Below, piece by piece: positions 1 through 64,000 of a stretch of DNA of 64,000 nucleotides; the stretch's first letter is position 1; the number at the start of each line of letters is the position of its first letter. Under the pieces are notes generated by a model, which ran no database searches, was not told the origin of the DNA, and worked only from the letters and a program-made list of their open reading frames with translations. The stretch is from Singulisphaera sp. GP187. Lineage in GTDB: Bacteria > Planctomycetota > Phycisphaerae > Phycisphaerales > SM1A02. The stretch lies in NCBI GenBank assembly GCA_945871915.1, contig CAMBXO010000002.1, positions 1 through 64,000 of the forward strand, written 5' to 3'. The position numbers and the translations under genes are program-made.

Positions 1-185
1 TCCAAGGCAACATGACTGGTCGCCACGGAAGCACCACCAGCGACAACAGTGGAACCACCTTTAGCGGTGCGATCACGGCAAGTTACAAAGCGAGTCAGTT
101 CTTCACCTTTGCAGCCGTGCCAGCACCTGGAGCCTTCGCACTTCTTGGCTTGGCAGGCATGATGGGCCGTCAGCGCAAGACCTAA
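1..185 (+). CDS. C-terminal end of a secreted protein with a PEP-CTERM-like sorting motif (partial)
   Basis: Only the last 60 codons are in the window; the reading frame enters from upstream and stops with TAA at 183-185. The visible part is Ser/Thr/Gly-rich and then ends in a short hydrophobic helix framed by a PAPGA motif and a basic tail (VPAPGAFALLGLAG, then GRQRKT). This is the tripartite layout of PEP-CTERM-type sorting signals: motif, transmembrane helix, basic tail. A closely similar tail ends the protein at 12047-12706. The protein is therefore probably exported and processed or anchored at the envelope. The function of its main domain cannot be judged because it lies outside the window. 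Confidence 0.75.
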   Translation, partial: QGNMTGRHGSTTSDNSGTTFSGAITASYKASQFFTFAAVPAPGAFALLGLAGMMGRQRKT

Positions 186-212
186 ACTTCGGCTTTCTAT
201 TTCTAACTCTTC

Positions 213-248
213 AGACCGTTGCGCCTATCAAGGGCGCAACGGTCTTTC
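213..248 (+). terminator. Rho-independent terminator-like hairpin
   Basis: A perfect 13-bp stem (213-225 with 233-245) closes a 7-nt loop and starts 27 nt after the stop codon of the preceding sorting-motif gene. The following T-run is short (TTCGC), so termination may be only moderately efficient. Its position between two co-directional genes makes it the likely end of the upstream transcript. Confidence 0.75.
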
Positions 249-291
249 GCTGCGCTAACACATTCAGTCACTCCCGCTAGAACGCGACTCT

Positions 292-1083
292 ATGCTTGGC
301 CGCGTGGCAGATGACCCATCCATGAACGGTGCCGACCAACCTTCAGCGTTGCATCCAACTCCACCACCCAACAAGACGCCCATTCCGTCAGCGGCAACCC
401 CCGCAACCCAACGGGATTGGATTGCAATCTCAGCAGTCTTTGCAAGTTCAACTTCTTTGCTCACCTGCATGCCCTTTCTGAGTGCGGTCGGCGGAGTGTG
501 CGGATTTATTTCGTATCAGAGAGCCCGTGCCCACCATCGTCCAACCCGACTAGCCATGGCTGCACTGATCATCACCGGCGCGTCACTGCTGGTGCAACTA
601 ACGCTTTGGCAAGTGGCGAGTTCTTGGCTTATGCCGGCCATGCATCGCCGCACCGTAGAGGCCGTAACCGCCGCATGTCATGGAGACTGGCAGAAGGCCG
701 TTCCAGACTCAAGCTCTAGTTTGTTGATCACGCCGTTACCGGCACCATCCATGCAAAGCACCACCGACTTTGCCGCAGCACTTCAAAAATCCCACGGAAC
801 ACTGCAATCGGTTTCAGTGCTCAATGAGTCCCTCAGTGGATCCCCAATGAGTCCTGTGATTTCAATGGCCCTCATGCTGCAATTTGAACAAGGCTCGGCA
901 TCTGGATCCGCCAAGGTGCAGTGGGTTCCATCGCACGCAAGCGATGAACAACCATGGATGCCCTCCGTTCGCCTTGTACAACTGGAAGTCAGCCTTGCAG
1001 ACAACGCCACACTGTCGTTGCAACCGGACGCGGCGGACACCGCGCCCAAGCCGCTACCACCGGAGACAGGTGAAACTCCATGA
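292..1083 (+). CDS. Membrane protein, DUF4190-like, first of two tandem paralogs
   Basis: A 263-residue protein of unknown function. A polar N-terminus of about 45 residues precedes two hydrophobic segments (about 45-75 and 80-105) separated by the short basic stretch RARAHHRPTR. This hairpin arrangement resembles DUF4190 and related small membrane domains. The remaining 150 residues are probably extracytoplasmic and contain a region near 150-240 that looks like a small alpha/beta domain. The next gene has the same architecture and overlaps its stop codon by 4 bp (ATGA), so the two are probably co-translated. The start at 292 is the longest; an ATG at 322 is equally plausible and would remove ten residues. 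No catalytic motif was seen. Confidence 0.7.
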   Translation: MLGRVADDPSMNGADQPSALHPTPPPNKTPIPSAATPATQRDWIAISAVFASSTSLLTCMPFLSAVGGVCGFISYQRARAHHRPTRLAMAALIITGASLLVQLTLWQVASSWLMPAMHRRTVEAVTAACHGDWQKAVPDSSSSLLITPLPAPSMQSTTDFAAALQKSHGTLQSVSVLNESLSGSPMSPVISMALMLQFEQGSASGSAKVQWVPSHASDEQPWMPSVRLVQLEVSLADNATLSLQPDAADTAPKPLPPETGETP

Positions 1084-1835
1084 ATCAATCGGACGGCTCT
1101 GAGCAGTGCACATCCGAATCGAATGATGAACCCATCCAGCACACAAGCCGTGCGGCGGTGCTGGCGGCCATGTTTGCACTTCCGGTGTGCTGCCCCCCTA
1201 TGTCGATCGTGGCGTGCATCCTTGGCGGCTTTGCCTACTGGTCTATTGGGCGAACTCCATCGCTCAAAGGCCGATGGCTTGCCATGACCGCCATGGTGGT
1301 GGGCGCGGCCAGTGCCGGGATCATGTCATGGCTTCTGTGGACCAGTGGGCTAGGAACACTGTGGGCCGGCCCCACGCCGCCACTCCACGCGGTTATGCAA
1401 GCATCGCCAGAGCAGATCCGCGAACATTGGGCAGGGCCAGCCACGCTGCTGAGCGAGAGCCAATTGAAAACCTGTGCGACTGCTTTGCACAATCGCTACG
1501 GAGATTTTCACTCGGCACATCCAAGCTTGACTCGCACCACGCCTCTGGCCCAAGCCTCCAGAAATCCCGTGGTGACCATTCCGATTTCAATCACTTTTTC
1601 AAACAACATCATCGAAGCGGACCTTGGCTTGCAACGATTCGACGAACTCTCAGGCCAGGTGGTCATGAAATGGCGTGTGCTGAGGGTCATGGATGCCACC
1701 AATGGGGACTTCGTTTTTCCTCCGGGTGAGCCGCCGCCGCCGGCTTTGGATTCACCCACCAATTCACCGCAGAGTCAGTCCGCTCCTGCAGCGCTGCCCC
1801 CACCACAATCCACTTCTCCGCCGTCGGCTGGGTAG
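1080..1835 (+). CDS. Membrane protein, DUF4190-like, second of two tandem paralogs
   Basis: A 251-residue protein with the same plan as its upstream neighbour: a polar N-terminus, two membrane segments (about 23-52 and 62-88) split by a basic turn (GRTPSLKGR), then a soluble domain of about 120 residues and a Pro/Gln/Ser-rich tail. The two genes are probably an old tandem duplication; similarity is clearer in the membrane hairpin than in the soluble part. The start overlaps the upstream stop (ATGA at 1080-1083). It lies 13 bp upstream of an ABC ATPase gene, so the proteins might work with that ATPase, but they do not resemble MlaE permeases. The function is unknown. Confidence 0.7.
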   Translation: MNQSDGSEQCTSESNDEPIQHTSRAAVLAAMFALPVCCPPMSIVACILGGFAYWSIGRTPSLKGRWLAMTAMVVGAASAGIMSWLLWTSGLGTLWAGPTPPLHAVMQASPEQIREHWAGPATLLSESQLKTCATALHNRYGDFHSAHPSLTRTTPLAQASRNPVVTIPISITFSNNIIEADLGLQRFDELSGQVVMKWRVLRVMDATNGDFVFPPGEPPPPALDSPTNSPQSQSAPAALPPPQSTSPPSAG

Positions 1836-1848
1836 GTAATCTCACGAT

Positions 1849-2724
1849 ATGGGTAACGCCATCGAAGTTCGCAATCTGGTGCGTGTGTTTGGAACTCAAA
1901 CGGTTCTTGACGGCATCAACTTGGACATTCAAGAGGGCGAGACCATGGTCATCATGGGAGGGTCGGGTTGCGGCAAGAGCACTCTGCTGCGGCATTTGAT
2001 CGGAAGCCTCAAGCCCACTTCTGGCGCGATCAGTCTTTTCGGCCACGACCTTGGCACGCTTGACGAAGCCGGTCTGGACCGAGTCCGCGGCTATTTCGGA
2101 ATTCTCTTTCAATCCGGTGCGCTCTTTAACAGCATGACGATTGCAGAGAATGTTGCCCTTCCGCTTCGCGAGCACACCGAACTGGATAGCCACATCATTG
2201 ACATTCAGGTGAAGATCAAACTTGAACTCGTGGGCTTACGCGAACACGCCGACAAATTGCCCTCCCAAATTTCTGGCGGCATGAAAAAACGAGCGGGGCT
2301 GGCTCGAGCCTTGGCTCTTGATCCACGCATTCTGTTTTATGACGAGCCCAGCGCCGGACTCGACCCGGTGACCAGTGCAGAGATCGATCAATTGATGCTA
2401 GATCTCACTCGAAAACTTGGCGTCACCAGTGTGGTGGTGACGCACGAAATGGATAGCGCCTTTACGATCGCTGACCGCATGGTGATGCTGGACAAGGGTC
2501 GCGCCTTGCGGGTCGACACGCGTGCTGCGTTTGACGCGCTTCGCAAGACCACAGAAACCGAAGCCACGCAACTCAGCGAGACGGACCGTTTGATTCGACA
2601 GTTCCTTCGAGGCGATGCCCAAGGCCCCATCACCGAACGAAAGGCCGCGACCAATTACGCTGACGACTTGCTGATGACGGGCCAAACAGTCTCTCGCATT
2701 GCGGCCATCACCCCTTCGCGATGA
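1849..2724 (+). CDS. ABC transporter ATP-binding protein, MlaF/Ttg2A-like
   Basis: A 291-residue ATPase of the type that powers phospholipid or organic-solvent (Mla/Ttg2) transport across the envelope. Walker A is at residues 37-45 (GGSGCGKST). The signature ISGGMKKRAGLARAL has the Met-Lys-Lys-Arg variant characteristic of MlaF proteins rather than sugar or peptide importers. Walker B and D-loop are FYDEPSAGLDP, followed by the switch His in VTHEM. The family is usually about 260-280 residues, so it is full length. No mlaE or mlaD gene is adjacent; the neighbours are two DUF4190-like membrane proteins and murD, whose start overlaps the stop here (ATGA). Partners are therefore elsewhere in the genome or are the unusual neighbours. 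Confidence 0.85.
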   Translation: MGNAIEVRNLVRVFGTQTVLDGINLDIQEGETMVIMGGSGCGKSTLLRHLIGSLKPTSGAISLFGHDLGTLDEAGLDRVRGYFGILFQSGALFNSMTIAENVALPLREHTELDSHIIDIQVKIKLELVGLREHADKLPSQISGGMKKRAGLARALALDPRILFYDEPSAGLDPVTSAEIDQLMLDLTRKLGVTSVVVTHEMDSAFTIADRMVMLDKGRALRVDTRAAFDALRKTTETEATQLSETDRLIRQFLRGDAQGPITERKAATNYADDLLMTGQTVSRIAAITPSR

Positions 2725-4091
2725 ACGATCACTTTCGGAACACGGTGTCCGGCCGCCGTTGTCTGGTGATGGGCCTCGGTTCGTTTGGCGGTGGGCTTGG
2801 AGTGACACGCTCGCTGGTCGCCGCAGGTGCCAAACACATTGTGGTCACCGACCTTGCACATGCAGAAAAACTCGCGGCCTCACTCCAAGCACTGCAGCCA
2901 CACATTCAGGCGGGCCGCGTCTCGTTACAACTGGGGGAACACCGCGAAGCCGACTTTCGAAATGCGGAAGTAGTGATTGCCAATCCCGCGGTTCCTCAGC
3001 CGTGGAAAAATCCCCTGCTGCTCGCTGCTCGCGCCTCAGGTGCGTTGGTCACCACTGAAATTCGACTCGCACTCGACGGCCTTCCCTCCTCGCGCGTGAT
3101 CGGTGTCACTGGAAGCGCCGGAAAAAGCACCACCAGCGCCATGATCACCCACATCCTGAATGGGCAAGGCACCACCGCAACGCTTGCAGGAAATATCGGC
3201 GGAAGCCTGCTTGAGAATCCACCCACACTTGGCTCAAAGGATTGGCTGGTTGCGGAATTGTCCAGCGCCATGCTCTGGTGGCTCGGCGGGGCTTTGAGTG
3301 ATCAGCCGTGGCTGCCCCGAATTGGCGTGCTCACCAATCTTGCTGACAATCACATCGATTGGCATGGCGATGCGAATCATTACAGCCAGAGTAAGTCGTG
3401 CATCCGTGGCGCTGGTCAAAGTGTCTTCCTGACTCGATTTGAAAACGATGATGCTCTTGCCGCTCGCAAGTTTGCCGCATTGCCAGCGGGAGCGTGGTGG
3501 AACAACTCCACGCTTGACCCAACGATGGAATCACAACCAGATCTTGCATGCCAGTGCAATCTTCCAGGCGTGCACAATCAACGCAACGCTTTGCTTGCCA
3601 TGCAGGTCGCCGCCGCCGCACTTCGCCTTGACGGCGTGACCCCCAACGCTTCGGAACTCAGCGAGCGACTCGCAGACTTTCGCGGACTACCGCACCGACT
3701 CGCTTTGGTGCATTCCGCAAACGATGTTCGATGGTTTGATGACAGCAAGGCCACCACCCCTGAAGCAACTCTGCTTGCCGTCGCCAGTTTTCCCGACGCA
3801 ACTCGCATTCACCTGATTGCTGGGGGTTCCGACAAGGGTTCTGATCTCTCTGGAATTGCCTCGCTTGCCCCGCATTTGGCCGGGCTCTATGCCATCGGCA
3901 CCACCGCACCGTCGCTTCTGCGACATGGCGGCCATCACTGCGGCACACTCGAGATGGCTGCTCAAACCATCGTTGCAGCATTGAAGCCTGGCGATGTTGT
4001 GCTGCTGTCGCCCGGGTGTGCAAGCTTTGATCAATTTGGCAACTATCAGGAACGGGGCAATCGATTCGCGGCGCTTGCTCGCACGCGGTAG
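2721..4091 (+). CDS. murD: UDP-N-acetylmuramoylalanine--D-glutamate ligase
   Basis: MurD adds D-glutamate to UDP-MurNAc-L-alanine in the cytoplasmic stage of peptidoglycan synthesis, with ATP hydrolysis. The 456 residues fit the family (about 440-460). An N-terminal Rossmann-like domain (residues 14-95, GLGSFGGGLGVTRSL) is followed by the Mur ligase ATP loop GVTGSAGKST at about 128-137, the central motif with HIDWHGDANHY, and the C-terminal domain with DDSKATTPEAT and LIAGGSDKGSD. The second of these motifs is typical of MurD. It overlaps the ATPase gene by 4 bp. The gene is outside any recognisable dcw cluster. Its presence argues that this organism makes peptidoglycan. Confidence 0.93.
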   Translation: MNDHFRNTVSGRRCLVMGLGSFGGGLGVTRSLVAAGAKHIVVTDLAHAEKLAASLQALQPHIQAGRVSLQLGEHREADFRNAEVVIANPAVPQPWKNPLLLAARASGALVTTEIRLALDGLPSSRVIGVTGSAGKSTTSAMITHILNGQGTTATLAGNIGGSLLENPPTLGSKDWLVAELSSAMLWWLGGALSDQPWLPRIGVLTNLADNHIDWHGDANHYSQSKSCIRGAGQSVFLTRFENDDALAARKFAALPAGAWWNNSTLDPTMESQPDLACQCNLPGVHNQRNALLAMQVAAAALRLDGVTPNASELSERLADFRGLPHRLALVHSANDVRWFDDSKATTPEATLLAVASFPDATRIHLIAGGSDKGSDLSGIASLAPHLAGLYAIGTTAPSLLRHGGHHCGTLEMAAQTIVAALKPGDVVLLSPGCASFDQFGNYQERGNRFAALARTR

Positions 4092-4104
4092 CATTCCGCT
4101 CACT

Positions 4105-4599
4105 ATGAGGCAGGGCCGCATCCTTTCACTTTTCATGTTTTCAATCGCAACTCTTGCCGGTTGCTATGCCCCCGATGGTGGCTTTATGGCAACCAGCGGT
4201 CGAGGCTTTGTCTATCAAAGCACCAGCATGCGGCCACTCACCGTGAGTGTGGTGGACACCAGAACCGAGGAAGCCTTCTTCACCATGGAGCTCCCGCCGG
4301 GCAAGCAGTTGACGTTTAATTTTCTTGAAGGCGGTGGAGACGACCCCGCTTATACACCAGATCGAATGGTGTATGCCATCTGGGACAACGGAACAGTGGC
4401 GGGTCACTTGGATAATCAAATGACGTGCCCACCTGCATCATGCAGGCGAATTGACTTAGAAATTCGAAAGTCACCCGTGTGGCCAGAGCCAGATCCCGCG
4501 GTTCGATTGCGCACGGATCAGACCGCCGATCGGCCTTCGTATGCAACGGATCAGGGTGGCCCCATTCCTGATGCCAAGAGCAAGAAGTACGACAACTGA
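4105..4599 (+). CDS. Putative lipoprotein of unknown function
   Basis: A 164-residue protein starting at the ATG at 4105, 13 bp after murD. It has a short basic N-terminus, a hydrophobic core and the lipobox TLAGC, with the likely lipidated cysteine at residue 19. The frame is open upstream into murD, but only this start gives a proper lipoprotein signal peptide. The mature part has a beta-rich segment (STSMRPLTVSVVDTRTEEAFF) that recalls small envelope lipoproteins which bind cell-wall or membrane material. It also holds two cysteines near TCPPASC and a polar tail. No family was recognised. It is probably co-transcribed with murD and ispF. Confidence 0.72.
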   Translation: MRQGRILSLFMFSIATLAGCYAPDGGFMATSGRGFVYQSTSMRPLTVSVVDTRTEEAFFTMELPPGKQLTFNFLEGGGDDPAYTPDRMVYAIWDNGTVAGHLDNQMTCPPASCRRIDLEIRKSPVWPEPDPAVRLRTDQTADRPSYATDQGGPIPDAKSKKYDN

Positions 4600-4601
4600 T
4601 C

Positions 4602-5096
4602 GTGCATCGCATCGGACACGGCTACGACCTGCATCGACTTGAGCCGCTCGCCCCGCAGGGATGTGGACGAACATTTGTGCTTGGCGGAGTGCAGGTGCCG
4701 AACGATCGAGGGCCTGTGAGCCACTCAGATGGCGATGCACTGTTGCATGCTGTCACCGACGCCATTCTTGGGGCGTTAGGTCAACCCGACATTGGCCAAC
4801 TCTTTCCAGATACCGACGAAACCTGGCGGGGCAAAGAGAGTTCGCACTTTCTCAGTGAAGCCGCACGCCGAATGCGTGAAGCCACAATGGAAATTGAAAA
4901 CCTTGACGCGACCATCATTTGCGAGCGACCCAAGATCAGTGCACACAAGGCCGCTATGCGGAGCAATCTCGCTCGACTGCTGGGGTGTCCAGAATCGTGT
5001 GTCAACCTCAAGGGCAAGACCCATGAAAAAGTGGACGCCGTCGGCGAAGGACGAGCAATCGAAGTGCATGCGGTTGTGCTGCTCCGGAAAACCTAA
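4602..5096 (+). CDS. ispF: 2-C-methyl-D-erythritol 2,4-cyclodiphosphate synthase
   Basis: IspF converts CDP-ME-2-phosphate to MEcPP with release of CMP, the fifth step of the MEP isoprenoid pathway. The 164 residues match the family. The N-terminal metal-binding motif GHGYDLHRL (residues 5-13), the SHSDGDALLHAVTDAILGA motif and the later substrate-binding DxDE element (FPDTDETW) are present, and the C-terminus contains KGKTHEKVDAVGEGRAIE. Translation starts at a GTG two bases after the lipoprotein stop codon. The other MEP genes are not nearby. The assignment is firm from the conserved motifs. Confidence 0.95.
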   Translation: MHRIGHGYDLHRLEPLAPQGCGRTFVLGGVQVPNDRGPVSHSDGDALLHAVTDAILGALGQPDIGQLFPDTDETWRGKESSHFLSEAARRMREATMEIENLDATIICERPKISAHKAAMRSNLARLLGCPESCVNLKGKTHEKVDAVGEGRAIEVHAVVLLRKT

Positions 5097-5134
5097 ATCG
5101 TCACGGGTGTGCTGGGTGTTTCGGTGGTTTTCGA

Positions 5135-5140
5135 TACACT
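5135..5140 (+). promoter_or_regulatory. Possible -10 box just before the 5147 start codon
   Basis: TACACT ends 6 nt before the ATG at 5147, so a transcript starting at the usual distance would have essentially no leader. The same TACACT hexamer forms the -10 of the rpsO promoter at 55620. No convincing -35 hexamer was found, so this is a weak call. Confidence 0.35.
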
Positions 5141-5146
5141 CGCCGC

Positions 5147-6280
5147 ATGCGAGCGGTCGTCACAGGACAAGTTGGCGTTGAAAAGAAGCCCTATCTCAAG
5201 GCCGTTGCTGACATGGCCGGCGAACGAGGGGATTCGATTGAGGTGTTCAATGTCGGCGACTTGATGTATGCCGAGGCCCCCGAAGTGCGGGCCGGGCGGA
5301 TTCTAGATCTTCCACTCAGTCGGCTGGCCAGTCTTCGACGAGCGGCTTTCAAAGACATCATTGCCTCCACCACTCCTGCCGAAGAGCATCCCCATGTCAT
5401 TGTGAATACGCACGCGACTTTTCGCTGGCGGCATGGTCTCTTTGCTGCATTTGACTTTGATTTGCTTCGAAGGCTCAAGCCCGACATGTTCATCTGCATG
5501 GTGGACAACATCGAAGTGGTGCACCATCGACTGCATGCCGAGCATGACCTTGATGCCACGCTCAAGGACTGCATGGTGTGGCGAGAAGAAGAGATTCTGG
5601 CAAGCGAATTGGTCGCGCAGGCCATCGGTTGCCCCGGCGGATTCTTTATTTTGAGCCGCGGTAGACAAGTCGACACCACCGAAACTGCTCTACGACTTAT
5701 CACACGACCGGACATGCGAAAGGTGTATCCAAGTTTCCCCATGAGCCATGTCATGGACATGCCCGACGTGCTGGCTGAGATCGATCATTTCCGCGCGGAA
5801 CTCGCCAAGCACTTCATTACTTTTGATCCCGGCGATGTGGATGAAAAATTACTGCTCGACAATGCTCTGGCTGCCGCTCGCGACGGAAAAGATTTCATTG
5901 AGGTCAAAGCACACAGTTTCGGCGGGCGCAAAGCCGGGCCGCCGCTGCGAGTGAGTGTGAAGCAGGTGCTCGACATCGCAGGAGATGTGGACGGACAAAT
6001 TTACATGCGGGATTTCCGTCTGATTGATCAAAGCGACATGATTGTCAGCTTGGTGCCCGAATTGCCGGGTGGAATTCCGGGGCTCAGTAGCGGCGTCGAG
6101 CGTGAACTGCAGCACGCATTCGAACACGCCAAGGAGGTGTATGTCGTTTGGAAGCCCAAGAAGAATCCAAGTCCGTTCATCACGGAAACGGCCACCAAGA
6201 TTTTCCCGACGGTGGATAAGGCTCTGGCCTTCTTTGATGCACAGGGCATGCTTGGAACCAAGAATCTCTTTGGACATTAA
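5147..6280 (+). CDS. Two-domain protein: degenerate P-loop nucleotide-kinase-like plus nucleoside 2-deoxyribosyltransferase-like
   Basis: A 377-residue cytoplasmic protein. The N-terminus (TGQVGVEKK, residues 6-14) sits where a Walker A loop sits in adenylate-kinase-like proteins, but it has Glu-Lys-Lys in place of the usual GKT/S. The following 200 residues keep a kinase-like alternation of hydrophobic strands (HVIVNTHATFRW, MFICMVDNIE) and a histidine-rich HHRLHAEHD element. Residues 285-362 resemble the nucleoside 2-deoxyribosyltransferase fold: YMRDFRLIDQSDMIVSLVPE, then SSGVERELQHAFEHAKEVYVV, with Glu318 or Glu320 where the catalytic Glu would lie. The likely theme is nucleotide or nucleoside handling or sensing. 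The reaction is unknown. It follows ispF by 50 bp and may have its own promoter. Confidence 0.6.
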   Translation: MRAVVTGQVGVEKKPYLKAVADMAGERGDSIEVFNVGDLMYAEAPEVRAGRILDLPLSRLASLRRAAFKDIIASTTPAEEHPHVIVNTHATFRWRHGLFAAFDFDLLRRLKPDMFICMVDNIEVVHHRLHAEHDLDATLKDCMVWREEEILASELVAQAIGCPGGFFILSRGRQVDTTETALRLITRPDMRKVYPSFPMSHVMDMPDVLAEIDHFRAELAKHFITFDPGDVDEKLLLDNALAAARDGKDFIEVKAHSFGGRKAGPPLRVSVKQVLDIAGDVDGQIYMRDFRLIDQSDMIVSLVPELPGGIPGLSSGVERELQHAFEHAKEVYVVWKPKKNPSPFITETATKIFPTVDKALAFFDAQGMLGTKNLFGH

Positions 6281-6364
6281 TACGACACCCCACGTGCCTG
6301 AACACATGAGTTCAGACCGCCTTTCCTTGCAACCCTCCTGCGTAGTGATTCGGACACATTCATA

Positions 6365-7384
6365 ATGCACTACACAGTCCAGCTTCGACAATTGCGCCGC
6401 GTACACAACGGCTTCACGCTCATCGAGCTCCTTGTTGTGGTGGCCATCATTTCATTGCTGCTGGGCATTCTGATTGTGGCGATTGGTGGCATGCAAACCG
6501 CGTCCCGCAACACCAAAGACAAGAGCATGCTCCGAGTTCTTGCCTCGGCGGCAATCGCGTATTCGGCAAGCAATAAGGGGCGGCTTCCAAGTCCTAGGAC
6601 AGAGACGCCGGCGAATTGGAGCGTGTTGCCCGCACGCCCCTCGGATTGTTCCGGCGGCGGTTCCATTCGGACGGATGCCCTGAACGATTCCAAGTATCGA
6701 GGCTGGGTCACCGCCAACAATACCGATGCACCAAATTCGATGAATAGTTGCAACGAATTGCCCTTAGCACTCGAGGCGGGTTCATTGTTTCCCTATGTCG
6801 ACAACATCAATGCGTATTTAAGCCCGATGGATTCCAGCAACCGAATCCGGAGTTACTCCATGAATGGATGGGTTGGTGTGCTGTATGCCGATGACTTTCC
6901 GCAGGTGCTGGATCTCTTCAAGGGCGGCAAGTTTTCTTCCGCATGCAACCTCGCCTTTGACACCCGCACTGCAAGCCGCATCAAACAGCCGACCAATACA
7001 TTTTTGTTTATGCCAGACAACGATCCATTCGGACTTACCGCGGGTTGTGGCGGCGGAGGCTGGAACAATTCCGGCCTCTGTTTCAATCCCGATCCCGAAA
7101 CGAAGGACATCATTCTTGATGTGCCAGGCGTGTATTCACCAAAGCAAGCATCCGTGAATTACGCAGCAGTCGATGGCAGCACCAGCGAAGTTGCGATCTC
7201 CAGTGAAGATCTGAAATCCGGAAAGATTCGAGAACAGATGATGGCCATGCGGGCTGCCAATCCCTACAGCACAATTGCTTCACCAAGTAATGCCGAGGAC
7301 AGTTATGGTTCCGACGCCAAGATCCTCCGTGACTTGATCCTTCCGGGACTCATTCCGACCACCGCTCAACGGGTAACCCCATAA
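6365..7384 (+). CDS. Type IV pilin-like / type II secretion pseudopilin
   Basis: A 339-residue protein with a short basic leader and the class III cleavage/methylation signal [20 protein letters not shown] at residues 17-36. The prepilin peptidase would cut after Gly17 and methylate Phe18. The helix continues as in pseudopilins, followed by a large globular domain with several Cys and Gly-rich loops. Such large (300-350 residue) pseudopilins are numerous in Planctomycetota, and most have no assigned partner. Two further members lie in tandem at 45782-47938. It sits directly upstream of the secreted GH13 pair; a link to a secretion machine for them is possible but unproven. No other secretion gene is near. 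Confidence 0.85.
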   Translation: MHYTVQLRQLRRVHNGFTLIELLVVVAIISLLLGILIVAIGGMQTASRNTKDKSMLRVLASAAIAYSASNKGRLPSPRTETPANWSVLPARPSDCSGGGSIRTDALNDSKYRGWVTANNTDAPNSMNSCNELPLALEAGSLFPYVDNINAYLSPMDSSNRIRSYSMNGWVGVLYADDFPQVLDLFKGGKFSSACNLAFDTRTASRIKQPTNTFLFMPDNDPFGLTAGCGGGGWNNSGLCFNPDPETKDIILDVPGVYSPKQASVNYAAVDGSTSEVAISSEDLKSGKIREQMMAMRAANPYSTIASPSNAEDSYGSDAKILRDLILPGLIPTTAQRVTP

Positions 7385-7549
7385 CGATCTCACTTCGTTC
7401 TTAAGCAGTTTTGCCAGCGTGGGAGTCCGAATACCACTCGTTCGGCATGTCCAGTGGATTGGACAACCAGAAAAAGTCTCAGAACAACGAAATTTGAATT
7501 GTTTTATCTATCCCTGCCCTCAGTTTTGGTGCAAACTAGATGTACCTCG

Positions 7550-9664
7550 ATGCTCGACTCCTGCATACAGCATTCACCCTTGGCTTCAACCAAGTCGGCT
7601 TGGCTCATTTGGCATTCCCAGCGCAGCCTGCTTGGCATGGCATTGGGTCTGTTTCTTGCCACTTCGAATGCCTTTTCCGTTGTGCTTCCGGTTTCAACAC
7701 GCCAAGGCATCGGCGCGATTCCGTACCAAAACGGCGCATCATTTGGCGTGACCTTTCGCACATGGGCTCCCAATGCACAGGCTGTCAGTGTTCCCGGAAA
7801 CTTTAATGCGTGGAACTTGACCGCGCATCAACTTTCAAGTGAAGGCAACGGATTCTGGTCTGGCGATATTGCCTCCGTGCAAGTGGGCGCGCAGTACAAG
7901 TTTGGAATCAAGTTTGGCGGCTGGTGGACGCAGAAAAACGATCCTCGCGCTCGCGATCTGACAAGCAGCGTGGGCAGCAGCGTGGTGTACGACGCCAACG
8001 CCTACCAGTGGATCACGACCGATTTCCAAATGGCCAATTGGAACGAATTGGTCATTTACGAATTGCATCTGGGAACCTTTGCCGTTGAGGCAGGCAGTAC
8101 GCCGCCCTCCACCTTCCTGCAAGCTATTGACAAATTGGATTACCTCGACGAGTTGGGAATCAATGCCATTAGCCTTATGCCGATCAACGAATTCCCCGGC
8201 GACATGAGTTGGGGTTACAACCCCAGTTACCCATTTAGCGTTGAGAACGCCTACGGAACCCCCGATGATTTGAAACAGTTCATTGACGAAGCACACTTGC
8301 GAGGCATTGCGGTGCTGAACGATGTGGTGTTTAACCACCTTGGCCCAAACGATATGGACCTATGGAAATTTGACGGGTGGAATCAGAACAACTTGGGCGG
8401 CATCTTTTTCTACAACGATGTGACCCGTGCCACAACTCCATGGGGAGCCACGCGTCCGGATTACACTCGCAACGAAGTACGCCAGTACATCCGCGACAAT
8501 GTCATCATGTGGCTCGACGAATTCCGCATGGACGGGCTACGGTGGGACGGAACAAAGTACATGCGTCGCACGGATCAATTTGGACAGGACCTGCCGGAGG
8601 GCTGGAGTCTGTTCCAGTGGTGCAACAATGAGATCGACTCGCTCTTCCCAGGAAAACTCTCAGTCGCCGAAGACTTTGATGACAATGATTGGATCACCAA
8701 GACCACGGGAGCCGGCGGCGCGGGCTTTGATAGTCAGTGGGACTGGTTCGTTCACAATGTGCGAGATGTCGTGCAGCAAACGTGGGACAGCAATCGCGAC
8801 ATGTGGAAGCTTTGGGAATCCATCACTCACAGCTACAACGGCAATCACACGGAGCGAGTGATCTTTGTGGAAAGCCACGATGAAGTGGCCAACGGCAAGC
8901 AGCGATTGAGCAGCAGCATTAGTAGTGCCACGCCCGGTGATTGGTATGCACGAAAGCGCAGCACGCTGGCCGCAGCCGTGACCTTCTGCAGCCCCGGAAT
9001 TCCCTTTATGTTTCAAGGGCAGGAATTTCTTGAAGACGGCTACTTCACCGCCGAGGATCCGCTGGACTGGACCAAGGCCACAACCTATTCAGGCATTCTG
9101 GCTTTGTACCGAGACATGATTGGATTGCGTCGCAATACACAAGGCATCACTCTGGGCCTTACTGGCCCCAATTCCAATGTGCATCATGTGAACAACACCA
9201 ATAAGGTGATTGCGTGGCATCGCTGGATGAATGGTGGCGCTGGCGACGATGTGGTGATTCTTGCAAACTTCGGTGCCTTCCCGCTCACCAATTACCGAAT
9301 CGGATTGCCCCGCTCTGGAACATGGAAGTGCAGGTTCAACAGCGACTGGAATGGGTACAGCTCTGATTACTCCAACACTCCAAGCGTCGAGGTGGAGGCC
9401 AACGGTGGCTCATACGACGGCTTGAATCAGAGCGCCAGTTTTAATGTCGGCGGCTATTCGGTTGTGGTCTATTCACAAGGTGATGCACAGACCCCTGGGA
9501 ATCCGGCGGACATCGATGGGAATTGCGTCATTGATTCAGGTGATATCGCTCTGTTATTGCTTGATATTGGCACCCTTGGCGGACCCGGCGATCTTGATGG
9601 CGATGGCGTTGTTTCGATTAGCGATGTGGCACTGCTGCTTCTCGATATGGGATGGTCCTGCTGA
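7550..9664 (+). CDS. Secreted GH13 enzyme, 1,4-alpha-glucan branching-enzyme-like, with dockerin-like tail (copy 1)
   Basis: A 704-residue protein when started at the ATG at 7550; the frame is open to 7454. An N-terminal hydrophobic signal (about residues 28-42) is followed by a CBM48-type domain (GVTFRTWAPNAQAVSV) and a GH13 barrel. The conserved motifs fit GlgB-like enzymes: DVVFNH (258-263), GLRWDG with nucleophile Asp333, VAED with acid/base Glu374, and SHDEV with Asp444. The last 52 residues form two dockerin-like repeats (DIDGNCVIDSGDIALLLLD and DLDGDGVVSISDVALLLLD). It probably acts on extracellular starch or glycogen; branching is inferred from the motifs, and hydrolysis or transglycosylation cannot be excluded. 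A paralog follows immediately, overlapping or abutting it. Confidence 0.85.
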   Translation: MLDSCIQHSPLASTKSAWLIWHSQRSLLGMALGLFLATSNAFSVVLPVSTRQGIGAIPYQNGASFGVTFRTWAPNAQAVSVPGNFNAWNLTAHQLSSEGNGFWSGDIASVQVGAQYKFGIKFGGWWTQKNDPRARDLTSSVGSSVVYDANAYQWITTDFQMANWNELVIYELHLGTFAVEAGSTPPSTFLQAIDKLDYLDELGINAISLMPINEFPGDMSWGYNPSYPFSVENAYGTPDDLKQFIDEAHLRGIAVLNDVVFNHLGPNDMDLWKFDGWNQNNLGGIFFYNDVTRATTPWGATRPDYTRNEVRQYIRDNVIMWLDEFRMDGLRWDGTKYMRRTDQFGQDLPEGWSLFQWCNNEIDSLFPGKLSVAEDFDDNDWITKTTGAGGAGFDSQWDWFVHNVRDVVQQTWDSNRDMWKLWESITHSYNGNHTERVIFVESHDEVANGKQRLSSSISSATPGDWYARKRSTLAAAVTFCSPGIPFMFQGQEFLEDGYFTAEDPLDWTKATTYSGILALYRDMIGLRRNTQGITLGLTGPNSNVHHVNNTNKVIAWHRWMNGGAGDDVVILANFGAFPLTNYRIGLPRSGTWKCRFNSDWNGYSSDYSNTPSVEVEANGGSYDGLNQSASFNVGGYSVVVYSQGDAQTPGNPADIDGNCVIDSGDIALLLLDIGTLGGPGDLDGDGVVSISDVALLLLDMGWSC

Positions 9665-9675
9665 ACGGCACCCAT

Positions 9676-11847
9676 ATGGGTTTCAAGCAATTACTGCAAG
9701 TTTGTTCCAGCAGTGTGAAGCTCATCCGTCCACAATGCGATTGGCAGCAAGCCTGCACGGCCCTCTTCCTCGGTCTTCTTGTTTCCACATCAGTTCATGC
9801 TGCCGTACTTCCGGTCTCCACTCGGCCAGGCGTCGGGGCCATGCCGTACCAGTCCGGTTCCGTGAAGGGTGTCACATTCCGCACATGGGCTCCCAACGCG
9901 CAAGCCGTCAGCGTGGCCGCCTCATTCAACTTCTGGAGCAACACCACCCATCAACTCTCAAGCGAGGGCAATGGCTACTGGTCGGGCGATGTTGTGAATG
10001 CTCCATCAAGTGCGCAATACAAGTTTGCAATCAAGATTGCAGGCGCCTATCAGCAGAAGGCTGACCCGCGTTCAAGGCAACTGGTCAATAGTGTGGGCAG
10101 CAGTATTGTGGTGGATCCCGCTGCGTACACCTGGACCAACACGGACTTTCAGATTCCCAATTGGAACGAATTGGTGATCTACGAAATGCATCTCGGCACC
10201 TTTCATGTGCCCAGCGGCACCACTGCTCCAGCCAACTTTGCCGAGGCCACGGATCGGCTGGATGATCTTCGGGACTTGGGCATCAATTGCATTGAACTCA
10301 TGCCCGTCAATGAATTTCCCGGGGATATTTCGTGGGGATACAACCCGTCGTTCCCCTGTAGCGTCGAAAGCGCCTATGGAGGCGTAAACGAAATGAAAAA
10401 ATTCATCGATGCGTGTCACAGTCGCGGAATCGCCGTGGTGCACGATGTGGTTTTTAATCACTGGGGGCCGAGCGATCTCTCCATGTGGCGGTACGACGGC
10501 TGGTATCAGAACAATCTTGGCGGCATCTACTTCTTTAGCGACACCGTGCAAGCCTCGACACCCTGGGGCCCGCGTCCAGATTTCGGGCGCACTGAAGTGC
10601 GTGAGTTCATCCGTGACAGCGCAATGCAATGGCTGAATGAATTTCGCATGGACGGATTACGGTGGGATGCCACCAAATTCATGCGCCGCACTGATATTGG
10701 TGGAGTGGATATCCCGACCGGTTGGAGCCTGTTGCAGTGGTGCAATGACGCGATTGACCTACCGTTCTCAGGCAAAATCTCTATCGCCGAGGACTTTGAT
10801 GACGATGCCGTCATCACACGTACCACGGCGGCTGGTGGTGCAGGCTTCGACAGTCAATGGGACTCCTTTGTGCACACCATCCGAAGTGTGGTCAGCCCTA
10901 GCAGCGACAGCCTTCGCGACATGAACACCGTACGCGACCTCATTCAAAAGAGTTACAACGGCCAGCACACTCAGCGCGTGATCTTTACGGAGAGTCACGA
11001 TGAAGTGGCACAGAACAACGGCAAATTGCGAGTGCCGTCCCTCATTAGCAGTTCCACCCCTGGTGGGTGGGCCGCTCGCAAACGAAGCACGCTCGCGGCA
11101 GGCGTGATGTTCTTTAGTCCCGGCATTCCAATGATCTTCATGGGGCAGGAGTTCCTCGAGAGCGGGTCATGGGATGCCAATGTTCCGCTCGATTGGGGGA
11201 AGGAGACAACCTATTCCAGCATCCGACAGATGTACAAGGACATGATCGCCCTTCGCAGGAATGCCGGCGGGGTGACCTGCGGACTGACCGGCGCCAACAC
11301 GAATGTGCATCATGTGAACAACTGGAACAAGGTCATCGCGTGGCATCGCTTTGCCGAAGGAGGTCCAGGTGATGATGTCATGGTGGTCGCCAACTTTGGT
11401 GGATTCCCACTTTCGAACTATCGAATTGGATTGCCGCAATCTGGAACCTGGCACTGCAGGTTTCATGGTGACTCGACCGCATATAGCAGCGACTTTGCCA
11501 ATGTAGGTGGGTCCGACATCGAGGCCAGCGGATCGAGCTATGACGGATTGCCCGCCAGTGGAGTCTTTGCTCTTGGGCCATATTCGATTGCGGTGTATTC
11601 ACAGGGTGAGGGCGGCACCGGCAACCCAGCCGACCTTGATGGAAATTGTGTCGTTGATTCGGGCGATGTCGCTCTGATTCTGTTGGACATTGGGTCGGCT
11701 GATGTTCCGGCGGACCTCGACGGTGATGGGTTTGTTTCAACCAGTGACGTTGGATTGCTGCTTCTAGACTTTGGTTGGACTTGTCCCTTACCCGTTGAAA
11801 TGCAGGCTCTTATGGCTTTGCCTTACATTCGAATTGAGTTCGAATGA
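9676..11847 (+). CDS. Secreted GH13 enzyme, 1,4-alpha-glucan branching-enzyme-like, with dockerin-like tail (copy 2)
   Basis: A 723-residue paralog of the preceding gene, sharing the domain order and long identical stretches such as FRTWAPNAQAVSV, GGAGFDSQWD and GLTGxNxNVHHVNN. The start chosen is the ATG at 9676, 11 bp after the upstream stop; an in-frame ATG at 9652 would overlap copy 1. A signal peptide ends near VSTSVHA. The catalytic set is intact: DVVFNH, GLRWDA with Asp331, IAED with Glu372 and SHDEV. Region II reads WDA here and WDG in copy 1, so substrate handling may differ. After the two dockerin-like repeats there is an extra 20-residue tail (starting PLPVEMQAL) missing from copy 1. 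The two are probably a tandem duplication transcribed together. Confidence 0.85.
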   Translation: MGFKQLLQVCSSSVKLIRPQCDWQQACTALFLGLLVSTSVHAAVLPVSTRPGVGAMPYQSGSVKGVTFRTWAPNAQAVSVAASFNFWSNTTHQLSSEGNGYWSGDVVNAPSSAQYKFAIKIAGAYQQKADPRSRQLVNSVGSSIVVDPAAYTWTNTDFQIPNWNELVIYEMHLGTFHVPSGTTAPANFAEATDRLDDLRDLGINCIELMPVNEFPGDISWGYNPSFPCSVESAYGGVNEMKKFIDACHSRGIAVVHDVVFNHWGPSDLSMWRYDGWYQNNLGGIYFFSDTVQASTPWGPRPDFGRTEVREFIRDSAMQWLNEFRMDGLRWDATKFMRRTDIGGVDIPTGWSLLQWCNDAIDLPFSGKISIAEDFDDDAVITRTTAAGGAGFDSQWDSFVHTIRSVVSPSSDSLRDMNTVRDLIQKSYNGQHTQRVIFTESHDEVAQNNGKLRVPSLISSSTPGGWAARKRSTLAAGVMFFSPGIPMIFMGQEFLESGSWDANVPLDWGKETTYSSIRQMYKDMIALRRNAGGVTCGLTGANTNVHHVNNWNKVIAWHRFAEGGPGDDVMVVANFGGFPLSNYRIGLPQSGTWHCRFHGDSTAYSSDFANVGGSDIEASGSSYDGLPASGVFALGPYSIAVYSQGEGGTGNPADLDGNCVVDSGDVALILLDIGSADVPADLDGDGFVSTSDVGLLLLDFGWTCPLPVEMQALMALPYIRIEFE
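11826..11846 (+). other. Inverted repeat overlapping the stop codon of the second GH13 gene
   Basis: CATTCGAA and TTCGAATG form a perfect 8-bp stem around TTGAG; the right arm overlaps the TGA stop at 11845-11847. A second small hairpin (11868-11882) and an A/T-rich one (11889-11909, loop TCCGCGT) follow within 65 bp. There is no classic terminator with a GC stem and T-run here, so these hairpins may serve as the 3' end of the GH13 transcript. Confidence 0.45.
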
Positions 11848-12046
11848 ATTATTGGACATAACTCAAGAAAACTTGCAGTTTTGACATCTCAAAAATCCGC
11901 GTTTTTTGATGGTTTCCTGCTTGGTTCTCCTCAAATCGGTGTCATGATGCGGCATAGATGAATTGAATTCTTTGCCTGGACTGTTCCCACTTTCCCAGTC
12001 GAAGCGGTGTTTGCCCTGTTTCCCCTCGTTCCTTGGAGTTTCCAAA

Positions 12047-12706
12047 ATGCGAAATCTGATTTCTGCGTCTGCAGTCTTGGTTGTGGCCTCTCTTTCGTCG
12101 GCCGATATTTTCACCGATGCGAGTTATGACCTGTTCGAAGACGACCTTCCAAACCTAGACATTACCAGTGTGAATGTTTCGCACACGGAAAGTACTGTCA
12201 CCTTTGATGTGACAACGCGTGGTTTCTCAGACTGGTCGAAGTACATGATCCTGATTAGTTCAGGCGGCCATGGCGATGGCAGCAATGCTTGGAGCCGACC
12301 GGTCAATCAGATGGGCGGCAATGCCAATTTCTTCATTGGAAGTTGGGTTGATCAAACGAGCAACAACAGTCAATTGGTTGCATACCAGAATGGTGGATGG
12401 AACTGGGATCTTCACTTGGGTTTTTCAAATTCCCGATCAGGCAACACCGTGAGTTGGACGGTTTCACGAAATGGAATTGGTGCCGGCGCTTCGAATGCAT
12501 CATTCGACTTTGATGTTCTGACTTCCGGCGGCGGAGGCAACGATGCCGGCGTGGATCACTTGAGTACGCCTAACTTGTCCATGACCCATTGGGGTGCAAC
12601 GAGTTATTCAGGCGCCTTCCTGCATTACAGCATGGCTCCAATTCCAGCGCCCGGTGCTGTGGCACTCATCGGACTTGCTGGCCTTGTGGCTCGCCGCAGG
12701 AAGTAA
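12047..12706 (+). CDS. Exported protein with PEP-CTERM-like sorting motif
   Basis: A 219-residue protein starting at the ATG at 12047, preceded by TTGGAG at a suitable distance; the frame is open back to 11963. A signal peptide (ending near SLSSADI) leads into a beta-rich domain with many Asn, Ser, Gly and Trp residues, suggestive of a carbohydrate-binding or surface beta-sandwich. The C-terminus IPAPGAVALIGLAGLVARRRK has the motif-helix-basic-tail layout of a sorting signal, closely matching the protein that ends at 185. The position between secreted amylolytic enzymes and the glucan operons suggests, by context only, a role in binding or presenting glucan at the surface. No named family was recognised. 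Confidence 0.78.
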   Translation: MRNLISASAVLVVASLSSADIFTDASYDLFEDDLPNLDITSVNVSHTESTVTFDVTTRGFSDWSKYMILISSGGHGDGSNAWSRPVNQMGGNANFFIGSWVDQTSNNSQLVAYQNGGWNWDLHLGFSNSRSGNTVSWTVSRNGIGAGASNASFDFDVLTSGGGGNDAGVDHLSTPNLSMTHWGATSYSGAFLHYSMAPIPAPGAVALIGLAGLVARRRK

Positions 12707-12756
12707 GTTCAAACGCTGGTCGCTGTCCAACCAGCATCACACATCACGACGCATTT

Positions 12757-12791
12757 CCGAAGCCGCGTTCAATCGCGGCTTCGGTTTTTTT
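12757..12791 (+). terminator. Rho-independent terminator
   Basis: A perfect 11-bp GC-rich stem (12757-12767 with 12774-12784) with a 6-nt loop is followed by seven T residues. It lies 50 bp after the sorting-motif gene and just before the convergent end of glgP. The T-run is on the plus strand, so it mainly serves the plus-strand gene. Confidence 0.9.
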
Positions 12792-12801
12792 ACCTTGTCG
12801 T

Positions 12802-15000
12802 TTATGCATTCGCTGGCAGGTAACTCTTTTCAAGGTACTCCGCCACCATCCGATGCGTGTTGAATCGCCCTGGAATGGTGGCGGCACTGTGCAAGGCACG
12901 CTCAAGCCATTTCAGCGGAAGCCCCTCGTCATTTCGGCCGTAGAAATCAGGCACCACCTTGCTCTCAAGCATGTCAAACAAACTCTCCCAATCCAGTGAA
13001 TCCTGTTTCTGGCGATCACTCCCCTCACTGCCATCACCAATGGCCCACCCGTTCTTGCCGTCGTAACTCTCCGGCCACCACCCATCGAGAATGCTGAGAT
13101 TGATGCCGCCGTGCATCGGAGGCTTCATCCCACTTGTGCCACTGGCCTCATGGGGTCTTAGCGGATTGTTCAGCCACACATCACAACCGCTCACCAGCAT
13201 GCGGCCGACATGCATGTCGTACTCCTCGATCAACGCCACGCGTCCCTCAAGCCCCTGTTCCCGTGTCCAGTGATGCACCTCTGCGGCAAGAGCCTGCCCC
13301 TCCCGATCACGCGGATGTGCCTTGCCGGCAAAGACAATCTGCACTGGGCGAAGTGGGTCACAGACAAGACTTCGCAAACGCTCTGGTTGTCTCAGAATGA
13401 GCGGCGCCCGCTTGTAGGTGGCAAATCGTCTTGCAAATCCAATGGTGAGTGCCGTGGGATCGAACGCAAGACCGGCTCGCATCACCGCCTCGGGTGCAGC
13501 CCCCCTACGCCGGGCCTGCCGAACGAGGCGATCACGGACAAAGTGAACGAGTCGTGATCGAAGTTGGGTTCGTAACGCCCAGAATTCTGCTCGATCAGCT
13601 CGCTCCACGGCTGCCCACTGGTCTCGGCCACGCTCAATGACATCTAAGTCCAGACCGACTGATCGCTTCCAGAAAGCCTCGGCCTCGGGTGCAAGCCATG
13701 TGCGCGAATGCACGCCGTTTGTGACATGCCCAATGGGGACCAGCGCAGCATCCGCAACACCATAAATCTGCTGCCACATTTCGCGAGTGACTCGGCCATG
13801 CAATGCGGCAACACCGTTGACATGCTCCGCGGTACGCAAGGCGAGTGCCGTCATGCAGAAGAGCGACTTGGGATCGATCGTTCGTTCAGAACCCATGTCT
13901 AGGAACGCGCGGCGACCAAGGCCGGCCTCACGCCAAGATGGTTCGAGCACGTCGGCAACCATGTCAGGGTCGTACCGATCATGCCCAGCCGGAACCGGTG
14001 TGTGCGTGGTAAAGACTGTGGAGCGACGGATGTACGCCAAGGCATCCTCGAGCCCTTGCCCCTTGCGACGAAGTTGTGCCAATCGGGCAATGCTTGCAAA
14101 GGCAGCGTGCCCCTCATTCAGGTGGAACACGCTCGCCTTGATTCCGAGTGCCCGTAGCGCCATGACGCCACCCACACCGAGCAACACTTGCTGACGCATT
14201 CGAAGTTCAGGGTCACCTTTGTACAAACCTTCCGTCAGTCGGCGATCTTTAGGGCGATTCACCTTTCGGTCGGAATCCAAGAGCACCATCTTGACTCGAC
14301 CAACTCGCATGATCCACAGCCGTGTTTCCACTTTGCGATCACCGATGGGCACGCGAATATCCACACCAGTGTCTTCCAACGGCATGGATCGCGGATCCCG
14401 ATGCGCCTCCATCACGCGAGTCGATCCGTCGGAACGAAATTCCTGCTGGTAGTACCCGTGCTGATACAGAATCCCAACAGCCGTGAGCGGAATGCCAAGA
14501 TCGCTGGCACTTTTCAGGTGATCGCCCGCCAGCACACCCAGCCCACCCGAATACTGCTGCAGGCTTTCGTGAATGGCAAATTCACTACAGAAGTAGGCGA
14601 TGTGCAACTTTTGAGAGCCACCGAACTGCTGTTGTTCAAACCATGGAACCGTTTTGTGGTAAGCGCGGTGGGCGTCTCTCGCCGCCTTCACAAGCCCACG
14701 AAACTCTGCGTCCATACACCGTGCCGCAAAATTTGGCCCCGCGACTTTGCGAAGCACCGCACACGGATCATGGTTGCTGGCCTCCCACACAATTGGATCA
14801 AGCGCCGCAAAGGGTCGTTGAGCCAACTCATTCCAACTCCACCAAAGATCGTGAGACAGTTTGTTCAGATCACGGAGTACCTCCCGGACAACTGATGCTG
14901 GTGCTTGGACCATTTCACCCAAAGCGATGGCGGATGGATCTCTGTTGGCACCAATCACTTTCACTCGTGTGGGTTGTCGAGGCTTTGCGGATGCGGCCAT
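12802..15000 (-). CDS. glgP: Alpha-glucan (maltodextrin/glycogen) phosphorylase, short form
   Basis: GlgP releases glucose-1-phosphate from the non-reducing ends of alpha-1,4-glucans using phosphate and pyridoxal phosphate. The 732 residues carry the N-terminal DUF3417-type segment (NKLSHDLWWSWN) typical of the shorter bacterial/archaeal phosphorylases, then the GT35 catalytic domain with HLNEGHAAF, HTPVPAGHDRY, and FARRFATYKRAPL. The C-terminal EASGTSGMKPPMHGGINLS motif holds the residues around the PLP and phosphate site. The ATG at 15000 was chosen because it sits 7 bp after the malQ stop; the longer frame would run far into malQ. It is the last gene of the amylase-malQ-glgP operon and would channel imported dextrins to glycolysis. 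Confidence 0.94.
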   Translation of the reverse strand: MAASAKPRQPTRVKVIGANRDPSAIALGEMVQAPASVVREVLRDLNKLSHDLWWSWNELAQRPFAALDPIVWEASNHDPCAVLRKVAGPNFAARCMDAEFRGLVKAARDAHRAYHKTVPWFEQQQFGGSQKLHIAYFCSEFAIHESLQQYSGGLGVLAGDHLKSASDLGIPLTAVGILYQHGYYQQEFRSDGSTRVMEAHRDPRSMPLEDTGVDIRVPIGDRKVETRLWIMRVGRVKMVLLDSDRKVNRPKDRRLTEGLYKGDPELRMRQQVLLGVGGVMALRALGIKASVFHLNEGHAAFASIARLAQLRRKGQGLEDALAYIRRSTVFTTHTPVPAGHDRYDPDMVADVLEPSWREAGLGRRAFLDMGSERTIDPKSLFCMTALALRTAEHVNGVAALHGRVTREMWQQIYGVADAALVPIGHVTNGVHSRTWLAPEAEAFWKRSVGLDLDVIERGRDQWAAVERADRAEFWALRTQLRSRLVHFVRDRLVRQARRRGAAPEAVMRAGLAFDPTALTIGFARRFATYKRAPLILRQPERLRSLVCDPLRPVQIVFAGKAHPRDREGQALAAEVHHWTREQGLEGRVALIEEYDMHVGRMLVSGCDVWLNNPLRPHEASGTSGMKPPMHGGINLSILDGWWPESYDGKNGWAIGDGSEGSDRQKQDSLDWESLFDMLESKVVPDFYGRNDEGLPLKWLERALHSAATIPGRFNTHRMVAEYLEKSYLPANA

Positions 15001-15007
15001 GGAACCA

Positions 15008-16459
15008 TCAACTCTCCCGCAAACGACGACCCTTTGCAAGGCGGTTCGTTCTTGCAGCCAAAGCTCGTAGGGTCTTGGCGACACGCTTCGGCAGGAGTTT
15101 GGGCGGCAATCGCCACTTCCAATTTCCATTCGCTCGCCCCGGCACATTCATCCTTGAATCTGGTCCAAGACCCAAAATGTCCTGCATGGCAACGATGGCA
15201 GTGCATGCAGGACTTGCGTAGGCCATCCGAATCAGGGCTTTTTCAGGGCATGGGATCGATCCGCCGGCGATGCTCTGAAATCTTGCCACAGCGCTCCGTG
15301 GAAGGTGCTTCACCCACCCACGGCTGACATCGTTGTCGTGTGTGCCCGGATATACAACGCAATGCTTCGGGTGGTACTGCGGAAGATCACGACTGTCATC
15401 ACTGTAAAACGCGTTGTGGAGAAGTTTCATTCCGGGCAATCCAAAGTCATCCCGAAGTTTTTCCACCGCTGGCGTAACAGCGCCAAGGTCCTCTGCAATC
15501 AGTGGCAAGCGACCAAGCCGGTGCTCAATGGCCGTCAGCAATTCACGCCCGGGTGTGGGTCGCCAATGACCCTTGCGAGCGGTGTGTGCCGTTCCAGGTA
15601 TTTCAAATGCATGCACAAGCCCAACAAAGTGATCAATCCTCAACGCATCGAATCGTTCCAATGCCGTGGCCACACGTGCGGTCCACCACCGAAACTTTTC
15701 GCGTCGATGCGCCGCCCACGCGTAATGCGGATGCCCCCATCGTTGACCATTCGTTGAGAAGCAATCAGGCGGCACACCCGTGACGACCGTTGGCTTTCCA
15801 TGGCGATCAAGCCGAAAGAGTTCCGGTCGATCCGCAACATCCGCTGAATCCAATGTGACAAAGATCGGCAAGTCACCAACCAACTGCACTCCCTTGCCAT
15901 GACACTCGCTCCGAAACTTCTTCCATTGCTTGTCAAATTGGTATTGCAGAAAGGCGTGGAGATCGCAAGAGCCCCCTTCTTTTCCCGATGCAAATGCACA
16001 CCAACCCTGCAACCAATGGCGCGTGTGGCGTACAAACCGCACATAGTCCGGGCTGTGATGCTTTTTCTTTTTTTGAAATGCATCAAAGGCCTCTGCAAAC
16101 CTGGGGCGTTTGAAAGCCCTCGCGGCTGCAAAGTCGCACGGACCTTGTCCAAGTCGCTGCGGCGCTTTGAGTCGCTTGCGAGCAAGCAATCCATCCTCGA
16201 CCAAACGCTCAAGACTGACCAGGAGTGGTTCAGCGGCAAAACTGCTGGTGCTGCTGTATGGACTTGCTCCGTACCCAACGGGACCAATCGGCAACATCTG
16301 CCACAGAGAGATTCCAGCGGATTGACACCACGAAGCAAATGAAACACTTGATCTCCCAAGATCACCCACGCCGTGCGGACCTGGCAAACTTGTGAGGTGC
16401 AACAGGACGCCTGCACGCCGTTGTTGAAAGATTTTCGCGATGCGCCCGGGTGGACTCAT
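15008..16459 (-). CDS. malQ: 4-alpha-glucanotransferase (amylomaltase, GH77)
   Basis: MalQ disproportionates maltodextrins, releasing glucose and making longer chains for phosphorylase. The 483 residues fit bacterial amylomaltases of about 500. The N-terminus has RRAGVLLHLTSLPGPHGVGDLG, then WQMLPIGPVGYGASPYSSTS, the ALRIDHFVGL segment with the nucleophile Asp, LIAEDLGAVTP with the acid/base Glu, and GTHDNDVSRGW. All GH77 signatures are therefore present. The start is fixed by the ATGA overlap with the upstream amylase stop (16456-16459). The cytoplasmic location is supported by the absence of a signal peptide. It is translationally coupled to the amylase and lies 7 bp before glgP. Confidence 0.94.
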   Translation of the reverse strand: MSPPGRIAKIFQQRRAGVLLHLTSLPGPHGVGDLGRSSVSFASWCQSAGISLWQMLPIGPVGYGASPYSSTSSFAAEPLLVSLERLVEDGLLARKRLKAPQRLGQGPCDFAAARAFKRPRFAEAFDAFQKKKKHHSPDYVRFVRHTRHWLQGWCAFASGKEGGSCDLHAFLQYQFDKQWKKFRSECHGKGVQLVGDLPIFVTLDSADVADRPELFRLDRHGKPTVVTGVPPDCFSTNGQRWGHPHYAWAAHRREKFRWWTARVATALERFDALRIDHFVGLVHAFEIPGTAHTARKGHWRPTPGRELLTAIEHRLGRLPLIAEDLGAVTPAVEKLRDDFGLPGMKLLHNAFYSDDSRDLPQYHPKHCVVYPGTHDNDVSRGWVKHLPRSAVARFQSIAGGSIPCPEKALIRMAYASPACTAIVAMQDILGLGPDSRMNVPGRANGNWKWRLPPKLLPKRVAKTLRALAARTNRLAKGRRLRES

Positions 16460-18867
16460 CCACCGCCCTTTGCCGAACGAACCCAAACTTTTCCCGACAT
16501 CTGTGGAATCTTGACCTTTGGAAATCCCTTGTCTTCCGTTTCGCCAAAGACTTGCGTCCATCCTGTTCCAAGCGTTTCCGGAATCGAGATCGAAGCCGCC
16601 GTGCCCGATGCATTCAAGGCGACCAACACTTGCTCGCCGCTTCCTTCCCGAAGGAACATCCACACATCGTGCTCGTCATCTGTGAGAAGGGTTTGAAAAC
16701 TGCCAGTTCGTAAGGCGGGATGCGCGTTACGGAGAGCAATCACCTGCTTGTAATAGGCAAGTTGCTCGTCCATTACGCGATTGTCGGACGGTTTCCCATA
16801 GGGCTCCAGATCCTTCCACAGCATCGGCTTGCGATTGTTGGGGTCACCGGATCCCCACATGCCTACCTCCGTGCCGTACCAAATCATGGGCGCGCCAACA
16901 TAGGTCATCTGAAGCAATGCGAGCAATTGCACGCGGCGGTAATGCTCCTTGCCAGGTTTGGAGGCATCGTACGACTGCACTTCCTGCTCGCGGTTGAGTT
17001 CGTTGTATCCGCGGTCCGGGTTCTTTGCCATGCTGACAACGCGGTCCGTGTCGTGGCTGTCCACAAGATTTTGCATGGCATAGGTGCATTCACTTGGATA
17101 CGCCAAGCGAAGTTCTGCAAGCTTGCGATCAAGTTCACTCACCTTGATCTTGTCCTTGCGATTCAGAATCCATGCAATCGCCGGCTTGGCAAACTCGTAG
17201 TTCATCACGGCATCAAACGCCTTCCCATCAAGCCACGGGTCTGCACGCATCCAGATTTCGCCCGTGATGTAGGCCTGCGGATTGATCTTGCGAACCAGAG
17301 CACACCATTCATGCCAGAACGACATCGGAATCTCATTGGCGACATCCAGCCGCCACCCGTCAATTCCATCTGATGGGTCTCCGTCTCCATCGGGGTCCAT
17401 CCATCGCTTGGTCACTTCAAAGATGTGCTTGCGAGCGGAATCACTGGCGATGCCTTTCGCATCGTTCTTTCGAAAGACGGGTAGTTCGCCAAAACCAAAC
17501 CACCCTTCATAGTCAAAGGGCTCCCATGATTTGACATGGAACCAGTCAGCAAATTTGCTCGCCTGTCGCTTCTCGCGAACATCCATAAATGCGGGGTGAC
17601 GCGTGCCGACGTGGTTCCAGACACCGTCAATGATCACACGGAATCCCATCTTCTTGGCTTCCTTGATGAATTCAAGAAACACACGGTCGCTTTGGGAAAA
17701 GGTCCATGTCGAAGAATCCAAGAGATCTTCCGTTGAGGCGGCTGCCGCGTAATCACCCCCGTGCCCCAAGCGTTCGTCGATGTGCAGATAGTTCGTCGCG
17801 TTGTACTTGTGATTGCTCTCCGCCTCAAAGACCGGAAGCAGATACAACGCTGTCACGCCAAGGTCTTTCAGATAGGGAAGTTGGCTGCGAAGCCCCGCAA
17901 GGTCGCCACCGCATTGCCGCCCAAAGACAAAGTGCTTGTAAAAAGTCTGCCCGTCCTTGCCCTCCCACGAGCTCGGCGCGTACCACTCTTGTTTCCAATC
18001 TCGAGTGGTTGGGCCGTCGTTCGCTGTTGATCCATTGCGAAACCGATCCACCATGATCTGATACCACACTGCGTTTTTTGCCCACTCAGGCGTCGTGAAT
18101 CCACGGTTGGCGGACGAATCAAGTGAATACATTTTGGGGTCACGCACAATGGTCTCGCTGTCTTGAATAAGAAATGTGAAGTCTGTCTTGCCGGGCTCAA
18201 CGGGAGTGATCAATTGCCAGAACTCAAATGGACCCAATCGCCCCGCCTTATCCATTTCCACCCGCCGTCCATCACGGGCGACGAATGTTACATGCTGCAC
18301 ATCGCTGGCAAGGGTTCGGTATCGAATCGTCCAATGATCTCGACCCCGCTGAAGATATTGCGGCTTGGATGGCTCAAATCGGAGTGCCGCCGTTTCCACT
18401 TTGCCATCGCCGACCTTGCCTTTGACCGACTCAAGATTGGCCTCAGGGCCAAGGCGAAGCACGCTGTTAAAGCCACCTTGTCCATCTGGGACATGCTCCT
18501 TGTTCGTTGGGTCTTCGATCCACTTTGTTCCATCCACAACAAACTTGTAGAAGCGAACACCCTCTTGCATTTGGATGGTTGCTGTCCAACGACCGTCGGG
18601 TGATCGCTTCATGGGCGTTAGCTCTCGACTCCATCCATTGAAGTCTCCAGCGAGATTTACTTGCTTCGGGTTGCCCTGCAGTTTCACATTTAAGGTAACT
18701 GCCCACGCCCCGGATCCATCTGGCTTGACCGTTGCACTTGACGGAAGATTTTGAGAAACGGCGCCCGTTTGAACGGACGCTGGCGGGACATCTGGCGGAA
18801 ACTGCTGCCATGTGGGAGCCATGGCACACAGCACGGAGATGGACGCAATCGAAAGACATCTCATCAT
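16456..18867 (-). CDS. Exported GH13 alpha-amylase / neopullulanase-like with CBM48 domain
   Basis: An 803-residue enzyme from the ATG at 18867 (a second ATG follows directly). The N-terminus (MMRCLSIASISVLCAMA) is a signal peptide, so the enzyme is exported, probably to the periplasm. Residues 57-137 resemble an AMPK/CBM48 glycogen-binding domain (VNLAGDFNGWSRELTPM). Residues 160-250 look like the extra N-domain of cyclomaltodextrinases. The GH13 catalytic residues are in IIDGVWNHVG, GWRLDV (Asp508), ITGEIW (Glu537) and VDSHDTDRV (Asp606). The likely reaction is hydrolysis of short dextrins, cyclodextrins or pullulan. It is the first gene of the malQ-glgP operon and is divergent from the sugar importer, with start codons only 21 bp apart. 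Confidence 0.9.
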   Translation of the reverse strand: MMRCLSIASISVLCAMAPTWQQFPPDVPPASVQTGAVSQNLPSSATVKPDGSGAWAVTLNVKLQGNPKQVNLAGDFNGWSRELTPMKRSPDGRWTATIQMQEGVRFYKFVVDGTKWIEDPTNKEHVPDGQGGFNSVLRLGPEANLESVKGKVGDGKVETAALRFEPSKPQYLQRGRDHWTIRYRTLASDVQHVTFVARDGRRVEMDKAGRLGPFEFWQLITPVEPGKTDFTFLIQDSETIVRDPKMYSLDSSANRGFTTPEWAKNAVWYQIMVDRFRNGSTANDGPTTRDWKQEWYAPSSWEGKDGQTFYKHFVFGRQCGGDLAGLRSQLPYLKDLGVTALYLLPVFEAESNHKYNATNYLHIDERLGHGGDYAAAASTEDLLDSSTWTFSQSDRVFLEFIKEAKKMGFRVIIDGVWNHVGTRHPAFMDVREKRQASKFADWFHVKSWEPFDYEGWFGFGELPVFRKNDAKGIASDSARKHIFEVTKRWMDPDGDGDPSDGIDGWRLDVANEIPMSFWHEWCALVRKINPQAYITGEIWMRADPWLDGKAFDAVMNYEFAKPAIAWILNRKDKIKVSELDRKLAELRLAYPSECTYAMQNLVDSHDTDRVVSMAKNPDRGYNELNREQEVQSYDASKPGKEHYRRVQLLALLQMTYVGAPMIWYGTEVGMWGSGDPNNRKPMLWKDLEPYGKPSDNRVMDEQLAYYKQVIALRNAHPALRTGSFQTLLTDDEHDVWMFLREGSGEQVLVALNASGTAASISIPETLGTGWTQVFGETEDKGFPKVKIPQMSGKVWVRSAKGGG

Positions 18868-18882
18868 GCACAGAACTATACT
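18853..18882. promoter_or_regulatory. Overlapping divergent -10 boxes between the amylase operon and the sugar importer operon
   Basis: The sequence ACTATACT (18875-18882) holds TATACT on the plus strand (18877-18882) and TATAGT on the minus strand (18880-18875). The plus box ends 6 nt before the importer ATG (18889) and the minus box 7 nt before the amylase ATG (18867). A partial -35 (AAGACA, 18853-18858, 18-nt spacer) fits the plus promoter; none is clear for the minus. Both transcripts would be leaderless, and the two promoters could not easily fire at once. Confidence 0.5.
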
Positions 18883-18888
18883 GAAGCC

Positions 18889-21294
18889 ATGCACCGCGGA
18901 AGTCGAAACCGCTCGCTTGCGAGCCGATTTCTCGGTGGAGCGCTCATGGTTCTGGCGATTGGGCTGGTCGCGTGGAGTTTTCATCGCGTAGGTTGGCGAG
19001 CGTTTCATTCTTGGCAAAACCATTCGACCGTCGACAAAGAACTTGTGGTCCTCCATTGGTCTGGCGAAGGCGGACCAGAGGAGGACGCGATTGTCGAGGA
19101 CAGTTTACGAGCCTTTGAGAAACTCCACCCAAACGTTCGCGTGCGGCGAATCAATCCAGGCGATGCGGGCAGTTTCTACACCAAATTACAAACCATGCTT
19201 GCAAGCGGCTCTCCGCCCGATGTGTTTTATGTTGGTGCCGAGCGGGTCGCCAGCTTTGCCGACATGGAATTGCTTGAGCCGCTCGATCCATACTTGAGGG
19301 CTGACGCGGAATCCCGTCCTGACGACGCGATCAATCTCGACGGGTTTTTCCCATGCACCGTGGAGGCCTTTCGATATGACGGGAATCGAAGTGGCGCCGG
19401 TGCGCTCTACGGCATTCCCAAGGACTTTACGACTGTCGGCTTCTACTACAACAAAGATATTTTTCTACGCGCTGGCGTTCCATTTCCAAAGGATGATTGG
19501 ACTTGGGACGATTACCTCGCCGCCGCTCGAGCCATTGCAGCCACACGAAATCCGGATGGCGAACCCTATATTGGAAGTGAATTCGTCACCTGGCCCATGA
19601 TGGTGCGCGCGTTTCTTCGCACCGAAGGCGCCGAAGTACGCGGCGGCGACTTCAATGATCTCCGACTCGACGATGAACATACGGTCGCCATCCTCGATCG
19701 ATTGCGTGCGTGGAGGCAGGATGAGGTGAACACGCTGACCAGCGGCCGCAGCAAACTGGCAACGGGTGCCGCCGTTTTTACGACTGGTCGCGTCGGCATG
19801 GCTGGGCCGTTTGGTCGATGGGTGGTGCCGGAATACCGTCGTATTCGCGACTTTGATTGGGACTTTGCACCACTTCCACGCGGCAAAGTTCAGTCCAATG
19901 TCATAGCGACCGTGGCGTGGAGCGTGAGTGCTCAGAGCTCCCACAAGGACGAGGCCTGGGCATTGGTGCGATGGCTTGTCAGTCCCGAGTCGCAAGCCGC
20001 TAATGCCAAATTGGGGCTGGCCATTCCAACGATTCGTTCCGTGGCCGAAAGCCCTTCGTTTCTTGATCCATCTCAGAAGCCCGCCAACGATCGCGGATTT
20101 TTGGACAGCGCGGCGTATGCGTCAGTGGTTGATTGGCCTTCCGATCCACGGTTTGAACAATTGCTCGGTGGCAATCTCGACCGCGCTCTCAAAGTCGGCG
20201 ACCTCACTGTGCCTCAGTCGATTGACTCCTTCATGAAGCAGTGGGCCATTGAAAAAAACAGCCCCTTGGCAAAGTCGGGCTTCCCACGCTTTCCATGGCA
20301 ACCCATCGCATGGACGATTGCTTGTTGCTGCGTAGTGGCCCTCACGACATTTGGTTGGTGGTGCCTCACATCCCGAAACGACCGTGCGACGAGGGACGAA
20401 ACAAAAGCTGGCTGGCTCCTGGCAAGCCCATGGGTCCTCGGGTTCATGCTGTTCATGGCATTTCCGATCGTCATGAGTTTCCTGCTTAGCCTTTCCAAGT
20501 GGCGCGGTGTCGGCCCAATCGAAACGGCCTCGTTTGTGGGGGGAGCCAACTACTTCCAATTGTTGATTCATGACCCTCGCTTTGCCACCAGCTTGAAAGT
20601 CACTTTGTATTACACGCTGATTGCCGTTCCCGGTGGACAAATCCTTGCATTGATGGCCGCACTACTCATGAATCAAAAAGTGCGGGGTATCCACTTCTTC
20701 CGTGCTGCGTGGTATTTGCCAAGTGTGCTCGCCGGTGTTGGCGTAGCCGTTTTATGGCGATGGATCTTCGACACCGATGGCGGCCTTATGAATGCTGCGT
20801 TGCGACCGCTGCTTGCATGTGTTCATCTTGCACCGCCCGATTGGTTTGGAAAGGATGCGGCCGTGTGGGGCGCTCCGGCCTTCGCGATCATGGGATTCTG
20901 GATGGTGGGTGGTGGAATGATGATCTACCTTGCCGGACTGCAAAGTGTTCCCGAGGAACTTATGGAAGCGGCTCGCATCGACCGCCTCGGAAGTTTCTCA
21001 CGCTTCATGCGGATCACCCTTCCAATGTTGAGTCCGGTGATTCTGTTCAACATGATCATGGCGATTATTGGGTGCTTCCAGGTTTTCACACAAGCCTTCG
21101 TCATGACCGGCGGTGAGCCGGGTGATCTGACCCGTTTTTATGTGCTGTATCTCTACAACCAAGCCTTCGAGTTTTATGAGATGGGATACGCCAGTGCGAT
21201 GGCGTGGATTCTCTTACTGATCACCCTGGCACTCACTTTGATCACGTTGCGTGGGAGTCGTGGTCTGATCCATTACGAAGGGATGAAACGATGA
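18889..21294 (+). CDS. CUT1 sugar ABC importer: solute-binding protein fused to MalF-type permease
   Basis: An 801-residue single polypeptide joining two functions normally on separate genes. An N-terminal membrane anchor (residues 15-32) is followed by a family 1 sugar-binding domain at about 52-459 (LVVLHWSGEGG, MLASGSPPDVFYV, GALYGIPKDFTTVGFYYNK). A further membrane helix lies at about 469-492, then a short cytoplasmic loop and a MalF-type permease (507-801) starting AGWLLASPWVLGF. The ATPase-contact EAA loop is EELMEAARIDRLGSFSRFMRITLPM. The binding domain would be tethered in the periplasm beside its channel. The start at 18889 matches the -10 box. The following permease gene overlaps the stop (ATGA). 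Maltodextrin is the likely substrate from the neighbours. Confidence 0.9.
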   Translation: MHRGSRNRSLASRFLGGALMVLAIGLVAWSFHRVGWRAFHSWQNHSTVDKELVVLHWSGEGGPEEDAIVEDSLRAFEKLHPNVRVRRINPGDAGSFYTKLQTMLASGSPPDVFYVGAERVASFADMELLEPLDPYLRADAESRPDDAINLDGFFPCTVEAFRYDGNRSGAGALYGIPKDFTTVGFYYNKDIFLRAGVPFPKDDWTWDDYLAAARAIAATRNPDGEPYIGSEFVTWPMMVRAFLRTEGAEVRGGDFNDLRLDDEHTVAILDRLRAWRQDEVNTLTSGRSKLATGAAVFTTGRVGMAGPFGRWVVPEYRRIRDFDWDFAPLPRGKVQSNVIATVAWSVSAQSSHKDEAWALVRWLVSPESQAANAKLGLAIPTIRSVAESPSFLDPSQKPANDRGFLDSAAYASVVDWPSDPRFEQLLGGNLDRALKVGDLTVPQSIDSFMKQWAIEKNSPLAKSGFPRFPWQPIAWTIACCCVVALTTFGWWCLTSRNDRATRDETKAGWLLASPWVLGFMLFMAFPIVMSFLLSLSKWRGVGPIETASFVGGANYFQLLIHDPRFATSLKVTLYYTLIAVPGGQILALMAALLMNQKVRGIHFFRAAWYLPSVLAGVGVAVLWRWIFDTDGGLMNAALRPLLACVHLAPPDWFGKDAAVWGAPAFAIMGFWMVGGGMMIYLAGLQSVPEELMEAARIDRLGSFSRFMRITLPMLSPVILFNMIMAIIGCFQVFTQAFVMTGGEPGDLTRFYVLYLYNQAFEFYEMGYASAMAWILLLITLALTLITLRGSRGLIHYEGMKR

Positions 21295-22184
21295 CCAGCC
21301 CCACCGTTTCATCCGGAGCCGTCGGTGGCACCATGGCCAAGTTGTTTGCATACGCCGCACTGGTCATCACCACATGCATCATGGTGTTCCCACTCGTGTG
21401 GATGATCTGCGTCAGCCTGCTCACCGCGGACCGTGCACAGTCCGCCACAGTAAGTGGTGATCTCGTACGACTCATTCCAATGGAACCGCAATGGGGAAAT
21501 TTCTCTGAGGCACTTTCGCAGATGGGTTCCGTTCGTTGGCAGGGATTCCTTGATGCGCTGGCCAACTCGGTTGTTGTCACAACGCTCGTGGTTGTCGCCA
21601 CCGTTCTTTCAAGCAGTTTGGTTGGATTCGCCATGGCACGGATCCGGTTCCGCGGTCGCGAAGGATTGTTCCTGCTCATGCTTGCAACCATGATGCTTCC
21701 AGGTCAAGTCACCATGATTCCTTTGTTCATTCTCTTCCGCAGCGTCGGATGGGTCGACACCATCCTTCCGCTCGTCATCCCTGCGTTCTTCGGAAATGCA
21801 TTCTTCATCTTTATGTACCGGCAGTTCGTGGCCCAAATTCCAGAGGCACTGGTTGAAGCGGCCAAGATCGATGGGTGGAGTTGGCTTGGAGTGTGGTGGC
21901 ATGTCATGCTGCCACTCTGCCGCCCAGTGACCGCCATGTGTGCGGTGTTTACATTCATTTATGTGTGGAACGATTTCATGGGACCCCTCATCTATTTGCA
22001 TTCCGATGAGCAAGCCACGCTTGCCGTTGCCCTGAATAGTTTTCGCAATCAATATGGTGGCATCAACAAAGTCAATCTTCTGATGGCGGCAAGCCTGATC
22101 ACCATGATTCCGTGCATTATTCTCTTTCTTGCGGCGCAAAGGCAATTCATCGAGGGTCTTGGAAAGGGCGCCGTGAAAGGCTAA
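21291..22184 (+). CDS. Sugar ABC transporter permease, MalG type
   Basis: A 297-residue inner-membrane permease with six predicted helices. The family-typical features are the periplasmic segment after helix 1, the FAMARIRFRGREGLF turn, MLPGQVTMIPLFILFRSVGWVDT, and the EAA motif EALVEAAKIDGWSWLGVWWHVMLPL that docks onto the ATPase. It partners the permease half of the upstream fusion protein. The ATG at 21291 overlaps the fusion stop codon (ATGA), so the two are translationally coupled; longer in-frame starts would sit inside the fusion gene. The ATPase gene follows 11 bp downstream. Confidence 0.93.
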   Translation: MTSPTVSSGAVGGTMAKLFAYAALVITTCIMVFPLVWMICVSLLTADRAQSATVSGDLVRLIPMEPQWGNFSEALSQMGSVRWQGFLDALANSVVVTTLVVVATVLSSSLVGFAMARIRFRGREGLFLLMLATMMLPGQVTMIPLFILFRSVGWVDTILPLVIPAFFGNAFFIFMYRQFVAQIPEALVEAAKIDGWSWLGVWWHVMLPLCRPVTAMCAVFTFIYVWNDFMGPLIYLHSDEQATLAVALNSFRNQYGGINKVNLLMAASLITMIPCIILFLAAQRQFIEGLGKGAVKG

Positions 22185-22195
22185 TTGGAGAACCT

Positions 22196-23341
22196 ATGGC
22201 CAGCATTCAACTGAATCGTGTCGGCAAGATTTACCCCGGTGGCGTACACGCCGTGCAATCCGTAGATCTCTCCATTGAGCACGGCGAGTTCGTCGTTCTT
22301 GTTGGTCCCTCAGGCTGCGGCAAGAGCACGCTTTTGCGGATGATTGCGGGCCTTGAAACAGTTTCTTCGGGAACGCTCTCTATTGATGGCGTGGTGATGA
22401 ATGATGTGCCGCCTCAAGACCGCGATATTGCCATGGTGTTTCAGAATTACGCGCTCTATCCGCACATGGATGTCCGGACCAACATGGCGTTTGGGCTTCT
22501 TCGTCGCCGCCGGTTTCCGAGTCGCTTGAAAGCCTGTTTCTCATCGGCTTATGCAGCGTCTCGCCGTATCGAACGATCCGACATTGATGCACGAGTGATG
22601 GCGGCGGCCAACACCCTAGGCATCGAATCACTTCTCGCTCGAAAGCCGGCCGCTCTTTCCGGAGGACAGCGTCAGCGTGTGGCGGTTGGGCGAGCCATTG
22701 TTCGGCAGCCCAAAGTTTTTCTCTTTGATGAGCCGCTTTCAAACTTAGATGCCAAACTTCGCGTGGAAATGCGAGCCGAACTCCGCATGTTGCATCGGCG
22801 ACTTGGCGCCACCATGGTGTATGTCACCCACGATCAGGAAGAAGCGATGAGTCTTGGAGATCGCGTGGTGGTGCTTCAGGACGGATGGACACAGCAAATC
22901 GCCACGCCGAGAGAGATTTATGAAACACCCGCCAATCAATTCGTGGCCGGGTTTGTTGGAACGCCCACCATGAATTTGTTTCAGGGAACTCTCGCTTGCG
23001 AGTCTGGACGCATGGTCTTTACAAGTAGCCACTTGCGTCTTGAAGGCTCCGTGCCATCGTGGCAGCCGATTGTTCCATCGTTGCCACGATCCTGTTGTCT
23101 TGGAGTGCGTCCTGAGCATGTGCAATTAGTCGCGTCCGGCGGAACTCCCGCGACCATTGAAGCCGTAGAACATTACGGCGACCGCATGGATGTGGTGATC
23201 CGATCCTGTGGCCATCGCATCGTTGCTCGTACTGGGCCCGACGCAACGCTTCGAGACGGCGGTGCCGTAGCCGTGCAATTTGATCTTGCACGAGCCCACC
23301 TCTTTGAATCGACCAAGCCCTTCGCTCGACTTATTGGCTGA
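22196..23341 (+). CDS. Sugar ABC transporter ATP-binding protein, MalK/MsmK/UgpC type
   Basis: A 381-residue ATPase for the sugar importer. Walker A is at residues 37-45 (GPSGCGKST), the Q-loop is MVFQNYALYPHM, the signature LSGGQRQR is at 154-161, Walker B is FLFDEPLSNLD, and the switch is VTHDQEEAM. A C-terminal OB-type regulatory domain (about 240-381, with GVRPEHVQL) is present as in MalK. The ATG at 22196 follows TTGGAG by 5 nt. Unlike typical members, about 25 extra residues (103-127, RRRRFPSRLKACFSSAYAAS...) separate the Q-loop region from the helical domain. A terminator follows the stop. The domain set supports a carbohydrate substrate. Confidence 0.93.
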   Translation: MASIQLNRVGKIYPGGVHAVQSVDLSIEHGEFVVLVGPSGCGKSTLLRMIAGLETVSSGTLSIDGVVMNDVPPQDRDIAMVFQNYALYPHMDVRTNMAFGLLRRRRFPSRLKACFSSAYAASRRIERSDIDARVMAAANTLGIESLLARKPAALSGGQRQRVAVGRAIVRQPKVFLFDEPLSNLDAKLRVEMRAELRMLHRRLGATMVYVTHDQEEAMSLGDRVVVLQDGWTQQIATPREIYETPANQFVAGFVGTPTMNLFQGTLACESGRMVFTSSHLRLEGSVPSWQPIVPSLPRSCCLGVRPEHVQLVASGGTPATIEAVEHYGDRMDVVIRSCGHRIVARTGPDATLRDGGAVAVQFDLARAHLFESTKPFARLIG

Positions 23342-23368
23342 TCAAGACCGAAGTTGATTTTTCAAAGA

Positions 23369-23397
23369 AAGACCCCCGACATCATGCCGGGGGTCTT
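23369..23397. terminator. Bidirectional terminator between convergent genes
   Basis: AAGACCCCCG and CGGGGGTCTT form a 10-bp perfect stem around a 9-nt loop (23379-23387). It lies between the importer ATPase gene (ends 23341, plus) and the convergent secreted protein gene (ends 23426, minus). The ends read CTTGTT on the plus strand and CTTTCTTTG on the minus, so it can serve both transcripts. Confidence 0.8.
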
Positions 23398-23425
23398 GTT
23401 CAACATCGTTCGTTGCAAATCCGAA

Positions 23426-24631
23426 TTAGTTACACGGGCCAGCACTGAGAAGAATCAACGCAATGTCTCCGAAGTCCACTTCGGCCGTTCCATCGAGATC
23501 TGCGGAGCAGCCTGGGCATGGGCCGAAGTCCAGCAAGGCAAGGGCCACATCACCTGAGTCCACATCCAGACTGCCGTCGATGTCCCCGAAGCACGCTAAG
23601 CATGCATCGGCGCCGGCCGATGAAAAGTACTGATCGCCTTCAATGTCCGCCAAACTAAATCGGAGCGCGGCTGGCCATGTACCAATCCAACCTCCGGTTC
23701 CATCCCCGCCAAGGTTTGCGCTCGCCATTGGCAGTGCGCCAAGGAACTGATTGCTTGCGTAGTCGTGGCCATTTCCGTTGATGAAGGCGCACACTTTGAT
23801 GTCGCTTGAACCGTCCCATCCGAGCAGGACCAGGGGAATTCGTACTTCGATACCCGTTGTCACACCGCAACCACTGCCTGGATCGAGGGAATCCCCATTC
23901 GCACCACCCACATTGCTGTTGTTGATGGACACTTGGCATCCATACACCTGATCGTCAATAAGGTTGATGCCATCTATTGCTGAGAATTGACCGCTGCCCA
24001 GAAATGCACCAGCGCCTCCGCCATCGGTCAGGATTTGAGCAATGTTGGCATATTGTGTTGGCATCACCGGGGGAACGGCCGTGGCGTCATAGCCACCGAT
24101 CGTGGTCATAAAGCAGAGATCCGCCGCGAAGTCGGCATCGAATCGAAGTCCCTGCGTCGGTGTGGGGACGCCGGCAACATCCACTGAACCTGATCCCATA
24201 CGGTTCAAACCGTTGAAATCGATATCTGGGTTATCGCTGCGTAACTCATTCTGCCCGGCATCCGGAATTGAATCGATAAACACATCCAACTTGTTGAAAT
24301 TGCTTTCCAGATTGCCCGCGAAGAACAGATACAGATTTCCGTCGTCCACATCAACGTGCATAAACCCTGCGTCCAATTCGCTGCCGTTGGTGTAACTGGG
24401 CACGCCATCGCTTGCATTTCCAAATCCCGTGTGCACACCTTGTGCTGCCTTCGGGTTTCCGTACTGCGGATCCAATTGACCATCAATCACGAAATGGCAT
24501 TGGCTACAAATCAATCCATTGGAACGAGCCGCTTCCATTCGAGACGCAGTCCCAACTGGCGATTGCGCCATGGCGGTTGCGCAAGTTGAAATCAGGGCTG
24601 CAAGGGACGCATTGGTCAAGAAACGATTCAT
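23426..24631 (-). CDS. Secreted protein with CxxCH motif and dockerin-like tail
   Basis: A 401-residue exported protein of unknown activity. The ATG at 24631 has GGAGAAAG upstream and yields a clear signal peptide (ending near ATAMAQ). Near the mature N-terminus is CSQCH (Cys42, Cys45, His46), the pattern used to attach heme c, although a single such motif could bind a metal instead. The middle of the protein is beta-rich, with Asp/Asn/Gly-rich loops (DVDDGNLYLFFAGNLESNFNKLDVFID) suggesting calcium or carbohydrate binding. The C-terminus has two dockerin-like repeats (DIDGSLDVDSGDVALALLD and DLDGTAEVDFGDIALILLS), as in the GH13 pair at 7550-11847. The in-frame extension beyond 24631 lacks protein-like character. 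Confidence 0.75.
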   Translation of the reverse strand: MNRFLTNASLAALISTCATAMAQSPVGTASRMEAARSNGLICSQCHFVIDGQLDPQYGNPKAAQGVHTGFGNASDGVPSYTNGSELDAGFMHVDVDDGNLYLFFAGNLESNFNKLDVFIDSIPDAGQNELRSDNPDIDFNGLNRMGSGSVDVAGVPTPTQGLRFDADFAADLCFMTTIGGYDATAVPPVMPTQYANIAQILTDGGGAGAFLGSGQFSAIDGINLIDDQVYGCQVSINNSNVGGANGDSLDPGSGCGVTTGIEVRIPLVLLGWDGSSDIKVCAFINGNGHDYASNQFLGALPMASANLGGDGTGGWIGTWPAALRFSLADIEGDQYFSSAGADACLACFGDIDGSLDVDSGDVALALLDFGPCPGCSADLDGTAEVDFGDIALILLSAGPCN

Positions 24632-24949
24632 GGGTCTTTCTCCGTGTCGCTGGGGGAATGAGCAAATCCAAATTAGGCCTTGAACCTGAAAGCAATTCAG
24701 GTTGCCAAAGCCTAAGGCACCTAAAACTAGACCAAAAAGAGGGTTATGCCAATACTTTCTTTCAAACCAGCGCATGATATTTCGAAATAATTAGTTACCA
24801 CGACAATCCTCAAAGCACTCCTCTCGCCATGACTGAAGGCCACGCTTGACGGTTTTCGTATCAGTTTTGGTGGGATAAGCCTCGAAACCGCCCGTTTCAA
24901 TCCAAATCGTCGCCTGCATCAGCAATTTCCGGTACATAGCACCCCTCTC
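24632..24949. other. Divergent intergenic region (318 bp)
   Basis: This stretch separates the minus-strand secreted CxxCH gene from plus-strand truA and contains no credible gene. It holds a strong inverted repeat near the secreted gene (listed separately). Just before truA is GTACATAG (24932-24939), a weak -10 candidate 10-11 nt before the ATG. No -35 partner was convincing. Confidence 0.6.
24673..24715 (-). promoter_or_regulatory. Long inverted repeat in the leader/promoter region of the secreted CxxCH gene
   Basis: An inner perfect 8-bp stem (AACCTGAA 24683-24690 with TTCAGGTT 24696-24703, loop AGCAA) is extended by an outer nearly perfect 9-bp stem (24673-24681 with 24707-24715, one mismatch), separated by one and three unpaired bases. 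It ends 42 nt upstream of the ATG at 24631. It could fold in the 5' leader or be a DNA operator. No T-run follows it, so it is not a typical terminator. Confidence 0.6.
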
Positions 24950-25762
24950 ATGCCCAGCTTTGCACTCAGACTCGCCTATGACGGAACAAATTTCCATGGA
25001 TGGCAGCGACAGGAACCGCCTGAATCCACACCACTTCGAACCGTTCAGGGGGAACTCGACCGTGCCCTCACCGAGGTGATGCGTGCGAGTGTGAATTGTC
25101 AGGGTGCCAGTCGAACTGATGCTGGTGTGCATGCAGAGGGTCAAGTCGCTGCATTTACGGCTGAGTGCCGAGTGCCACTGGAGCGAATGGCTGCGGCCAT
25201 CAATTCCCGCTTGCCTGAAGATGTTCGAGTGATGAATGCGTGGCCTGTTCCAGATGACTTTGATCCGGTTCGCCATGCGCTTTCAAAGGGCTATCGATAC
25301 GAAATTGCGTGTCTTCGCCCGTTGACCGCTCGCCTGCCATTTGATCGAAAGTATGTCTACGCCACGCAGCACGAACTCGCCCTTGAACCCATGCGCCGTG
25401 CGGCCCGCGACCTAATTGGAGAACACGATTTCGTTTCATTCGCTCACACGCAACATGGGCGCGAAAGCACGATACGCACCATTCACAACTGCGAAGTCCT
25501 CACGCTGTCTGATGAACGAATCGCCATTGATGTTTCAAGCAATGGGTTTCTTTACAACATGGTTCGCATCATCGCTGGAACGCTGGTGGAGATTGGGCGA
25601 GGGCGAATCGACGCACACTCGGTCCCATCAATCCTTGCATCGCTTGACCGAACACGAGCCGGACCAACGCTTCCGCCCAACGGACTTCGGCTCCAGTGGA
25701 TTCATTACCCATTCGATCGTGCGGAGCCGCGACTGGGGACTGCCTTACCATGTCCCGAATGA
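24950..25762 (+). CDS. truA: tRNA pseudouridine synthase A
   Basis: TruA converts U38-U40 of the tRNA anticodon stem to pseudouridine. The 270 residues match the family (about 245-270). The N-terminal LRLAYDGTNFHGWQRQ motif and the catalytic GASRTDAGVHAEGQVAAF motif, with nucleophilic Asp57, are both present. Later motifs SFAHTQ and SSNGFLYNMVRIIAGTLVEIGRG are also conserved. The next gene starts within the last codons (an ATG at 25759 overlaps the TGA), so the two are coupled. The enzyme acts in the cytoplasm as a homodimer. Confidence 0.95.
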   Translation: MPSFALRLAYDGTNFHGWQRQEPPESTPLRTVQGELDRALTEVMRASVNCQGASRTDAGVHAEGQVAAFTAECRVPLERMAAAINSRLPEDVRVMNAWPVPDDFDPVRHALSKGYRYEIACLRPLTARLPFDRKYVYATQHELALEPMRRAARDLIGEHDFVSFAHTQHGRESTIRTIHNCEVLTLSDERIAIDVSSNGFLYNMVRIIAGTLVEIGRGRIDAHSVPSILASLDRTRAGPTLPPNGLRLQWIHYPFDRAEPRLGTALPCPE

Positions 25763-26439
25763 ATGTTGCCGTTGTTGCGGCCCATCCTGATGACGCTGAA
25801 CTCGGCATGGGTGCAACCATCTCGCTGCTGGTTTCACAGGGTCATTGCGTAACCATTCTGGATGCAACCGATGGTGAACCCACTCCCCACGGCAATCCAA
25901 TAACACGGGCGAGCGAAGCTGCCGCTGCAGCCAAAGTTCTTGGATGCCAACGCGTGAATTTGGGATGGCCCAATCGCCAACTGCAACACTCACTGGCCTG
26001 CCGCCACCAGCTCGCCGGAGAGATCCGCGTACGCAAGATTGATTTGCTTTTTGTGCCCGTCGCCGCAGACACCCATCCCGATCACCGCGCGCTAACACGC
26101 ATCGCCGAAGACGCTCGCTTTGATGCCAAACTCACCAAGTGTGATCTTCCCGGTGAGCCGCACCATCCTCGAAGGTTGCTGCACTATTTCTGCACGCACC
26201 TGAAGTCGGTTCCACAACCCGACCTCATTGTGGATTGCTCCGCATTTGCAGAAAAGAAAATGCAAGCCATCGCCTGCTACGCGAGTCAGTTTGAACAAAA
26301 TCCAGCGAATCGAAGCGTGCCTCGATGGATTCAATCCATGGGGATCTTCTACGGAAGCCGCATCGGGGCGGAATTTGGTGAACCCTTCGCCGCACCCGAG
26401 TGCATCGGCCTCAACGATCTTTCGGCCTTGCTTCCCTAA
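25750..26439 (+). CDS. PIG-L family deacetylase, BshB1-like
   Basis: A 229-residue zinc-dependent deacetylase of the LmbE/PIG-L family. AAHPDDAELGMGAT carries the metal-binding His-Pro-Asp-Asp, and HPDHRA provides the distal metal ligand. The segments LDATDGEPTPHGN...RASEAAAAAKVLG and the C-terminal CYASQF resemble the bacillithiol enzyme BshB1, which deacetylates GlcNAc-malate. Without bshA or bshC nearby this is only a likely role; other N-acetylglucosamine substrates are possible. The start may be the ATG at 25750 or the ATG at 25759, which overlaps the truA stop. It converges on the aminotransferase gene, leaving 24 bp between them. Confidence 0.8.
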   Translation: MSRMNVAVVAAHPDDAELGMGATISLLVSQGHCVTILDATDGEPTPHGNPITRASEAAAAAKVLGCQRVNLGWPNRQLQHSLACRHQLAGEIRVRKIDLLFVPVAADTHPDHRALTRIAEDARFDAKLTKCDLPGEPHHPRRLLHYFCTHLKSVPQPDLIVDCSAFAEKKMQAIACYASQFEQNPANRSVPRWIQSMGIFYGSRIGAEFGEPFAAPECIGLNDLSALLP

Positions 26440-26463
26440 AGCCTTTCAAGCAAGGCGCCGAGT

Positions 26464-27657
26464 TCAGGCGAGGCGTCGAACCGCTTCCACCAGCGACTCT
26501 GCAACATGCCGTCGCTGAGGTTCTGACAGTTCCGGATAAATGGGCAGTGCGATCACTTCGCCAGCGGCTCGCTCGCTATGCGGAAACGCACCCTCTTGAT
26601 ACCCCAAGAAGGCGAAGCACTTTTGCTGATGCAGCGAGAGCGGATAATAGATTTCGGTGCCAATTTTTCGAGCCGTGAGTGCGTCCCGAACCTTGTCTCG
26701 AATTTTGCTAGGCACGCGAACCACATACTGGTTGTAAATGTGTCGGGCGCCTTTCGGTGCAGGTGCAGGAGTACGGATCGGCAATCCACCCGAGTCGACC
26801 ATGGTGTGGCTGTCGCACGCACCCGCCGCAGCGAAGAACTGGTCGTACCACGCTGCATTTCGCTGACGACCCTTGCTCCACGCATCCAAGTGTCGCAACT
26901 TCACCGAAAGCACCGCCGCCTGCAGGGCATCAAGGCGACTGTTCATTCCAATTTCATGATGAAAATACTTTGGTTCCATTCCGTGATTGCGAAGCCGCTT
27001 CAATCTGGCGGCCAGCGCATCGTTGTTGGTGGTCATGACACCACCATCTCCAAAGCCGCCAAGGTTCTTGCTGGGGAAGAAACTAAAAGTTCCAATCGCT
27101 CCGCGGCTTCCAACCATGGTCCCGTGGACATCTTGCGTTCCGATGGCCTGCGCACAATCTTCGACCACGGCGACCTTGTGCTTGGTGGCCACGTCCAGAA
27201 TCGCATCCATATTCGCGGCCTGCCCAAACAGATGCACCGGCAGAATCGCCTTCACTTTCTTGTGGCCAGCAAATGCCTTCTCCACACTCGCCGGACACAG
27301 GTTGTAGGTCACGGGATCGCAATCCACAAACACTGGCTTTGCACCAAGGCGGTGCACGCTTCCAGCCGTTGCAAAGAAGGTAAAGGTGGGCATGATGACT
27401 TCATCGCCCGGTCCAACATCGAGTGCTTGCAAGGCCAGCACAATCGCGTCACTTCCATTGGCACATCCAATTGCGTGTGAGGTGGTGCAATACGCGGCAG
27501 TTTCCCTTTCAAGGTCATCAACCTTGGGGCCACCAATAAAGTATTGGCTCTCCATCACCTCACGAACGACTGGCTCAATTTCGGAGCGGATCGTTGCGTA
27601 TTGAGCCTTAAGATCAAGAAGCGGGACTTGAATGTCGGTTGCGGTGGCTGAAGTCAT
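26464..27657 (-). CDS. DegT/DnrJ/EryC1/StrS-family PLP-dependent sugar aminotransferase
   Basis: A 397-residue aminotransferase that usually transfers an amino group from glutamate to a nucleotide-linked keto sugar for surface polysaccharide. The N-terminus VPLLDLKAQYATIRSEI, the GCANGSDAIVLALQAL loop, VVEDCAQAIGT and the PLP-lysine motif FFPSKNLGGFGDGGV are typical of the family, as is RLDALQAAVL. The ATG at 27657 is 6 nt downstream of a consensus TATAAT, which supports a leaderless start there; longer in-frame starts lie upstream of that promoter. No other sugar-nucleotide gene is adjacent, so the substrate cannot be named. Homologs closest in motif are WbpE/VioA-type enzymes. Confidence 0.9.
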   Translation of the reverse strand: MTSATATDIQVPLLDLKAQYATIRSEIEPVVREVMESQYFIGGPKVDDLERETAAYCTTSHAIGCANGSDAIVLALQALDVGPGDEVIMPTFTFFATAGSVHRLGAKPVFVDCDPVTYNLCPASVEKAFAGHKKVKAILPVHLFGQAANMDAILDVATKHKVAVVEDCAQAIGTQDVHGTMVGSRGAIGTFSFFPSKNLGGFGDGGVMTTNNDALAARLKRLRNHGMEPKYFHHEIGMNSRLDALQAAVLSVKLRHLDAWSKGRQRNAAWYDQFFAAAGACDSHTMVDSGGLPIRTPAPAPKGARHIYNQYVVRVPSKIRDKVRDALTARKIGTEIYYPLSLHQQKCFAFLGYQEGAFPHSERAAGEVIALPIYPELSEPQRRHVAESLVEAVRRLA

Positions 27658-27663
27658 TGCGCG

Positions 27664-27692
27664 ATTATAGGGCAACGGATGCATCAACCCAA
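27664..27692 (-). promoter_or_regulatory. Sigma70-like promoter with leaderless geometry
   Basis: Read on the minus strand: TTGGGT (27692-27687), a 17-nt spacer, then a perfect TATAAT (27669-27664). The ATG of the aminotransferase begins 6 nt after the -10 box, where transcription would start. This is the best -10 hexamer seen in the window. Confidence 0.65.
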
Positions 27693-27732
27693 CCCGCCCG
27701 CACAGTTCCATACCCGGAATAACTCGATCGAT

Positions 27733-28176
27733 TCAGTGGCCCGTGCTTCCAAATCCGCCGCTGCCTCGTTTGGTGGAATCCAAGTCATCCACCACTCGAA
27801 CCGTCGCCCGCACCACCGGCGCCACGATCAACTGCGCGATACGCATGCCGTGTTCGACGGTGAACGGGGTACGCCCATGATTCAGGAGCGCCACCATTGC
27901 CTCACCTCGGTAGTCACTATCAATCGTGCCGGGTGCATTGGGAATGGTGACACCAAACTTAGAAGCCAGTCCGCTGCGAGGCCGAACCTGCCCTTCAAAT
28001 CCATGAGGAATCGCCATTGCAAATCCACACGGAACCCGTGCGAGGTCGCCCGGCCCAATCGTCATGGGCGCATCAAGGCACGCGTGCAAATCCATTCCCG
28101 CCGCTTCATCGCTTTGGTACGCGGGAACCTGTGCAGCAGGATGCAGTCGCTTGAATTGGATCTCAATGTGTTGCAT
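27733..28176 (-). CDS. dut: Deoxyuridine 5'-triphosphate nucleotidohydrolase (dUTPase)
   Basis: Dut hydrolyses dUTP to dUMP and pyrophosphate, keeping uracil out of DNA and supplying dTMP synthesis. The 147 residues contain all five trimeric dUTPase motifs in order: GMDLHA, RPRSGLA, GTIDSDYRGE with the catalytic Asp, RIAQLIV, and the C-terminal P-loop-like RGSGGFGSTG. It begins 9 bp after the OppD-like gene on the same strand and may be read through from it. TAGAGT lies 8 nt before the ATG and could also serve as a -10 box. Confidence 0.95.
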   Translation of the reverse strand: MQHIEIQFKRLHPAAQVPAYQSDEAAGMDLHACLDAPMTIGPGDLARVPCGFAMAIPHGFEGQVRPRSGLASKFGVTIPNAPGTIDSDYRGEAMVALLNHGRTPFTVEHGMRIAQLIVAPVVRATVRVVDDLDSTKRGSGGFGSTGH

Positions 28177-28185
28177 GATTCAACT

Positions 28186-29373
28186 CTAGCGTGAGCCTAA
28201 CGGCATGATGCTGCTCTCATCATGACGCCGAAAGTCTAGAGATGGTTTGGGCGACGCATGAGCTTCGAGTTCTGGAGTGCGCCAACATCCCACCCACCGA
28301 TTGGGTTCAATCTGGTGCAGGCAATACGCATCGCGTTCATGTGCCAACTTTGGACGAGCCTCAACCGGCATATGGGGCCACCATGGAATGACCCCCTTTT
28401 CGCTACCCGGAAGTTTGCGAAACTCCGCCGGATTATTGGTGACATCTTCCACCGTGGTGAGTCGATGCATTTCATTGCGAAGCCCGGGAATGCTGGAAAA
28501 GAGACCACGCGTATACGGATGCATCGGGCGATCGAAGAGTTCAAAGACGGGTGCATATTCGACCACTCGACCGGCATACATCACGCACACCACATCCGCA
28601 TTTTCTGCAACAACCCCAAGGTTGTGAGTGATCAACATGATGCCCATGCCGCGATCCCTCTGAAGTTGCCGCAACAAATCCAAGATCTGCGCCTGAATCG
28701 TGACATCCAGCGCCGTGGTCGGCTCGTCAGCCAGAAGAACCCGTGGCTGACACGCTAACGCCATGGCAATCATGACTCGCTGACGCATGCCACCGCTAAA
28801 TCGATGGGGATACTCCGCAAGCAAGTGGTGTTTGTTTTTCGTTAGAGCAACAAGATCATTCTGGTAACGCTCTTTCAAACGGTTGTAAATTCCCACTTCT
28901 TCAAGGGCACCAATGGCTCGTTCCACGGCTTGCTGCGGTGTGAGTTTCTGGTGTAAGAGAATGGCCTCCAGAATCTGGTTGCCAATCGAATAGACCGGAT
29001 TCAGGCTTGTCATGGGCTCCTGAAAAATCATGGCGATCTTGCTTCCTCGAACGGAGAGCATTTGCTTCTCGCTCATCGAAAGCAAATCGTTGCCGTCGAG
29101 CAAGATGGAGCCGCGATCCATTCGACCCGGCGGCCGCGGAATCAGTTGCATGGCACTCATGGCCGTCACGCTTTTTCCGCAGCCGGACTCTCCAACCACG
29201 GCAAGCGTCTGCTTTGGAAACAGAGTCATCGTGACGCCCGCCACCGCCTGAATGCGAGGGCCACCCGGATTGCTTGCGTTGTCGAAACTCACGGCAAGAT
29301 CCGCGACTTCCAGCACAGGACGATTCAAAAGAAGGCTCTCGCCCATTGGAGACTTGTGGACAGCGGGCTGCAT
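28186..29373 (-). CDS. Oligopeptide/dipeptide ABC transporter ATP-binding protein, OppD type
   Basis: A 395-residue ATPase for the adjacent peptide-type importer. It has Walker A VGESGCGKSV, Q-loop IFQEPMTSLNPVY, signature FSGGMRQRVMIA, Walker B VLLADEPTTALD, and the OppD/DppD C-terminal hallmark RPMHPYTRGLFSSIPG. About 15 extra residues (KNKHHLLAE region) precede the signature. Only two cysteines remain near the end (YCLH...GCW), so the usual four-cysteine iron-sulfur site of OppD/F looks incomplete. No OppF-type second ATPase is adjacent, so the protein may act as a homodimer. The start overlaps the upstream permease stop by 1 nt (TAATG). Confidence 0.9.
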   Translation of the reverse strand: MQPAVHKSPMGESLLLNRPVLEVADLAVSFDNASNPGGPRIQAVAGVTMTLFPKQTLAVVGESGCGKSVTAMSAMQLIPRPPGRMDRGSILLDGNDLLSMSEKQMLSVRGSKIAMIFQEPMTSLNPVYSIGNQILEAILLHQKLTPQQAVERAIGALEEVGIYNRLKERYQNDLVALTKNKHHLLAEYPHRFSGGMRQRVMIAMALACQPRVLLADEPTTALDVTIQAQILDLLRQLQRDRGMGIMLITHNLGVVAENADVVCVMYAGRVVEYAPVFELFDRPMHPYTRGLFSSIPGLRNEMHRLTTVEDVTNNPAEFRKLPGSEKGVIPWWPHMPVEARPKLAHERDAYCLHQIEPNRWVGCWRTPELEAHASPKPSLDFRRHDESSIMPLGSR

Positions 29374-30863
29374 TAGTGAGCCGCCTTTCGAAGTTTGGGG
29401 TCAATCGCGTCGCGTAAGGCTTCACCAAGCATGTTGTAGGAGAGTACGGAGAGAAAGATGGCAAGCCCTGGGAATACAGCAAGCCACCAGACAAAGGTTC
29501 CGGTGCTGGCCGTTGCACTTGAAAGCAATTTTCCCCAACTGGCTTGCCCATCAGGCCCGAGTCCCAAATAGGAAAGCGTTGCTTCAATGGAAATGGCTGC
29601 GGCAATTCCAAAACTGGCATCAACCAGAACCGGCGTAATTCCATTGGGCAGCATGTGGCGAAAGAGAATGGTGCGTAACGGAAGACCAACAGCCTGCGCC
29701 GCCTGCACAAATTCCTGGTTGCGAAGCTTCAAAAATTCCGCGCGAGTAAACCGTGCCGCACCCGTCCACGAGAACATGCCGATGATCGCCATCATCACAT
29801 AGGTGTTGCGAGGCAGCACACCCGCTGCAACGATGAGCAGAAACAGCAACGGAACCGCCATGAAGACTTCCACAACGCGGAACAGCAGCAAGTCCACCCA
29901 TCCGCCGAAGTAGCCCATGATCGCACCAATGGTGACACCAATCAGCACGCTCAGGCCCGTCGACACCAGACCAATCGAAATCGACAGCCGACACGCCCAC
30001 ATCAATTGTGCAAGCACATCCCCGCCGAGTGCATCCGTACCCAAGATTGTTCGTCGCTTTCCAAATGGCGTTCCCTTCCAACTTGCAAGGCTTGGGAGTT
30101 CTTCGACGCGTGAGCCCGGCGGTGCCGCCACCATGTCACTGCGAGTTGCATGCGGCGACCACGGAATGGGTGCCCAAACGCTGCGCACCGCACCCGAGGC
30201 TTCGTCATCGAGATACCGATCAAAGTTCACCAACGAGGCGCCACCAGAGACAACCGAAATGCTTCCGCTGATGGCTGCAACCATGCTCACCGCCACCACC
30301 CGTCGCCACAACGAATCGATGGTGGGAATCGCTAGAGCGAGTGCAGAAACCATCACCGCAATTCCTGCTGCGATGGTCCACTCGCCACTGCTTGTGCGTG
30401 CGATGGATTTCAACCAATCCGAGCGAATTGGTTCTGCTGCCCATGCCAGAATGGTTGGAATCAACACAACAAGCACGCCAGCCTGCACCGCTGCCGTGAC
30501 GAACATTCCCAATCGCTGCGAGCGTGAAAGCGCGCGAGGGCCGAGTGTGATCCATGGAAGTCCAACACAAAATCCAATCAGAAGGAGCCAGTCAGTCGCA
30601 GACAAGTTTGCCAGGAGCGGCCACGAACGGCTGATCACTTCGCCTTGAGGGCCGAGTCGCTCCTCGATCCATGGGTGTGCATTGGCAAGCAGCGGAGAGA
30701 AAATGGCAAAGAACGCAAGAATGGAAATCCATGTCAGGCCGAATCTCGCACCGTGACGCTTGAGCACTCGGCTCCACGCGTCCGCCCAAAAGCCCATTGC
30801 GCGAGTCTGTCCAATGCCTCGCATGGCTTCGATTCCAGAGATGACTTCGGGTGCTTCACTCAT
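29373..30863 (-). CDS. Oligopeptide ABC transporter permease, OppC type, with enlarged N-terminal region
   Basis: A 496-residue permease; typical OppC/DppC proteins have about 290-310 residues. The C-terminal core (about 270-490) is canonical: FGKRRTILGTDALGGDVLAQLMW, GAIMGYFGGWVDLLLFRVVEV, and the EAA loop EFVQAAQAVGLPLRTILFRHMLPN. Between the first helix and that core lie some 190 residues with about four additional predicted membrane segments and a polar stretch. This extension is unusual and its role is unknown. The start overlaps the OppB stop by 8 bp. It would pair with the OppB-type protein encoded just upstream. Confidence 0.88.
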   Translation of the reverse strand: MSEAPEVISGIEAMRGIGQTRAMGFWADAWSRVLKRHGARFGLTWISILAFFAIFSPLLANAHPWIEERLGPQGEVISRSWPLLANLSATDWLLLIGFCVGLPWITLGPRALSRSQRLGMFVTAAVQAGVLVVLIPTILAWAAEPIRSDWLKSIARTSSGEWTIAAGIAVMVSALALAIPTIDSLWRRVVAVSMVAAISGSISVVSGGASLVNFDRYLDDEASGAVRSVWAPIPWSPHATRSDMVAAPPGSRVEELPSLASWKGTPFGKRRTILGTDALGGDVLAQLMWACRLSISIGLVSTGLSVLIGVTIGAIMGYFGGWVDLLLFRVVEVFMAVPLLFLLIVAAGVLPRNTYVMMAIIGMFSWTGAARFTRAEFLKLRNQEFVQAAQAVGLPLRTILFRHMLPNGITPVLVDASFGIAAAISIEATLSYLGLGPDGQASWGKLLSSATASTGTFVWWLAVFPGLAIFLSVLSYNMLGEALRDAIDPKLRKAAH

Positions 30864-32448
30864 AACTCACCCTCGGATCGGCCACGGCGTACAAGATGTC
30901 TGCTACCAGCAATGCGGCGACATTGACCACTGCAATCATGAGCACATCGGCCAGAATCAGGTCTCGATCGTTATTTGAAATGGCGTCAAGCACCAAACTT
31001 CCCATTCCCGGAACGCTGAAAATGCGTTCCACCACCACGCTTCCACCAAGCATGGCCGGAAAGATTCCGACAAACATGGTGATCAACGGAAGCAAACTAT
31101 TTCGAAAGACATGTCGAACCACCACATCGTTGCGAGGCACCCCTTTGGCTTTAGCGGTTCGGACATAGTCGGCGCTCAAGTTGTCCAGCATGCTGGCGCG
31201 AGTTTGCTTCGACAGAATGGCGAATGATCCATATGTCAGGCACAGCACTGGCAACGCGACATGCCAGAGCAAATCGCCAAGCCATCCGACCTGCCAGACA
31301 CCGGCAACATCTCGACTCGGCAAAAACGGCATCGCGTCCGCAGTGGTTGCGTGCAGTCCGCTCACAGGAAAGAGACCCAAATACTGGTTGTTGGCAAGAA
31401 ACCCAATCGCAAAAACTCCAGCCAAAACTGTGGGAATGGAGTACAGCGATAGATAGAGAACACCCGTCAGCAGATCGAACCAGTTTCCCTTTCGAACACT
31501 TGCCATCACGCCCGTTGGCACCGCGATCAGATACGAAATCGGAAACGCAATCAGGTTGATCAGCAGCGTGACCGGCAACGCATCGATGATCAAGTCCCAC
31601 ACGGGTCGATTTTTCGAGAACGCCACCCCAAAGTCTGAGGTGTCAAGCGTGATCACATCGGGAATGATCGGCACGCCACTCTGTGGATAGGGATTCGCCA
31701 TAAACGCAATCGTCGCGCGTTGCCGTGTCTCTTCTGCACGCGACCACTTGGTGTGCATCGAGTGAACAGCCTCGAACAATTTCAATCTTGCGTCCGCAAG
31801 TTGGCGGACACGCTCCGTAGCCTGCACGGACGGTTGTGATACCGCTTCGCGTGCAGCGGATTCCTGTGCGGCAATAAGCACCGGAAGGAGATCATCAAAG
31901 TCCGACGGCTTGGCACCTCCCTTTCCATCGAGCCGCCCCACAAGCGGTGGCCCCACCACTCGTGCGACATCCGCCAGTGCATCCCGAAATATTCTCATGG
32001 AACCCACATACTCCCGCCGTGATCCCTCCGAATCTCGTTGCAGTAATTTGAATTCGGGAATCACCTGATCACCGGTCGAAGGCGTGAACACAACCTGCGG
32101 CTTGCGTGGAGGTGGAAAGACGCTCGTAAGTGAAGGATCGGGAATCGGCCGCGGAATCGAGATGCGTTCGCCCCGCGGCGTGCGCACATCTCGCTGTCCA
32201 AATTTAATCGGTGAAATACGGCTGAGCCATCTCACATACTGCACGATGACTGGATCGCTCAAGCCGTATCGATCCTCAAGATAGGCCTGTTGCTGTGCAA
32301 TGCCTGTGGTGTTGCCCTGCCCGCCCGCTGCTTGCATGGAGGCACCGATGCCGCCGGGTGCAAGTGCAAGAAGCATGAACACCATCAACGTGATTCCCAG
32401 AAGCGTGGGAACCATGAACAGCAGACGTCGAACAAGGTAGGTGACCAT
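30856..32448 (-). CDS. Oligopeptide ABC transporter permease, OppB type, with large periplasmic insert
   Basis: A 530-residue permease; OppB/DppB proteins usually have 305-340. Residues 1-25 (MVTYLVRRLLFMVPTLLGI) and the C-terminal half from about 290 on (ALPVTLLINLIAFPISYLIAVPTGV, DYVRTAKAKGVPRNDVVVRHVFRNS) are standard. Between helix 1 and helix 2 is an insert of about 200 mostly polar residues, rich in charged helices (residues 150-260), which would lie in the periplasm. The insert could contact the membrane-anchored binding protein encoded upstream. The start is 15 bp after that gene's stop. Confidence 0.88.
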   Translation of the reverse strand: MVTYLVRRLLFMVPTLLGITLMVFMLLALAPGGIGASMQAAGGQGNTTGIAQQQAYLEDRYGLSDPVIVQYVRWLSRISPIKFGQRDVRTPRGERISIPRPIPDPSLTSVFPPPRKPQVVFTPSTGDQVIPEFKLLQRDSEGSRREYVGSMRIFRDALADVARVVGPPLVGRLDGKGGAKPSDFDDLLPVLIAAQESAAREAVSQPSVQATERVRQLADARLKLFEAVHSMHTKWSRAEETRQRATIAFMANPYPQSGVPIIPDVITLDTSDFGVAFSKNRPVWDLIIDALPVTLLINLIAFPISYLIAVPTGVMASVRKGNWFDLLTGVLYLSLYSIPTVLAGVFAIGFLANNQYLGLFPVSGLHATTADAMPFLPSRDVAGVWQVGWLGDLLWHVALPVLCLTYGSFAILSKQTRASMLDNLSADYVRTAKAKGVPRNDVVVRHVFRNSLLPLITMFVGIFPAMLGGSVVVERIFSVPGMGSLVLDAISNNDRDLILADVLMIAVVNVAALLVADILYAVADPRVSYE

Positions 32449-32463
32449 GCAGTCGCTCGATGG

Positions 32464-34362
32464 TCAGTTCATGGCGGGTGTTGGGGAGACCCTGAAGAAC
32501 TCTTGCGGCTCCAGGCCGGTGCGATATGGATTCACATTTCCAAAGTCACGCTTCACGAAACGCAGCCAGGGTGCGACTCGAAGAAAGGTGTAGGGTTGAT
32601 CCGCGGCAACGCACGCTTCAAAGGCACGCCACACCATCATGCGATCGGCTTCCACCATGGTTCGCCGGCCCTTCTCGATCAAAGCGTCACAATCTTTGTT
32701 GATCCACTGCGTAAAGTTGTCGCCACCCTCTTTGGTGCTTTCACTGTGCCAAATCTGCCGCGGATCACTCTCCGGTGACGTGGCACTCCAACCCATAGTG
32801 ATGGCATCAAAGTCCCGCAGTTTGAGTAATTCCTGATACCGACTCCAGTCCACAGGACGCGTGGTCATCACAATGCCGGCTTTCACGCAACTGTCCTTTA
32901 CAAACCGCGCGATGCGCTCGCTGATCTCGCCACCGGTGGCATAGGTGTATTCAAAAGTGAATTTGTCACCCTTGTCATTTTCCAGAATTCCATCGCCATC
33001 GCGATCCTTCCAACCGGCCTGTGCAAGCAACGCCTTCGCCTGCTCAAGGTCATACGGAAGCGGCGAGACGGCGGGGTCGCTTCCAGGGCTCTCCGGATTC
33101 ATCGGGCCCTTGCTCACAATTCCAATTCCGTCCCAAATGTCACGAATCATTTTTTCGCGATCCAGCAAAAGGGTCATCGCACGACGCACGCGCGCATCCG
33201 CAAACGGAGTCATTCGCTTGCCGGCGCGAGGACCGCATTGCCAGGCAATAAAACTGTAACCGCATCGCATGTTGACCCATCGCAACGCGTAACTTGATTT
33301 CTCGAAGTCCGGTTCTTCCTTGGTCACTTTATTGAACTGCGGACTCGTCGGAAGCATCATCGAGCCTTCACCATTTCGATAGGCCACCAGTCGACCGAGA
33401 TCATCCTTGATGGTCCGGAACCGTAACCCGGCAAGCGGCGCGGGTGCCGACCAATATTGCTCATTTCGAACCAGCACCACATCCTCTCCCGGCGTCCACT
33501 GGTTGGAGAGATCATCTGGCCCCTTGGGGAGTTTGGCCATGCGAAAAGGCCCGGATCCCGTCATCAACCCGGTTGCCTGATTGATCTGCGATGGCTCGAA
33601 TTTTGAATAATAATGTTTCGGAAGAATCGGGTCCCCCAACGCAATGAGGATGTTGGTGAACAGCGCATCCTGAAAGCGGAATTCAACCGTCAAGTCATCG
33701 ATCACTTTGACTTCTTTCAAATTGTCTTGCGTGCTACGAGTTCGTTCAGCTTCAATCAACGGATTGTTGATGAAATCCATATAGGTCCATCGCACATCTT
33801 CGCTCGTGACAGGCTGCCCATCGCTGAAGTGCGCCGCGGGATTGATATGAACTCGAATCCACAATCCATCCGGATCAATCTGCCAACCATCGGAGAGCTG
33901 CCCCACCATTTTCAAAGTCTTGGGATCGAAAGTTCCCAAACTTTCACACACTCGATCGAGCACACGAGTGGCATAGACATCACTTGCGATATAGGGAACC
34001 ACTTTGGCTGGCTGCGCCTCAAAGAGTTCCACAAATTCACCACCCGCTGCAAATCCGGGAACCTCAGTGGGATCCGTGGCCGGTGACGGCGCAGGCCAAT
34101 GATTCACTTTGACTCCGGGGCGAGCCCATGCGTCTCCGTTTGAATTGGCCAACTGCGTGGCTGGACTGTTTGAGATTGGAGCCATCGCCGCCGTTGAACG
34201 AACCTGGAGCAGTCGCTTCTCCAAATCCATAAGCCTTCCGTCGACTCGCTGCAGCAATTCCCACTGCCGATCTCGCTGCACCATGGACAACCACATTCCA
34301 ATGGCGACGGCAAACAACAACACGATCATTACAAAGTCTTTGAAACCAAATCCGTTTCGCAT
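32464..34362 (-). CDS. Extracellular solute-binding protein, family 5, membrane-anchored
   Basis: A 632-residue binding protein of the OppA/DppA family (SBP_bac_5). The ATG at 34362 gives a basic start and one uncleaved hydrophobic helix (residues 9-27), then a short probable coiled coil (LLQRVDGRLMDLEKRLLQV), so it looks anchored by its N-terminus rather than lipidated. Family features include HFSDGQPVTSEDVRWTY, TGSGPFRMAKLP, and the C-terminal RFVKDSCVKAGIVM segment. It supplies substrate, probably peptides, to the two permeases downstream. A longer in-frame start would overlap the preceding permease gene. Confidence 0.9.
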   Translation of the reverse strand: MRNGFGFKDFVMIVLLFAVAIGMWLSMVQRDRQWELLQRVDGRLMDLEKRLLQVRSTAAMAPISNSPATQLANSNGDAWARPGVKVNHWPAPSPATDPTEVPGFAAGGEFVELFEAQPAKVVPYIASDVYATRVLDRVCESLGTFDPKTLKMVGQLSDGWQIDPDGLWIRVHINPAAHFSDGQPVTSEDVRWTYMDFINNPLIEAERTRSTQDNLKEVKVIDDLTVEFRFQDALFTNILIALGDPILPKHYYSKFEPSQINQATGLMTGSGPFRMAKLPKGPDDLSNQWTPGEDVVLVRNEQYWSAPAPLAGLRFRTIKDDLGRLVAYRNGEGSMMLPTSPQFNKVTKEEPDFEKSSYALRWVNMRCGYSFIAWQCGPRAGKRMTPFADARVRRAMTLLLDREKMIRDIWDGIGIVSKGPMNPESPGSDPAVSPLPYDLEQAKALLAQAGWKDRDGDGILENDKGDKFTFEYTYATGGEISERIARFVKDSCVKAGIVMTTRPVDWSRYQELLKLRDFDAITMGWSATSPESDPRQIWHSESTKEGGDNFTQWINKDCDALIEKGRRTMVEADRMMVWRAFEACVAADQPYTFLRVAPWLRFVKRDFGNVNPYRTGLEPQEFFRVSPTPAMN

Positions 34363-34396
34363 GGGACGAGCAGGGTAGCGGAGGCTGGGATACTGG

Positions 34397-35458
34397 TCAC
34401 CCAGGCGATGCGGGATCAAGGCGATCTCGCAATCGATCAGCCGCAAAATTCAGCGAAAGCAATGCCAAGGCAATGACCACGCATGGCGGAGCCAGCAGCC
34501 ACCAACGCCCTTTGACCAGATTCAATTCCGGCAATCCATCCGCGGCAAGATTGCCAAGGCTTGGCAATGGTTCGCGAATTCCAATCCCTAGAAAGCTGAG
34601 AAAACTTTCACTCAGAATTGCAGCGGGAACTGCAAGGGCTGCATACGCCGCCACCGGACCAGCAAGATTGGGAAGCAGATGAAACCAAAAGATCCGACGG
34701 TTCCCCGCACCCATGGCACGGGCCGCCTCAACAAAGGGTCGTTCACGCAAGGACAGCACCTGACCTCGGACCACGCGACTCATCGTAAGCCACCCGACAC
34801 CCGCGACCGCCACAAGCATGGTGAGCAAGTTGATCAATTGCCGTAGTGCCGGCGAGACATCCTGCAAGGATCGATCGGCGATGCCATCAACTGCAACACT
34901 CAGCAGCGTCGCCAGAAGAATGCTTGGCAACGCGTACATCACATCCACGCTTCGCATCAGGATGGCATCCACCCTTCCTCCAAACCACGCTGCCACCGTT
35001 CCCCACACAACTCCGATCATGGTTGCCGCAGCCGCAGCACACAGACCAAGCGTGAGTGAAATGGCGCTCCCGGCCACCAAGCGAGCAAACACATCCCTTC
35101 CGATGCGGTCGGTGCCAAGCCATCTGCCGGGCACATACTGCCCCGTTTGCACAGCTGATTGCACTCGTTGCTGAACCTGTTCATCCGACAACCACGACGG
35201 AGGCAGCAGACTCAATTGCAAATTTTGCGCCGCCCAGCGCGGCGTTTGGGTTCCACCAGGAAGATCAACTCGTCCGAACGACCATGGAGCAAGCACACCG
35301 ATGGAGACCAGCAGCGCAGCAAGCAACCACGTTGCAATTCCGCGGCCAACACTGGGTCGAACTCTGATGGGTGATGCCGTGTGCTCCGTCACCCCCGCCA
35401 CTCTACGGGCTAGGCTTTGTGGCGGGAACGGATTCCGGACGGGTTCTGTCGGATTCAT
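34397..35458 (-). CDS. Peptide ABC transporter permease, second OppC-type protein
   Basis: A 353-residue permease with a helix near residues 45-62 and a canonical DppC/OppC core: GTDRIGRDVFARLVAGSAISLTLG, VWGTVAAWFGGRVDAILMRSVDVMYALPS, and the EAA loop PFVEAARAMGAGNRRIFWFHLLPN. The operon therefore encodes two OppC-like and one OppB-like permeases. The start is uncertain. The ATG at 35458 overlaps the upstream gene by 56 bp, whereas a GTG at 35401 begins 1 nt after that gene's stop and would drop a proline-rich leader of 19 residues. The second option fits the tight spacing used elsewhere in this genome. Confidence 0.85.
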   Translation of the reverse strand: MNPTEPVRNPFPPQSLARRVAGVTEHTASPIRVRPSVGRGIATWLLAALLVSIGVLAPWSFGRVDLPGGTQTPRWAAQNLQLSLLPPSWLSDEQVQQRVQSAVQTGQYVPGRWLGTDRIGRDVFARLVAGSAISLTLGLCAAAAATMIGVVWGTVAAWFGGRVDAILMRSVDVMYALPSILLATLLSVAVDGIADRSLQDVSPALRQLINLLTMLVAVAGVGWLTMSRVVRGQVLSLRERPFVEAARAMGAGNRRIFWFHLLPNLAGPVAAYAALAVPAAILSESFLSFLGIGIREPLPSLGNLAADGLPELNLVKGRWWLLAPPCVVIALALLSLNFAADRLRDRLDPASPG

Positions 35459-36221
35459 CTGCACTGGAGTGCGGACCGCCATCACCGAAACCCGCCGGAC
35501 CCAATCCATCGCCTACGCGTCCAAACTTCGGCATTTTTCCCTGCTTCATTGATTCCATCATGGTTTGAATGCGGGCCTTGCGATCCTGAATGTCATTCTG
35601 CAATCGAACCCGAGCATCCTTGATGGCTTGGTCCATCGCGACCATTTCGTACGCCCGCACTTTAATGTCGGCCTCCACCTGTTTGCCCGCCAACACTTCG
35701 GCCTGCGTCAGTGCTGCTGCCTCGGCCGCTGCATCGTTCGACGTGCGAGCCGCTTGCAACGCATCCATCACTCCACGCATTTGGCGTTGAATGCGCAAGT
35801 CCGCCACACGCGCCGCATAAAGATCCGGCTGTTTCTCGCGAAGCATGGAAAGCCCAATCAATCTGCGAGCCTGTTGACCAAGCCGCTGCCGCAGCAGACC
35901 CGGATCCTTGCCCCGAATTTCTTCCATGCCATCGGCCCACGCAGAATCAATGTCTCGCGCGGTGGCAATGATGCGAGCAATGTCAGACTCAGAAAACTCT
36001 CGCATCGGCCCACCGGGCTTTCGACCGGCGGCTTCGCTTCGATCGCCTCGGCGCGGACGCGCCTGTTCCGAATCTTCTTTGGCAGCTGGAATGGATTGCT
36101 CACCACCCTTGGAAGGGCTGGGCGCCTCGGATTGCGCCATCGAAATATGAAAAGGAAGAACCACTCCAAGAACGGCAAGCCAGCGTGTGGATGGAGACGG
36201 CGTCAGGTACGCGAGCATCAT
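35403..36221 (-). CDS. Exported helical protein, possible periplasmic sensor partner
   Basis: A 272-residue protein of unknown function. A signal peptide (residues 1-29, ending HISMAQ) leads to a Ser/Glu/Arg-rich linker, then a helical domain (about 75-225) rich in Ala, Gln, Arg and Glu. The layout recalls Spy/CpxP-like or heavy-metal sensor (CnrX-like) periplasmic proteins, but the typical LTxxQ motif is not evident. The tail (about 230-272) is disordered and Pro/Gly/Ser-rich. It overlaps the preceding single-helix membrane protein by ATGA. That gene and an ECF sigma factor gene precede it, so a role in envelope sensing is inferred from context. Confidence 0.65.
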   Translation of the reverse strand: MMLAYLTPSPSTRWLAVLGVVLPFHISMAQSEAPSPSKGGEQSIPAAKEDSEQARPRRGDRSEAAGRKPGGPMREFSESDIARIIATARDIDSAWADGMEEIRGKDPGLLRQRLGQQARRLIGLSMLREKQPDLYAARVADLRIQRQMRGVMDALQAARTSNDAAAEAAALTQAEVLAGKQVEADIKVRAYEMVAMDQAIKDARVRLQNDIQDRKARIQTMMESMKQGKMPKFGRVGDGLGPAGFGDGGPHSSADESDRTRPESVPATKPSP

Positions 36222-36619
36222 CCGTCCACTCCGCCTTCGGCAAGCACCAATTGCATTTCTGCGTCAAAGTCATCCAAACCCGTTCCTTGCAGCGTGGTCA
36301 AGTTAAAAAGTTCTTCACCCAGAATGGCGTCACCCGGGTCTTCGATCACAACGGCAAGCGTGAAGTCACTGTCTTGGCTTTCACTCGTGGATGAAACAAA
36401 GTGGAACGCCGCTCCCGCCGCAACAGCCAACGCGGCCGCTGCCGCAAGCCATCGAAAGGAGAGGCGACCGATGATGTGAGGTGCCATGTCACTCGCCGGC
36501 AGCAGCGGAGCACTTGCTTGAAAGACGCGATCCGCAAGTCCCGGCGGAACACGCGACGCTTGCAACCGGAGCAATCGCTCCAGTCGCGGTGACATGCTTG
36601 GTTCAGGCAATGACGGCAT
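36218..36619 (-). CDS. Single-helix membrane protein, probable anti-sigma partner
   Basis: A 133-residue protein with about 45 cytoplasmic residues including the motif LLRLQASRVPPGLADRVFQAS, one membrane helix at about 56-74 (WLAAAAALAVAAGAAFHFV), and an acidic exported part of 55 residues. This size and topology, together with its place immediately after an ECF sigma factor gene, fit a membrane anti-sigma factor. It lacks the zinc-binding HxxxCxxC motif. An AAGGAC sequence lies a few bases before the ATG at 36619. The assignment rests on topology and neighbourhood, not on a recognised domain. Confidence 0.6.
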   Translation of the reverse strand: MPSLPEPSMSPRLERLLRLQASRVPPGLADRVFQASAPLLPASDMAPHIIGRLSFRWLAAAAALAVAAGAAFHFVSSTSESQDSDFTLAVVIEDPGDAILGEELFNLTTLQGTGLDDFDAEMQLVLAEGGVDG

Positions 36620-36709
36620 GGTGAAGTCCTTTCAGACAGGGGTTCCAACGGCAAAGGCTGGGGGTTGTTGCGTGGACACGAGGCAATTTCATCAGTATCG
36701 GACGGTCGC

Positions 36710-37276
36710 TCATTGGCTTTCATCCTCATCACCGAGGCGGCGACGAATCATTTCCTTGAGCTTGCGTAAGGCCCGGTGATGGCGTGCAAGCAGGGTTCCC
36801 AGTGGTTCATGCAGCATTTCTGCCATTTGCTGAAAGCCCAATCCACCAACATGACGCAGGTCGATGACCAGTCGATCGGGCTCTGGCAATTGATCCATGG
36901 CGTCGCGAAGGGCCAAGACCTCCTCGGACGTCACCCCCTCCGCAATTCTGGCTGGTGGTGCCAGATCTCCAAGCACTTCGGCGTCGACCGGTCTGGCATG
37001 CCGCTTGCGGCGACGCATCTCGTCCCGCAATCGGTTGAGTGCAATTCGAAAGAGCCACGCCTCAAAGTGCCCTTGCTCTACATAACTGGAGAGTTTCTGT
37101 GCCACCGTACAAAACACACTCTGGACAATCTCCTCGACCAGATCAGGATTTCGAACGTGGCTGCTCAGAAACGAAAATACGCGTGGGCTGTACCGCTCCA
37201 CCATGGCACGCCACGCTTGCTGGTCGCCAGCAGCAGCGCGAGCAAGAAGCGCGGAGTTCTCCTCAGGCTGATTCAT
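36710..37276 (-). CDS. RNA polymerase sigma factor, ECF subfamily
   Basis: A 188-residue ECF sigma factor. Region 2 is at about 20-90 (AWRAMVERYSPRVFSFLSSHV, DLVEEIVQSVF, FEAWLFRIALNRLRDEMRRRKR), and region 4 is at about 125-180 (LPEPDRLVIDLRHVGGLGFQQMAEML, then GTLLARHHRALRKLKEMI). The ATG at 37276 is preferred over the GTG at 37288, because TAGAGT lies 10 nt before it as a possible -10 box. The gene starts the run that continues with a membrane protein, a periplasmic protein and the peptide transporter. It might therefore control that operon in response to envelope or nutrient signals. Confidence 0.9.
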   Translation of the reverse strand: MNQPEENSALLARAAAGDQQAWRAMVERYSPRVFSFLSSHVRNPDLVEEIVQSVFCTVAQKLSSYVEQGHFEAWLFRIALNRLRDEMRRRKRHARPVDAEVLGDLAPPARIAEGVTSEEVLALRDAMDQLPEPDRLVIDLRHVGGLGFQQMAEMLHEPLGTLLARHHRALRKLKEMIRRRLGDEDESQ

Positions 37277-37314
37277 CAACTTGTGCACTCTACTTTAAAG
37301 CGATGTGCCAGCGA

Positions 37315-38796
37315 TCAAAGCGGCAGATCATCGATCGACTGCGAACCACGCTGCGGCGCCGCTCCATCAAATCCGCCCCGCGGCAACGCATCGCTAAAGT
37401 CTCTGAATCGCGTCAGGCGACTGTCCCACGACAGCCGCACGACACCGGTTGGTCCGTTGCGCTGTTTGGCCACAATCACTTCGGCAAGCCCACGCTTGTC
37501 GACATTGGTCTCCTGCCAATCGTCATCACCCTGGTGGTAGTACTCCTCGCGATGCAGCATGAGCACCACATCGGCATCCTGTTCAATGCTGCCTGATTCG
37601 CGAAGATCACTCATGCGGGGGCGGTGCCCTTCACGCTGTTCTGCAAGTCGATTGAGCTGGCTCATGCAAATGACGGGAACTTCAAGTTCGCGAGCCATCG
37701 CCTTGATGCCGCGACTGATTTCGCTGACTTCCAATTGGCGACTCTCGACTCGACCGCCGCTTGACATCAACTGCAGGTAATCGACAAAGACCGCCGACAC
37801 GCCGTGCTTTTCTTTGAGCCGGCGTGCTTTGCTTCGCATGCTGAGTAGCGTGAGGCCCGGCGTGTCATCGATCCAGATGGGGCAGTCCTGCAAAGATTCA
37901 CAGGCTCCCAGCAACGCGCGGTAGTCCTCCTTGCGCAGCATGTTGCGTCGCAAACGCTGGCTGTCGATGCCGCCCTTGGCACAAAGAATGCGCTGCACCA
38001 GTTGCTGTCGACCCATTTCAAGGCTGAACATGGCGACGGAATTCCCGAGTGCCGCAATATTTTCCATCATGTTCAGAGCCAAAGCCGTCTTCCCCATGCT
38101 GGGACGGGCAGCCAACACCACCATTTCGCCCTTTTGCAATCCGCTTGTCATTTCATCAAATTCTGCAAAGCCCGTTTGAAGCCCTGTAAATGGCTTGCCG
38201 TCGCTTGAATCGATCACCTTGAGAGTTTGATCGAGCAATTCTTTCAGGCTGCTGAATTTCGCACCATCTCGCCGCTGGGCAATCGCAAAGATGCGCTGCT
38301 CCGCCGCCTCAAGAATCTGTGCCGGAGGTTCACCCCCGCTTTGAGCTTGTGCAAGAATTTCCCCTGCTGCTCGAATCAATTCTCGCAAGGTGGCCTTGTC
38401 ACGAACAAGGCGTGCGTACTCCTGTGCATGCGCTGCCGTGGGTGAACTCTCCGCCAATTCGACGAGGTAAGCCACGCCACCAACATCCTGAAGCACACCC
38501 TTGTCCAACAGATGTTGATTCAACTGCACCACATCCAATGTGGCGCTTCGATCCCAGATGCGAATCATGGCATCAAAGATTGCACCGTTGGCTGGTCGGT
38601 GAAAATCCACACCACTGGAAATCACTTGGATCACATCACCCACCACGCGCGGATCGATCAGCATGGCGCCCAGCAAACTCATTTCGGCTTCGATGGCGTG
38701 GGGTGGCGCGGCATCCAAGAGACGCTTGGCATCCCGCGGATCCACGCGTGACCTATCCCGCGGTGCGGGTCGACCGACTGGCTGGGACGAATCCAT
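37315..38796 (-). CDS. dnaB: Replicative DNA helicase
   Basis: DnaB is the hexameric helicase that unwinds DNA at the replication fork. The 493 residues contain the N-terminal primase-interaction domain (PPHAIEAEMSLLGAMLIDPRVVGDV) and the RecA-like motor with Walker A ARPSMGKTALAL, Walker B VFVDYLQLM, MSQLNRLAEQREGHRPRMSDLRESGSIEQDADVVLML and the arginine-finger region. No intein interrupts it. It lies 14 bp downstream of the HU gene and is likely co-transcribed from the promoter upstream of HU. A basic, Pro/Arg-rich segment precedes the helicase domain at the N-terminus. Confidence 0.96.
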   Translation of the reverse strand: MDSSQPVGRPAPRDRSRVDPRDAKRLLDAAPPHAIEAEMSLLGAMLIDPRVVGDVIQVISSGVDFHRPANGAIFDAMIRIWDRSATLDVVQLNQHLLDKGVLQDVGGVAYLVELAESSPTAAHAQEYARLVRDKATLRELIRAAGEILAQAQSGGEPPAQILEAAEQRIFAIAQRRDGAKFSSLKELLDQTLKVIDSSDGKPFTGLQTGFAEFDEMTSGLQKGEMVVLAARPSMGKTALALNMMENIAALGNSVAMFSLEMGRQQLVQRILCAKGGIDSQRLRRNMLRKEDYRALLGACESLQDCPIWIDDTPGLTLLSMRSKARRLKEKHGVSAVFVDYLQLMSSGGRVESRQLEVSEISRGIKAMARELEVPVICMSQLNRLAEQREGHRPRMSDLRESGSIEQDADVVLMLHREEYYHQGDDDWQETNVDKRGLAEVIVAKQRNGPTGVVRLSWDSRLTRFRDFSDALPRGGFDGAAPQRGSQSIDDLPL

Positions 38797-38810
38797 GTCG
38801 CGCCCTGCTG

Positions 38811-39128
38811 TCAGCAGACGACTGCGTGGGTGGATTTCGAAACGGCCAACGCACCCTGTTCGCGCATCAAGCGACCAGGCTTGAAACGAACGGTGCGTTT
38901 CGCTGGCACATGCACTGGAACAAGTGTCTTTGGATTCTGCGCGCTTCGAGCGGCTCGCTGACGAACTTCAAACACACCGAAGTCTCGGAATTCCAGACGG
39001 TTGCCTTCGCCAAGCTCTTCAACGATTCCATCCAGAAGTGCCTGCACCACGGTCTTCACATCGTTTCGCTGCAACCCGGAACTTTGCGCGATCTTTTCAA
39101 CGAGTTCTTTTTTCGTGACAGTGGTCAT
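38811..39128 (-). CDS. HU/IHF-family nucleoid protein
   Basis: A 105-residue DNA-binding protein of the HU/IHF family that bends and compacts DNA as a dimer. The N-terminal helices (TKKELVEKIAQSSGLQRNDVKTVVQALLDGI), the LEFRDFGVFEVRQRAARSAQNPKT turn and the VPAKRTVRFKPGRLMRE arm are all typical. The last 15 residues (GALAVSKSTHAVVC) extend beyond the usual end near residue 90 and finish in a cysteine, which is uncommon. GGAGAG precedes the ATG at a normal distance. A well-formed promoter lies about 60 bp upstream. dnaB follows within 14 bp. Confidence 0.95.
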   Translation of the reverse strand: MTTVTKKELVEKIAQSSGLQRNDVKTVVQALLDGIVEELGEGNRLEFRDFGVFEVRQRAARSAQNPKTLVPVHVPAKRTVRFKPGRLMREQGALAVSKSTHAVVC

Positions 39129-39189
39129 CGGTTCTCTCCAAGGGGCAAGTTCGAGTTGAAGTCAGGAACGGTCATCAGCGATGCACAAC

Positions 39190-39219
39190 AGTATGGCGTG
39201 ACGGCCATAGGCCAGTCAA
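39190..39219 (-). promoter_or_regulatory. Sigma70-like promoter of HU-dnaB
   Basis: On the minus strand TTGACT (39219-39214) is followed by an 18-nt spacer and CATACT (39195-39190). Transcription would begin near 39183 and leave a leader of about 55 nt before the HU ATG at 39128, with a GGAGAG ribosome site. It is placed between the hldE stop and the HU start, as expected. Confidence 0.6.
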
Positions 39220-39228
39220 GGGCTCACT

Positions 39229-40755
39229 TCATCCACCAACAATCCCCGTTTCGTGCGAACGCATTTTATGAATTGCCGCCGTCGTGCTCACCCCGGGGAC
39301 ATGTCCAAGCAAGCGAAGTTCGATTCCCATTTCCTTCAAGAGTGCGCATTCGGCCACTTCTTCGGCTCGTTTGTAGTCTCCACCCTTGGCATAAACTGCA
39401 GGAGCGACCTGACGAATAATCTCGTGCGCGGTCGATTCGTCGAAACTGGTCACCAAGTCAACGCACTCAAGTGCTGCCATCACTTCCATGCGCTGTTCCA
39501 ATGGAAACACTGGACGGTTTGCTCCCTTGAGTTTTTGCACCGAGTGGTCGCTGTTGAGTGCAACAACCAAAACATCTCCAAGAGCGCGCGACTCACGAAG
39601 GCTGAGCACGTGCCCCGCATGCATGACATCGAAACAACCATTGGTCAGAACAATTCGCTGACCTGCAGCCCGTCTCGCCTCTAATTCAATTCGAAGGGAC
39701 TCTCGATCCCGAATCTTCCCGGCCATATGCCCTGCTTGCATCAGCACTTGTCGACGCACCTGTGAAAATGGAATGGCCTGTGCGCCAAACACTTCAACTT
39801 CAAGACCAGCGGCGACATTGGCAAGGGCAACAGCCTCAGGCCATGGAAACTGATTGGCAAGCGCCGCGGCAAGTGCTGCAAGCACCATGTCACCCGCGCC
39901 CGTGACATCGTAAACCCGTCGTGCAACGGTGGGCACATGCAGCGGCTCGACCCCCGTGCGATCAAGATACGAACCATGTCGGTCGAGCGTCAGCACCACC
40001 GCTTCCAATTTCAATTGCTCTCTCAACGACTTCGCAAGGAGTCGCATTTCGGCGTGATCAAAGTCGTGAACAAGCCGACGACCCGCCGCGAGCGCCGCTT
40101 CGGTTCGGTTCGGTGTGATACACGTCGCGCCCTTGTACTTGGCGTAATCAGAAATCGCTGCGGGGTCGACAAGCACCGGTTTCTTGAGTGCGCAACCAAT
40201 GGCAATCACCCGCTGACAGAGAGATTCCGTGCAAACACCTTTGGCGTAATCCTCGAGACAAATCACATCGCAGGTCTTGGCAGCCAGCTCAATGGCTTTC
40301 AGCAATCGTGCTTCGATCGACGCTTCGATTGGTTCATTGCTTTCCACATCCACTCGAAACATTTTTTGCGGATGCCGATGCTGCGCCAAACCAACAATGC
40401 TTCGCTTGACCGTCGTGGGTCGTGAGGCATCTTCAATCAATCCAGTCGAATCACAACCGGACTCCTGCAGCAGCGATCGAAGCGCTTTGGCTTCGCTGTC
40501 GGCGCCGGTCACTCCAAAGCATCGAACACGACCACCAAGCGCCGCCGCACAGAGTGCGACATGGCTGGATCCACCGGGTGTTTGCCGCAAATCACTCGCC
40601 CCACGACTCAGCAGCACCGGAACGGGAGCGTCCGGACTTAATCGATCTGCGGAGCCATGCTGCGCCTGATCGAGCATGAAATCCCCCACCACAAGAATCT
40701 CAAATGCATGCCAACCGGCCAGCAAAGGGACAAGAGATTCGGCGTTTCCACTCAT
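39229..40755 (-). CDS. hldE: Bifunctional D-glycero-beta-D-manno-heptose 7-phosphate kinase / heptose 1-phosphate adenylyltransferase
   Basis: HldE carries out two steps in making ADP-heptose for the LPS inner core. The 508 residues (from the ATG at 40755) have an N-terminal PfkB/ribokinase-type kinase (about 1-335; LVVGDFMLDQ, DPAAISDYAKYKGATCITPN, VTGAGDMVLAALAAAL) and a C-terminal nucleotidyltransferase (about 365-508; TNGCFDVMHAGHVLSLRESRALGD, ALNSDHSVQKLKG). The linker matches the usual layout of the fused enzyme. The start was chosen because longer starts extend into lpxK. It is the last gene in the heptosyltransferase-maf-lpxK-hldE run and supports an LPS-bearing outer membrane. Confidence 0.95.
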   Translation of the reverse strand: MSGNAESLVPLLAGWHAFEILVVGDFMLDQAQHGSADRLSPDAPVPVLLSRGASDLRQTPGGSSHVALCAAALGGRVRCFGVTGADSEAKALRSLLQESGCDSTGLIEDASRPTTVKRSIVGLAQHRHPQKMFRVDVESNEPIEASIEARLLKAIELAAKTCDVICLEDYAKGVCTESLCQRVIAIGCALKKPVLVDPAAISDYAKYKGATCITPNRTEAALAAGRRLVHDFDHAEMRLLAKSLREQLKLEAVVLTLDRHGSYLDRTGVEPLHVPTVARRVYDVTGAGDMVLAALAAALANQFPWPEAVALANVAAGLEVEVFGAQAIPFSQVRRQVLMQAGHMAGKIRDRESLRIELEARRAAGQRIVLTNGCFDVMHAGHVLSLRESRALGDVLVVALNSDHSVQKLKGANRPVFPLEQRMEVMAALECVDLVTSFDESTAHEIIRQVAPAVYAKGGDYKRAEEVAECALLKEMGIELRLLGHVPGVSTTAAIHKMRSHETGIVGG

Positions 40756-40765
40756 GGGGTGCAGT

Positions 40766-41827
40766 CTAGCGGAGGCGTCTGGAATCTCCGACTCGTAAGG
40801 CCGACTTGAGAGCGGTAGCGAACGCATCTGCCCCCTGCAGAAACGCCAATTCGATCATCACGCACGCGATTGGCAAAGATTCCTTGGGCATGCGATCCTG
40901 AATTTTGACCCAGTCTTTCATCGTGCACACCACCGCTTCGCAGCCGTGTGATCTGGCTTGGTGCATGAGCGAAGCAATGAGCGATGGCGAATAGGACTGG
41001 TGATCACGCAAACGCGGGGCGTGGCAAACCACTGCACCCGATTCACGCAACTGCTTTTGAAAGGCTTCAGGATTTCCAATGCCCGCCCACATGGCCACAC
41101 GCTTTCCGCGAAGCCATGCCACAGGTTCTGATGTATCAACGCCCTGGCTGTGTAGGCGAACGCCGCTCCATCGATGCTTGGTCCATGCGCACGGCGGGGC
41201 TCCGTGCAGCCTTTGAATGTCATTCGAGAGTTGCTCGTCAACATGTTCTGCCCGAGTGACCACCACCGCGCCGGCTCGCGCGAGCGATGTTGCCGGCTCG
41301 CGCAGCCATCCCATGGGAAGGAGCGCATCGTGCAAAGAAGGCCTTGAAGCATCCACAAGCACCACATCCAAGTCACGCGCCACATGGCGATGCTGAAATC
41401 CATCATCGAAAACGATCGCATCAATTTCGGCGTGTTCATGGAGCAGCCGTTCAATCACCTCGCGACGATTGGGGCCAACACCCACCGTGACATCCGGCAG
41501 CACTTCACGATGTTCCAACACTTCATCCGACCGCTCGCCGCCGTGATGACCTCGCAACACAATGGCTGGCGTACGCCCTGCATCTCTGAGCGACTGGCAG
41601 ATCCATCGCACCATCGGCGACTTGCCAGTTCCTCCCGCCGTCAAGTTGCCAACCGAGATCACCGGCACTGGAGCCGCCCAACCGGTCACTCGATTGAGTC
41701 GAGCATTCCGAATCGCCACCACACTTCTGTAAAGAATCGAGGCGGGCCATGCAAGCGGCGCAGCCCATCGCGGTACTGGAGAATTCAATGGGGCCACTCC
41801 GCCATGGCTGTCTTCACATGCTTCCAT
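40766..41827 (-). CDS. lpxK: Tetraacyldisaccharide 4'-kinase
   Basis: LpxK phosphorylates the 4' position of the lipid A disaccharide at the inner membrane. The 353 residues hold the Walker A GNLTAGGTGKSP, the IVLRGHHGG segment, the DDGFQHRHVARDLDVVLVDA motif with the catalytic Asp-Asp, and the LPMGWLREP motif. An N-terminal hydrophobic segment (WAAPLAWPASILYRSV) fits its membrane association. The start is uncertain: the ATG at 41827 overlaps maf by 43 bp, while a GTG at 41797 overlaps by 13 bp. The gene ends 10 bp before hldE. Together with the neighbouring genes it indicates lipid A production. Confidence 0.93.
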   Translation of the reverse strand: MEACEDSHGGVAPLNSPVPRWAAPLAWPASILYRSVVAIRNARLNRVTGWAAPVPVISVGNLTAGGTGKSPMVRWICQSLRDAGRTPAIVLRGHHGGERSDEVLEHREVLPDVTVGVGPNRREVIERLLHEHAEIDAIVFDDGFQHRHVARDLDVVLVDASRPSLHDALLPMGWLREPATSLARAGAVVVTRAEHVDEQLSNDIQRLHGAPPCAWTKHRWSGVRLHSQGVDTSEPVAWLRGKRVAMWAGIGNPEAFQKQLRESGAVVCHAPRLRDHQSYSPSLIASLMHQARSHGCEAVVCTMKDWVKIQDRMPKESLPIACVMIELAFLQGADAFATALKSALRVGDSRRLR

Positions 41828-42375
41828 GAAAGACCGCCCACCGTGTCGGGGTCTCCGTCGCAATGCACAATCCATCCGGCTCTCCGCCGTTCTTCAAGGT
41901 CGTAACCGCCAGCCTTTCCAAACCAGATTTCACTTTTTACATACTCGCTCAACGACTTCTCATCGACTGGCTCAAGACGAACCGTTGCATGATCGGCCCA
42001 TGTTCGAAGCACACCCCGTCGAATCAACGCTACTCCGGTGACAACAGTGTGGTGACCATCCATCATCTGCATCAGAATGCGACGTGCCTCATCTGGAGTC
42101 TCGGCTTTGCCAACGCATTCACCCTGGGAATGACAAATGGTGTCCGCCGCCAGAACAAAGGCGTTCTCGCAGAGAGCCGGATGGTTCGCCGCCACACACC
42201 GAGCCTTGGCAGTCGCCATCTCAATTGCAATTTTTTGCGGATCACCCTGCGGTGGTGTGGCCGGGTCGTCCATCGCAGCTTCAACGGATTGAAACGCAAC
42301 CCCCTCGCGGCGCAGAATCTCCATGCGACGAAGAGATCGGCTTGCAAGAACAATGGGGATGGTCGAACTCACCAT
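41785..42375 (-). CDS. maf: Maf-family nucleotide pyrophosphatase
   Basis: Maf proteins hydrolyse non-canonical or excess nucleotides (dTTP, UTP, pseudo-UTP or modified nucleotides) to monophosphates. The 196-residue protein has the N-terminal LASRSLRRMEILRREG motif that binds phosphate, the LAADTIC metal motif, the TPDEARRILMQMMDGHHTVVTGVAL segment and KAGGYDLEER. The last departs from the usual KAGAYGIQ pattern. The first residues overlap the heptosyltransferase gene by 7 bp and the end overlaps lpxK. The substrate subtype (YhdE or YceF) cannot be set from these motifs alone. Confidence 0.9.
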   Translation of the reverse strand: MVSSTIPIVLASRSLRRMEILRREGVAFQSVEAAMDDPATPPQGDPQKIAIEMATAKARCVAANHPALCENAFVLAADTICHSQGECVGKAETPDEARRILMQMMDGHHTVVTGVALIRRGVLRTWADHATVRLEPVDEKSLSEYVKSEIWFGKAGGYDLEERRRAGWIVHCDGDPDTVGGLSWKHVKTAMAEWPH

Positions 42376-43406
42376 CGATGGCCCCGCTCAAGTTCTTGAT
42401 CCACTTTTCGCTCGACGGCTTCCACGGAAACAAGTTCCATGCGCTGAACCAACCGATCATCTCGATAGGCGTGCGGATCACTCGGTGCAACACCCGGTGG
42501 TGCAACCACGCTTTCGCTCCGCCGATATGGGCCGACCGCTGCCGGATCCGTGGCACCATAAATTCCCACCAGCGCCCGACCCAACCCGGCCGCTGCATGA
42601 ACCGCCGCCGAATCATTTGCAACAACAATGCTGGCGCCTTGTATCGCTGCAAGCCACTGGCCAACCGAAATCACTCCGCACAAATCCGTCGCCCCATCGC
42701 GAGGCATGGCGTTTCGAATCTGTTCGCTTTCACCCGGCGCTCCCACCATGACCACCTGCATACCTCGAGCCATCAAGCGTTCTGCCAGCACTTTCCATCG
42801 TTCGGCCGGCCATCGCTTGGACTTCCATCGACTGCTCGGCGCTAGCACGGCATAAGGCTCTTGCCGAGGCAATGCATTCCGACGCACGTGCCATGCTGCC
42901 ACTGCATCCGACGGAACTTCAATCTTGGCATCACGGATCGGAGGCACTCCTGCATCCTCTAAGAGTGCCAACATGATTTCTGTTGCATCCGGACCACCGC
43001 GTCGCCGATACCGCTCATTGGCACCAAGCCATGCAAACTCTGGCGCAGCCTTCCAACCCACACGCCGCTGTGCATGTGTTGAATGAAGAATCCAGCCACT
43101 TCGAAAGAGACCTTGCAAGTCCACCGCAAGTGAATACTTGTTGGAGCGAATCTTCTGACCAAACCCCAAAGCCTCTTGCATGACTCGAAAGTTCCACCAT
43201 TTCCGCCATCGATTCCGCGGAAAAGCCACGGCTTGTGCTACATCTGGGTGGCCTCGAACCACATCCACGAACTCCTCCTGAACCACCCAATCAATCGCTG
43301 ATTCCGGGAAAGCCCCCCGTAGGCTCGCAAGAACAGGCATGGAGCGACAAATGTCGCCCAATGCACTTGGCTTGATCAAAAGGATGCGACCAGAGGTCCG
43401 TGCCAT
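42369..43406 (-). CDS. Glycosyltransferase family 9, lipopolysaccharide heptosyltransferase-like
   Basis: A 345-residue GT9 enzyme that would add heptose from ADP-heptose to the LPS inner core on the cytoplasmic face of the inner membrane. The N-terminus ILLIKPSALGDICRSMPVLASL is the GT9 hallmark for the acceptor site. The ADP-heptose site includes LAPSSRWKSKRWPAERW, VMVGAPGESEQ, NDSAAVHAAAGLGRALVGIYGATDP and the closing GPYR. The ATG at 43406 gives the expected start just before the first beta-strand. It leads the maf-lpxK-hldE run and is divergent from a protein kinase gene, with only 51 bp between the starts. Confidence 0.9.
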   Translation of the reverse strand: MARTSGRILLIKPSALGDICRSMPVLASLRGAFPESAIDWVVQEEFVDVVRGHPDVAQAVAFPRNRWRKWWNFRVMQEALGFGQKIRSNKYSLAVDLQGLFRSGWILHSTHAQRRVGWKAAPEFAWLGANERYRRRGGPDATEIMLALLEDAGVPPIRDAKIEVPSDAVAAWHVRRNALPRQEPYAVLAPSSRWKSKRWPAERWKVLAERLMARGMQVVMVGAPGESEQIRNAMPRDGATDLCGVISVGQWLAAIQGASIVVANDSAAVHAAAGLGRALVGIYGATDPAAVGPYRRSESVVAPPGVAPSDPHAYRDDRLVQRMELVSVEAVERKVDQELERGHRW

Positions 43407-43418
43407 GCGAACACTCAA

Positions 43419-43426
43419 GGTATAGT
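43419..43426. promoter_or_regulatory. Overlapping divergent -10 boxes between heptosyltransferase and kinase genes
   Basis: GGTATAGT contains TATAGT on the plus strand (43421-43426), about 30 nt before the kinase TTG start, and TATACC on the minus strand (43424-43419), 12 nt before the heptosyltransferase ATG at 43406. As at 18875-18882, one short element could serve two opposite promoters. Neither has a strong -35 hexamer. Confidence 0.4.
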
Positions 43427-43457
43427 CCCCTCCCTTTCCGCGCGGATTCTCCATCCT

Positions 43458-44744
43458 TTGACTGAAACACGCCCTCCATCTACAGAATCATTCCAAAACC
43501 CAGGCAGTTCTGCCGCCGGGGATAGCGCTGCAGGTCGATCCGGCGGCGACACAGTGATGGGTCGAGTGGTGGTTGAGCGTGGCTGGGCCACCAAAGATGA
43601 GGTGGAGAAGTGCCGGGAAATTCAATCCCGTCTTCCAACCGGAACCAAATTGACCGATGTGATGGTCCAGAAGGAAGTGGTCACACGCCGGCAACTCTTG
43701 CGACTTCAACGAGAACTGGAAGCCGACCGGGGCCAAAGTGCGATCCCTGGCTACCAGATGATTCGCAAGCTTGGCGCGGGCGCCATGGCAACGGTTTTTC
43801 TGGCCAAGCAGATTTCACTCGATCGCCTTGTTGCGATCAAAATTTTGCCCAGAAAATTTAGCGGCGACGCCAAGTTCATTGAGCGGTTTTACAAAGAGGG
43901 GCGAGCCGCCGCCAAACTCAATGACCAACACATTGTTGGCGCTCTCGATGTGGGACAGGCAGGCGAGCACCACTACTTCGTCATGGAGTATGTCGACGGC
44001 GACACCGTGCACGACCGAATCCTTCAGACTCGCCGGATTCAAGAAGCCGAAGCGTTGCGATTGGTGCGCCAAGTTGCCCTGGCTCTGAAGCACGCCCATG
44101 AAAAGGGTTTCATTCACCGCGACATCAAACCCAAGAACATCATGATCTCCAAGGCCGGCATTGCCAAACTTGCTGACCTTGGGCTTGCTCGAGCAATGAG
44201 TGACCGAGAGGCGGCCGAAAGCGAAGCTGGAAAAGCCTTTGGAACGCCCTATTACATCAGTCCGGAACAAGCCAAGGGTGCAGTGGAAATTACGCCGGCA
44301 GCGGACATCTACGGACTCGGCGCCACATTCTTTCACATGGTGACTGGCCGCGTTCCGTTTGAGGGCAAGAATCCAACCGAAGTGATGCAGCGACACTTAA
44401 AGGATCCACTCACGCCGCCGGATCACCTTGTGCCGGAACTCTCGCAGGGCACCGCCATGATCGTTGAGATGATGCTTGCCAAGGATGCTCGCGATCGATA
44501 TCAGAATGCTTCACAGTTGCTTGAAGATCTCGACGCTGTCATCGCGTCACGACAGCCAGTGCATGCGCGTCCATCGAATGCCTTTGTCTCATCACTTGGC
44601 GAAAGTGCACCGCCTGATCCAGACGCGCCAGTTCCGGTCCTGCCAGGCACCAGTCACGGATTGCCGTGGGGATGGATCGCATTCATTGCGCTTCTGGTGG
44701 GAGTCATACTGCAGAAGTTTCTCAACATCCGCATCTTCATGTAA
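43458..44744 (+). CDS. Serine/threonine protein kinase with N-terminal GspE_N-like domain and C-terminal membrane anchor
   Basis: A 428-residue kinase. Residues 34-92 (VMGRVVVERGWATKDEVEKC and then KLTDVMVQKEVVTRRQLLRL) form a double helical repeat like the N-terminal domain of type II secretion ATPases. The kinase domain (about 97-365) has the glycine loop LGAGAMATVFLA, VAIKILP, catalytic FIHRDIKPKNIMIS, metal-binding LADLGLARA (DLG in place of DFG) and GTPYYISPEQAKG. A single helix near 405-424 anchors the C-terminus, leaving almost nothing outside, so the sensor part is inside the cell. The start at 43458 is a TTG; an ATG at 43557 would remove 33 polar residues but keep every domain. Confidence 0.9.
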   Translation: MTETRPPSTESFQNPGSSAAGDSAAGRSGGDTVMGRVVVERGWATKDEVEKCREIQSRLPTGTKLTDVMVQKEVVTRRQLLRLQRELEADRGQSAIPGYQMIRKLGAGAMATVFLAKQISLDRLVAIKILPRKFSGDAKFIERFYKEGRAAAKLNDQHIVGALDVGQAGEHHYFVMEYVDGDTVHDRILQTRRIQEAEALRLVRQVALALKHAHEKGFIHRDIKPKNIMISKAGIAKLADLGLARAMSDREAAESEAGKAFGTPYYISPEQAKGAVEITPAADIYGLGATFFHMVTGRVPFEGKNPTEVMQRHLKDPLTPPDHLVPELSQGTAMIVEMMLAKDARDRYQNASQLLEDLDAVIASRQPVHARPSNAFVSSLGESAPPDPDAPVPVLPGTSHGLPWGWIAFIALLVGVILQKFLNIRIFM

Positions 44745-44764
44745 CGCAACGACCGCGCGACCAC

Positions 44765-45229
44765 TCACACAACTTCGGCGAGCAATTCCACTTCGACGCA
44801 TGCGCCAAGTGGCAGGGCGATGCTGCCCACCGCTGCACGGGCGTGCCGCCCCGCTTCCCCAAAAACCTGTTGCAACAATTCACTTGCACCATTGGCAACT
44901 TTGGGCTGATCGACAAACCCTGCGTCGCTGCACACAAACACTCCAACACGCACGATTTTGCGAACTCGGTCAAGGCCCCCAGCCGCGTCGGCCAGCACTG
45001 CCATCCCATTCAGGGCCGCTTGGCGTGCCGCCCCCGCCGCAATCTCAAGCGTCACCTGGCTAGGTACCGGACCCTTGGCCAACATGACCCCGTCCTTCAT
45101 AGGTAGTTGTCCGCTGACAAAAACCAAGGCTCCTGTCCTAGAAAATGGCACATATGAAGCGACAGGCTTCGGAGCGGGTGGAAGAACGAGCCCAAGAGCG
45201 GCCAAACGGGAGGTGGGAGTTTCTTGCAT
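44765..45229 (-). CDS. RidA (YjgF/YER057c/UK114) family protein
   Basis: A 154-residue member of the RidA superfamily, related to the enamine/imine deaminases that clear reactive 2-aminoacrylate. It carries VSGQLPMKDG, a family hallmark, and the AAGAARQAALNGMAVLADAAG helix with LDRVRKIVRVGVFVCSDAGF. The C-terminus (VGSIALPLGACVEVELLAEV) lacks the strict RidA Arg in the position expected for deaminases of the archetype, so it may belong to one of the Rid2-Rid7 side groups. The ATG at 45229 gives a compact domain; a longer frame starts at 45313. It converges on the kinase gene with 20 bp between stops. Confidence 0.85.
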   Translation of the reverse strand: MQETPTSRLAALGLVLPPAPKPVASYVPFSRTGALVFVSGQLPMKDGVMLAKGPVPSQVTLEIAAGAARQAALNGMAVLADAAGGLDRVRKIVRVGVFVCSDAGFVDQPKVANGASELLQQVFGEAGRHARAAVGSIALPLGACVEVELLAEVV

Positions 45230-45781
45230 CCGGGCATCTTGCCGGAACCGAGCCGGAACCGCTACCGAAGGGAAATGTGCCGATGGTTCATTTTTGACTG
45301 ATTGGCTATTCACTCTCGGCTAGCTCTTTGCTAAAGTTACGCAAGTTTTACTGGTCGCTTCAGGTCATTTCGACGGGTTCAACCCGACACCATGCCCTGA
45401 TTTGCCGGAATCCCCGGCAGTTTATTCGCCTGACGCGACCGACAATTTCGGATTTGAATGCAGGCTGGCGCTGCTTCAAAATCGTGAGCAAGGTGACTCT
45501 TGACCCGATTGCGGGCGAGAGTTTCTGGAACGGTCGTGATCCGAATATGGGATCTCCAATCCAAATTTGACCTTTCGCAACGGCATTACTTGGTGGCCTT
45601 ACTTGAATTGAGCCAATTGCCTCTCCGAACGGTTCGGAAGGCGCGTATTTCCCTCGCATGGCGAGCGAGGATTCCAGATCGATGGGAACCTGCACACGTG
45701 CAGATCCCACGATCGACTCCTACTCGGTCCTCGCACAGACCGATGCACCTCATTTGGGACTGTGTCCCTGAGATTCAACCC
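45230..45781. other. Intergenic region (552 bp) with several small inverted repeats
   Basis: Between the RidA gene and the first tandem pseudopilin lies a gap that holds no credible gene. It contains short perfect inverted repeats: CGGGTT/AACCCG at 45374-45386, TGCCGG/CCGGCA at 45403-45419 (loop AATCC), and CCGAAC/GTTCGG near 45625-45640. These suggest a structured leader for the pilin transcript or a small RNA. Open frames on both strands here lack protein-like composition. Confidence 0.45.
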
Positions 45782-46834
45782 ATGCGAACGAAACGCGGAT
45801 TCACCCTCATTGAATTGCTGGTCGTGATTGCCATCATTGCTCTGTTGATCGGTCTCCTCTTGCCTGCCCTTTCAAAGGCACAGCAAAATGCCCGAGAAAC
45901 CAAGGATCGAGCCCAGATCAAGCAGATCCATCAGGGTGCCCTGACGGAAGCGAACAACGACAAGTCGGGTCGCCTGATCGACCCAGGGCTTGTTGATCGC
46001 ACCGGAAATGAACCTGGCGTTGGAACGGTTTCGCCCTCCTATCGCAACACTCGTTCGCTGTTCTCGCTGATGATTGCACGAAATCTCTTTAACCCTGATT
46101 TGTGCATCAGCCCTTCTGAGAACAACCCAGTGGTTGCCGAAATGGGTACGCGAGGAACCCCTGGATACGACTACACCAAGATCAATCCGATGGCGGACAG
46201 CTGGTGGGATTACAAGTTTGGCGACAGCGTTGATTCGCAATCCATTGGAACGACCACTGGTACTCGCAAACAGGGCGATGATCAAGGCACGACTCCGTCA
46301 CAGTTCTCCAGCACTTCGTACGCCCACTTGAATCTGTGGGGCCTTCGATTGGAAACAAGGTGGCGAAATTCTGCCGATGCGTCCGTTCCGCTCATGGGAA
46401 CCCGAGGCTTGCCATGGGAGTGCCGCAATAGCACCGCAACGGATTCGACCTTCTACAAAAATGCCTATCCGACCCAGATGATTGGGCCAAAGGATGTTTG
46501 GTACGGCAACATTTGCTATGCCGACAACCATGTTGAACTCGCCACATCGTTCAAGCCAGAAGGTTCAACTTTTGAATGCAAGAACCGCAGTGGTCAGGAT
46601 GACATGTTTCTTCCTGAGTATCAGGGTGGTGGTGCACCAAATGAGGCGACCGCAACCAACAAGTGCATGATGTCCCGTGCGTGCGGAGCGAATACCACTT
46701 CGGCTCAGCTTAAGTATTCGGCCGGCGATACTTGGATGGGAGTCTTTGCAAGCAAAGTGAGTTGCGCCGATCTGGGGGTTGCCACATGGGATCGAGCAAC
46801 GGACGGAACAGCTTTCAGCGGCTGCAAGTATTGA
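45782..46834 (+). CDS. Type IV pilin-like / type II secretion pseudopilin (tandem copy A)
   Basis: A 350-residue pseudopilin. The leader MRTKRG is followed by [24 protein letters not shown], the class III signal and helix; cleavage is expected after Gly6. The helix continues as [24 protein letters not shown], and the globular part carries [17 protein letters not shown] and later Cys pairs. The ATG at 45782 is chosen because it gives the normal short leader, although the frame is open back to 45500. The next gene encodes a paralog with the same domain layout and begins 57 bp after its stop. Confidence 0.88.
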
Positions 46835-46891
46835 GCCATGATGCCTAATCACCACACTTCAACTTTCTCAATCGATAAGGATTCACACCAC

Positions 46892-47938
46892 ATGCTTTCA
46901 CACCACATCAAGAAGTCACGGACGGCTTTCACACTGATCGAACTGCTCGTCGTTATGGCGATCATCTCGCTGCTGCTTGGCATTCTTCTGCCTGCATTGA
47001 ACAACGCCCGCGCTAAGGCTCGCGAAGCCAAGGACGGTACACAAGTCAAGCAAGTGCATGGCGGCTTGGTTATTGCCTCAGCCGACAATCCATCCACCGG
47101 CGCCTACCCGCTGCCGAGTGAAATCAATCGCATCGGCACCATGGTTGGCCGAGGCATTGTGGATGAGTTCAAGAACGATCACGCAAGCCTGTTGGCAGCG
47201 TGCATCGCCAAGAACCTGCTCTCACCAGCTTTGTTGGTCAGTCCCTCCGAGGTCAGCGGTAAGGTGGCCATCTGTTCGAATTACGACATGACCAAGTATG
47301 ACCCCGCCAAGGATATTTTCTGGGACGGCGATGTCACGAACCCTTCGAGCGAAAAAATGAGCGACCCGCAAAATTTCACCACGGACTTGATGCTTCGCTG
47401 CAATACCAGTTATGCCTTTCTACCACTTGGAGGCAAGAAGCCAACTGCGAAGACTCAGAGCCGTCGCGAACTGCAGTGGAAGAACTCGGGTGATAGCCGA
47501 TTCCCTGTTGTTGGCAATCGCGGAGTCAAGGACGGCCTTGAGACACCCGAAGAGTATTCCGTGAGTCGAACACTTGAAATTCACGGTGGTCGCGCTTCAT
47601 GGGAAGGCCAGATGGCTTACAACGACAACCATGTCAATTTCGAACGGACCTTTTATCCGACAGGCATGACCTGCGTTCCAAAGGGCAAAGCCGTTCCACC
47701 AGGCGACACCGCATGTGGTGCCATTGCAGTCGTCGGCGTTGGACTTGACAACCTTTTCAAACGAGACGATGACGGCTCTCAAACTGCCGGAAACGATACT
47801 GATGCGTGGCTTTGTGTCGTCAATAAAGTGGATTGCTCTGGCAGCAATCTTCCTGGTAGCGCTGGCGTAACAACTACGTATAAGACCGGTGGTGGTGGTG
47901 GAACTACGACGACTTCGGGCAATGTGAACTACGACTGA
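46892..47938 (+). CDS. Type IV pilin-like / type II secretion pseudopilin (tandem copy B)
   Basis: A 348-residue pseudopilin from the ATG at 46892, preceded by ATAAGG at 46875-46880. The signal is an Ala/Phe variant, [28 protein letters not shown], in which Ala replaces the usual Gly before the cleavage site; prepilin peptidases normally need Gly, with Ala tolerated in some cases. The helix continues as NNARAKAREAKDGTQVKQVHGGLV, matching copy A. A motif MAYNDNHVNFERTFYPTG parallels [17 protein letters not shown] in copy A. A Gly/Thr-rich tail precedes the stop. The pair probably arose by duplication. Confidence 0.86.
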   Translation: MLSHHIKKSRTAFTLIELLVVMAIISLLLGILLPALNNARAKAREAKDGTQVKQVHGGLVIASADNPSTGAYPLPSEINRIGTMVGRGIVDEFKNDHASLLAACIAKNLLSPALLVSPSEVSGKVAICSNYDMTKYDPAKDIFWDGDVTNPSSEKMSDPQNFTTDLMLRCNTSYAFLPLGGKKPTAKTQSRRELQWKNSGDSRFPVVGNRGVKDGLETPEEYSVSRTLEIHGGRASWEGQMAYNDNHVNFERTFYPTGMTCVPKGKAVPPGDTACGAIAVVGVGLDNLFKRDDDGSQTAGNDTDAWLCVVNKVDCSGSNLPGSAGVTTTYKTGGGGGTTTTSGNVNYD

Positions 47939-47962
47939 ACAGATTATTGTGTGAATACAACG

Positions 47963-47992
47963 AAGGGCTGGCTCCCACGAGCCAGCCCTTTT
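47963..47992 (+). terminator. Rho-independent terminator
   Basis: An 11-bp perfect stem (AAGGGCTGGCT 47963-47973 with AGCCAGCCCTT 47980-47990) closes a 6-nt loop and runs into TTTTC. It lies 25 bp after the second pseudopilin gene and before the NfeD operon. Confidence 0.85.
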
Positions 47993-48025
47993 CAATTGGC
48001 AAACGGCCTCGAATAGACTCCATCG

Positions 48026-49636
48026 GTGCTTGCCGCTCTTTCACTCTTCCTCGTGACCGTTGCGTGGCTGGATACTCAACCCGCTGCAATTCCACCAAGT
48101 CGCGTGGCCAAGGTTGTGGCCGTGCTTCCAGTGCACGGTGAAATGGACGCCATCGGCATGGAGGGACTCACCTCTCGCGTGGAGGCGGCAAAAGCAGCAG
48201 GCGCGGACGCAATCGTGCTGGAATTCGATACACCCGGTGGAGAGATGATGAGCACGCTTGAATTGTGCCGGCGAATCAAGAGTTCGTACCCACCCAATAC
48301 CGTTGCATGGATTCGACCGAGGGCTTTTTCAGCGGGAACGATTACCGCGTTGGCGTGCCGAGAACTGATTGTTGCGCCTCATTCCGTGTTTGGAGATGCA
48401 GCGCCGATTGCGGTGTCGCCGCTCGTAGGTCTTCAGTCTCTCTCGCAAGTAGAGCGAGCCAAGTTGGAAGCGCCCCTGCTGAGTGAGGTCACGGATAGTG
48501 CAAGACGCCGGGGTCATGATGAGCGACTGTGCAGGGCGTTTATTACGGCCCAAGACGAACTGTGGCTGCTTGAAGACCCCGCACGTGGCGAGCGTTTCCT
48601 TGTTGACGCGATTGAATACATGCAAATCTTTGGCTCCAGTCCACCTCGCTCGGCAACCCACGATGCCATGGAACTCCCATTGCAATTCTTTCCAGTAATC
48701 CCGTGGATCACAGATGGTCTACGGCGATCCGTCGGTGACACAGCGATGGAATCCGTCGAGGCTTCCCAGCGGCTACCAAGGGCACGCCCGACTTTGACCA
48801 GTTCGGACCGCGACAGGCTTCGCTTGGTTTCCCAAATCGACTCAGCCGATGCGCTGCTGACCTTGCGAGCGGAAGAAGCCGTCGCGCTGGGTCTTGCCAG
48901 CGCCATGATCGATGACGACGCGTCGCTGCAAAAGTTTTTCGGTGCCACCAGCGTCATTCGCCTTCCGCCCCGCTGGAGCGAACCGATCGCCCGCTTTCTT
49001 ACCAGTTGGTGGTTTCGAGGTCTGCTTGTGATCGTGATCGTCGTGTGTTTCGTAGCCGAAATGGTCGCCCCGGGTCTTGGACTATTTTCTGCCGTTGGTT
49101 TTTCAGCCGCCATCTTGTTGGTGGGTGGTCCATTGCTCGCTGGCCTTGCCGATTGGTGGCCCGCCGTCGCTCTGCTCGTGGGGCTTGCACTTGTCGCGAT
49201 CGAAATTCTTGTGCTGCCGGGATCCCTCGCGGCTGGCATTGCTGGCGTCTTGATCTTTGCAACCGGAACCGTGGGATTGTTCGTGGTCTCCGACCCATCG
49301 CCCGACCCCACAAATGGTTTGACCAAAGGCATGGCAACTCTTGTTGCAGCATTGGCCTCGGCACTCACCGCCGCGTGGTGGCTCGGTGGACGAAGTGGCC
49401 GTAGTGGCCTCTTTGGGCAGGCCATTTTGCAGACGGAACTCGTTCGTCCAAGTGATGAAGAGGCCCACCTCATCGGCACTGAAGGTGTCGCCAGCAGCGA
49501 CCTAAGACCGATCGGGCAAATTGAAATTCAGGGGCGTGTGCATTCGGCTCGCTCCTCTGGATGGATCGAACGCGGCACACGCGTGCGTGTGCTTCGCATC
49601 GAAGCAGGAGAACTGTGTGTGGAGGCCTGCGAATGA
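48026..49636 (+). CDS. NfeD-family membrane protein with ClpP-class serine protease domain (long form)
   Basis: A 536-residue long-form NfeD protein. After an N-terminal signal or anchor (residues 1-14), the ClpP/SppA-like protease domain (about 27-240) has VLEFDTPGG and RAFSAGTITALACRELIVAPHSVFGDAAPI, with Ser in SAG as the likely nucleophile. Several membrane helices (about 320-455) follow, then a C-terminal OB-fold (about 470-536; GTEGVASSDLRPIGQIEIQG). Such proteins are encoded with flotillins and take part in membrane-domain organisation. The start is GTG at 48026. A TAGACT lies 6 nt before it, so it may be leaderless. A short NfeD gene overlaps its stop (ATGA), and floA follows. Confidence 0.9.
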   Translation: MLAALSLFLVTVAWLDTQPAAIPPSRVAKVVAVLPVHGEMDAIGMEGLTSRVEAAKAAGADAIVLEFDTPGGEMMSTLELCRRIKSSYPPNTVAWIRPRAFSAGTITALACRELIVAPHSVFGDAAPIAVSPLVGLQSLSQVERAKLEAPLLSEVTDSARRRGHDERLCRAFITAQDELWLLEDPARGERFLVDAIEYMQIFGSSPPRSATHDAMELPLQFFPVIPWITDGLRRSVGDTAMESVEASQRLPRARPTLTSSDRDRLRLVSQIDSADALLTLRAEEAVALGLASAMIDDDASLQKFFGATSVIRLPPRWSEPIARFLTSWWFRGLLVIVIVVCFVAEMVAPGLGLFSAVGFSAAILLVGGPLLAGLADWWPAVALLVGLALVAIEILVLPGSLAAGIAGVLIFATGTVGLFVVSDPSPDPTNGLTKGMATLVAALASALTAAWWLGGRSGRSGLFGQAILQTELVRPSDEEAHLIGTEGVASSDLRPIGQIEIQGRVHSARSSGWIERGTRVRVLRIEAGELCVEACE

Positions 49637-50157
49637 GTCCTGAGATTTTTCTCGCTCAAGTTGCGCAAAGCACTGGCGGCATCGATGGCTATCTCATCGC
49701 TGGCTTCACACTGTTTGGCATTGCCCTCGTTCTGCTAGCGATGGAACTTGTCATTCCAAGTGCTGGCATGCTCGCAACGCTCTGTGCACTGTCCATCGCT
49801 GCCGGTGTCGTTTGCTTCTTTCTGCATGCACCTTTGTGGGGATTTGCATCACTGGCTCTCAGCCTTGGCGGCGCGCCCTTTGCCATTGGCTTTGGCATTC
49901 GCATGTGGAGTGGAACGCCGCTGGCCAATCGAGCCGTGCTTGATTCAGAAGTTCGAACAGCCACACCGGAAAACTTGCCCAGCGTTGGAAGTGTCGGCCT
50001 TGCTCGCACATCGCTTCGTCCAATCGGTCGCATCGAAATTGCAGACGTGACGTACGAGGCCATGGCCGAGGATGGGTTTATTGAAGCCGGACAAACCGTT
50101 CGCGTGGTCAGCCATCAGGATGGCACGCTTCGAGTTCGATGGATCTCGCCCACTTGA
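49633..50157 (+). CDS. NfeD-family membrane protein (short form)
   Basis: A 174-residue short NfeD protein without a protease domain. Membrane helices at about 19-100 (YLIAGFTLFGIALVLLAMELV, MLATLCALSIAAGVVCFFL) are followed by the OB-fold (about 120-174; VGSVGLARTSLRPIGRIEIADVTYEA). The ATG at 49633 overlaps the TGA of the long NfeD (ATGA). FloA follows 39 bp later. The OB-fold keeps the same GxVGxAxTxLRPIGxIEI pattern as the long form, so the two probably came from duplication of the C-terminal part. The pairing of short NfeD and flotillin is the standard arrangement in many bacteria. Confidence 0.9.
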   Translation: MSPEIFLAQVAQSTGGIDGYLIAGFTLFGIALVLLAMELVIPSAGMLATLCALSIAAGVVCFFLHAPLWGFASLALSLGGAPFAIGFGIRMWSGTPLANRAVLDSEVRTATPENLPSVGSVGLARTSLRPIGRIEIADVTYEAMAEDGFIEAGQTVRVVSHQDGTLRVRWISPT

Positions 50158-50196
50158 CTGGCCGTTTGCCTTCCCGCCTCGGATACGCTTGACCCA

Positions 50197-51216
50197 ATGA
50201 ACACTTCCCTCCTGATTGCAGCGGACGCGCTCACCGTGCTCGGAATGGTCGGCCTTGGCGTCATCGCGCTGATCGGTTTGATCCTGCTCATCATGATCAG
50301 CCAGTACCTGCAACTTTGGTTGCAAGCTTTTCTGAGCGGAGCCCCTGTCAGCCTGCTCGACTTGATCATGATGCGACTTCGCAAAGTTCCGCCGTCGGCC
50401 ATTGTTCTCAATCGGATCATGGCCAAGAAGGCGGGGATTGAGGTCCCCAGCAATTTGCTCGAGGCTCACTTCATGGCCGGTGGCCGCATTGACCGAGTGA
50501 TCCGCGCCATGATTGCAGCGGAGAAGGCCAAGATTGATCTGGGATGGGATCGAGCAACCGGAATCGACCTTGCAGGTCGGGACATTCTGGAGGCCGTCAA
50601 GACAAGCGTTGACCCAAAAGTGATTGATTGCCCAAATCAAGCTGGTGCAAAAACCACTGTCGATGCCGTGGCACAGGATGGCATCCAATTGAGATGCAAG
50701 GCGCGTGTAACGGTACGAACCGCCATTGCACGCTTGGTGGGTGGTGCCACCGAAGAAACGATTATTGCAAGGGTGGGTGAGGGCATCATCGCCACCATCG
50801 GTGCCGCGCAGAATCACAAAGTGGTCCTCGAACAGCCAGACCGAATCAGTAAGACTGTTCTTGCAAAAGGCCTTGACTCCGGGACTGCCTTTGAAATTCT
50901 TTCCATCGACATTTCCGAAATCGATGTGGGCGAGAACATTGGTGCCAACCTTCAAACAGCACAAGCCGAGGCCGATAGCAAGCGATTTCAGGCTATGGCC
51001 GAACAACGACGCGCCGCTGCGGTGGCACAAGAGGCGGAGTACCAAGCCGAAAGTCAGAAGAATCGTGCGCTCGTTGTGCTTGCTGAAGCCGATGTGCCCA
51101 AGGCGATTGCTGAGGCCTTGAAGTCTGGGAAACTTGGTGTGATGGATCTGTACCGAATGAACAACATGCAGTCCGACACCGACATGCGTAAGAGCATCGG
51201 TACTTCGGGCAGTTGA
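50197..51216 (+). CDS. floA: Flotillin-like protein FloA
   Basis: A 339-residue flotillin-like scaffold protein that gathers in functional membrane microdomains. An N-terminal membrane segment (about 14-37) is followed by the SPFH-type domain with [27 protein letters not shown] and a conserved [12 protein letters not shown], then a helical region (about 245-300, rich in Ala, Glu, Gln and Arg: [27 protein letters not shown]) typical of flotillin oligomerisation. The length and N-terminus match the YqfA/FloA type rather than FloT. The gene lies at the end of an NfeD-NfeD-FloA operon. A glycosyltransferase follows 12 bp on. Confidence 0.94.
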
Positions 51217-51228
51217 GCCTTCGGCTGC

Positions 51229-51987
51229 ATGCCCACACTGTATGTCGTCATTCCAGTTTTTGATGAGCCGCACACGCTCGAACCATGTGTGCGGCGAGCT
51301 CTGTTGGCTCCGCTTCCGGTGGGATGGCTCGCTCACTTGCTGTTGATTGACGATGCAAGCGGACAGGCCACGGCTCATGTTGCGGATCGGCTTGCACATG
51401 AATTGGGCGGTCCACATGCTGCGTTTGAACTCTTGCGCCACGCACGAAACCAAGGCAAGGGTGCCGCGCTTCAAACTGGATTCGATCGCGTGCTGTCCAT
51501 AGCCAATGATGGCGACGCCGTGCTGACACAAGACGGTGACTTGGAATACGACCCGGCAGATTGGAAGGCCCTGGTGGCAGCACTTCCTGACGCAGCGCAT
51601 GGGGCCGTCATCGGAAATCGATGGGAAAGGCAAACACCAATGGGACTCTGGGGACGGTTCCATTCGTTGGTGAACAGGGTGCTCACTCTGTTCAGTAATG
51701 CACTCACTGGAATTCGCGTGCATGACATGGAGTGTGGTTACAAGTTGCTACGCATCCCCTTATTGCGAGCGATGCGCCCCTGGATCAGCGAGCGGCGATT
51801 TGGCGTGGAACCTCAAATGGTCGCCGCGTTGGCTCGCCTTCATGCAGTCGTTCGGGAGGTTCCAGTTCACTACAACCCTCGTGATCGGCGGCGAGGAAAA
51901 AAGATCGGACCTCGTGATGGCGTGGAAGCGATTGGAGTGATTGTTCGCGAACGCTTTCGACGAAATCCACCCAGCCGTTCACGCTAA
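51229..51987 (+). CDS. Glycosyltransferase family 2 (dolichyl/undecaprenyl-phosphate sugar synthase-like)
   Basis: A 252-residue GT-A enzyme. The N-terminus TLYVVIPVFDEPHTLEPCVRRAL, the LLIDDASG motif, HARNQGKGAALQTGFDRV and the metal-binding QDGDLEYDPADW are those of DPM1/DPG-type GT2 enzymes, which transfer glucose or mannose to a polyprenyl phosphate. Later motifs GIRVHDMECGYKLLR and VPVHYNPRDRRRGKKIGPRDG fit the same group. No membrane anchor was seen. The stop overlaps the convergent YkgJ-type gene by 4 bp. It may be co-transcribed with floA, suggesting envelope-related glycosylation. Confidence 0.88.
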   Translation: MPTLYVVIPVFDEPHTLEPCVRRALLAPLPVGWLAHLLLIDDASGQATAHVADRLAHELGGPHAAFELLRHARNQGKGAALQTGFDRVLSIANDGDAVLTQDGDLEYDPADWKALVAALPDAAHGAVIGNRWERQTPMGLWGRFHSLVNRVLTLFSNALTGIRVHDMECGYKLLRIPLLRAMRPWISERRFGVEPQMVAALARLHAVVREVPVHYNPRDRRRGKKIGPRDGVEAIGVIVRERFRRNPPSRSR

Positions 51988-53273
51988 CAATCGCCGCGAG
52001 CAGACCCAACCCACCGGGCGAGTTTGCGAAGCGAGTCAGACAGAGACATCCATTGAACTCGCAGCCGCTCACCGGATGAGCCAAGCCATGGCGCTCGACC
52101 GCTCGCTCGGTCCACACGGCCGACTGCATAACTGAAATCCTCCCAACTCACGATCGTTCGAGATTCACTTGCAGCTCTCGCTTGGGCGATCCACGCAGCG
52201 CATACGGCGTTCAATGCCAGCAACGCAACGCCCTCGTTGATTGGAAGTCCATACAAACCAGAACCCCACGCTCGACCACCGGCCAGTGATACTCGCAACC
52301 ATCTTCGGAGCAATTCATCAATGCTTCTTGCCTCAGGGCCCGCAAAGATTGGTGAGACGCCTTCGACTTGTGAGAAACGAACCTGATGGTTTCCACCAAG
52401 GTTTGGAAGATGACCCACGGCATGGGACCACCTCCAACTTGTCACGGCTTGACGAAGCACTGATTTCACGCGCCCTTGGCTGGCAAGACGGGCAATCTTT
52501 GGATCCTCCATCCGTGCAAACACCGCTTGGCGAAGCAACTTCATGGAACGCCCGCTCGGCGGCGTGGCATCGAGCAACCCCAATTCCTGTGGGGCCGCGG
52601 CGACAAGAGTGTGCAACAGGTCACGCAACTTTGACGATCGCACCCTATCGAGCGTGGCCACTCGAAGGCTTTGTGCAATCCACGCGAAACCCTCAAGACG
52701 CAGCGAACCGGACAATCCATCATTCCCAAGCCACGTGTCGAGCGCGGACTCCACAATGCCAACTTCTTCTTCGGTCGCCTGAACGCCCCGAACAAGATCG
52801 GGCAGCGACATCGGTTGCGTGGCTTCATGAACTTCACTCTGCATGCGCACTATCTCAGCGTGATGGTGTGCGAGTGACTCCCCGTCGCTCTTTCGAACAC
52901 TGGTGCAGGCGAAACTCACTCCAATGCGAGCACGTGTTGGCTCTGGCGAAAATGAAAACGGAAACACTTGACATGCAATCGGTTTCGCTTGAAGACCAAA
53001 CTCCGCATGCACTCGGCATCGACCGTCATTGCCAAGGAAGATGCACGCGCCGTCGCTTCGCTGCTTCAGCCAGCGTCGTCCTGCAAAAGAAACCCACCAC
53101 GACTCACCGAGCCGCTGATCCCATCCTTGGCGATTCATCTTCTCAAAGTCAGATGGACGAAGTTCGATCGTAAAGTCGCGGCAACACTCGCCACATCCAT
53201 GGCAGCTGTACCGCTGCTCCGCACGATTGGGCATCAAGATTGGAAGCCGAATGGTCAACGAAGGCCTTGCCAT
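51984..53273 (-). CDS. YkgJ-family cysteine cluster protein (UPF0153/FliB-like)
   Basis: A 429-residue protein with an N-terminal cysteine cluster: YSCHGCGECCRDF (CxxCxxCC), then GACIFLGNDGRCRVHAEFGLQAKPIACQVFPF. This is the signature of the YkgJ family and of lysine-N-methylase FliB-like proteins, and it probably binds a metal or an iron-sulfur cluster. The remaining 270 residues are helical with no recognised motif, longer than in simple YkgJ proteins. The start may be the ATG at 53273, which overlaps rdgB by 19 bp, or the ATG at 53234, 20 bp after its stop. The protein follows rdgB in an apparent operon. The substrate is unknown. Confidence 0.78.
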   Translation of the reverse strand: MARPSLTIRLPILMPNRAEQRYSCHGCGECCRDFTIELRPSDFEKMNRQGWDQRLGESWWVSFAGRRWLKQRSDGACIFLGNDGRCRVHAEFGLQAKPIACQVFPFSFSPEPTRARIGVSFACTSVRKSDGESLAHHHAEIVRMQSEVHEATQPMSLPDLVRGVQATEEEVGIVESALDTWLGNDGLSGSLRLEGFAWIAQSLRVATLDRVRSSKLRDLLHTLVAAAPQELGLLDATPPSGRSMKLLRQAVFARMEDPKIARLASQGRVKSVLRQAVTSWRWSHAVGHLPNLGGNHQVRFSQVEGVSPIFAGPEARSIDELLRRWLRVSLAGGRAWGSGLYGLPINEGVALLALNAVCAAWIAQARAASESRTIVSWEDFSYAVGRVDRASGRAPWLGSSGERLRVQWMSLSDSLRKLARWVGSARGDC

Positions 53274-53872
53274 GCGGCCACCATGGCTCGTGCCGCCTTA
53301 CCCCGATGACTTCGTGCATTTTTTTCAGCGGGAACAAGTTGGGCGCTCGAACACTTCACATCTTCGAGCCAGAGCCACGGGTCATAACCGAAACCTTGCG
53401 TGCCTTGCGGCGATTCTGCAATGATGCCCTCAAGCGTGCCTCGCGTGGTTGCCAAGACGACACCACTGGGCTCGGCCAGACACATGCAGCAAACAAAACG
53501 AGCGGACCTGTGTTGCGGTGGAACACCCCGCATGCGTTGAGCCAATTTCCGATTGTTTCGCTCATCTCGTTCCGAGCGGGTTCCTTCGCTCCCCGCCCAC
53601 ACGGCGCTGTCCACACCGGGCTCGCCATGCAATGCATCCACCTCCAATCCGGAGTCGTCCGCCAGCACCACACGACCAGTTGCCTTGGCATACGCCACGG
53701 CCTTGAGTTTGGCATTGTCTTGAAATGTTCTGCCGCATTCTTCAGGTTCCGAATATGGACCGCCGACTTCATCCAAACTCAGAACGCGAACCCCACATGA
53801 ACCCAGAATCGCGCGAATCTCCTCCACTTTGTGCGGATTTCCCGTTGCGACCACAATTTCTTGAATCGGCAT
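53255..53872 (-). CDS. rdgB: RdgB/HAM1-type dITP/XTP pyrophosphatase
   Basis: This cytoplasmic enzyme cleans non-canonical purine nucleotides (ITP, dITP, XTP) from the pool by converting them to monophosphates. The 205 residues contain the N-terminal IVVATGNPHKVEEIRAIL phosphate-binding motif, the FQDNAKLKAVAYAKATG helix, VLADDSGLEVDALHGEPGVDSA with the metal-binding acids, and the GFGYDPWLWLED and SHRGKA motifs of the family. The ATG at 53872 overlaps the carboxyltransferase stop by one nucleotide (TGATG); a GTG one codon earlier is the alternative. It lies between a carboxylase subunit gene and the YkgJ-type gene. Confidence 0.95.
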   Translation of the reverse strand: MPIQEIVVATGNPHKVEEIRAILGSCGVRVLSLDEVGGPYSEPEECGRTFQDNAKLKAVAYAKATGRVVLADDSGLEVDALHGEPGVDSAVWAGSEGTRSERDERNNRKLAQRMRGVPPQHRSARFVCCMCLAEPSGVVLATTRGTLEGIIAESPQGTQGFGYDPWLWLEDVKCSSAQLVPAEKNARSHRGKAARAMVAAWQGLR

Positions 53873-55509
53873 CACGTCTGCAATACGCCGGTCCGCAGCG
53901 AGCCTTCCATCGGCGCAAGGTGTGCCAAGACCAGTGCAAAGGAAAGTTCTTCACGCGTTCGCTGCGGCTCGATAATGCGATCGACCCAGCCCCGACTGGC
54001 TCCATATCGAATGTCTTGCTGTTCTGAATAACTGGCTGTAATCGCCTTGAGCAGTTGCGAACGCATCGCGTCGTCCACCTTCTCGCCTTTTCGCTCGCGC
54101 GCCGCAAGATCAATCTGTAACAGGGTGCTGGCTGCCTGCCCCGCTCCCATCACACTGCACCGTGCTCCCGGCCACGCCAAGGTCAGAAATGGATCAAAGG
54201 CGCGCCCGCACATGGCGTAATTGCCGGCGCCGAAACTTCCACCAAGGATCAAAGTGATTTTCGGAACCACGCAATTGCTCATGGCATTCACCATCTTGGC
54301 GCCCGCTCGAATAATGCCACCCTGCTCGCTGTCGCGACCCACCATGAAGCCGGTCGTGTCATGCACAAACACAATCGGAACGCGCCGCTGATTGCATTCC
54401 ATAATGAACCGAGCCGCCTTATCAGCGCTGTCGTCGTAAATCACCGCCGGCATATTGATCGACTTGGTTGGACCTGCTTTCCCACCGGCCACCTGCCGCT
54501 CAGTCATCTTGCGCTGATTGGCAACGATTCCACACGACAATCCACCGATCAACGCATATCCACAGACAAGACTGCGGCCATGTTCTGCACGATATTCGTC
54601 GAAGGAACCTTGGTCGATGAAACACTTCAGCAGTTCCACCATGTCATATTGCTTGGCCGGATCGCCGCTGAAGATCTCCATTGCATCAGCATCCTGACGC
54701 TCGGAAGCTTCCCCCACTGACTTGTCACACTTTCTTGCCGCATTGTTCTTCGACATCAGGCTTCGAACCCTTGTAATGCACGATGGATCATCCTTCTCCC
54801 GAAAGTCGATCGTGCCGCTGATCTGCGCGTGCATGGCGGCTCCACCAAGATCTTCACTGGACACCTCTTGACCGATCGCGGCTTTCACCAGTGCAGGTCC
54901 AGCCAGATACAAACCACTGCCTTCGGTCATCAATAGCACATCGCATAACACCGGTAGGTACCCACCACCTGCCACGCAATTCCCCATGATGGCAGCGAGC
55001 TGTGGAATCCCTTTGGCACTCAACACGGCATTGTTTCGAAAGATGCGACCAAAGTCGTCGGCATCAGGAAAGACATCCTCTTGCAGCGGAAGAAAGACCC
55101 CCGAACTATCAACGAGATACACCAATGGCAACGCCGCTCGCTCGGCAATCATTTGCGCGCGAATGATCTTCTTACAGGTCATCGGAAAGAACGCACCTGC
55201 CTTCACCGTGGCGTCGTTGGCAATCACCATGCACGGACGGCCCTCAATGATTCCAAGAACGGTCACCACTCCAGCACCTGGCGCCCCACCAAATTCGCGG
55301 TACATACCCCACCCGGCAAACAACCCGCACTCCATGCGCCGCGATCCCGGATCCAAGAGCAGGTCGATTCGTTCCCGTGCCGTCAACCGACCATGCCTAT
55401 GTTGGCGTTCGGCACCAGCAGAGCCGCCGCCCTGTTCAATCTTGGCTGCCTCTGCCAAATAGGCATTTGCGGCATCCCGAAGTGCGTTCGTTGCTCCGAT
55501 AGCAGTCAT
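53872..55509 (-). CDS. Acyl-CoA carboxylase carboxyltransferase (beta) subunit
   Basis: A 545-residue carboxyltransferase of the propionyl-/methylcrotonyl-CoA carboxylase beta family, which moves the carboxyl group from biotin to an acyl-CoA. The N-terminal GRLTARERIDLLLDPGS motif, the GIIEGRPCMVIANDATVKAGAFFP segment, LVYLVDSSGVFLPLQ and the C-terminal FVHDTTGFMVGRDSEQGGIIRAGAKM...KITLILGGSFGAGNYAM motif with the oxyanion-hole glycines are present. The spacing resembles MccB (methylcrotonyl-CoA). No biotin carboxylase is nearby, so the partner lies elsewhere. The ATG at 55509 is preferred as it restores the typical length; rpsO is divergent. Confidence 0.9.
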   Translation of the reverse strand: MTAIGATNALRDAANAYLAEAAKIEQGGGSAGAERQHRHGRLTARERIDLLLDPGSRRMECGLFAGWGMYREFGGAPGAGVVTVLGIIEGRPCMVIANDATVKAGAFFPMTCKKIIRAQMIAERAALPLVYLVDSSGVFLPLQEDVFPDADDFGRIFRNNAVLSAKGIPQLAAIMGNCVAGGGYLPVLCDVLLMTEGSGLYLAGPALVKAAIGQEVSSEDLGGAAMHAQISGTIDFREKDDPSCITRVRSLMSKNNAARKCDKSVGEASERQDADAMEIFSGDPAKQYDMVELLKCFIDQGSFDEYRAEHGRSLVCGYALIGGLSCGIVANQRKMTERQVAGGKAGPTKSINMPAVIYDDSADKAARFIMECNQRRVPIVFVHDTTGFMVGRDSEQGGIIRAGAKMVNAMSNCVVPKITLILGGSFGAGNYAMCGRAFDPFLTLAWPGARCSVMGAGQAASTLLQIDLAARERKGEKVDDAMRSQLLKAITASYSEQQDIRYGASRGWVDRIIEPQRTREELSFALVLAHLAPMEGSLRTGVLQT

Positions 55510-55595
55510 GGTGGCACAGAATAGGACTTTGAGGTCGATCAAGCATGCCCCGGCCGTTGTTGGTCAACTTTCCGTCCTGCAAATCATGACGCATC

Positions 55596-55625
55596 TTGCA
55601 GGGGAAGGCCTGAATCGCGTACACT
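55596..55625 (+). promoter_or_regulatory. Sigma70-like promoter of rpsO
   Basis: TTGCAG (55596-55601), an 18-nt spacer and TACACT (55620-55625) precede the rpsO ATG (55672) with a leader of about 40 nt. The leader has no clear Shine-Dalgarno sequence. TACACT also occurs before the gene at 5147, suggesting this is a favoured -10 variant. Confidence 0.55.
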
Positions 55626-55671
55626 CGTCCCTTCAAAACATTTCCGAAAGAATCAGAGAAACAGACCAACC

Positions 55672-55938
55672 ATGATCTCAGCCACAGCCACGAAGAAGGC
55701 CATCTCCTCCGCCAAACGCCACGAAACCGACTCCGGCAGTCCCGAAGTCCAGATTTCCGTTCTGACCGAGCGAATTGGCTCCCTGCAGGATCATTTCCGA
55801 GCAAACGCCAAGGATCATGGCAGTCGCCGGGGCCTGTTACTGATGGTCGGCAAGCGCAACAGTCTGCTTCGTTACCTCGCTCAAATTGATCGCGATCGTT
55901 ACAACACATTGATTCAGAAACTTGGCCTGCGCAAGTAA
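55672..55938 (+). CDS. rpsO: 30S ribosomal protein S15
   Basis: S15 binds 16S rRNA early in small-subunit assembly and forms a bridge to the 50S subunit. The 88 residues match the family exactly. Conserved features are the [19 protein letters not shown] segment, the [32 protein letters not shown] motif and the C-terminal [17 protein letters not shown]. It is followed by pnp 130 bp on, the same gene order as in many bacteria. S15 often represses its own mRNA, and the leader is short, so such control is possible but not shown here. Confidence 0.97.
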
Positions 55939-56068
55939 GCAGGCTCTCCGCCCCTAGGCCGACGGCGGCAGTGGGCGACGCACATTCATTTCGAGTGCGC
56001 TTCGCCTTCTGCCTTCCTGGTCGTGGTGCGGGTTTTCACTCCACTCGCAACTCACCAGGAGACCCAGC

Positions 56069-58234
56069 ATGGGCAAACACGTTCCAGCATCCGTCGAGAC
56101 TCAAATCGGCGGCCGCACATTTAAATTCGAAACAGGCAAAGTTGCCAAATTGGCCCACGGTGCAGTGATGTGCACCTTTGGCGACACGGTGGTTCTGGCA
56201 ACCGCTGTTCGCGCCTCCCCACGGGCTGGCATCGACTTCTTTCCTCTGACCTGCGACTACCGTGAGAAGTATCCGGCCGTTGGCCGTTTTCCCGGTGGAT
56301 TCCGCAAGCGAGAGGGTGCTCCAACGGAGAAAGAAATCCTCACCATGAGAATGATTGACCGACCCATTCGGCCACTCTTTCCAGAAGGATTCCTTGACGA
56401 AATCCAATTGCAGACGATCGTGCTCAGCCATGACGGGCAGACGGATTCCGATGTGATTGCTTGCACCGCAGCCAGTGCGGCATTGAGCATTACCGACGCC
56501 CCATTCCTTGGGCCAATCGCCACCGTTCGCGTGGGTCGCATTCATACGGACAACGGCCCGCAGTTTGTCATCAATCCAAGCGTGGCCCAACTTGAGTTCA
56601 GCGATCTCGATCTGGTCTTGAGCGGTCACAAAGACGGCATCAACATGATCGAAGTCGGTGCAGCCGAGATTGATGAAGCTGCCATGGTGAGTGCCATTCA
56701 GTTTGGATACGACGAAGGCATCAAGCCGCTAGTCGCTCTGATCAACAAGTTGCGTGAGGCCTGCAAGGCTCCAAGCGTGAATGCTGGTGCGTTGATGCTT
56801 CCATCAGCCGAAACCTTTGCCAAAGTGAAGTCGGTGGTTGGCGAGGAACTTCGTAAAGCACGACAAATCACTGGGAAACAACCTCGCAACGACGAAGTGG
56901 ATCGCTTGCGCACATGGGTGCTCGAGAATCACTTCGCCATTCCAAAGGGACTTTCCTACAGCGATCATGTTGCGGCTGAGAAGACGCAGCGCGAGGCCAA
57001 AGAATCGTTCCGCATCCTGGAAAAGAAACTCACGCACGATCTGGCTGGCAATCAAGGCATTCGACCCGACGGTCGCGGCCTCAAGCAGATTCGTCCGCTG
57101 GATATGTCCGTTGGCATTTTGCCACGAACACATGGCAGCGCGCTCTTTCAGCGAGGTGAGACCCAGAGCATTGTCAGTTGCGTGCTTGGCACCATTAAGG
57201 ATGAACAAATCGTCGACGGCTTGCTTCCGGAATATGCGAAAAAGTTCTACCTGCATTACAGCTTTCCTCCGTTCTGCACGGGAGAAGCTGGACGCATCAC
57301 GGGTCCTGGTCGCCGCGAAATCGGTCACGGTGCCTTGGCGGAACGAAGTTTGCTCGCCATCCTTCCCAGCCCTGAAGACTTTCCGTACACCATTCGAGTC
57401 TCCAGTGAAATTACTGAGAGCAATGGTTCAAGCAGCATGGCCAGCGTGTGTGGTGGATGCTTGGCCATGATGGACGCGGGCGTTCCAATCAAGGCCACCT
57501 GCGCCGGAATTAGCGTGGGTCGCTTTACCAGCAGTGAAGGCAAAGTCACTCATGTGACGGACATCGTTGGCGAAGAGGATTTCTTCGGCGAGATGGACTT
57601 CAAAGTAAGCGGCACCCGCGATGGCATCACGGGAATTCAGTTGGACCTGAAGGCCCGCGGTCTTGGGATTGAGGAAATTGTTTCTGTTCTCAATCAAGCA
57701 CGCGAAGGTCGTCTGCAAATCATTGATCTGATGGAGGCGGTCATTGCCAAGCCGCGTGCCGACATTAGTTTGTTCGCGCCACGCATTATCAAGGTCAAGA
57801 TTGATCCGGAGAAGATCGGCAAACTCATCGGCCCTGGTGGCAAGACCATTCGAGGCATTCAAGCCCGCACTGGCTGTCAGATCGATGTTGAAGAGGATGG
57901 AACGGTCTTTATTGCCAGTGCCGACGCATCCAAATCGGCTCAGGCTCAGGCCGAAGTTGAGGCCCTTGGCGCCGAGATCAAGGTCGGAACGGTCTACGAA
58001 GGCAAGGTCGTGGCAATTAAAGAGTTCGGTGCCTTTGTTGAACTGGTCCCTGGCACCGATGGCATGTGCCACATCAGTGAATTGGCTCACGGTTTTGTGA
58101 AGGCTGTCAGTGATCAAGTCAAAATGGGTGATGTCATCAGGGTGAAGGTGCTGAATGTGGACGAAAACGGCCGTATCAAGCTCAGCCGTAAGGCACTCTT
58201 GACGCAACCGGAGCCAGTTGCCAAACCAGCCTGA
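56069..58234 (+). CDS. pnp: Polyribonucleotide nucleotidyltransferase (PNPase)
   Basis: PNPase degrades RNA 3' to 5' by phosphorolysis and can add nucleotides in reverse. The 721 residues contain two RNase PH domains (about 12-225 and 335-550; GDTVVLATAV, DYREKYPAVGRFPGGF, GRITGPGRREIGHGALAERSL, ITESNGSSSMASVCGG), the helical PNPase domain between them, then KH (DPEKIGKLIGPGGKTIRGIQ) and S1 (GTVYEGKVVAIKEFGAFVELVPG) RNA-binding domains at the C-terminus. An AGGAG sits before the ATG at 56069. It is downstream of rpsO and ends at a strong terminator. Confidence 0.97.
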   Translation: MGKHVPASVETQIGGRTFKFETGKVAKLAHGAVMCTFGDTVVLATAVRASPRAGIDFFPLTCDYREKYPAVGRFPGGFRKREGAPTEKEILTMRMIDRPIRPLFPEGFLDEIQLQTIVLSHDGQTDSDVIACTAASAALSITDAPFLGPIATVRVGRIHTDNGPQFVINPSVAQLEFSDLDLVLSGHKDGINMIEVGAAEIDEAAMVSAIQFGYDEGIKPLVALINKLREACKAPSVNAGALMLPSAETFAKVKSVVGEELRKARQITGKQPRNDEVDRLRTWVLENHFAIPKGLSYSDHVAAEKTQREAKESFRILEKKLTHDLAGNQGIRPDGRGLKQIRPLDMSVGILPRTHGSALFQRGETQSIVSCVLGTIKDEQIVDGLLPEYAKKFYLHYSFPPFCTGEAGRITGPGRREIGHGALAERSLLAILPSPEDFPYTIRVSSEITESNGSSSMASVCGGCLAMMDAGVPIKATCAGISVGRFTSSEGKVTHVTDIVGEEDFFGEMDFKVSGTRDGITGIQLDLKARGLGIEEIVSVLNQAREGRLQIIDLMEAVIAKPRADISLFAPRIIKVKIDPEKIGKLIGPGGKTIRGIQARTGCQIDVEEDGTVFIASADASKSAQAQAEVEALGAEIKVGTVYEGKVVAIKEFGAFVELVPGTDGMCHISELAHGFVKAVSDQVKMGDVIRVKVLNVDENGRIKLSRKALLTQPEPVAKPA

Positions 58235-58262
58235 CAAGGGTTTATCTACTGCCTAAATACAA

Positions 58263-58303
58263 CGGGAGGCCCCAACCGCTAGGCGGGGGCCTCCCGCTTT
58301 CTT
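58263..58303 (+). terminator. Rho-independent terminator of pnp
   Basis: An 11-bp perfect GC-rich stem (58263-58273 with 58286-58296) with a 12-nt loop is followed by CTTTCTTT. It starts 28 bp after the pnp stop codon. Confidence 0.9.
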
Positions 58304-58344
58304 TGAATAGTTTCAAGATCTAGTGAAGATAACTTGCAGAATGC

Positions 58345-58364
58345 CCATTCTTGAGTCAGAATGG
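58345..58364 (+). promoter_or_regulatory. Hairpin in the leader of the cold-shock protein gene
   Basis: CCATTCT (58345-58351) and AGAATGG (58358-58364) form a perfect 7-bp stem with loop TGAGTC, partly extended by TGCC and GGCA on either side. It lies 38 nt before the csp ATG at 58403. It could be a structured 5' leader such as those that make cold-shock mRNAs temperature-responsive, but there is no direct evidence. Confidence 0.4.
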
Positions 58365-58402
58365 CAGGGAGAAGTCGTCGCCTAACCAAAGTGGAGCCCT
58401 CA

Positions 58403-58663
58403 ATGAGCGAATCAACCGATCTGTCCGAAATCACTGGAACCGTGAAATGGTTTGATCCGCGAAAGGGTTTCGGATTTGTGGTGGGTCCTGAGGGGCAAGA
58501 TATTTTTGTCCACTTTTCGGTCATTGATCAAGCAGATGGATTTAAGACGCTCCGCGATGGCGAGGCGGTGGTCTATTCGGCGACCAAGGGGCAAAAAGGT
58601 TGGTCTGCAACAAAGGTGAAGAGCACGCGAGTTCCTTCATCCAACCCTGCACAGGCCCACTGA
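58403..58663 (+). CDS. Cold-shock domain protein (CspA family)
   Basis: An 86-residue single-strand nucleic-acid-binding protein. The cold-shock OB-fold is at about 8-70, with the RNP1-like KGFGFVVGPEGQDIFVHFSVI (here WFDPRKGFGFV in place of the common WFNxxKGFGFI), and a basic tail of about 15 residues extends beyond the domain. A GTGGAG at 58391-58396 precedes the ATG at 58403. The frame extends upstream to 58361 without a ribosome site. The gene stands alone between pnp and a histidine kinase. Confidence 0.95.
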   Translation: MSESTDLSEITGTVKWFDPRKGFGFVVGPEGQDIFVHFSVIDQADGFKTLRDGEAVVYSATKGQKGWSATKVKSTRVPSSNPAQAH

Positions 58664-58730
58664 TTTCGCCAAACTTTTCTGTCACAGCTCGCATCGCTGA
58701 CGCACCGGATTTGCGCAGCGGAATTCACAC

Positions 58731-59645
58731 ATGAATACTCCTTTGTTCAACGGCATCCTGATTGGATTCGTCGCAGGGGTGTTGGTGGCAGCCTTGGCCT
58801 TGATTCGTTCTTTGGTGCGGCGGTCCCGTCGCACCCTGGAAGCGGAACGGCGTGCAGGTGCGGTGGAACGCCTTGCCGAACTAGGCAGCATGACAAGCGG
58901 CCTTGCGCATGAAATCAAGAATCCGCTGAGCACCCTGACGCTCAATGCTCAATTACTTCGCGAGGAAGTGCTTGAGTGCGAGATTCCAGAATCCACCAAG
59001 GCGACTGTGACGCGGCGAGCGGATGCTCTGGCTCGCGAAAGTACGCGGCTGAAGGACATTCTTGCTGACTTTCTGCAGTTCGCCGGCCGAATGAAACTCG
59101 ATCCTCAAGAACGAGACTTGCGCGAGCTGCTTCAAGACCTTGCAGACTTTTTCCATCCCCAAGCGGACCGCGCCGGGGTGCTCTTGCGTGTGGATGTGCC
59201 GGGGATTCCGGTCATGGCTGCCATCGATTCGGGGTTGCTGAAACAGGCTCTCCTGAACCTCGCCATCAATGCGATTCAGGCCATGAATCCCGAGGGAAAG
59301 GCAGAACCAGGTGAGCGTCGCGGAGAACTGATTCTGCGACTTGAACTTGACTCAACCGGAAGCGAAGCTCGGCTCAGTGTGATTGATAATGGCCCTGGCA
59401 TTCCAGAACAACGCCGATCAACCATTTTTCGTCCTTATGGAAGTACCAAACCGGGTGGAAGCGGTCTAGGTCTTGCAACATCGCGGCGAATTGTTGAGGA
59501 ACACGGTGGATCGGTGAAACTCTTCAACGGCCCGGAGCGGGGATCATGCTTTACGCTATGCCTGCCGCTCAAGAGACCTGCCGTCAGTCCAGCCAATCCT
59601 TCGCCTTCAAGCGTTGCGGCACATACACCTCGGTCACATAGCTGA
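58731..59645 (+). CDS. Sensor histidine kinase (orphan)
   Basis: A 304-residue kinase. One membrane helix (about 7-29) anchors it, followed by a short linker and a DHp domain with phospho-acceptor His60 in GLAHEIKNPLSTL, then an HATPase_c domain with the N box NLAINAIQAM, DNGPGIP and GGSGLGLATSRRIVEEHGG. There is no sensory domain between helix and DHp, so it may sense the membrane or depend on a partner. No response regulator gene is adjacent. Its last 62 bp overlap the convergent top6A gene; the tail from about 285 on (SPANPSPSSVAAHTPRSHS) is low-complexity and does not affect the kinase domain. Confidence 0.92.
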   Translation: MNTPLFNGILIGFVAGVLVAALALIRSLVRRSRRTLEAERRAGAVERLAELGSMTSGLAHEIKNPLSTLTLNAQLLREEVLECEIPESTKATVTRRADALARESTRLKDILADFLQFAGRMKLDPQERDLRELLQDLADFFHPQADRAGVLLRVDVPGIPVMAAIDSGLLKQALLNLAINAIQAMNPEGKAEPGERRGELILRLELDSTGSEARLSVIDNGPGIPEQRRSTIFRPYGSTKPGGSGLGLATSRRIVEEHGGSVKLFNGPERGSCFTLCLPLKRPAVSPANPSPSSVAAHTPRSHS

Positions 59646-60717
59646 TGTCCTTTGTAATCAGCGACTCCACTTCCATCTTAAATCCACTGGTGAGCAGCCC
59701 CTCGATTTCCCGCTGCCAACCCTTGTGAGCTTGAAACCACGGATAGGCCGCAATTTCCTTGGCTCGCTTCACATCATTGTCGTTCAAGGCAATTTGAACA
59801 TCGTCACTCAGATTGCAAGCCTTGTAGTCCTTGGAACGGATTCCAAGAAACTTGGCATCAGGAATTGCAAGCCTTTCACTTTCAAAGGCCAATGATATGC
59901 TGCCCTGCTTGATGACGCTGTAGATGTAATGCCCCCACGGATCGCAGTCGAGCAGGCAATACACCGGCAATCCAAGTTCCTCATTCAGTCGCCTCAGCAT
60001 GCGACGCACACCGCGAGGCGGCTGACCACCACCCTCCGTCAAAATGCAATTGTGCTTTTCCCAGAAGCGATCCTCATTGAATCGATTCCACACGGTGTTT
60101 TTTTCAACATGCAGCACAAACTCGGCTTCACACTTTTTAAACTGGATCACATCGGGTTCCACAATGCTTGGAATGGCGTACCCACCGCTGCCCATGTGTC
60201 GACAGTCGATTTCGTCACCGGAATCCACCAGCGTCACATTGCCCACAATGGTTCCCGCCTTCTTGGCAAAGATCCGAAGTTCCTCACGCAAGGCACCGAT
60301 CGAGACTTCAAGATCCTCAAGGATTCCATCGCTTTCATCTTGGTCTGCAAATGTTTTTTCCTTGGTACCGGCAACCGTATGCAGCCCCTTGTAAAACATT
60401 CCTCGAAGGCTGAGCGTCTTTTCCGCCTCGATCAAGGTCTTCACGCTGCTGGAATGCAACATGGTTTGCATAAAATTCTTCGCCTGATTCAAATTGAAGA
60501 GTTGCCGCTCCTGTGCAGCATCGCCCATCTGAAGAATGCCCTTGCGTTTGTTCCAGATGGTATTGCTGCGGGTTCGAGCCGGAATCGAAACCACTGGCTC
60601 TTTCCCACTCAAGGCTCGCTTGGCGACCGTTTCGGCCATAGCCACAATCTTTTGTGAGGTCACTCGATCGCGTGCTTTCGTAGCCGCTGAAGGAGAAAGT
60701 TTTGAAATCTTTGCCAT
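59584..60717 (-). CDS. top6A: DNA topoisomerase VI subunit A
   Basis: Subunit A of the type IIB topoisomerase. It makes the double-strand DNA break. The 377 residues have the winged-helix CAP-like domain with the active-site tyrosine Tyr109 in SLRGMFYKG, the place of the Spo11/Top6A RxxYY motif. The Toprim domain carries Glu205 in VEKNTVWNRF and Asp257/Asp259 in LLDCDPWGHYIYSVI, which bind Mg2+. GSGGYAIPS and GGGQPPRGVRRML are further Top6A-typical sequences. The length fits archaeal Top6A (about 370). AAGGA lies nine bases before the ATG. It follows top6B by 37 bp. Confidence 0.95.
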   Translation of the reverse strand: MAKISKLSPSAATKARDRVTSQKIVAMAETVAKRALSGKEPVVSIPARTRSNTIWNKRKGILQMGDAAQERQLFNLNQAKNFMQTMLHSSSVKTLIEAEKTLSLRGMFYKGLHTVAGTKEKTFADQDESDGILEDLEVSIGALREELRIFAKKAGTIVGNVTLVDSGDEIDCRHMGSGGYAIPSIVEPDVIQFKKCEAEFVLHVEKNTVWNRFNEDRFWEKHNCILTEGGGQPPRGVRRMLRRLNEELGLPVYCLLDCDPWGHYIYSVIKQGSISLAFESERLAIPDAKFLGIRSKDYKACNLSDDVQIALNDNDVKRAKEIAAYPWFQAHKGWQREIEGLLTSGFKMEVESLITKDISYVTEVYVPQRLKAKDWLD

Positions 60718-60754
60718 GGTGTTGTTCCTTGCGTGAGCCCTGTGATTTCAAGAA

Positions 60755-62800
60755 TCAGAAAAGGCTTGGGCCATCGCGATCAGCAGACTTGCGGGGTTTC
60801 TTCACGTCCGCCGTACCAGCCGGACGGAGAGTTGCCGGGGCAGGCGTTCGCTTGGTTGGCCGTTCGATCGATGGGGGCATGGCACTCTGGACAACCACAA
60901 TGCCCTCTTCATCGGGGGATTCCTGTTCCTGAACCACTTTGCCATCCACATCAAGGCTCTGATCCGCAGCGGCGGTATGTGCGCGAGCCTGTTTCAGGAG
61001 CGCGTCATGCACCTTCTTGGTGTCAACGCCTGCAATGTCATGCAACGCCTTGCTGACTTCACCAATGTATCGCTCAAAGATGTCGCGTCGTTCCCCCTGC
61101 CGTTGCATCTGTTGCCGCTTGTTCAGATAGGTGCCGAGTTTGCGCCCGCATTCCATCAGGGCAAGCCTCATTTCCTTTCGAATCTCGTCGTAATCCGCAA
61201 TCGCCTCTTTGCTTTCGCTGGTAAACGGAACCCACACGCTTGCAACATGAATCATGATCACCAGTGGACCGATGGGCAGACTTCCACGCGGCTGCTGCAA
61301 GTTATAGTTTCGCCAACTGGTCTCCACGACGGCCTTAAAACTGCTGCACGCGCTTTGCTGAAATAGAAGCGGCACTCGATTGGCGAAGCGAATCACTCTG
61401 GCCGTTTCGTCGCCCGGCAACTCTCCGCCGAATGCAATCGCTGCTTCAATTTGAAAGGGCCGTCCCCGATAGACGGCTGGTTCGCGCGTACTTGCGGCAT
61501 AAAACTCGGCTCGAACCCCTTTGAGCATTCCCGCCAGCAATTGGCGAACACCAATTGGAACAAGACAATCCGTCGGTGGCGGTGCCAGTTTCGCGTTCTG
61601 CAGCGCGTCAAAGAGTTTTTCGGTCACCGACGGATCAAGATCCGAAACCTTGCGCCGACTGGAAAGACCCACTTTTTCGCAGAGGCTTCCTGCGGTGGCA
61701 GCACTCACTCTGCAGAACCGTTCTCGCAGGAAGTTGAAAAGTGTTCCGTGATCACTTGCCTCGAAATCTTTCAGCATCTGCAAGAGCGTTCCCAGTTCTA
61801 TCCCTCTGGGGTGCGGCTGAATCTCCTTGGCTTCCGGTGGAAGTTCTTGAACAGCACGTGGAAAAACGGTCACACCCTGAGTCTCAGTCGTCACCGCAGC
61901 GACAACCGCCGCACCTGCTTCCACTTTGGCAAGAATCGGTGTATCCGAATCATCATCATTCACACGCGACGGTGGAACAAAGACGATCCGAGCATGCGGA
62001 TTGGCAATGGCGGTGAGTTCCAGAAACTCATCCACCGACCCACGGCCCCGCTGATACCGCCCCTCCAATTCAATGCTGACACATGTGCCGTGGCGGTAGA
62101 CCGCTGCATCGAGAAACCCTCCGCTTTCTCCAGCGAGAGAGCGTGTGCCCGCTGTCAACGATCGAAAACGCTTGGGAGGAAAATCCGTCGTCTCTTTGTC
62201 AAGCGTCACCTCGGCCCGATTGGTCTTGGTGTTCATCGCCAATTCGATGTGATGCGCCGCCTTCGTGGCACCCGGCTTGGTATGAATCACCATCGGGCGA
62301 CCGGTGGTAATCAATCCATACATGCCCGCGGCGCTGATACCGATTCCCTGCTGTCCTCGACTCATTTTTAATCGGTGAAACTTGCTGCCATAGAGCAGCC
62401 GACCAAAAATATTCTCGACCTGCTTGCGAACAATTCCGGGACCATTGTCCACAACGGTGACTCGGTATCTCGAACTCTTGGCTGATGCGGGTCGATCCGG
62501 CTGCAGATCTTCGATGATGACCGACAACTCTGGAAGGATGGCTCCCTCTTCGCACGCATCGAGACAGTTGTCGACCGCCTCTTTGACCGTGGTTAAGAGA
62601 GCCTTTCGGGGATTGTCAAACCCAAGCAGATGTCGATTCTTGGCGAAAAATTCGCTCACGCTGATGTCGCGCTGACGATCGGCCATTTCGTCAGCGGTTG
62701 CACCGCGCGATCGCTTAGGCTTGGTCCCCGCGATCTGGGGATGGTCTTGTGCAGACTTTCTTTTAGACGACTCCATCACGACTGCTTCCGTGCCTGACAT
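60755..62800 (-). CDS. top6B: DNA topoisomerase VI subunit B
   Basis: The ATPase subunit that captures the second DNA duplex and works with subunit A. The 681 residues exceed the 530 or so of typical archaeal Top6B; the extra length is mostly in the polar N-terminal 40 residues, a middle segment and a C-terminal tail of about 60 residues rich in charged residues. The GHKL motifs are intact: VKEAVDNCLDACEEG with Glu74 and Asn78, DNGPGI with Asp118, and GQQGIGISAAGMYGL at 149-163. The transducer region has VPFTSESKEAIADYDEI with the conserved switch lysine. GGAGG is six bases before the ATG at 62800. The gene is divergent from ndk. Confidence 0.95.
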   Translation of the reverse strand: MSGTEAVVMESSKRKSAQDHPQIAGTKPKRSRGATADEMADRQRDISVSEFFAKNRHLLGFDNPRKALLTTVKEAVDNCLDACEEGAILPELSVIIEDLQPDRPASAKSSRYRVTVVDNGPGIVRKQVENIFGRLLYGSKFHRLKMSRGQQGIGISAAGMYGLITTGRPMVIHTKPGATKAAHHIELAMNTKTNRAEVTLDKETTDFPPKRFRSLTAGTRSLAGESGGFLDAAVYRHGTCVSIELEGRYQRGRGSVDEFLELTAIANPHARIVFVPPSRVNDDDSDTPILAKVEAGAAVVAAVTTETQGVTVFPRAVQELPPEAKEIQPHPRGIELGTLLQMLKDFEASDHGTLFNFLRERFCRVSAATAGSLCEKVGLSSRRKVSDLDPSVTEKLFDALQNAKLAPPPTDCLVPIGVRQLLAGMLKGVRAEFYAASTREPAVYRGRPFQIEAAIAFGGELPGDETARVIRFANRVPLLFQQSACSSFKAVVETSWRNYNLQQPRGSLPIGPLVIMIHVASVWVPFTSESKEAIADYDEIRKEMRLALMECGRKLGTYLNKRQQMQRQGERRDIFERYIGEVSKALHDIAGVDTKKVHDALLKQARAHTAAADQSLDVDGKVVQEQESPDEEGIVVVQSAMPPSIERPTKRTPAPATLRPAGTADVKKPRKSADRDGPSLF

Positions 62801-62952
62801 GCAACCTCCATGAATCGAGAGCGAGGCAGTATGCCAGTGTTTCGGCTTTCCGGACCACTTCAAGCCTGTTTTCAGTTGACTCCACCCGCAGCCGCGGCAG
62901 AAGGATTCGCTACCATCTTGCCCCCACACACCCCAACTCAGGAACCGCTCCC

Positions 62953-63423
62953 ATGGAAACCACTCTGATCATTCTGAAGCCCGATGCCGTCCAACGAGGC
63001 TTGATGGGCCGCATCATCACCCGCTTTGAAGACAAGGGGTTACAGATTGTGGGCGGCAAACTGATGCAGATTTCTCAGGAACTCGCTGCTCAGCATTACA
63101 AAGATCACGCCAGCAAGCCGTTTTACGCCGGGTTGGTCCGCTTTATGACCAGCAGCCCGGTATTCGTTCTGGCGATCCGCGGTAATTCAGCTATTTCAGT
63201 CTGCCGAAACATGATGGGTGCCACATTTGGTAGCAAGGCTGCAAGTGGCACCATTCGCGGAGACTTTGGTGTTTCAAATAGTTACAACCTGGTTCACGGC
63301 TCCGACAGCCCAGAAGCTGCCGCTCGCGAAATAAGCCTGTTTTTCAAGAGTGGTGAAGTTTTGGAATTCAAGCGAGCCGGCGAATGCTGGGTCTATGACC
63401 TGAGTGGCGGCAAGGCGGAGTGA
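62953..63423 (+). CDS. ndk: Nucleoside diphosphate kinase
   Basis: Ndk balances nucleoside triphosphate pools by moving the gamma-phosphate through a phospho-histidine. The 156 residues include LIILKPDAVQRGLMGRII, the ASKPFYAGLVRFMTSSPV segment and NLVHGSDSPEAAAREISLFF with active-site His115. The Gly-Asp-Phe (RGDFGVS) motif is also typical. It is divergent from the topoisomerase VI operon, with 152 bp between the two start codons. The upstream region contains TACCAT at 62911-62916 as a weak -10 candidate. Confidence 0.96.
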   Translation: METTLIILKPDAVQRGLMGRIITRFEDKGLQIVGGKLMQISQELAAQHYKDHASKPFYAGLVRFMTSSPVFVLAIRGNSAISVCRNMMGATFGSKAASGTIRGDFGVSNSYNLVHGSDSPEAAAREISLFFKSGEVLEFKRAGECWVYDLSGGKAE

Positions 63424-63724
63424 GTCTGATAAGTCGGCAACCGCCCGTTTTGCATTGAATTGACCGGTTGGGGCAAATCGACCCATGTATATGGGGGCGC
63501 ATTTTTTTTGGTTTGCTCGAGAACTGAATCTACGGCCACCCCACGAACGAATACAGACACGGATTTCACTTCACTGACCCCACCGACTCCTGTTTCCACA
63601 TCTGAATTCTTGAATGCCACAGAACTGAACGGCTTCTGTTTCGTGGCACTCCCTTTGCTTGTTTGACTCAGCCTCCCGCATTGCAGTCGGAAGGCATTGC
63701 ACCCCACACGACTGAAAGACACCC
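63424..63724. other. Intergenic region (301 bp) with no recognised feature
   Basis: Between ndk and the last, truncated gene there is no supported gene. It has an eight-T run at 63502-63509 without a proper stem before it. The small open frame at 63460-63666 reads as Thr/Ser-rich sequence with no ribosome site and is not called. Confidence 0.5.
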
Positions 63725-64000
63725 ATGATTGATTCGCTCTTTGGTTCCAACGCACCCATCAAGCCATTGCGGCATCGCCGTCGCACTGCGGCGATCGTGC
63801 GCCGCGGGGGCGTGAAACCTGCCGCATTGGCACCTGCGGATGTGGCTCTGCTGAGTGAAATCATGGCAGAGCCGATGGATTTCATGGATTCCCCGGAATT
63901 CGTAAAGCCCAACGCACAGGCCAACCTTTATCTTGTTCCAGAGCCGATTCGACGACCTGATGTCACGTGGTATGGGCCGCTGATGGATGACCTCTCTGCA
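63725..64000 (+). CDS. Uncharacterised protein, N-terminal part (runs off the window)
   Basis: An open frame starts at the ATG at 63725 and continues for 92 codons to the window end without a stop. The sequence starts with a basic stretch (PLRHRRRTAAIVRRGGVKP), has an acidic helix (ADVALLSEIMAEPMDF), and ends with Trp/Tyr-containing segments. No domain was recognised. Codon usage resembles its neighbours, so it is likely a real gene whose identity needs the rest of the sequence. Confidence 0.55.
   Translation, partial: MIDSLFGSNAPIKPLRHRRRTAAIVRRGGVKPAALAPADVALLSEIMAEPMDFMDSPEFVKPNAQANLYLVPEPIRRPDVTWYGPLMDDLSA

Follow-up and report, generated by a model that had tools for sequence, protein, structure and literature searches.

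In E. coli MalEFGK2, the binding protein MalE is free in the periplasm, and in the mycobacterial importer LpqY-SugABC, LpqY is a separate lipoprotein. Covalent attachment of binding domains to the permease is found in GlnPQ and OpuA, whose permeases are homodimeric, so that each transporter carries two or more binding domains. These two systems are described as members of other ABC subfamilies (PMC8025302, PMC11065425). Within CUT1, a MalE-MalF fusion belonging to a maltose/maltodextrin ABC transporter has been characterised structurally and functionally and is described as transport-competent (Licht et al. 2019, Res Microbiol 170:1-12, as cited in PMC7756565, PMC9045158 and PMC7060353).

We analysed a window of 64,000 nucleotides from Singulisphaera sp. 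GP187 (assembly GCA_945871915.1, contig CAMBXO010000002.1, positions 1 to 64,000), in which the original prediction, made from the letters alone, had proposed a sugar importer with its binding protein fused to the MalF-type permease. That prediction named GlnPQ and OpuA as systems that join binding domains to permeases, but it overlooked the CUT1 fusion described by Licht et al. (2019). The gene studied here, malEF, is thus a new example of a CUT1 MalE-MalF fusion, an arrangement already described in another bacterium.

Results

The malEF gene runs from an ATG at 18889 to a TGA at 21292-21294 as a single open frame of 801 codons without internal stops (Table 1). Pfam assigned SBP_bac_1 to residues 67-370 (1.7e-38), with a further match to SBP_bac_8, and BPD_transp_1 to residues 585-786 (2.1e-12). 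Hydropathy placed hydrophobic helices on either side of the binding domain, at residues 10-28 and 476-494. A binding domain and MalF therefore lie in one polypeptide, as in a MalEF-type fused transporter. By sequence, the permease is MalF-like without being the E. coli MalF equivalog, scoring 45 bits against a cut-off of 392 in the NCBIfam maltose permease model NF008232.

Table 1 Features of the malEF locus (positions in the window)
Feature	Position	Strand	Basis
malEF, fused CUT1 binding protein and permease, 801 aa	18889..21294	+	M1 and length kept in 13 congeners; Pfam; model
N-terminal transmembrane anchor, about residues 10-30 (model helix 2-44)	18916..18978	+	Hydropathy, AlphaFold2
Family-1 sugar-binding domain, about residues 48-460	19030..20268	+	Pfam SBP_bac_1, structural matches of model
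Second transmembrane helix, residues 470-494, chain returns to cytoplasm	20296..20370	+	Hydropathy, model, MalF superposition
MalF-type permease core, residues 499-790	20383..21258	+	BPD_transp_1; SugA 7caf Z 25.2; E. coli MalF Z 20-24
TATACT, -10-like hexamer ending 6 bp before malEF ATG	18877..18882	+	Conserved among congeners; putative promoter
malG, second CUT1 permease subunit	21291..22184	+	BPD_transp_1 4.5e-19; UgpE/MalG-like; ATGA overlap
malK, ATPase with TOBE domain	22196..23341	+	ABC_tran, TOBE_2; UgpC subfamily 441 vs cut-off 432 bits
Secreted GH13 amylase, N-terminal glycogen-binding domain, divergent	16456..18867	-	Pfam Alpha-amylase, AMPK1_CBM; syntenic in most relatives
malQ, 4-alpha-glucanotransferase	15008..16663	-	Glyco_hydro_77; TIGR00217 malQ above cut-off
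Alpha-glucan phosphorylase	12802..15147	-	TIGR02094 above cut-off; Pfam Phosphorylase

We placed the start at 18889 because M1 and the 801-residue length are shared by all 13 congeners and because every congener examined has the conserved TATACT hexamer 6-7 bp upstream of the ATG. This placement of the hexamer suggests a leaderless malEF transcript. The divergent amylase gene probably starts at 18867 on the minus strand, about 21 bp from the malEF start. Across 18864-18889, a leaderless malEF start and overlapping divergent promoters are probable.

Elsewhere, malE and malF commonly occur as separate, neighbouring genes, and a sequencing or assembly error could in principle have merged two such genes. 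However, the 13 congeneric orthologues, source genome included, aligned without gaps over 801 columns, with the same length and frame in independently assembled genomes. Median dN/dS among these congeners was 0.25 for the anchor, 0.06 for the binding domain, 0.20 for the junction and 0.04 for the permease. Since the values are low everywhere, including at the junction, the whole of malEF evolves as coding sequence under constraint, and purifying selection on the junction argues against a merger. In the wider family (121 genomes sampled, 70 with a strong malEF match), about 60 genomes carried the whole fusion in a single frame, and several further copies were fragments that apparently end at contig edges. 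Three genomes had just a separate permease, 41-45% identical and paralogue-like. No orthologue in the form of two separate genes was seen among the close relatives in this sample; congener G003 was considered as such a case and rejected, as its two pieces split at contig ends. On the strength of the congener alignment and the family copies, we rejected a frameshift or misassembly, which we regard as extremely improbable. Judged from these comparisons, the fusion is real and old within its lineage. The 801-residue frame thus withstood the check for a frameshift and the search of related genomes that had been proposed along with it.

To model the protein, we ran AlphaFold2 on 26 fused sequences. 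The malEF model (pLDDT 83.6) comprised a helix at residues 2-44, the binding domain at 50-456, a helix at 470-494 and the permease, so that Pfam, hydropathy and AlphaFold2 agree on the anchor, second helix and domain order first read from the sequence. The modelled binding domain matched sugar-binding proteins with Z of 37-43, including Lmo0181 (5f7v, Z 43.3) and T. maritima MalE3 (Z 39.5). Among its top structural matches were binders of alpha-glucan, arabino-oligosaccharide, beta-glucan and glycerophosphodiester, with no one sugar singled out. Modelled alone, the C-terminal part (pLDDT 84) matched SugA with Z of 25 and E. coli MalF with Z of 20-24. The SugA alignments began past the helix at 470-494, and those to E. 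coli MalF began inside it, at MalF residues of about 36-41, where TM2 of MalF lies. The predicted fold therefore has a likely layout of TM1, a binding domain replacing the short P1 loop of MalF, TM2 and a six-helix core, for which the superposition of the junction helix on MalF, judged from the first and last aligned residues alone, is suggestive. Such a helix is topologically required, because the binding domain lies outside and the MalF core is entered from inside.

A second hydrophobic helix was present at the junction in all 16 fused proteins examined, and in several distant members of this set the N-terminal anchor was weak or signal-peptide-like. These short N-termini, which provide no firm anchor, indicate that the N-terminal tether is not universal, and they would fit a fused protein that is cleaved after synthesis. 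A free binding protein would likewise coexist with the fusion if the permease were also translated from an internal start. We found no convincing internal start ahead of the permease: the in-frame ATG, GTG and TTG codons all sit inside the binding domain or the helices and none has a Shine-Dalgarno-like sequence, and an internal start for the permease was rejected. With the TM2 junction helix also retained in every fused member examined, an additional free binding protein from either route seems very unlikely, and a tethered domain remains our preferred reading.

As originally predicted, genes for MalG and MalK follow malEF, malG starting at 21291 in an ATGA overlap and malK at an ATG (22196) 11 bp past the malG stop. 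The operon thus provides two different BPD_transp_1 permease subunits, a MalK-type ATPase with TOBE encoded by one gene and presumed to form a homodimer, and a family-1 oligosaccharide-binding protein that is fused rather than free, the components of a CUT1 importer. The only other family-1 binding-protein match in the genome fits SBP_bac_6 better, leaving no second sugar-type binding protein.

Maltodextrin binding and import is the likely task of the operon. This assignment rests on gene order, because neither the permease nor MalG reaches any NCBIfam equivalog cut-off and the family models assign MalK to the UgpC subfamily. The divergent amylase has a signal-like N-terminus, and the order phosphorylase-MalQ-amylase/MalEF-MalG-MalK is retained in relatives down to about 51% identity and in most of the loci L049-L057 (freshwater and related Planctomycetota) as far as their contigs extend. 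The same transporter might instead import a different sugar or several oligosaccharides, with the starch genes adjacent through shared regulation only. The family models do leave the substrate unresolved, and the nearest solved binding proteins take arabino-oligosaccharides and cycloalternan; yet the phosphorylase, MalQ and the secreted amylase remain opposite in most relatives at 56-71% MalEF identity, and we consider another substrate unlikely.

Other genes near the starch locus include two adjacent, overlapping GlgB-like branching-enzyme genes on the plus strand (7454-9664 and 9652-11847), each with CBM_48, alpha-amylase and C-terminal domains. A 247-aa secreted-looking protein (11963-12706, plus strand) has a PEP-CTERM-like tail, PAPGAVALIGLAGLVARRRK, and no Pfam matches.

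We found single-frame fusions in Planctomycetota (about 27 copies among 392 genomes sampled from the phylum) and in at least nine other phyla, named as in records that are nearly all metagenome bins: Armatimonadota, Nitrospirota, Verrucomicrobiota, Gemmatimonadota, Poribacteria, Hinthialibacterota, Sumerlaeota, Fermentibacterota and, in one MAG, Bacteroidota. Outside the fused clades, most relatives have two genes, which bears out the generality that the binding protein of a CUT1 system is, as a rule, free or lipid-anchored. In a plasmid search, the top match, from Ensifer, consisted of two genes (450 and 318 aa), and a plasmid search with a divergent fused query returned separate gene pairs wherever genes were annotated. 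We built a permease tree from 64 fused and 62 separate rows, sampled by similarity to a fused query and so no guide to frequencies; its labels changed at least seven times, and well-supported branches force three of these changes. A single fused clade was disfavoured once long branches were removed, at a borderline p-AU of 0.038. This tree suggests several fusions or losses. On balance, a family-1 domain with an added helix was probably fused onto CUT1 permeases several times, giving stable fusions that are widespread in Planctomycetota, Armatimonadota, Verrucomicrobiota, Gemmatimonadota, Nitrospirota and several candidate phyla and that replace a pool of free binding protein with a tether at a fixed one-to-one ratio.

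Unusual domain arrangements were also seen elsewhere. Genome G037 carries a second, very divergent binding-domain/permease fusion (L152:2101-4461, minus strand) alongside the orthologous one, and a 610-aa frame at G000:C6:78381-79910 holds two BPD_transp_1 domains, that is, both permease halves of another importer. On the minus strand of the window, a peptide-type ABC operon (28186-35509) encodes SBP_bac_5, three BPD_transp_1 permeases and an ATPase; its OppB-like (530 aa) and OppC-like (496 aa) permeases have roughly 230-250 extra residues inserted between their N-terminal part and the core.

Discussion

By its description, the transporter of Licht et al. (2019) resembles the one studied here in being CUT1, in carrying a single binding domain on MalF and in its maltodextrin context, and differs in lineage, malEF belonging to Planctomycetota. 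A literature search on Pfam-architecture terms found nothing. The organism of the described fusion is reportedly Bdellovibrio bacteriovorus; our genome scan returned no Bdellovibrio homologue, and the PDB sequence search returned no chain so named. With E. coli MalEFGK2, the locus shares the MalF, MalG and MalK families and a junction helix that superposes at the start of the aligned region of MalF, although the large P2 loop of MalF is absent here. SugA of LpqY-SugABC is the closest solved permease fold.

We infer that the locus very probably encodes a CUT1 (type I) importer, most likely for maltodextrins, composed of MalEF, MalG and two MalK and operating by a tethered-domain cycle. TM1 and TM2 would keep the binding domain in the periplasm, in the place of MalF's first periplasmic loop, and the domain would close around oligosaccharide made by the secreted amylase. 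Once loaded, it would dock onto its own MalF-MalG channel; ATP would close the MalK dimer, releasing the sugar, and the domain would undock yet stay attached. As MalF and MalG form a heterodimer, each transporter would have exactly one binding domain.

High affinity at low nutrient is argued to require more binding proteins than transport units (Norris et al. 2021, PMC8168909), an excess that the fusion forgoes because the ratio is fixed at one to one. The tether may remove a diffusion step and perhaps make turnover faster. The original prediction held that it would suit a low or steady supply; present uptake models point the opposite way.

These findings describe a large, naturally occurring family of sugar importers in Gram-negative bacteria that carry their binding domain on a one-to-one tether. 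Annotators of phyla with such fusions should neither label an 800-residue "sugar ABC transporter permease" a chimera nor split it. As an excess of free binding protein is impossible in fused importers, they offer natural tests of affinity models.
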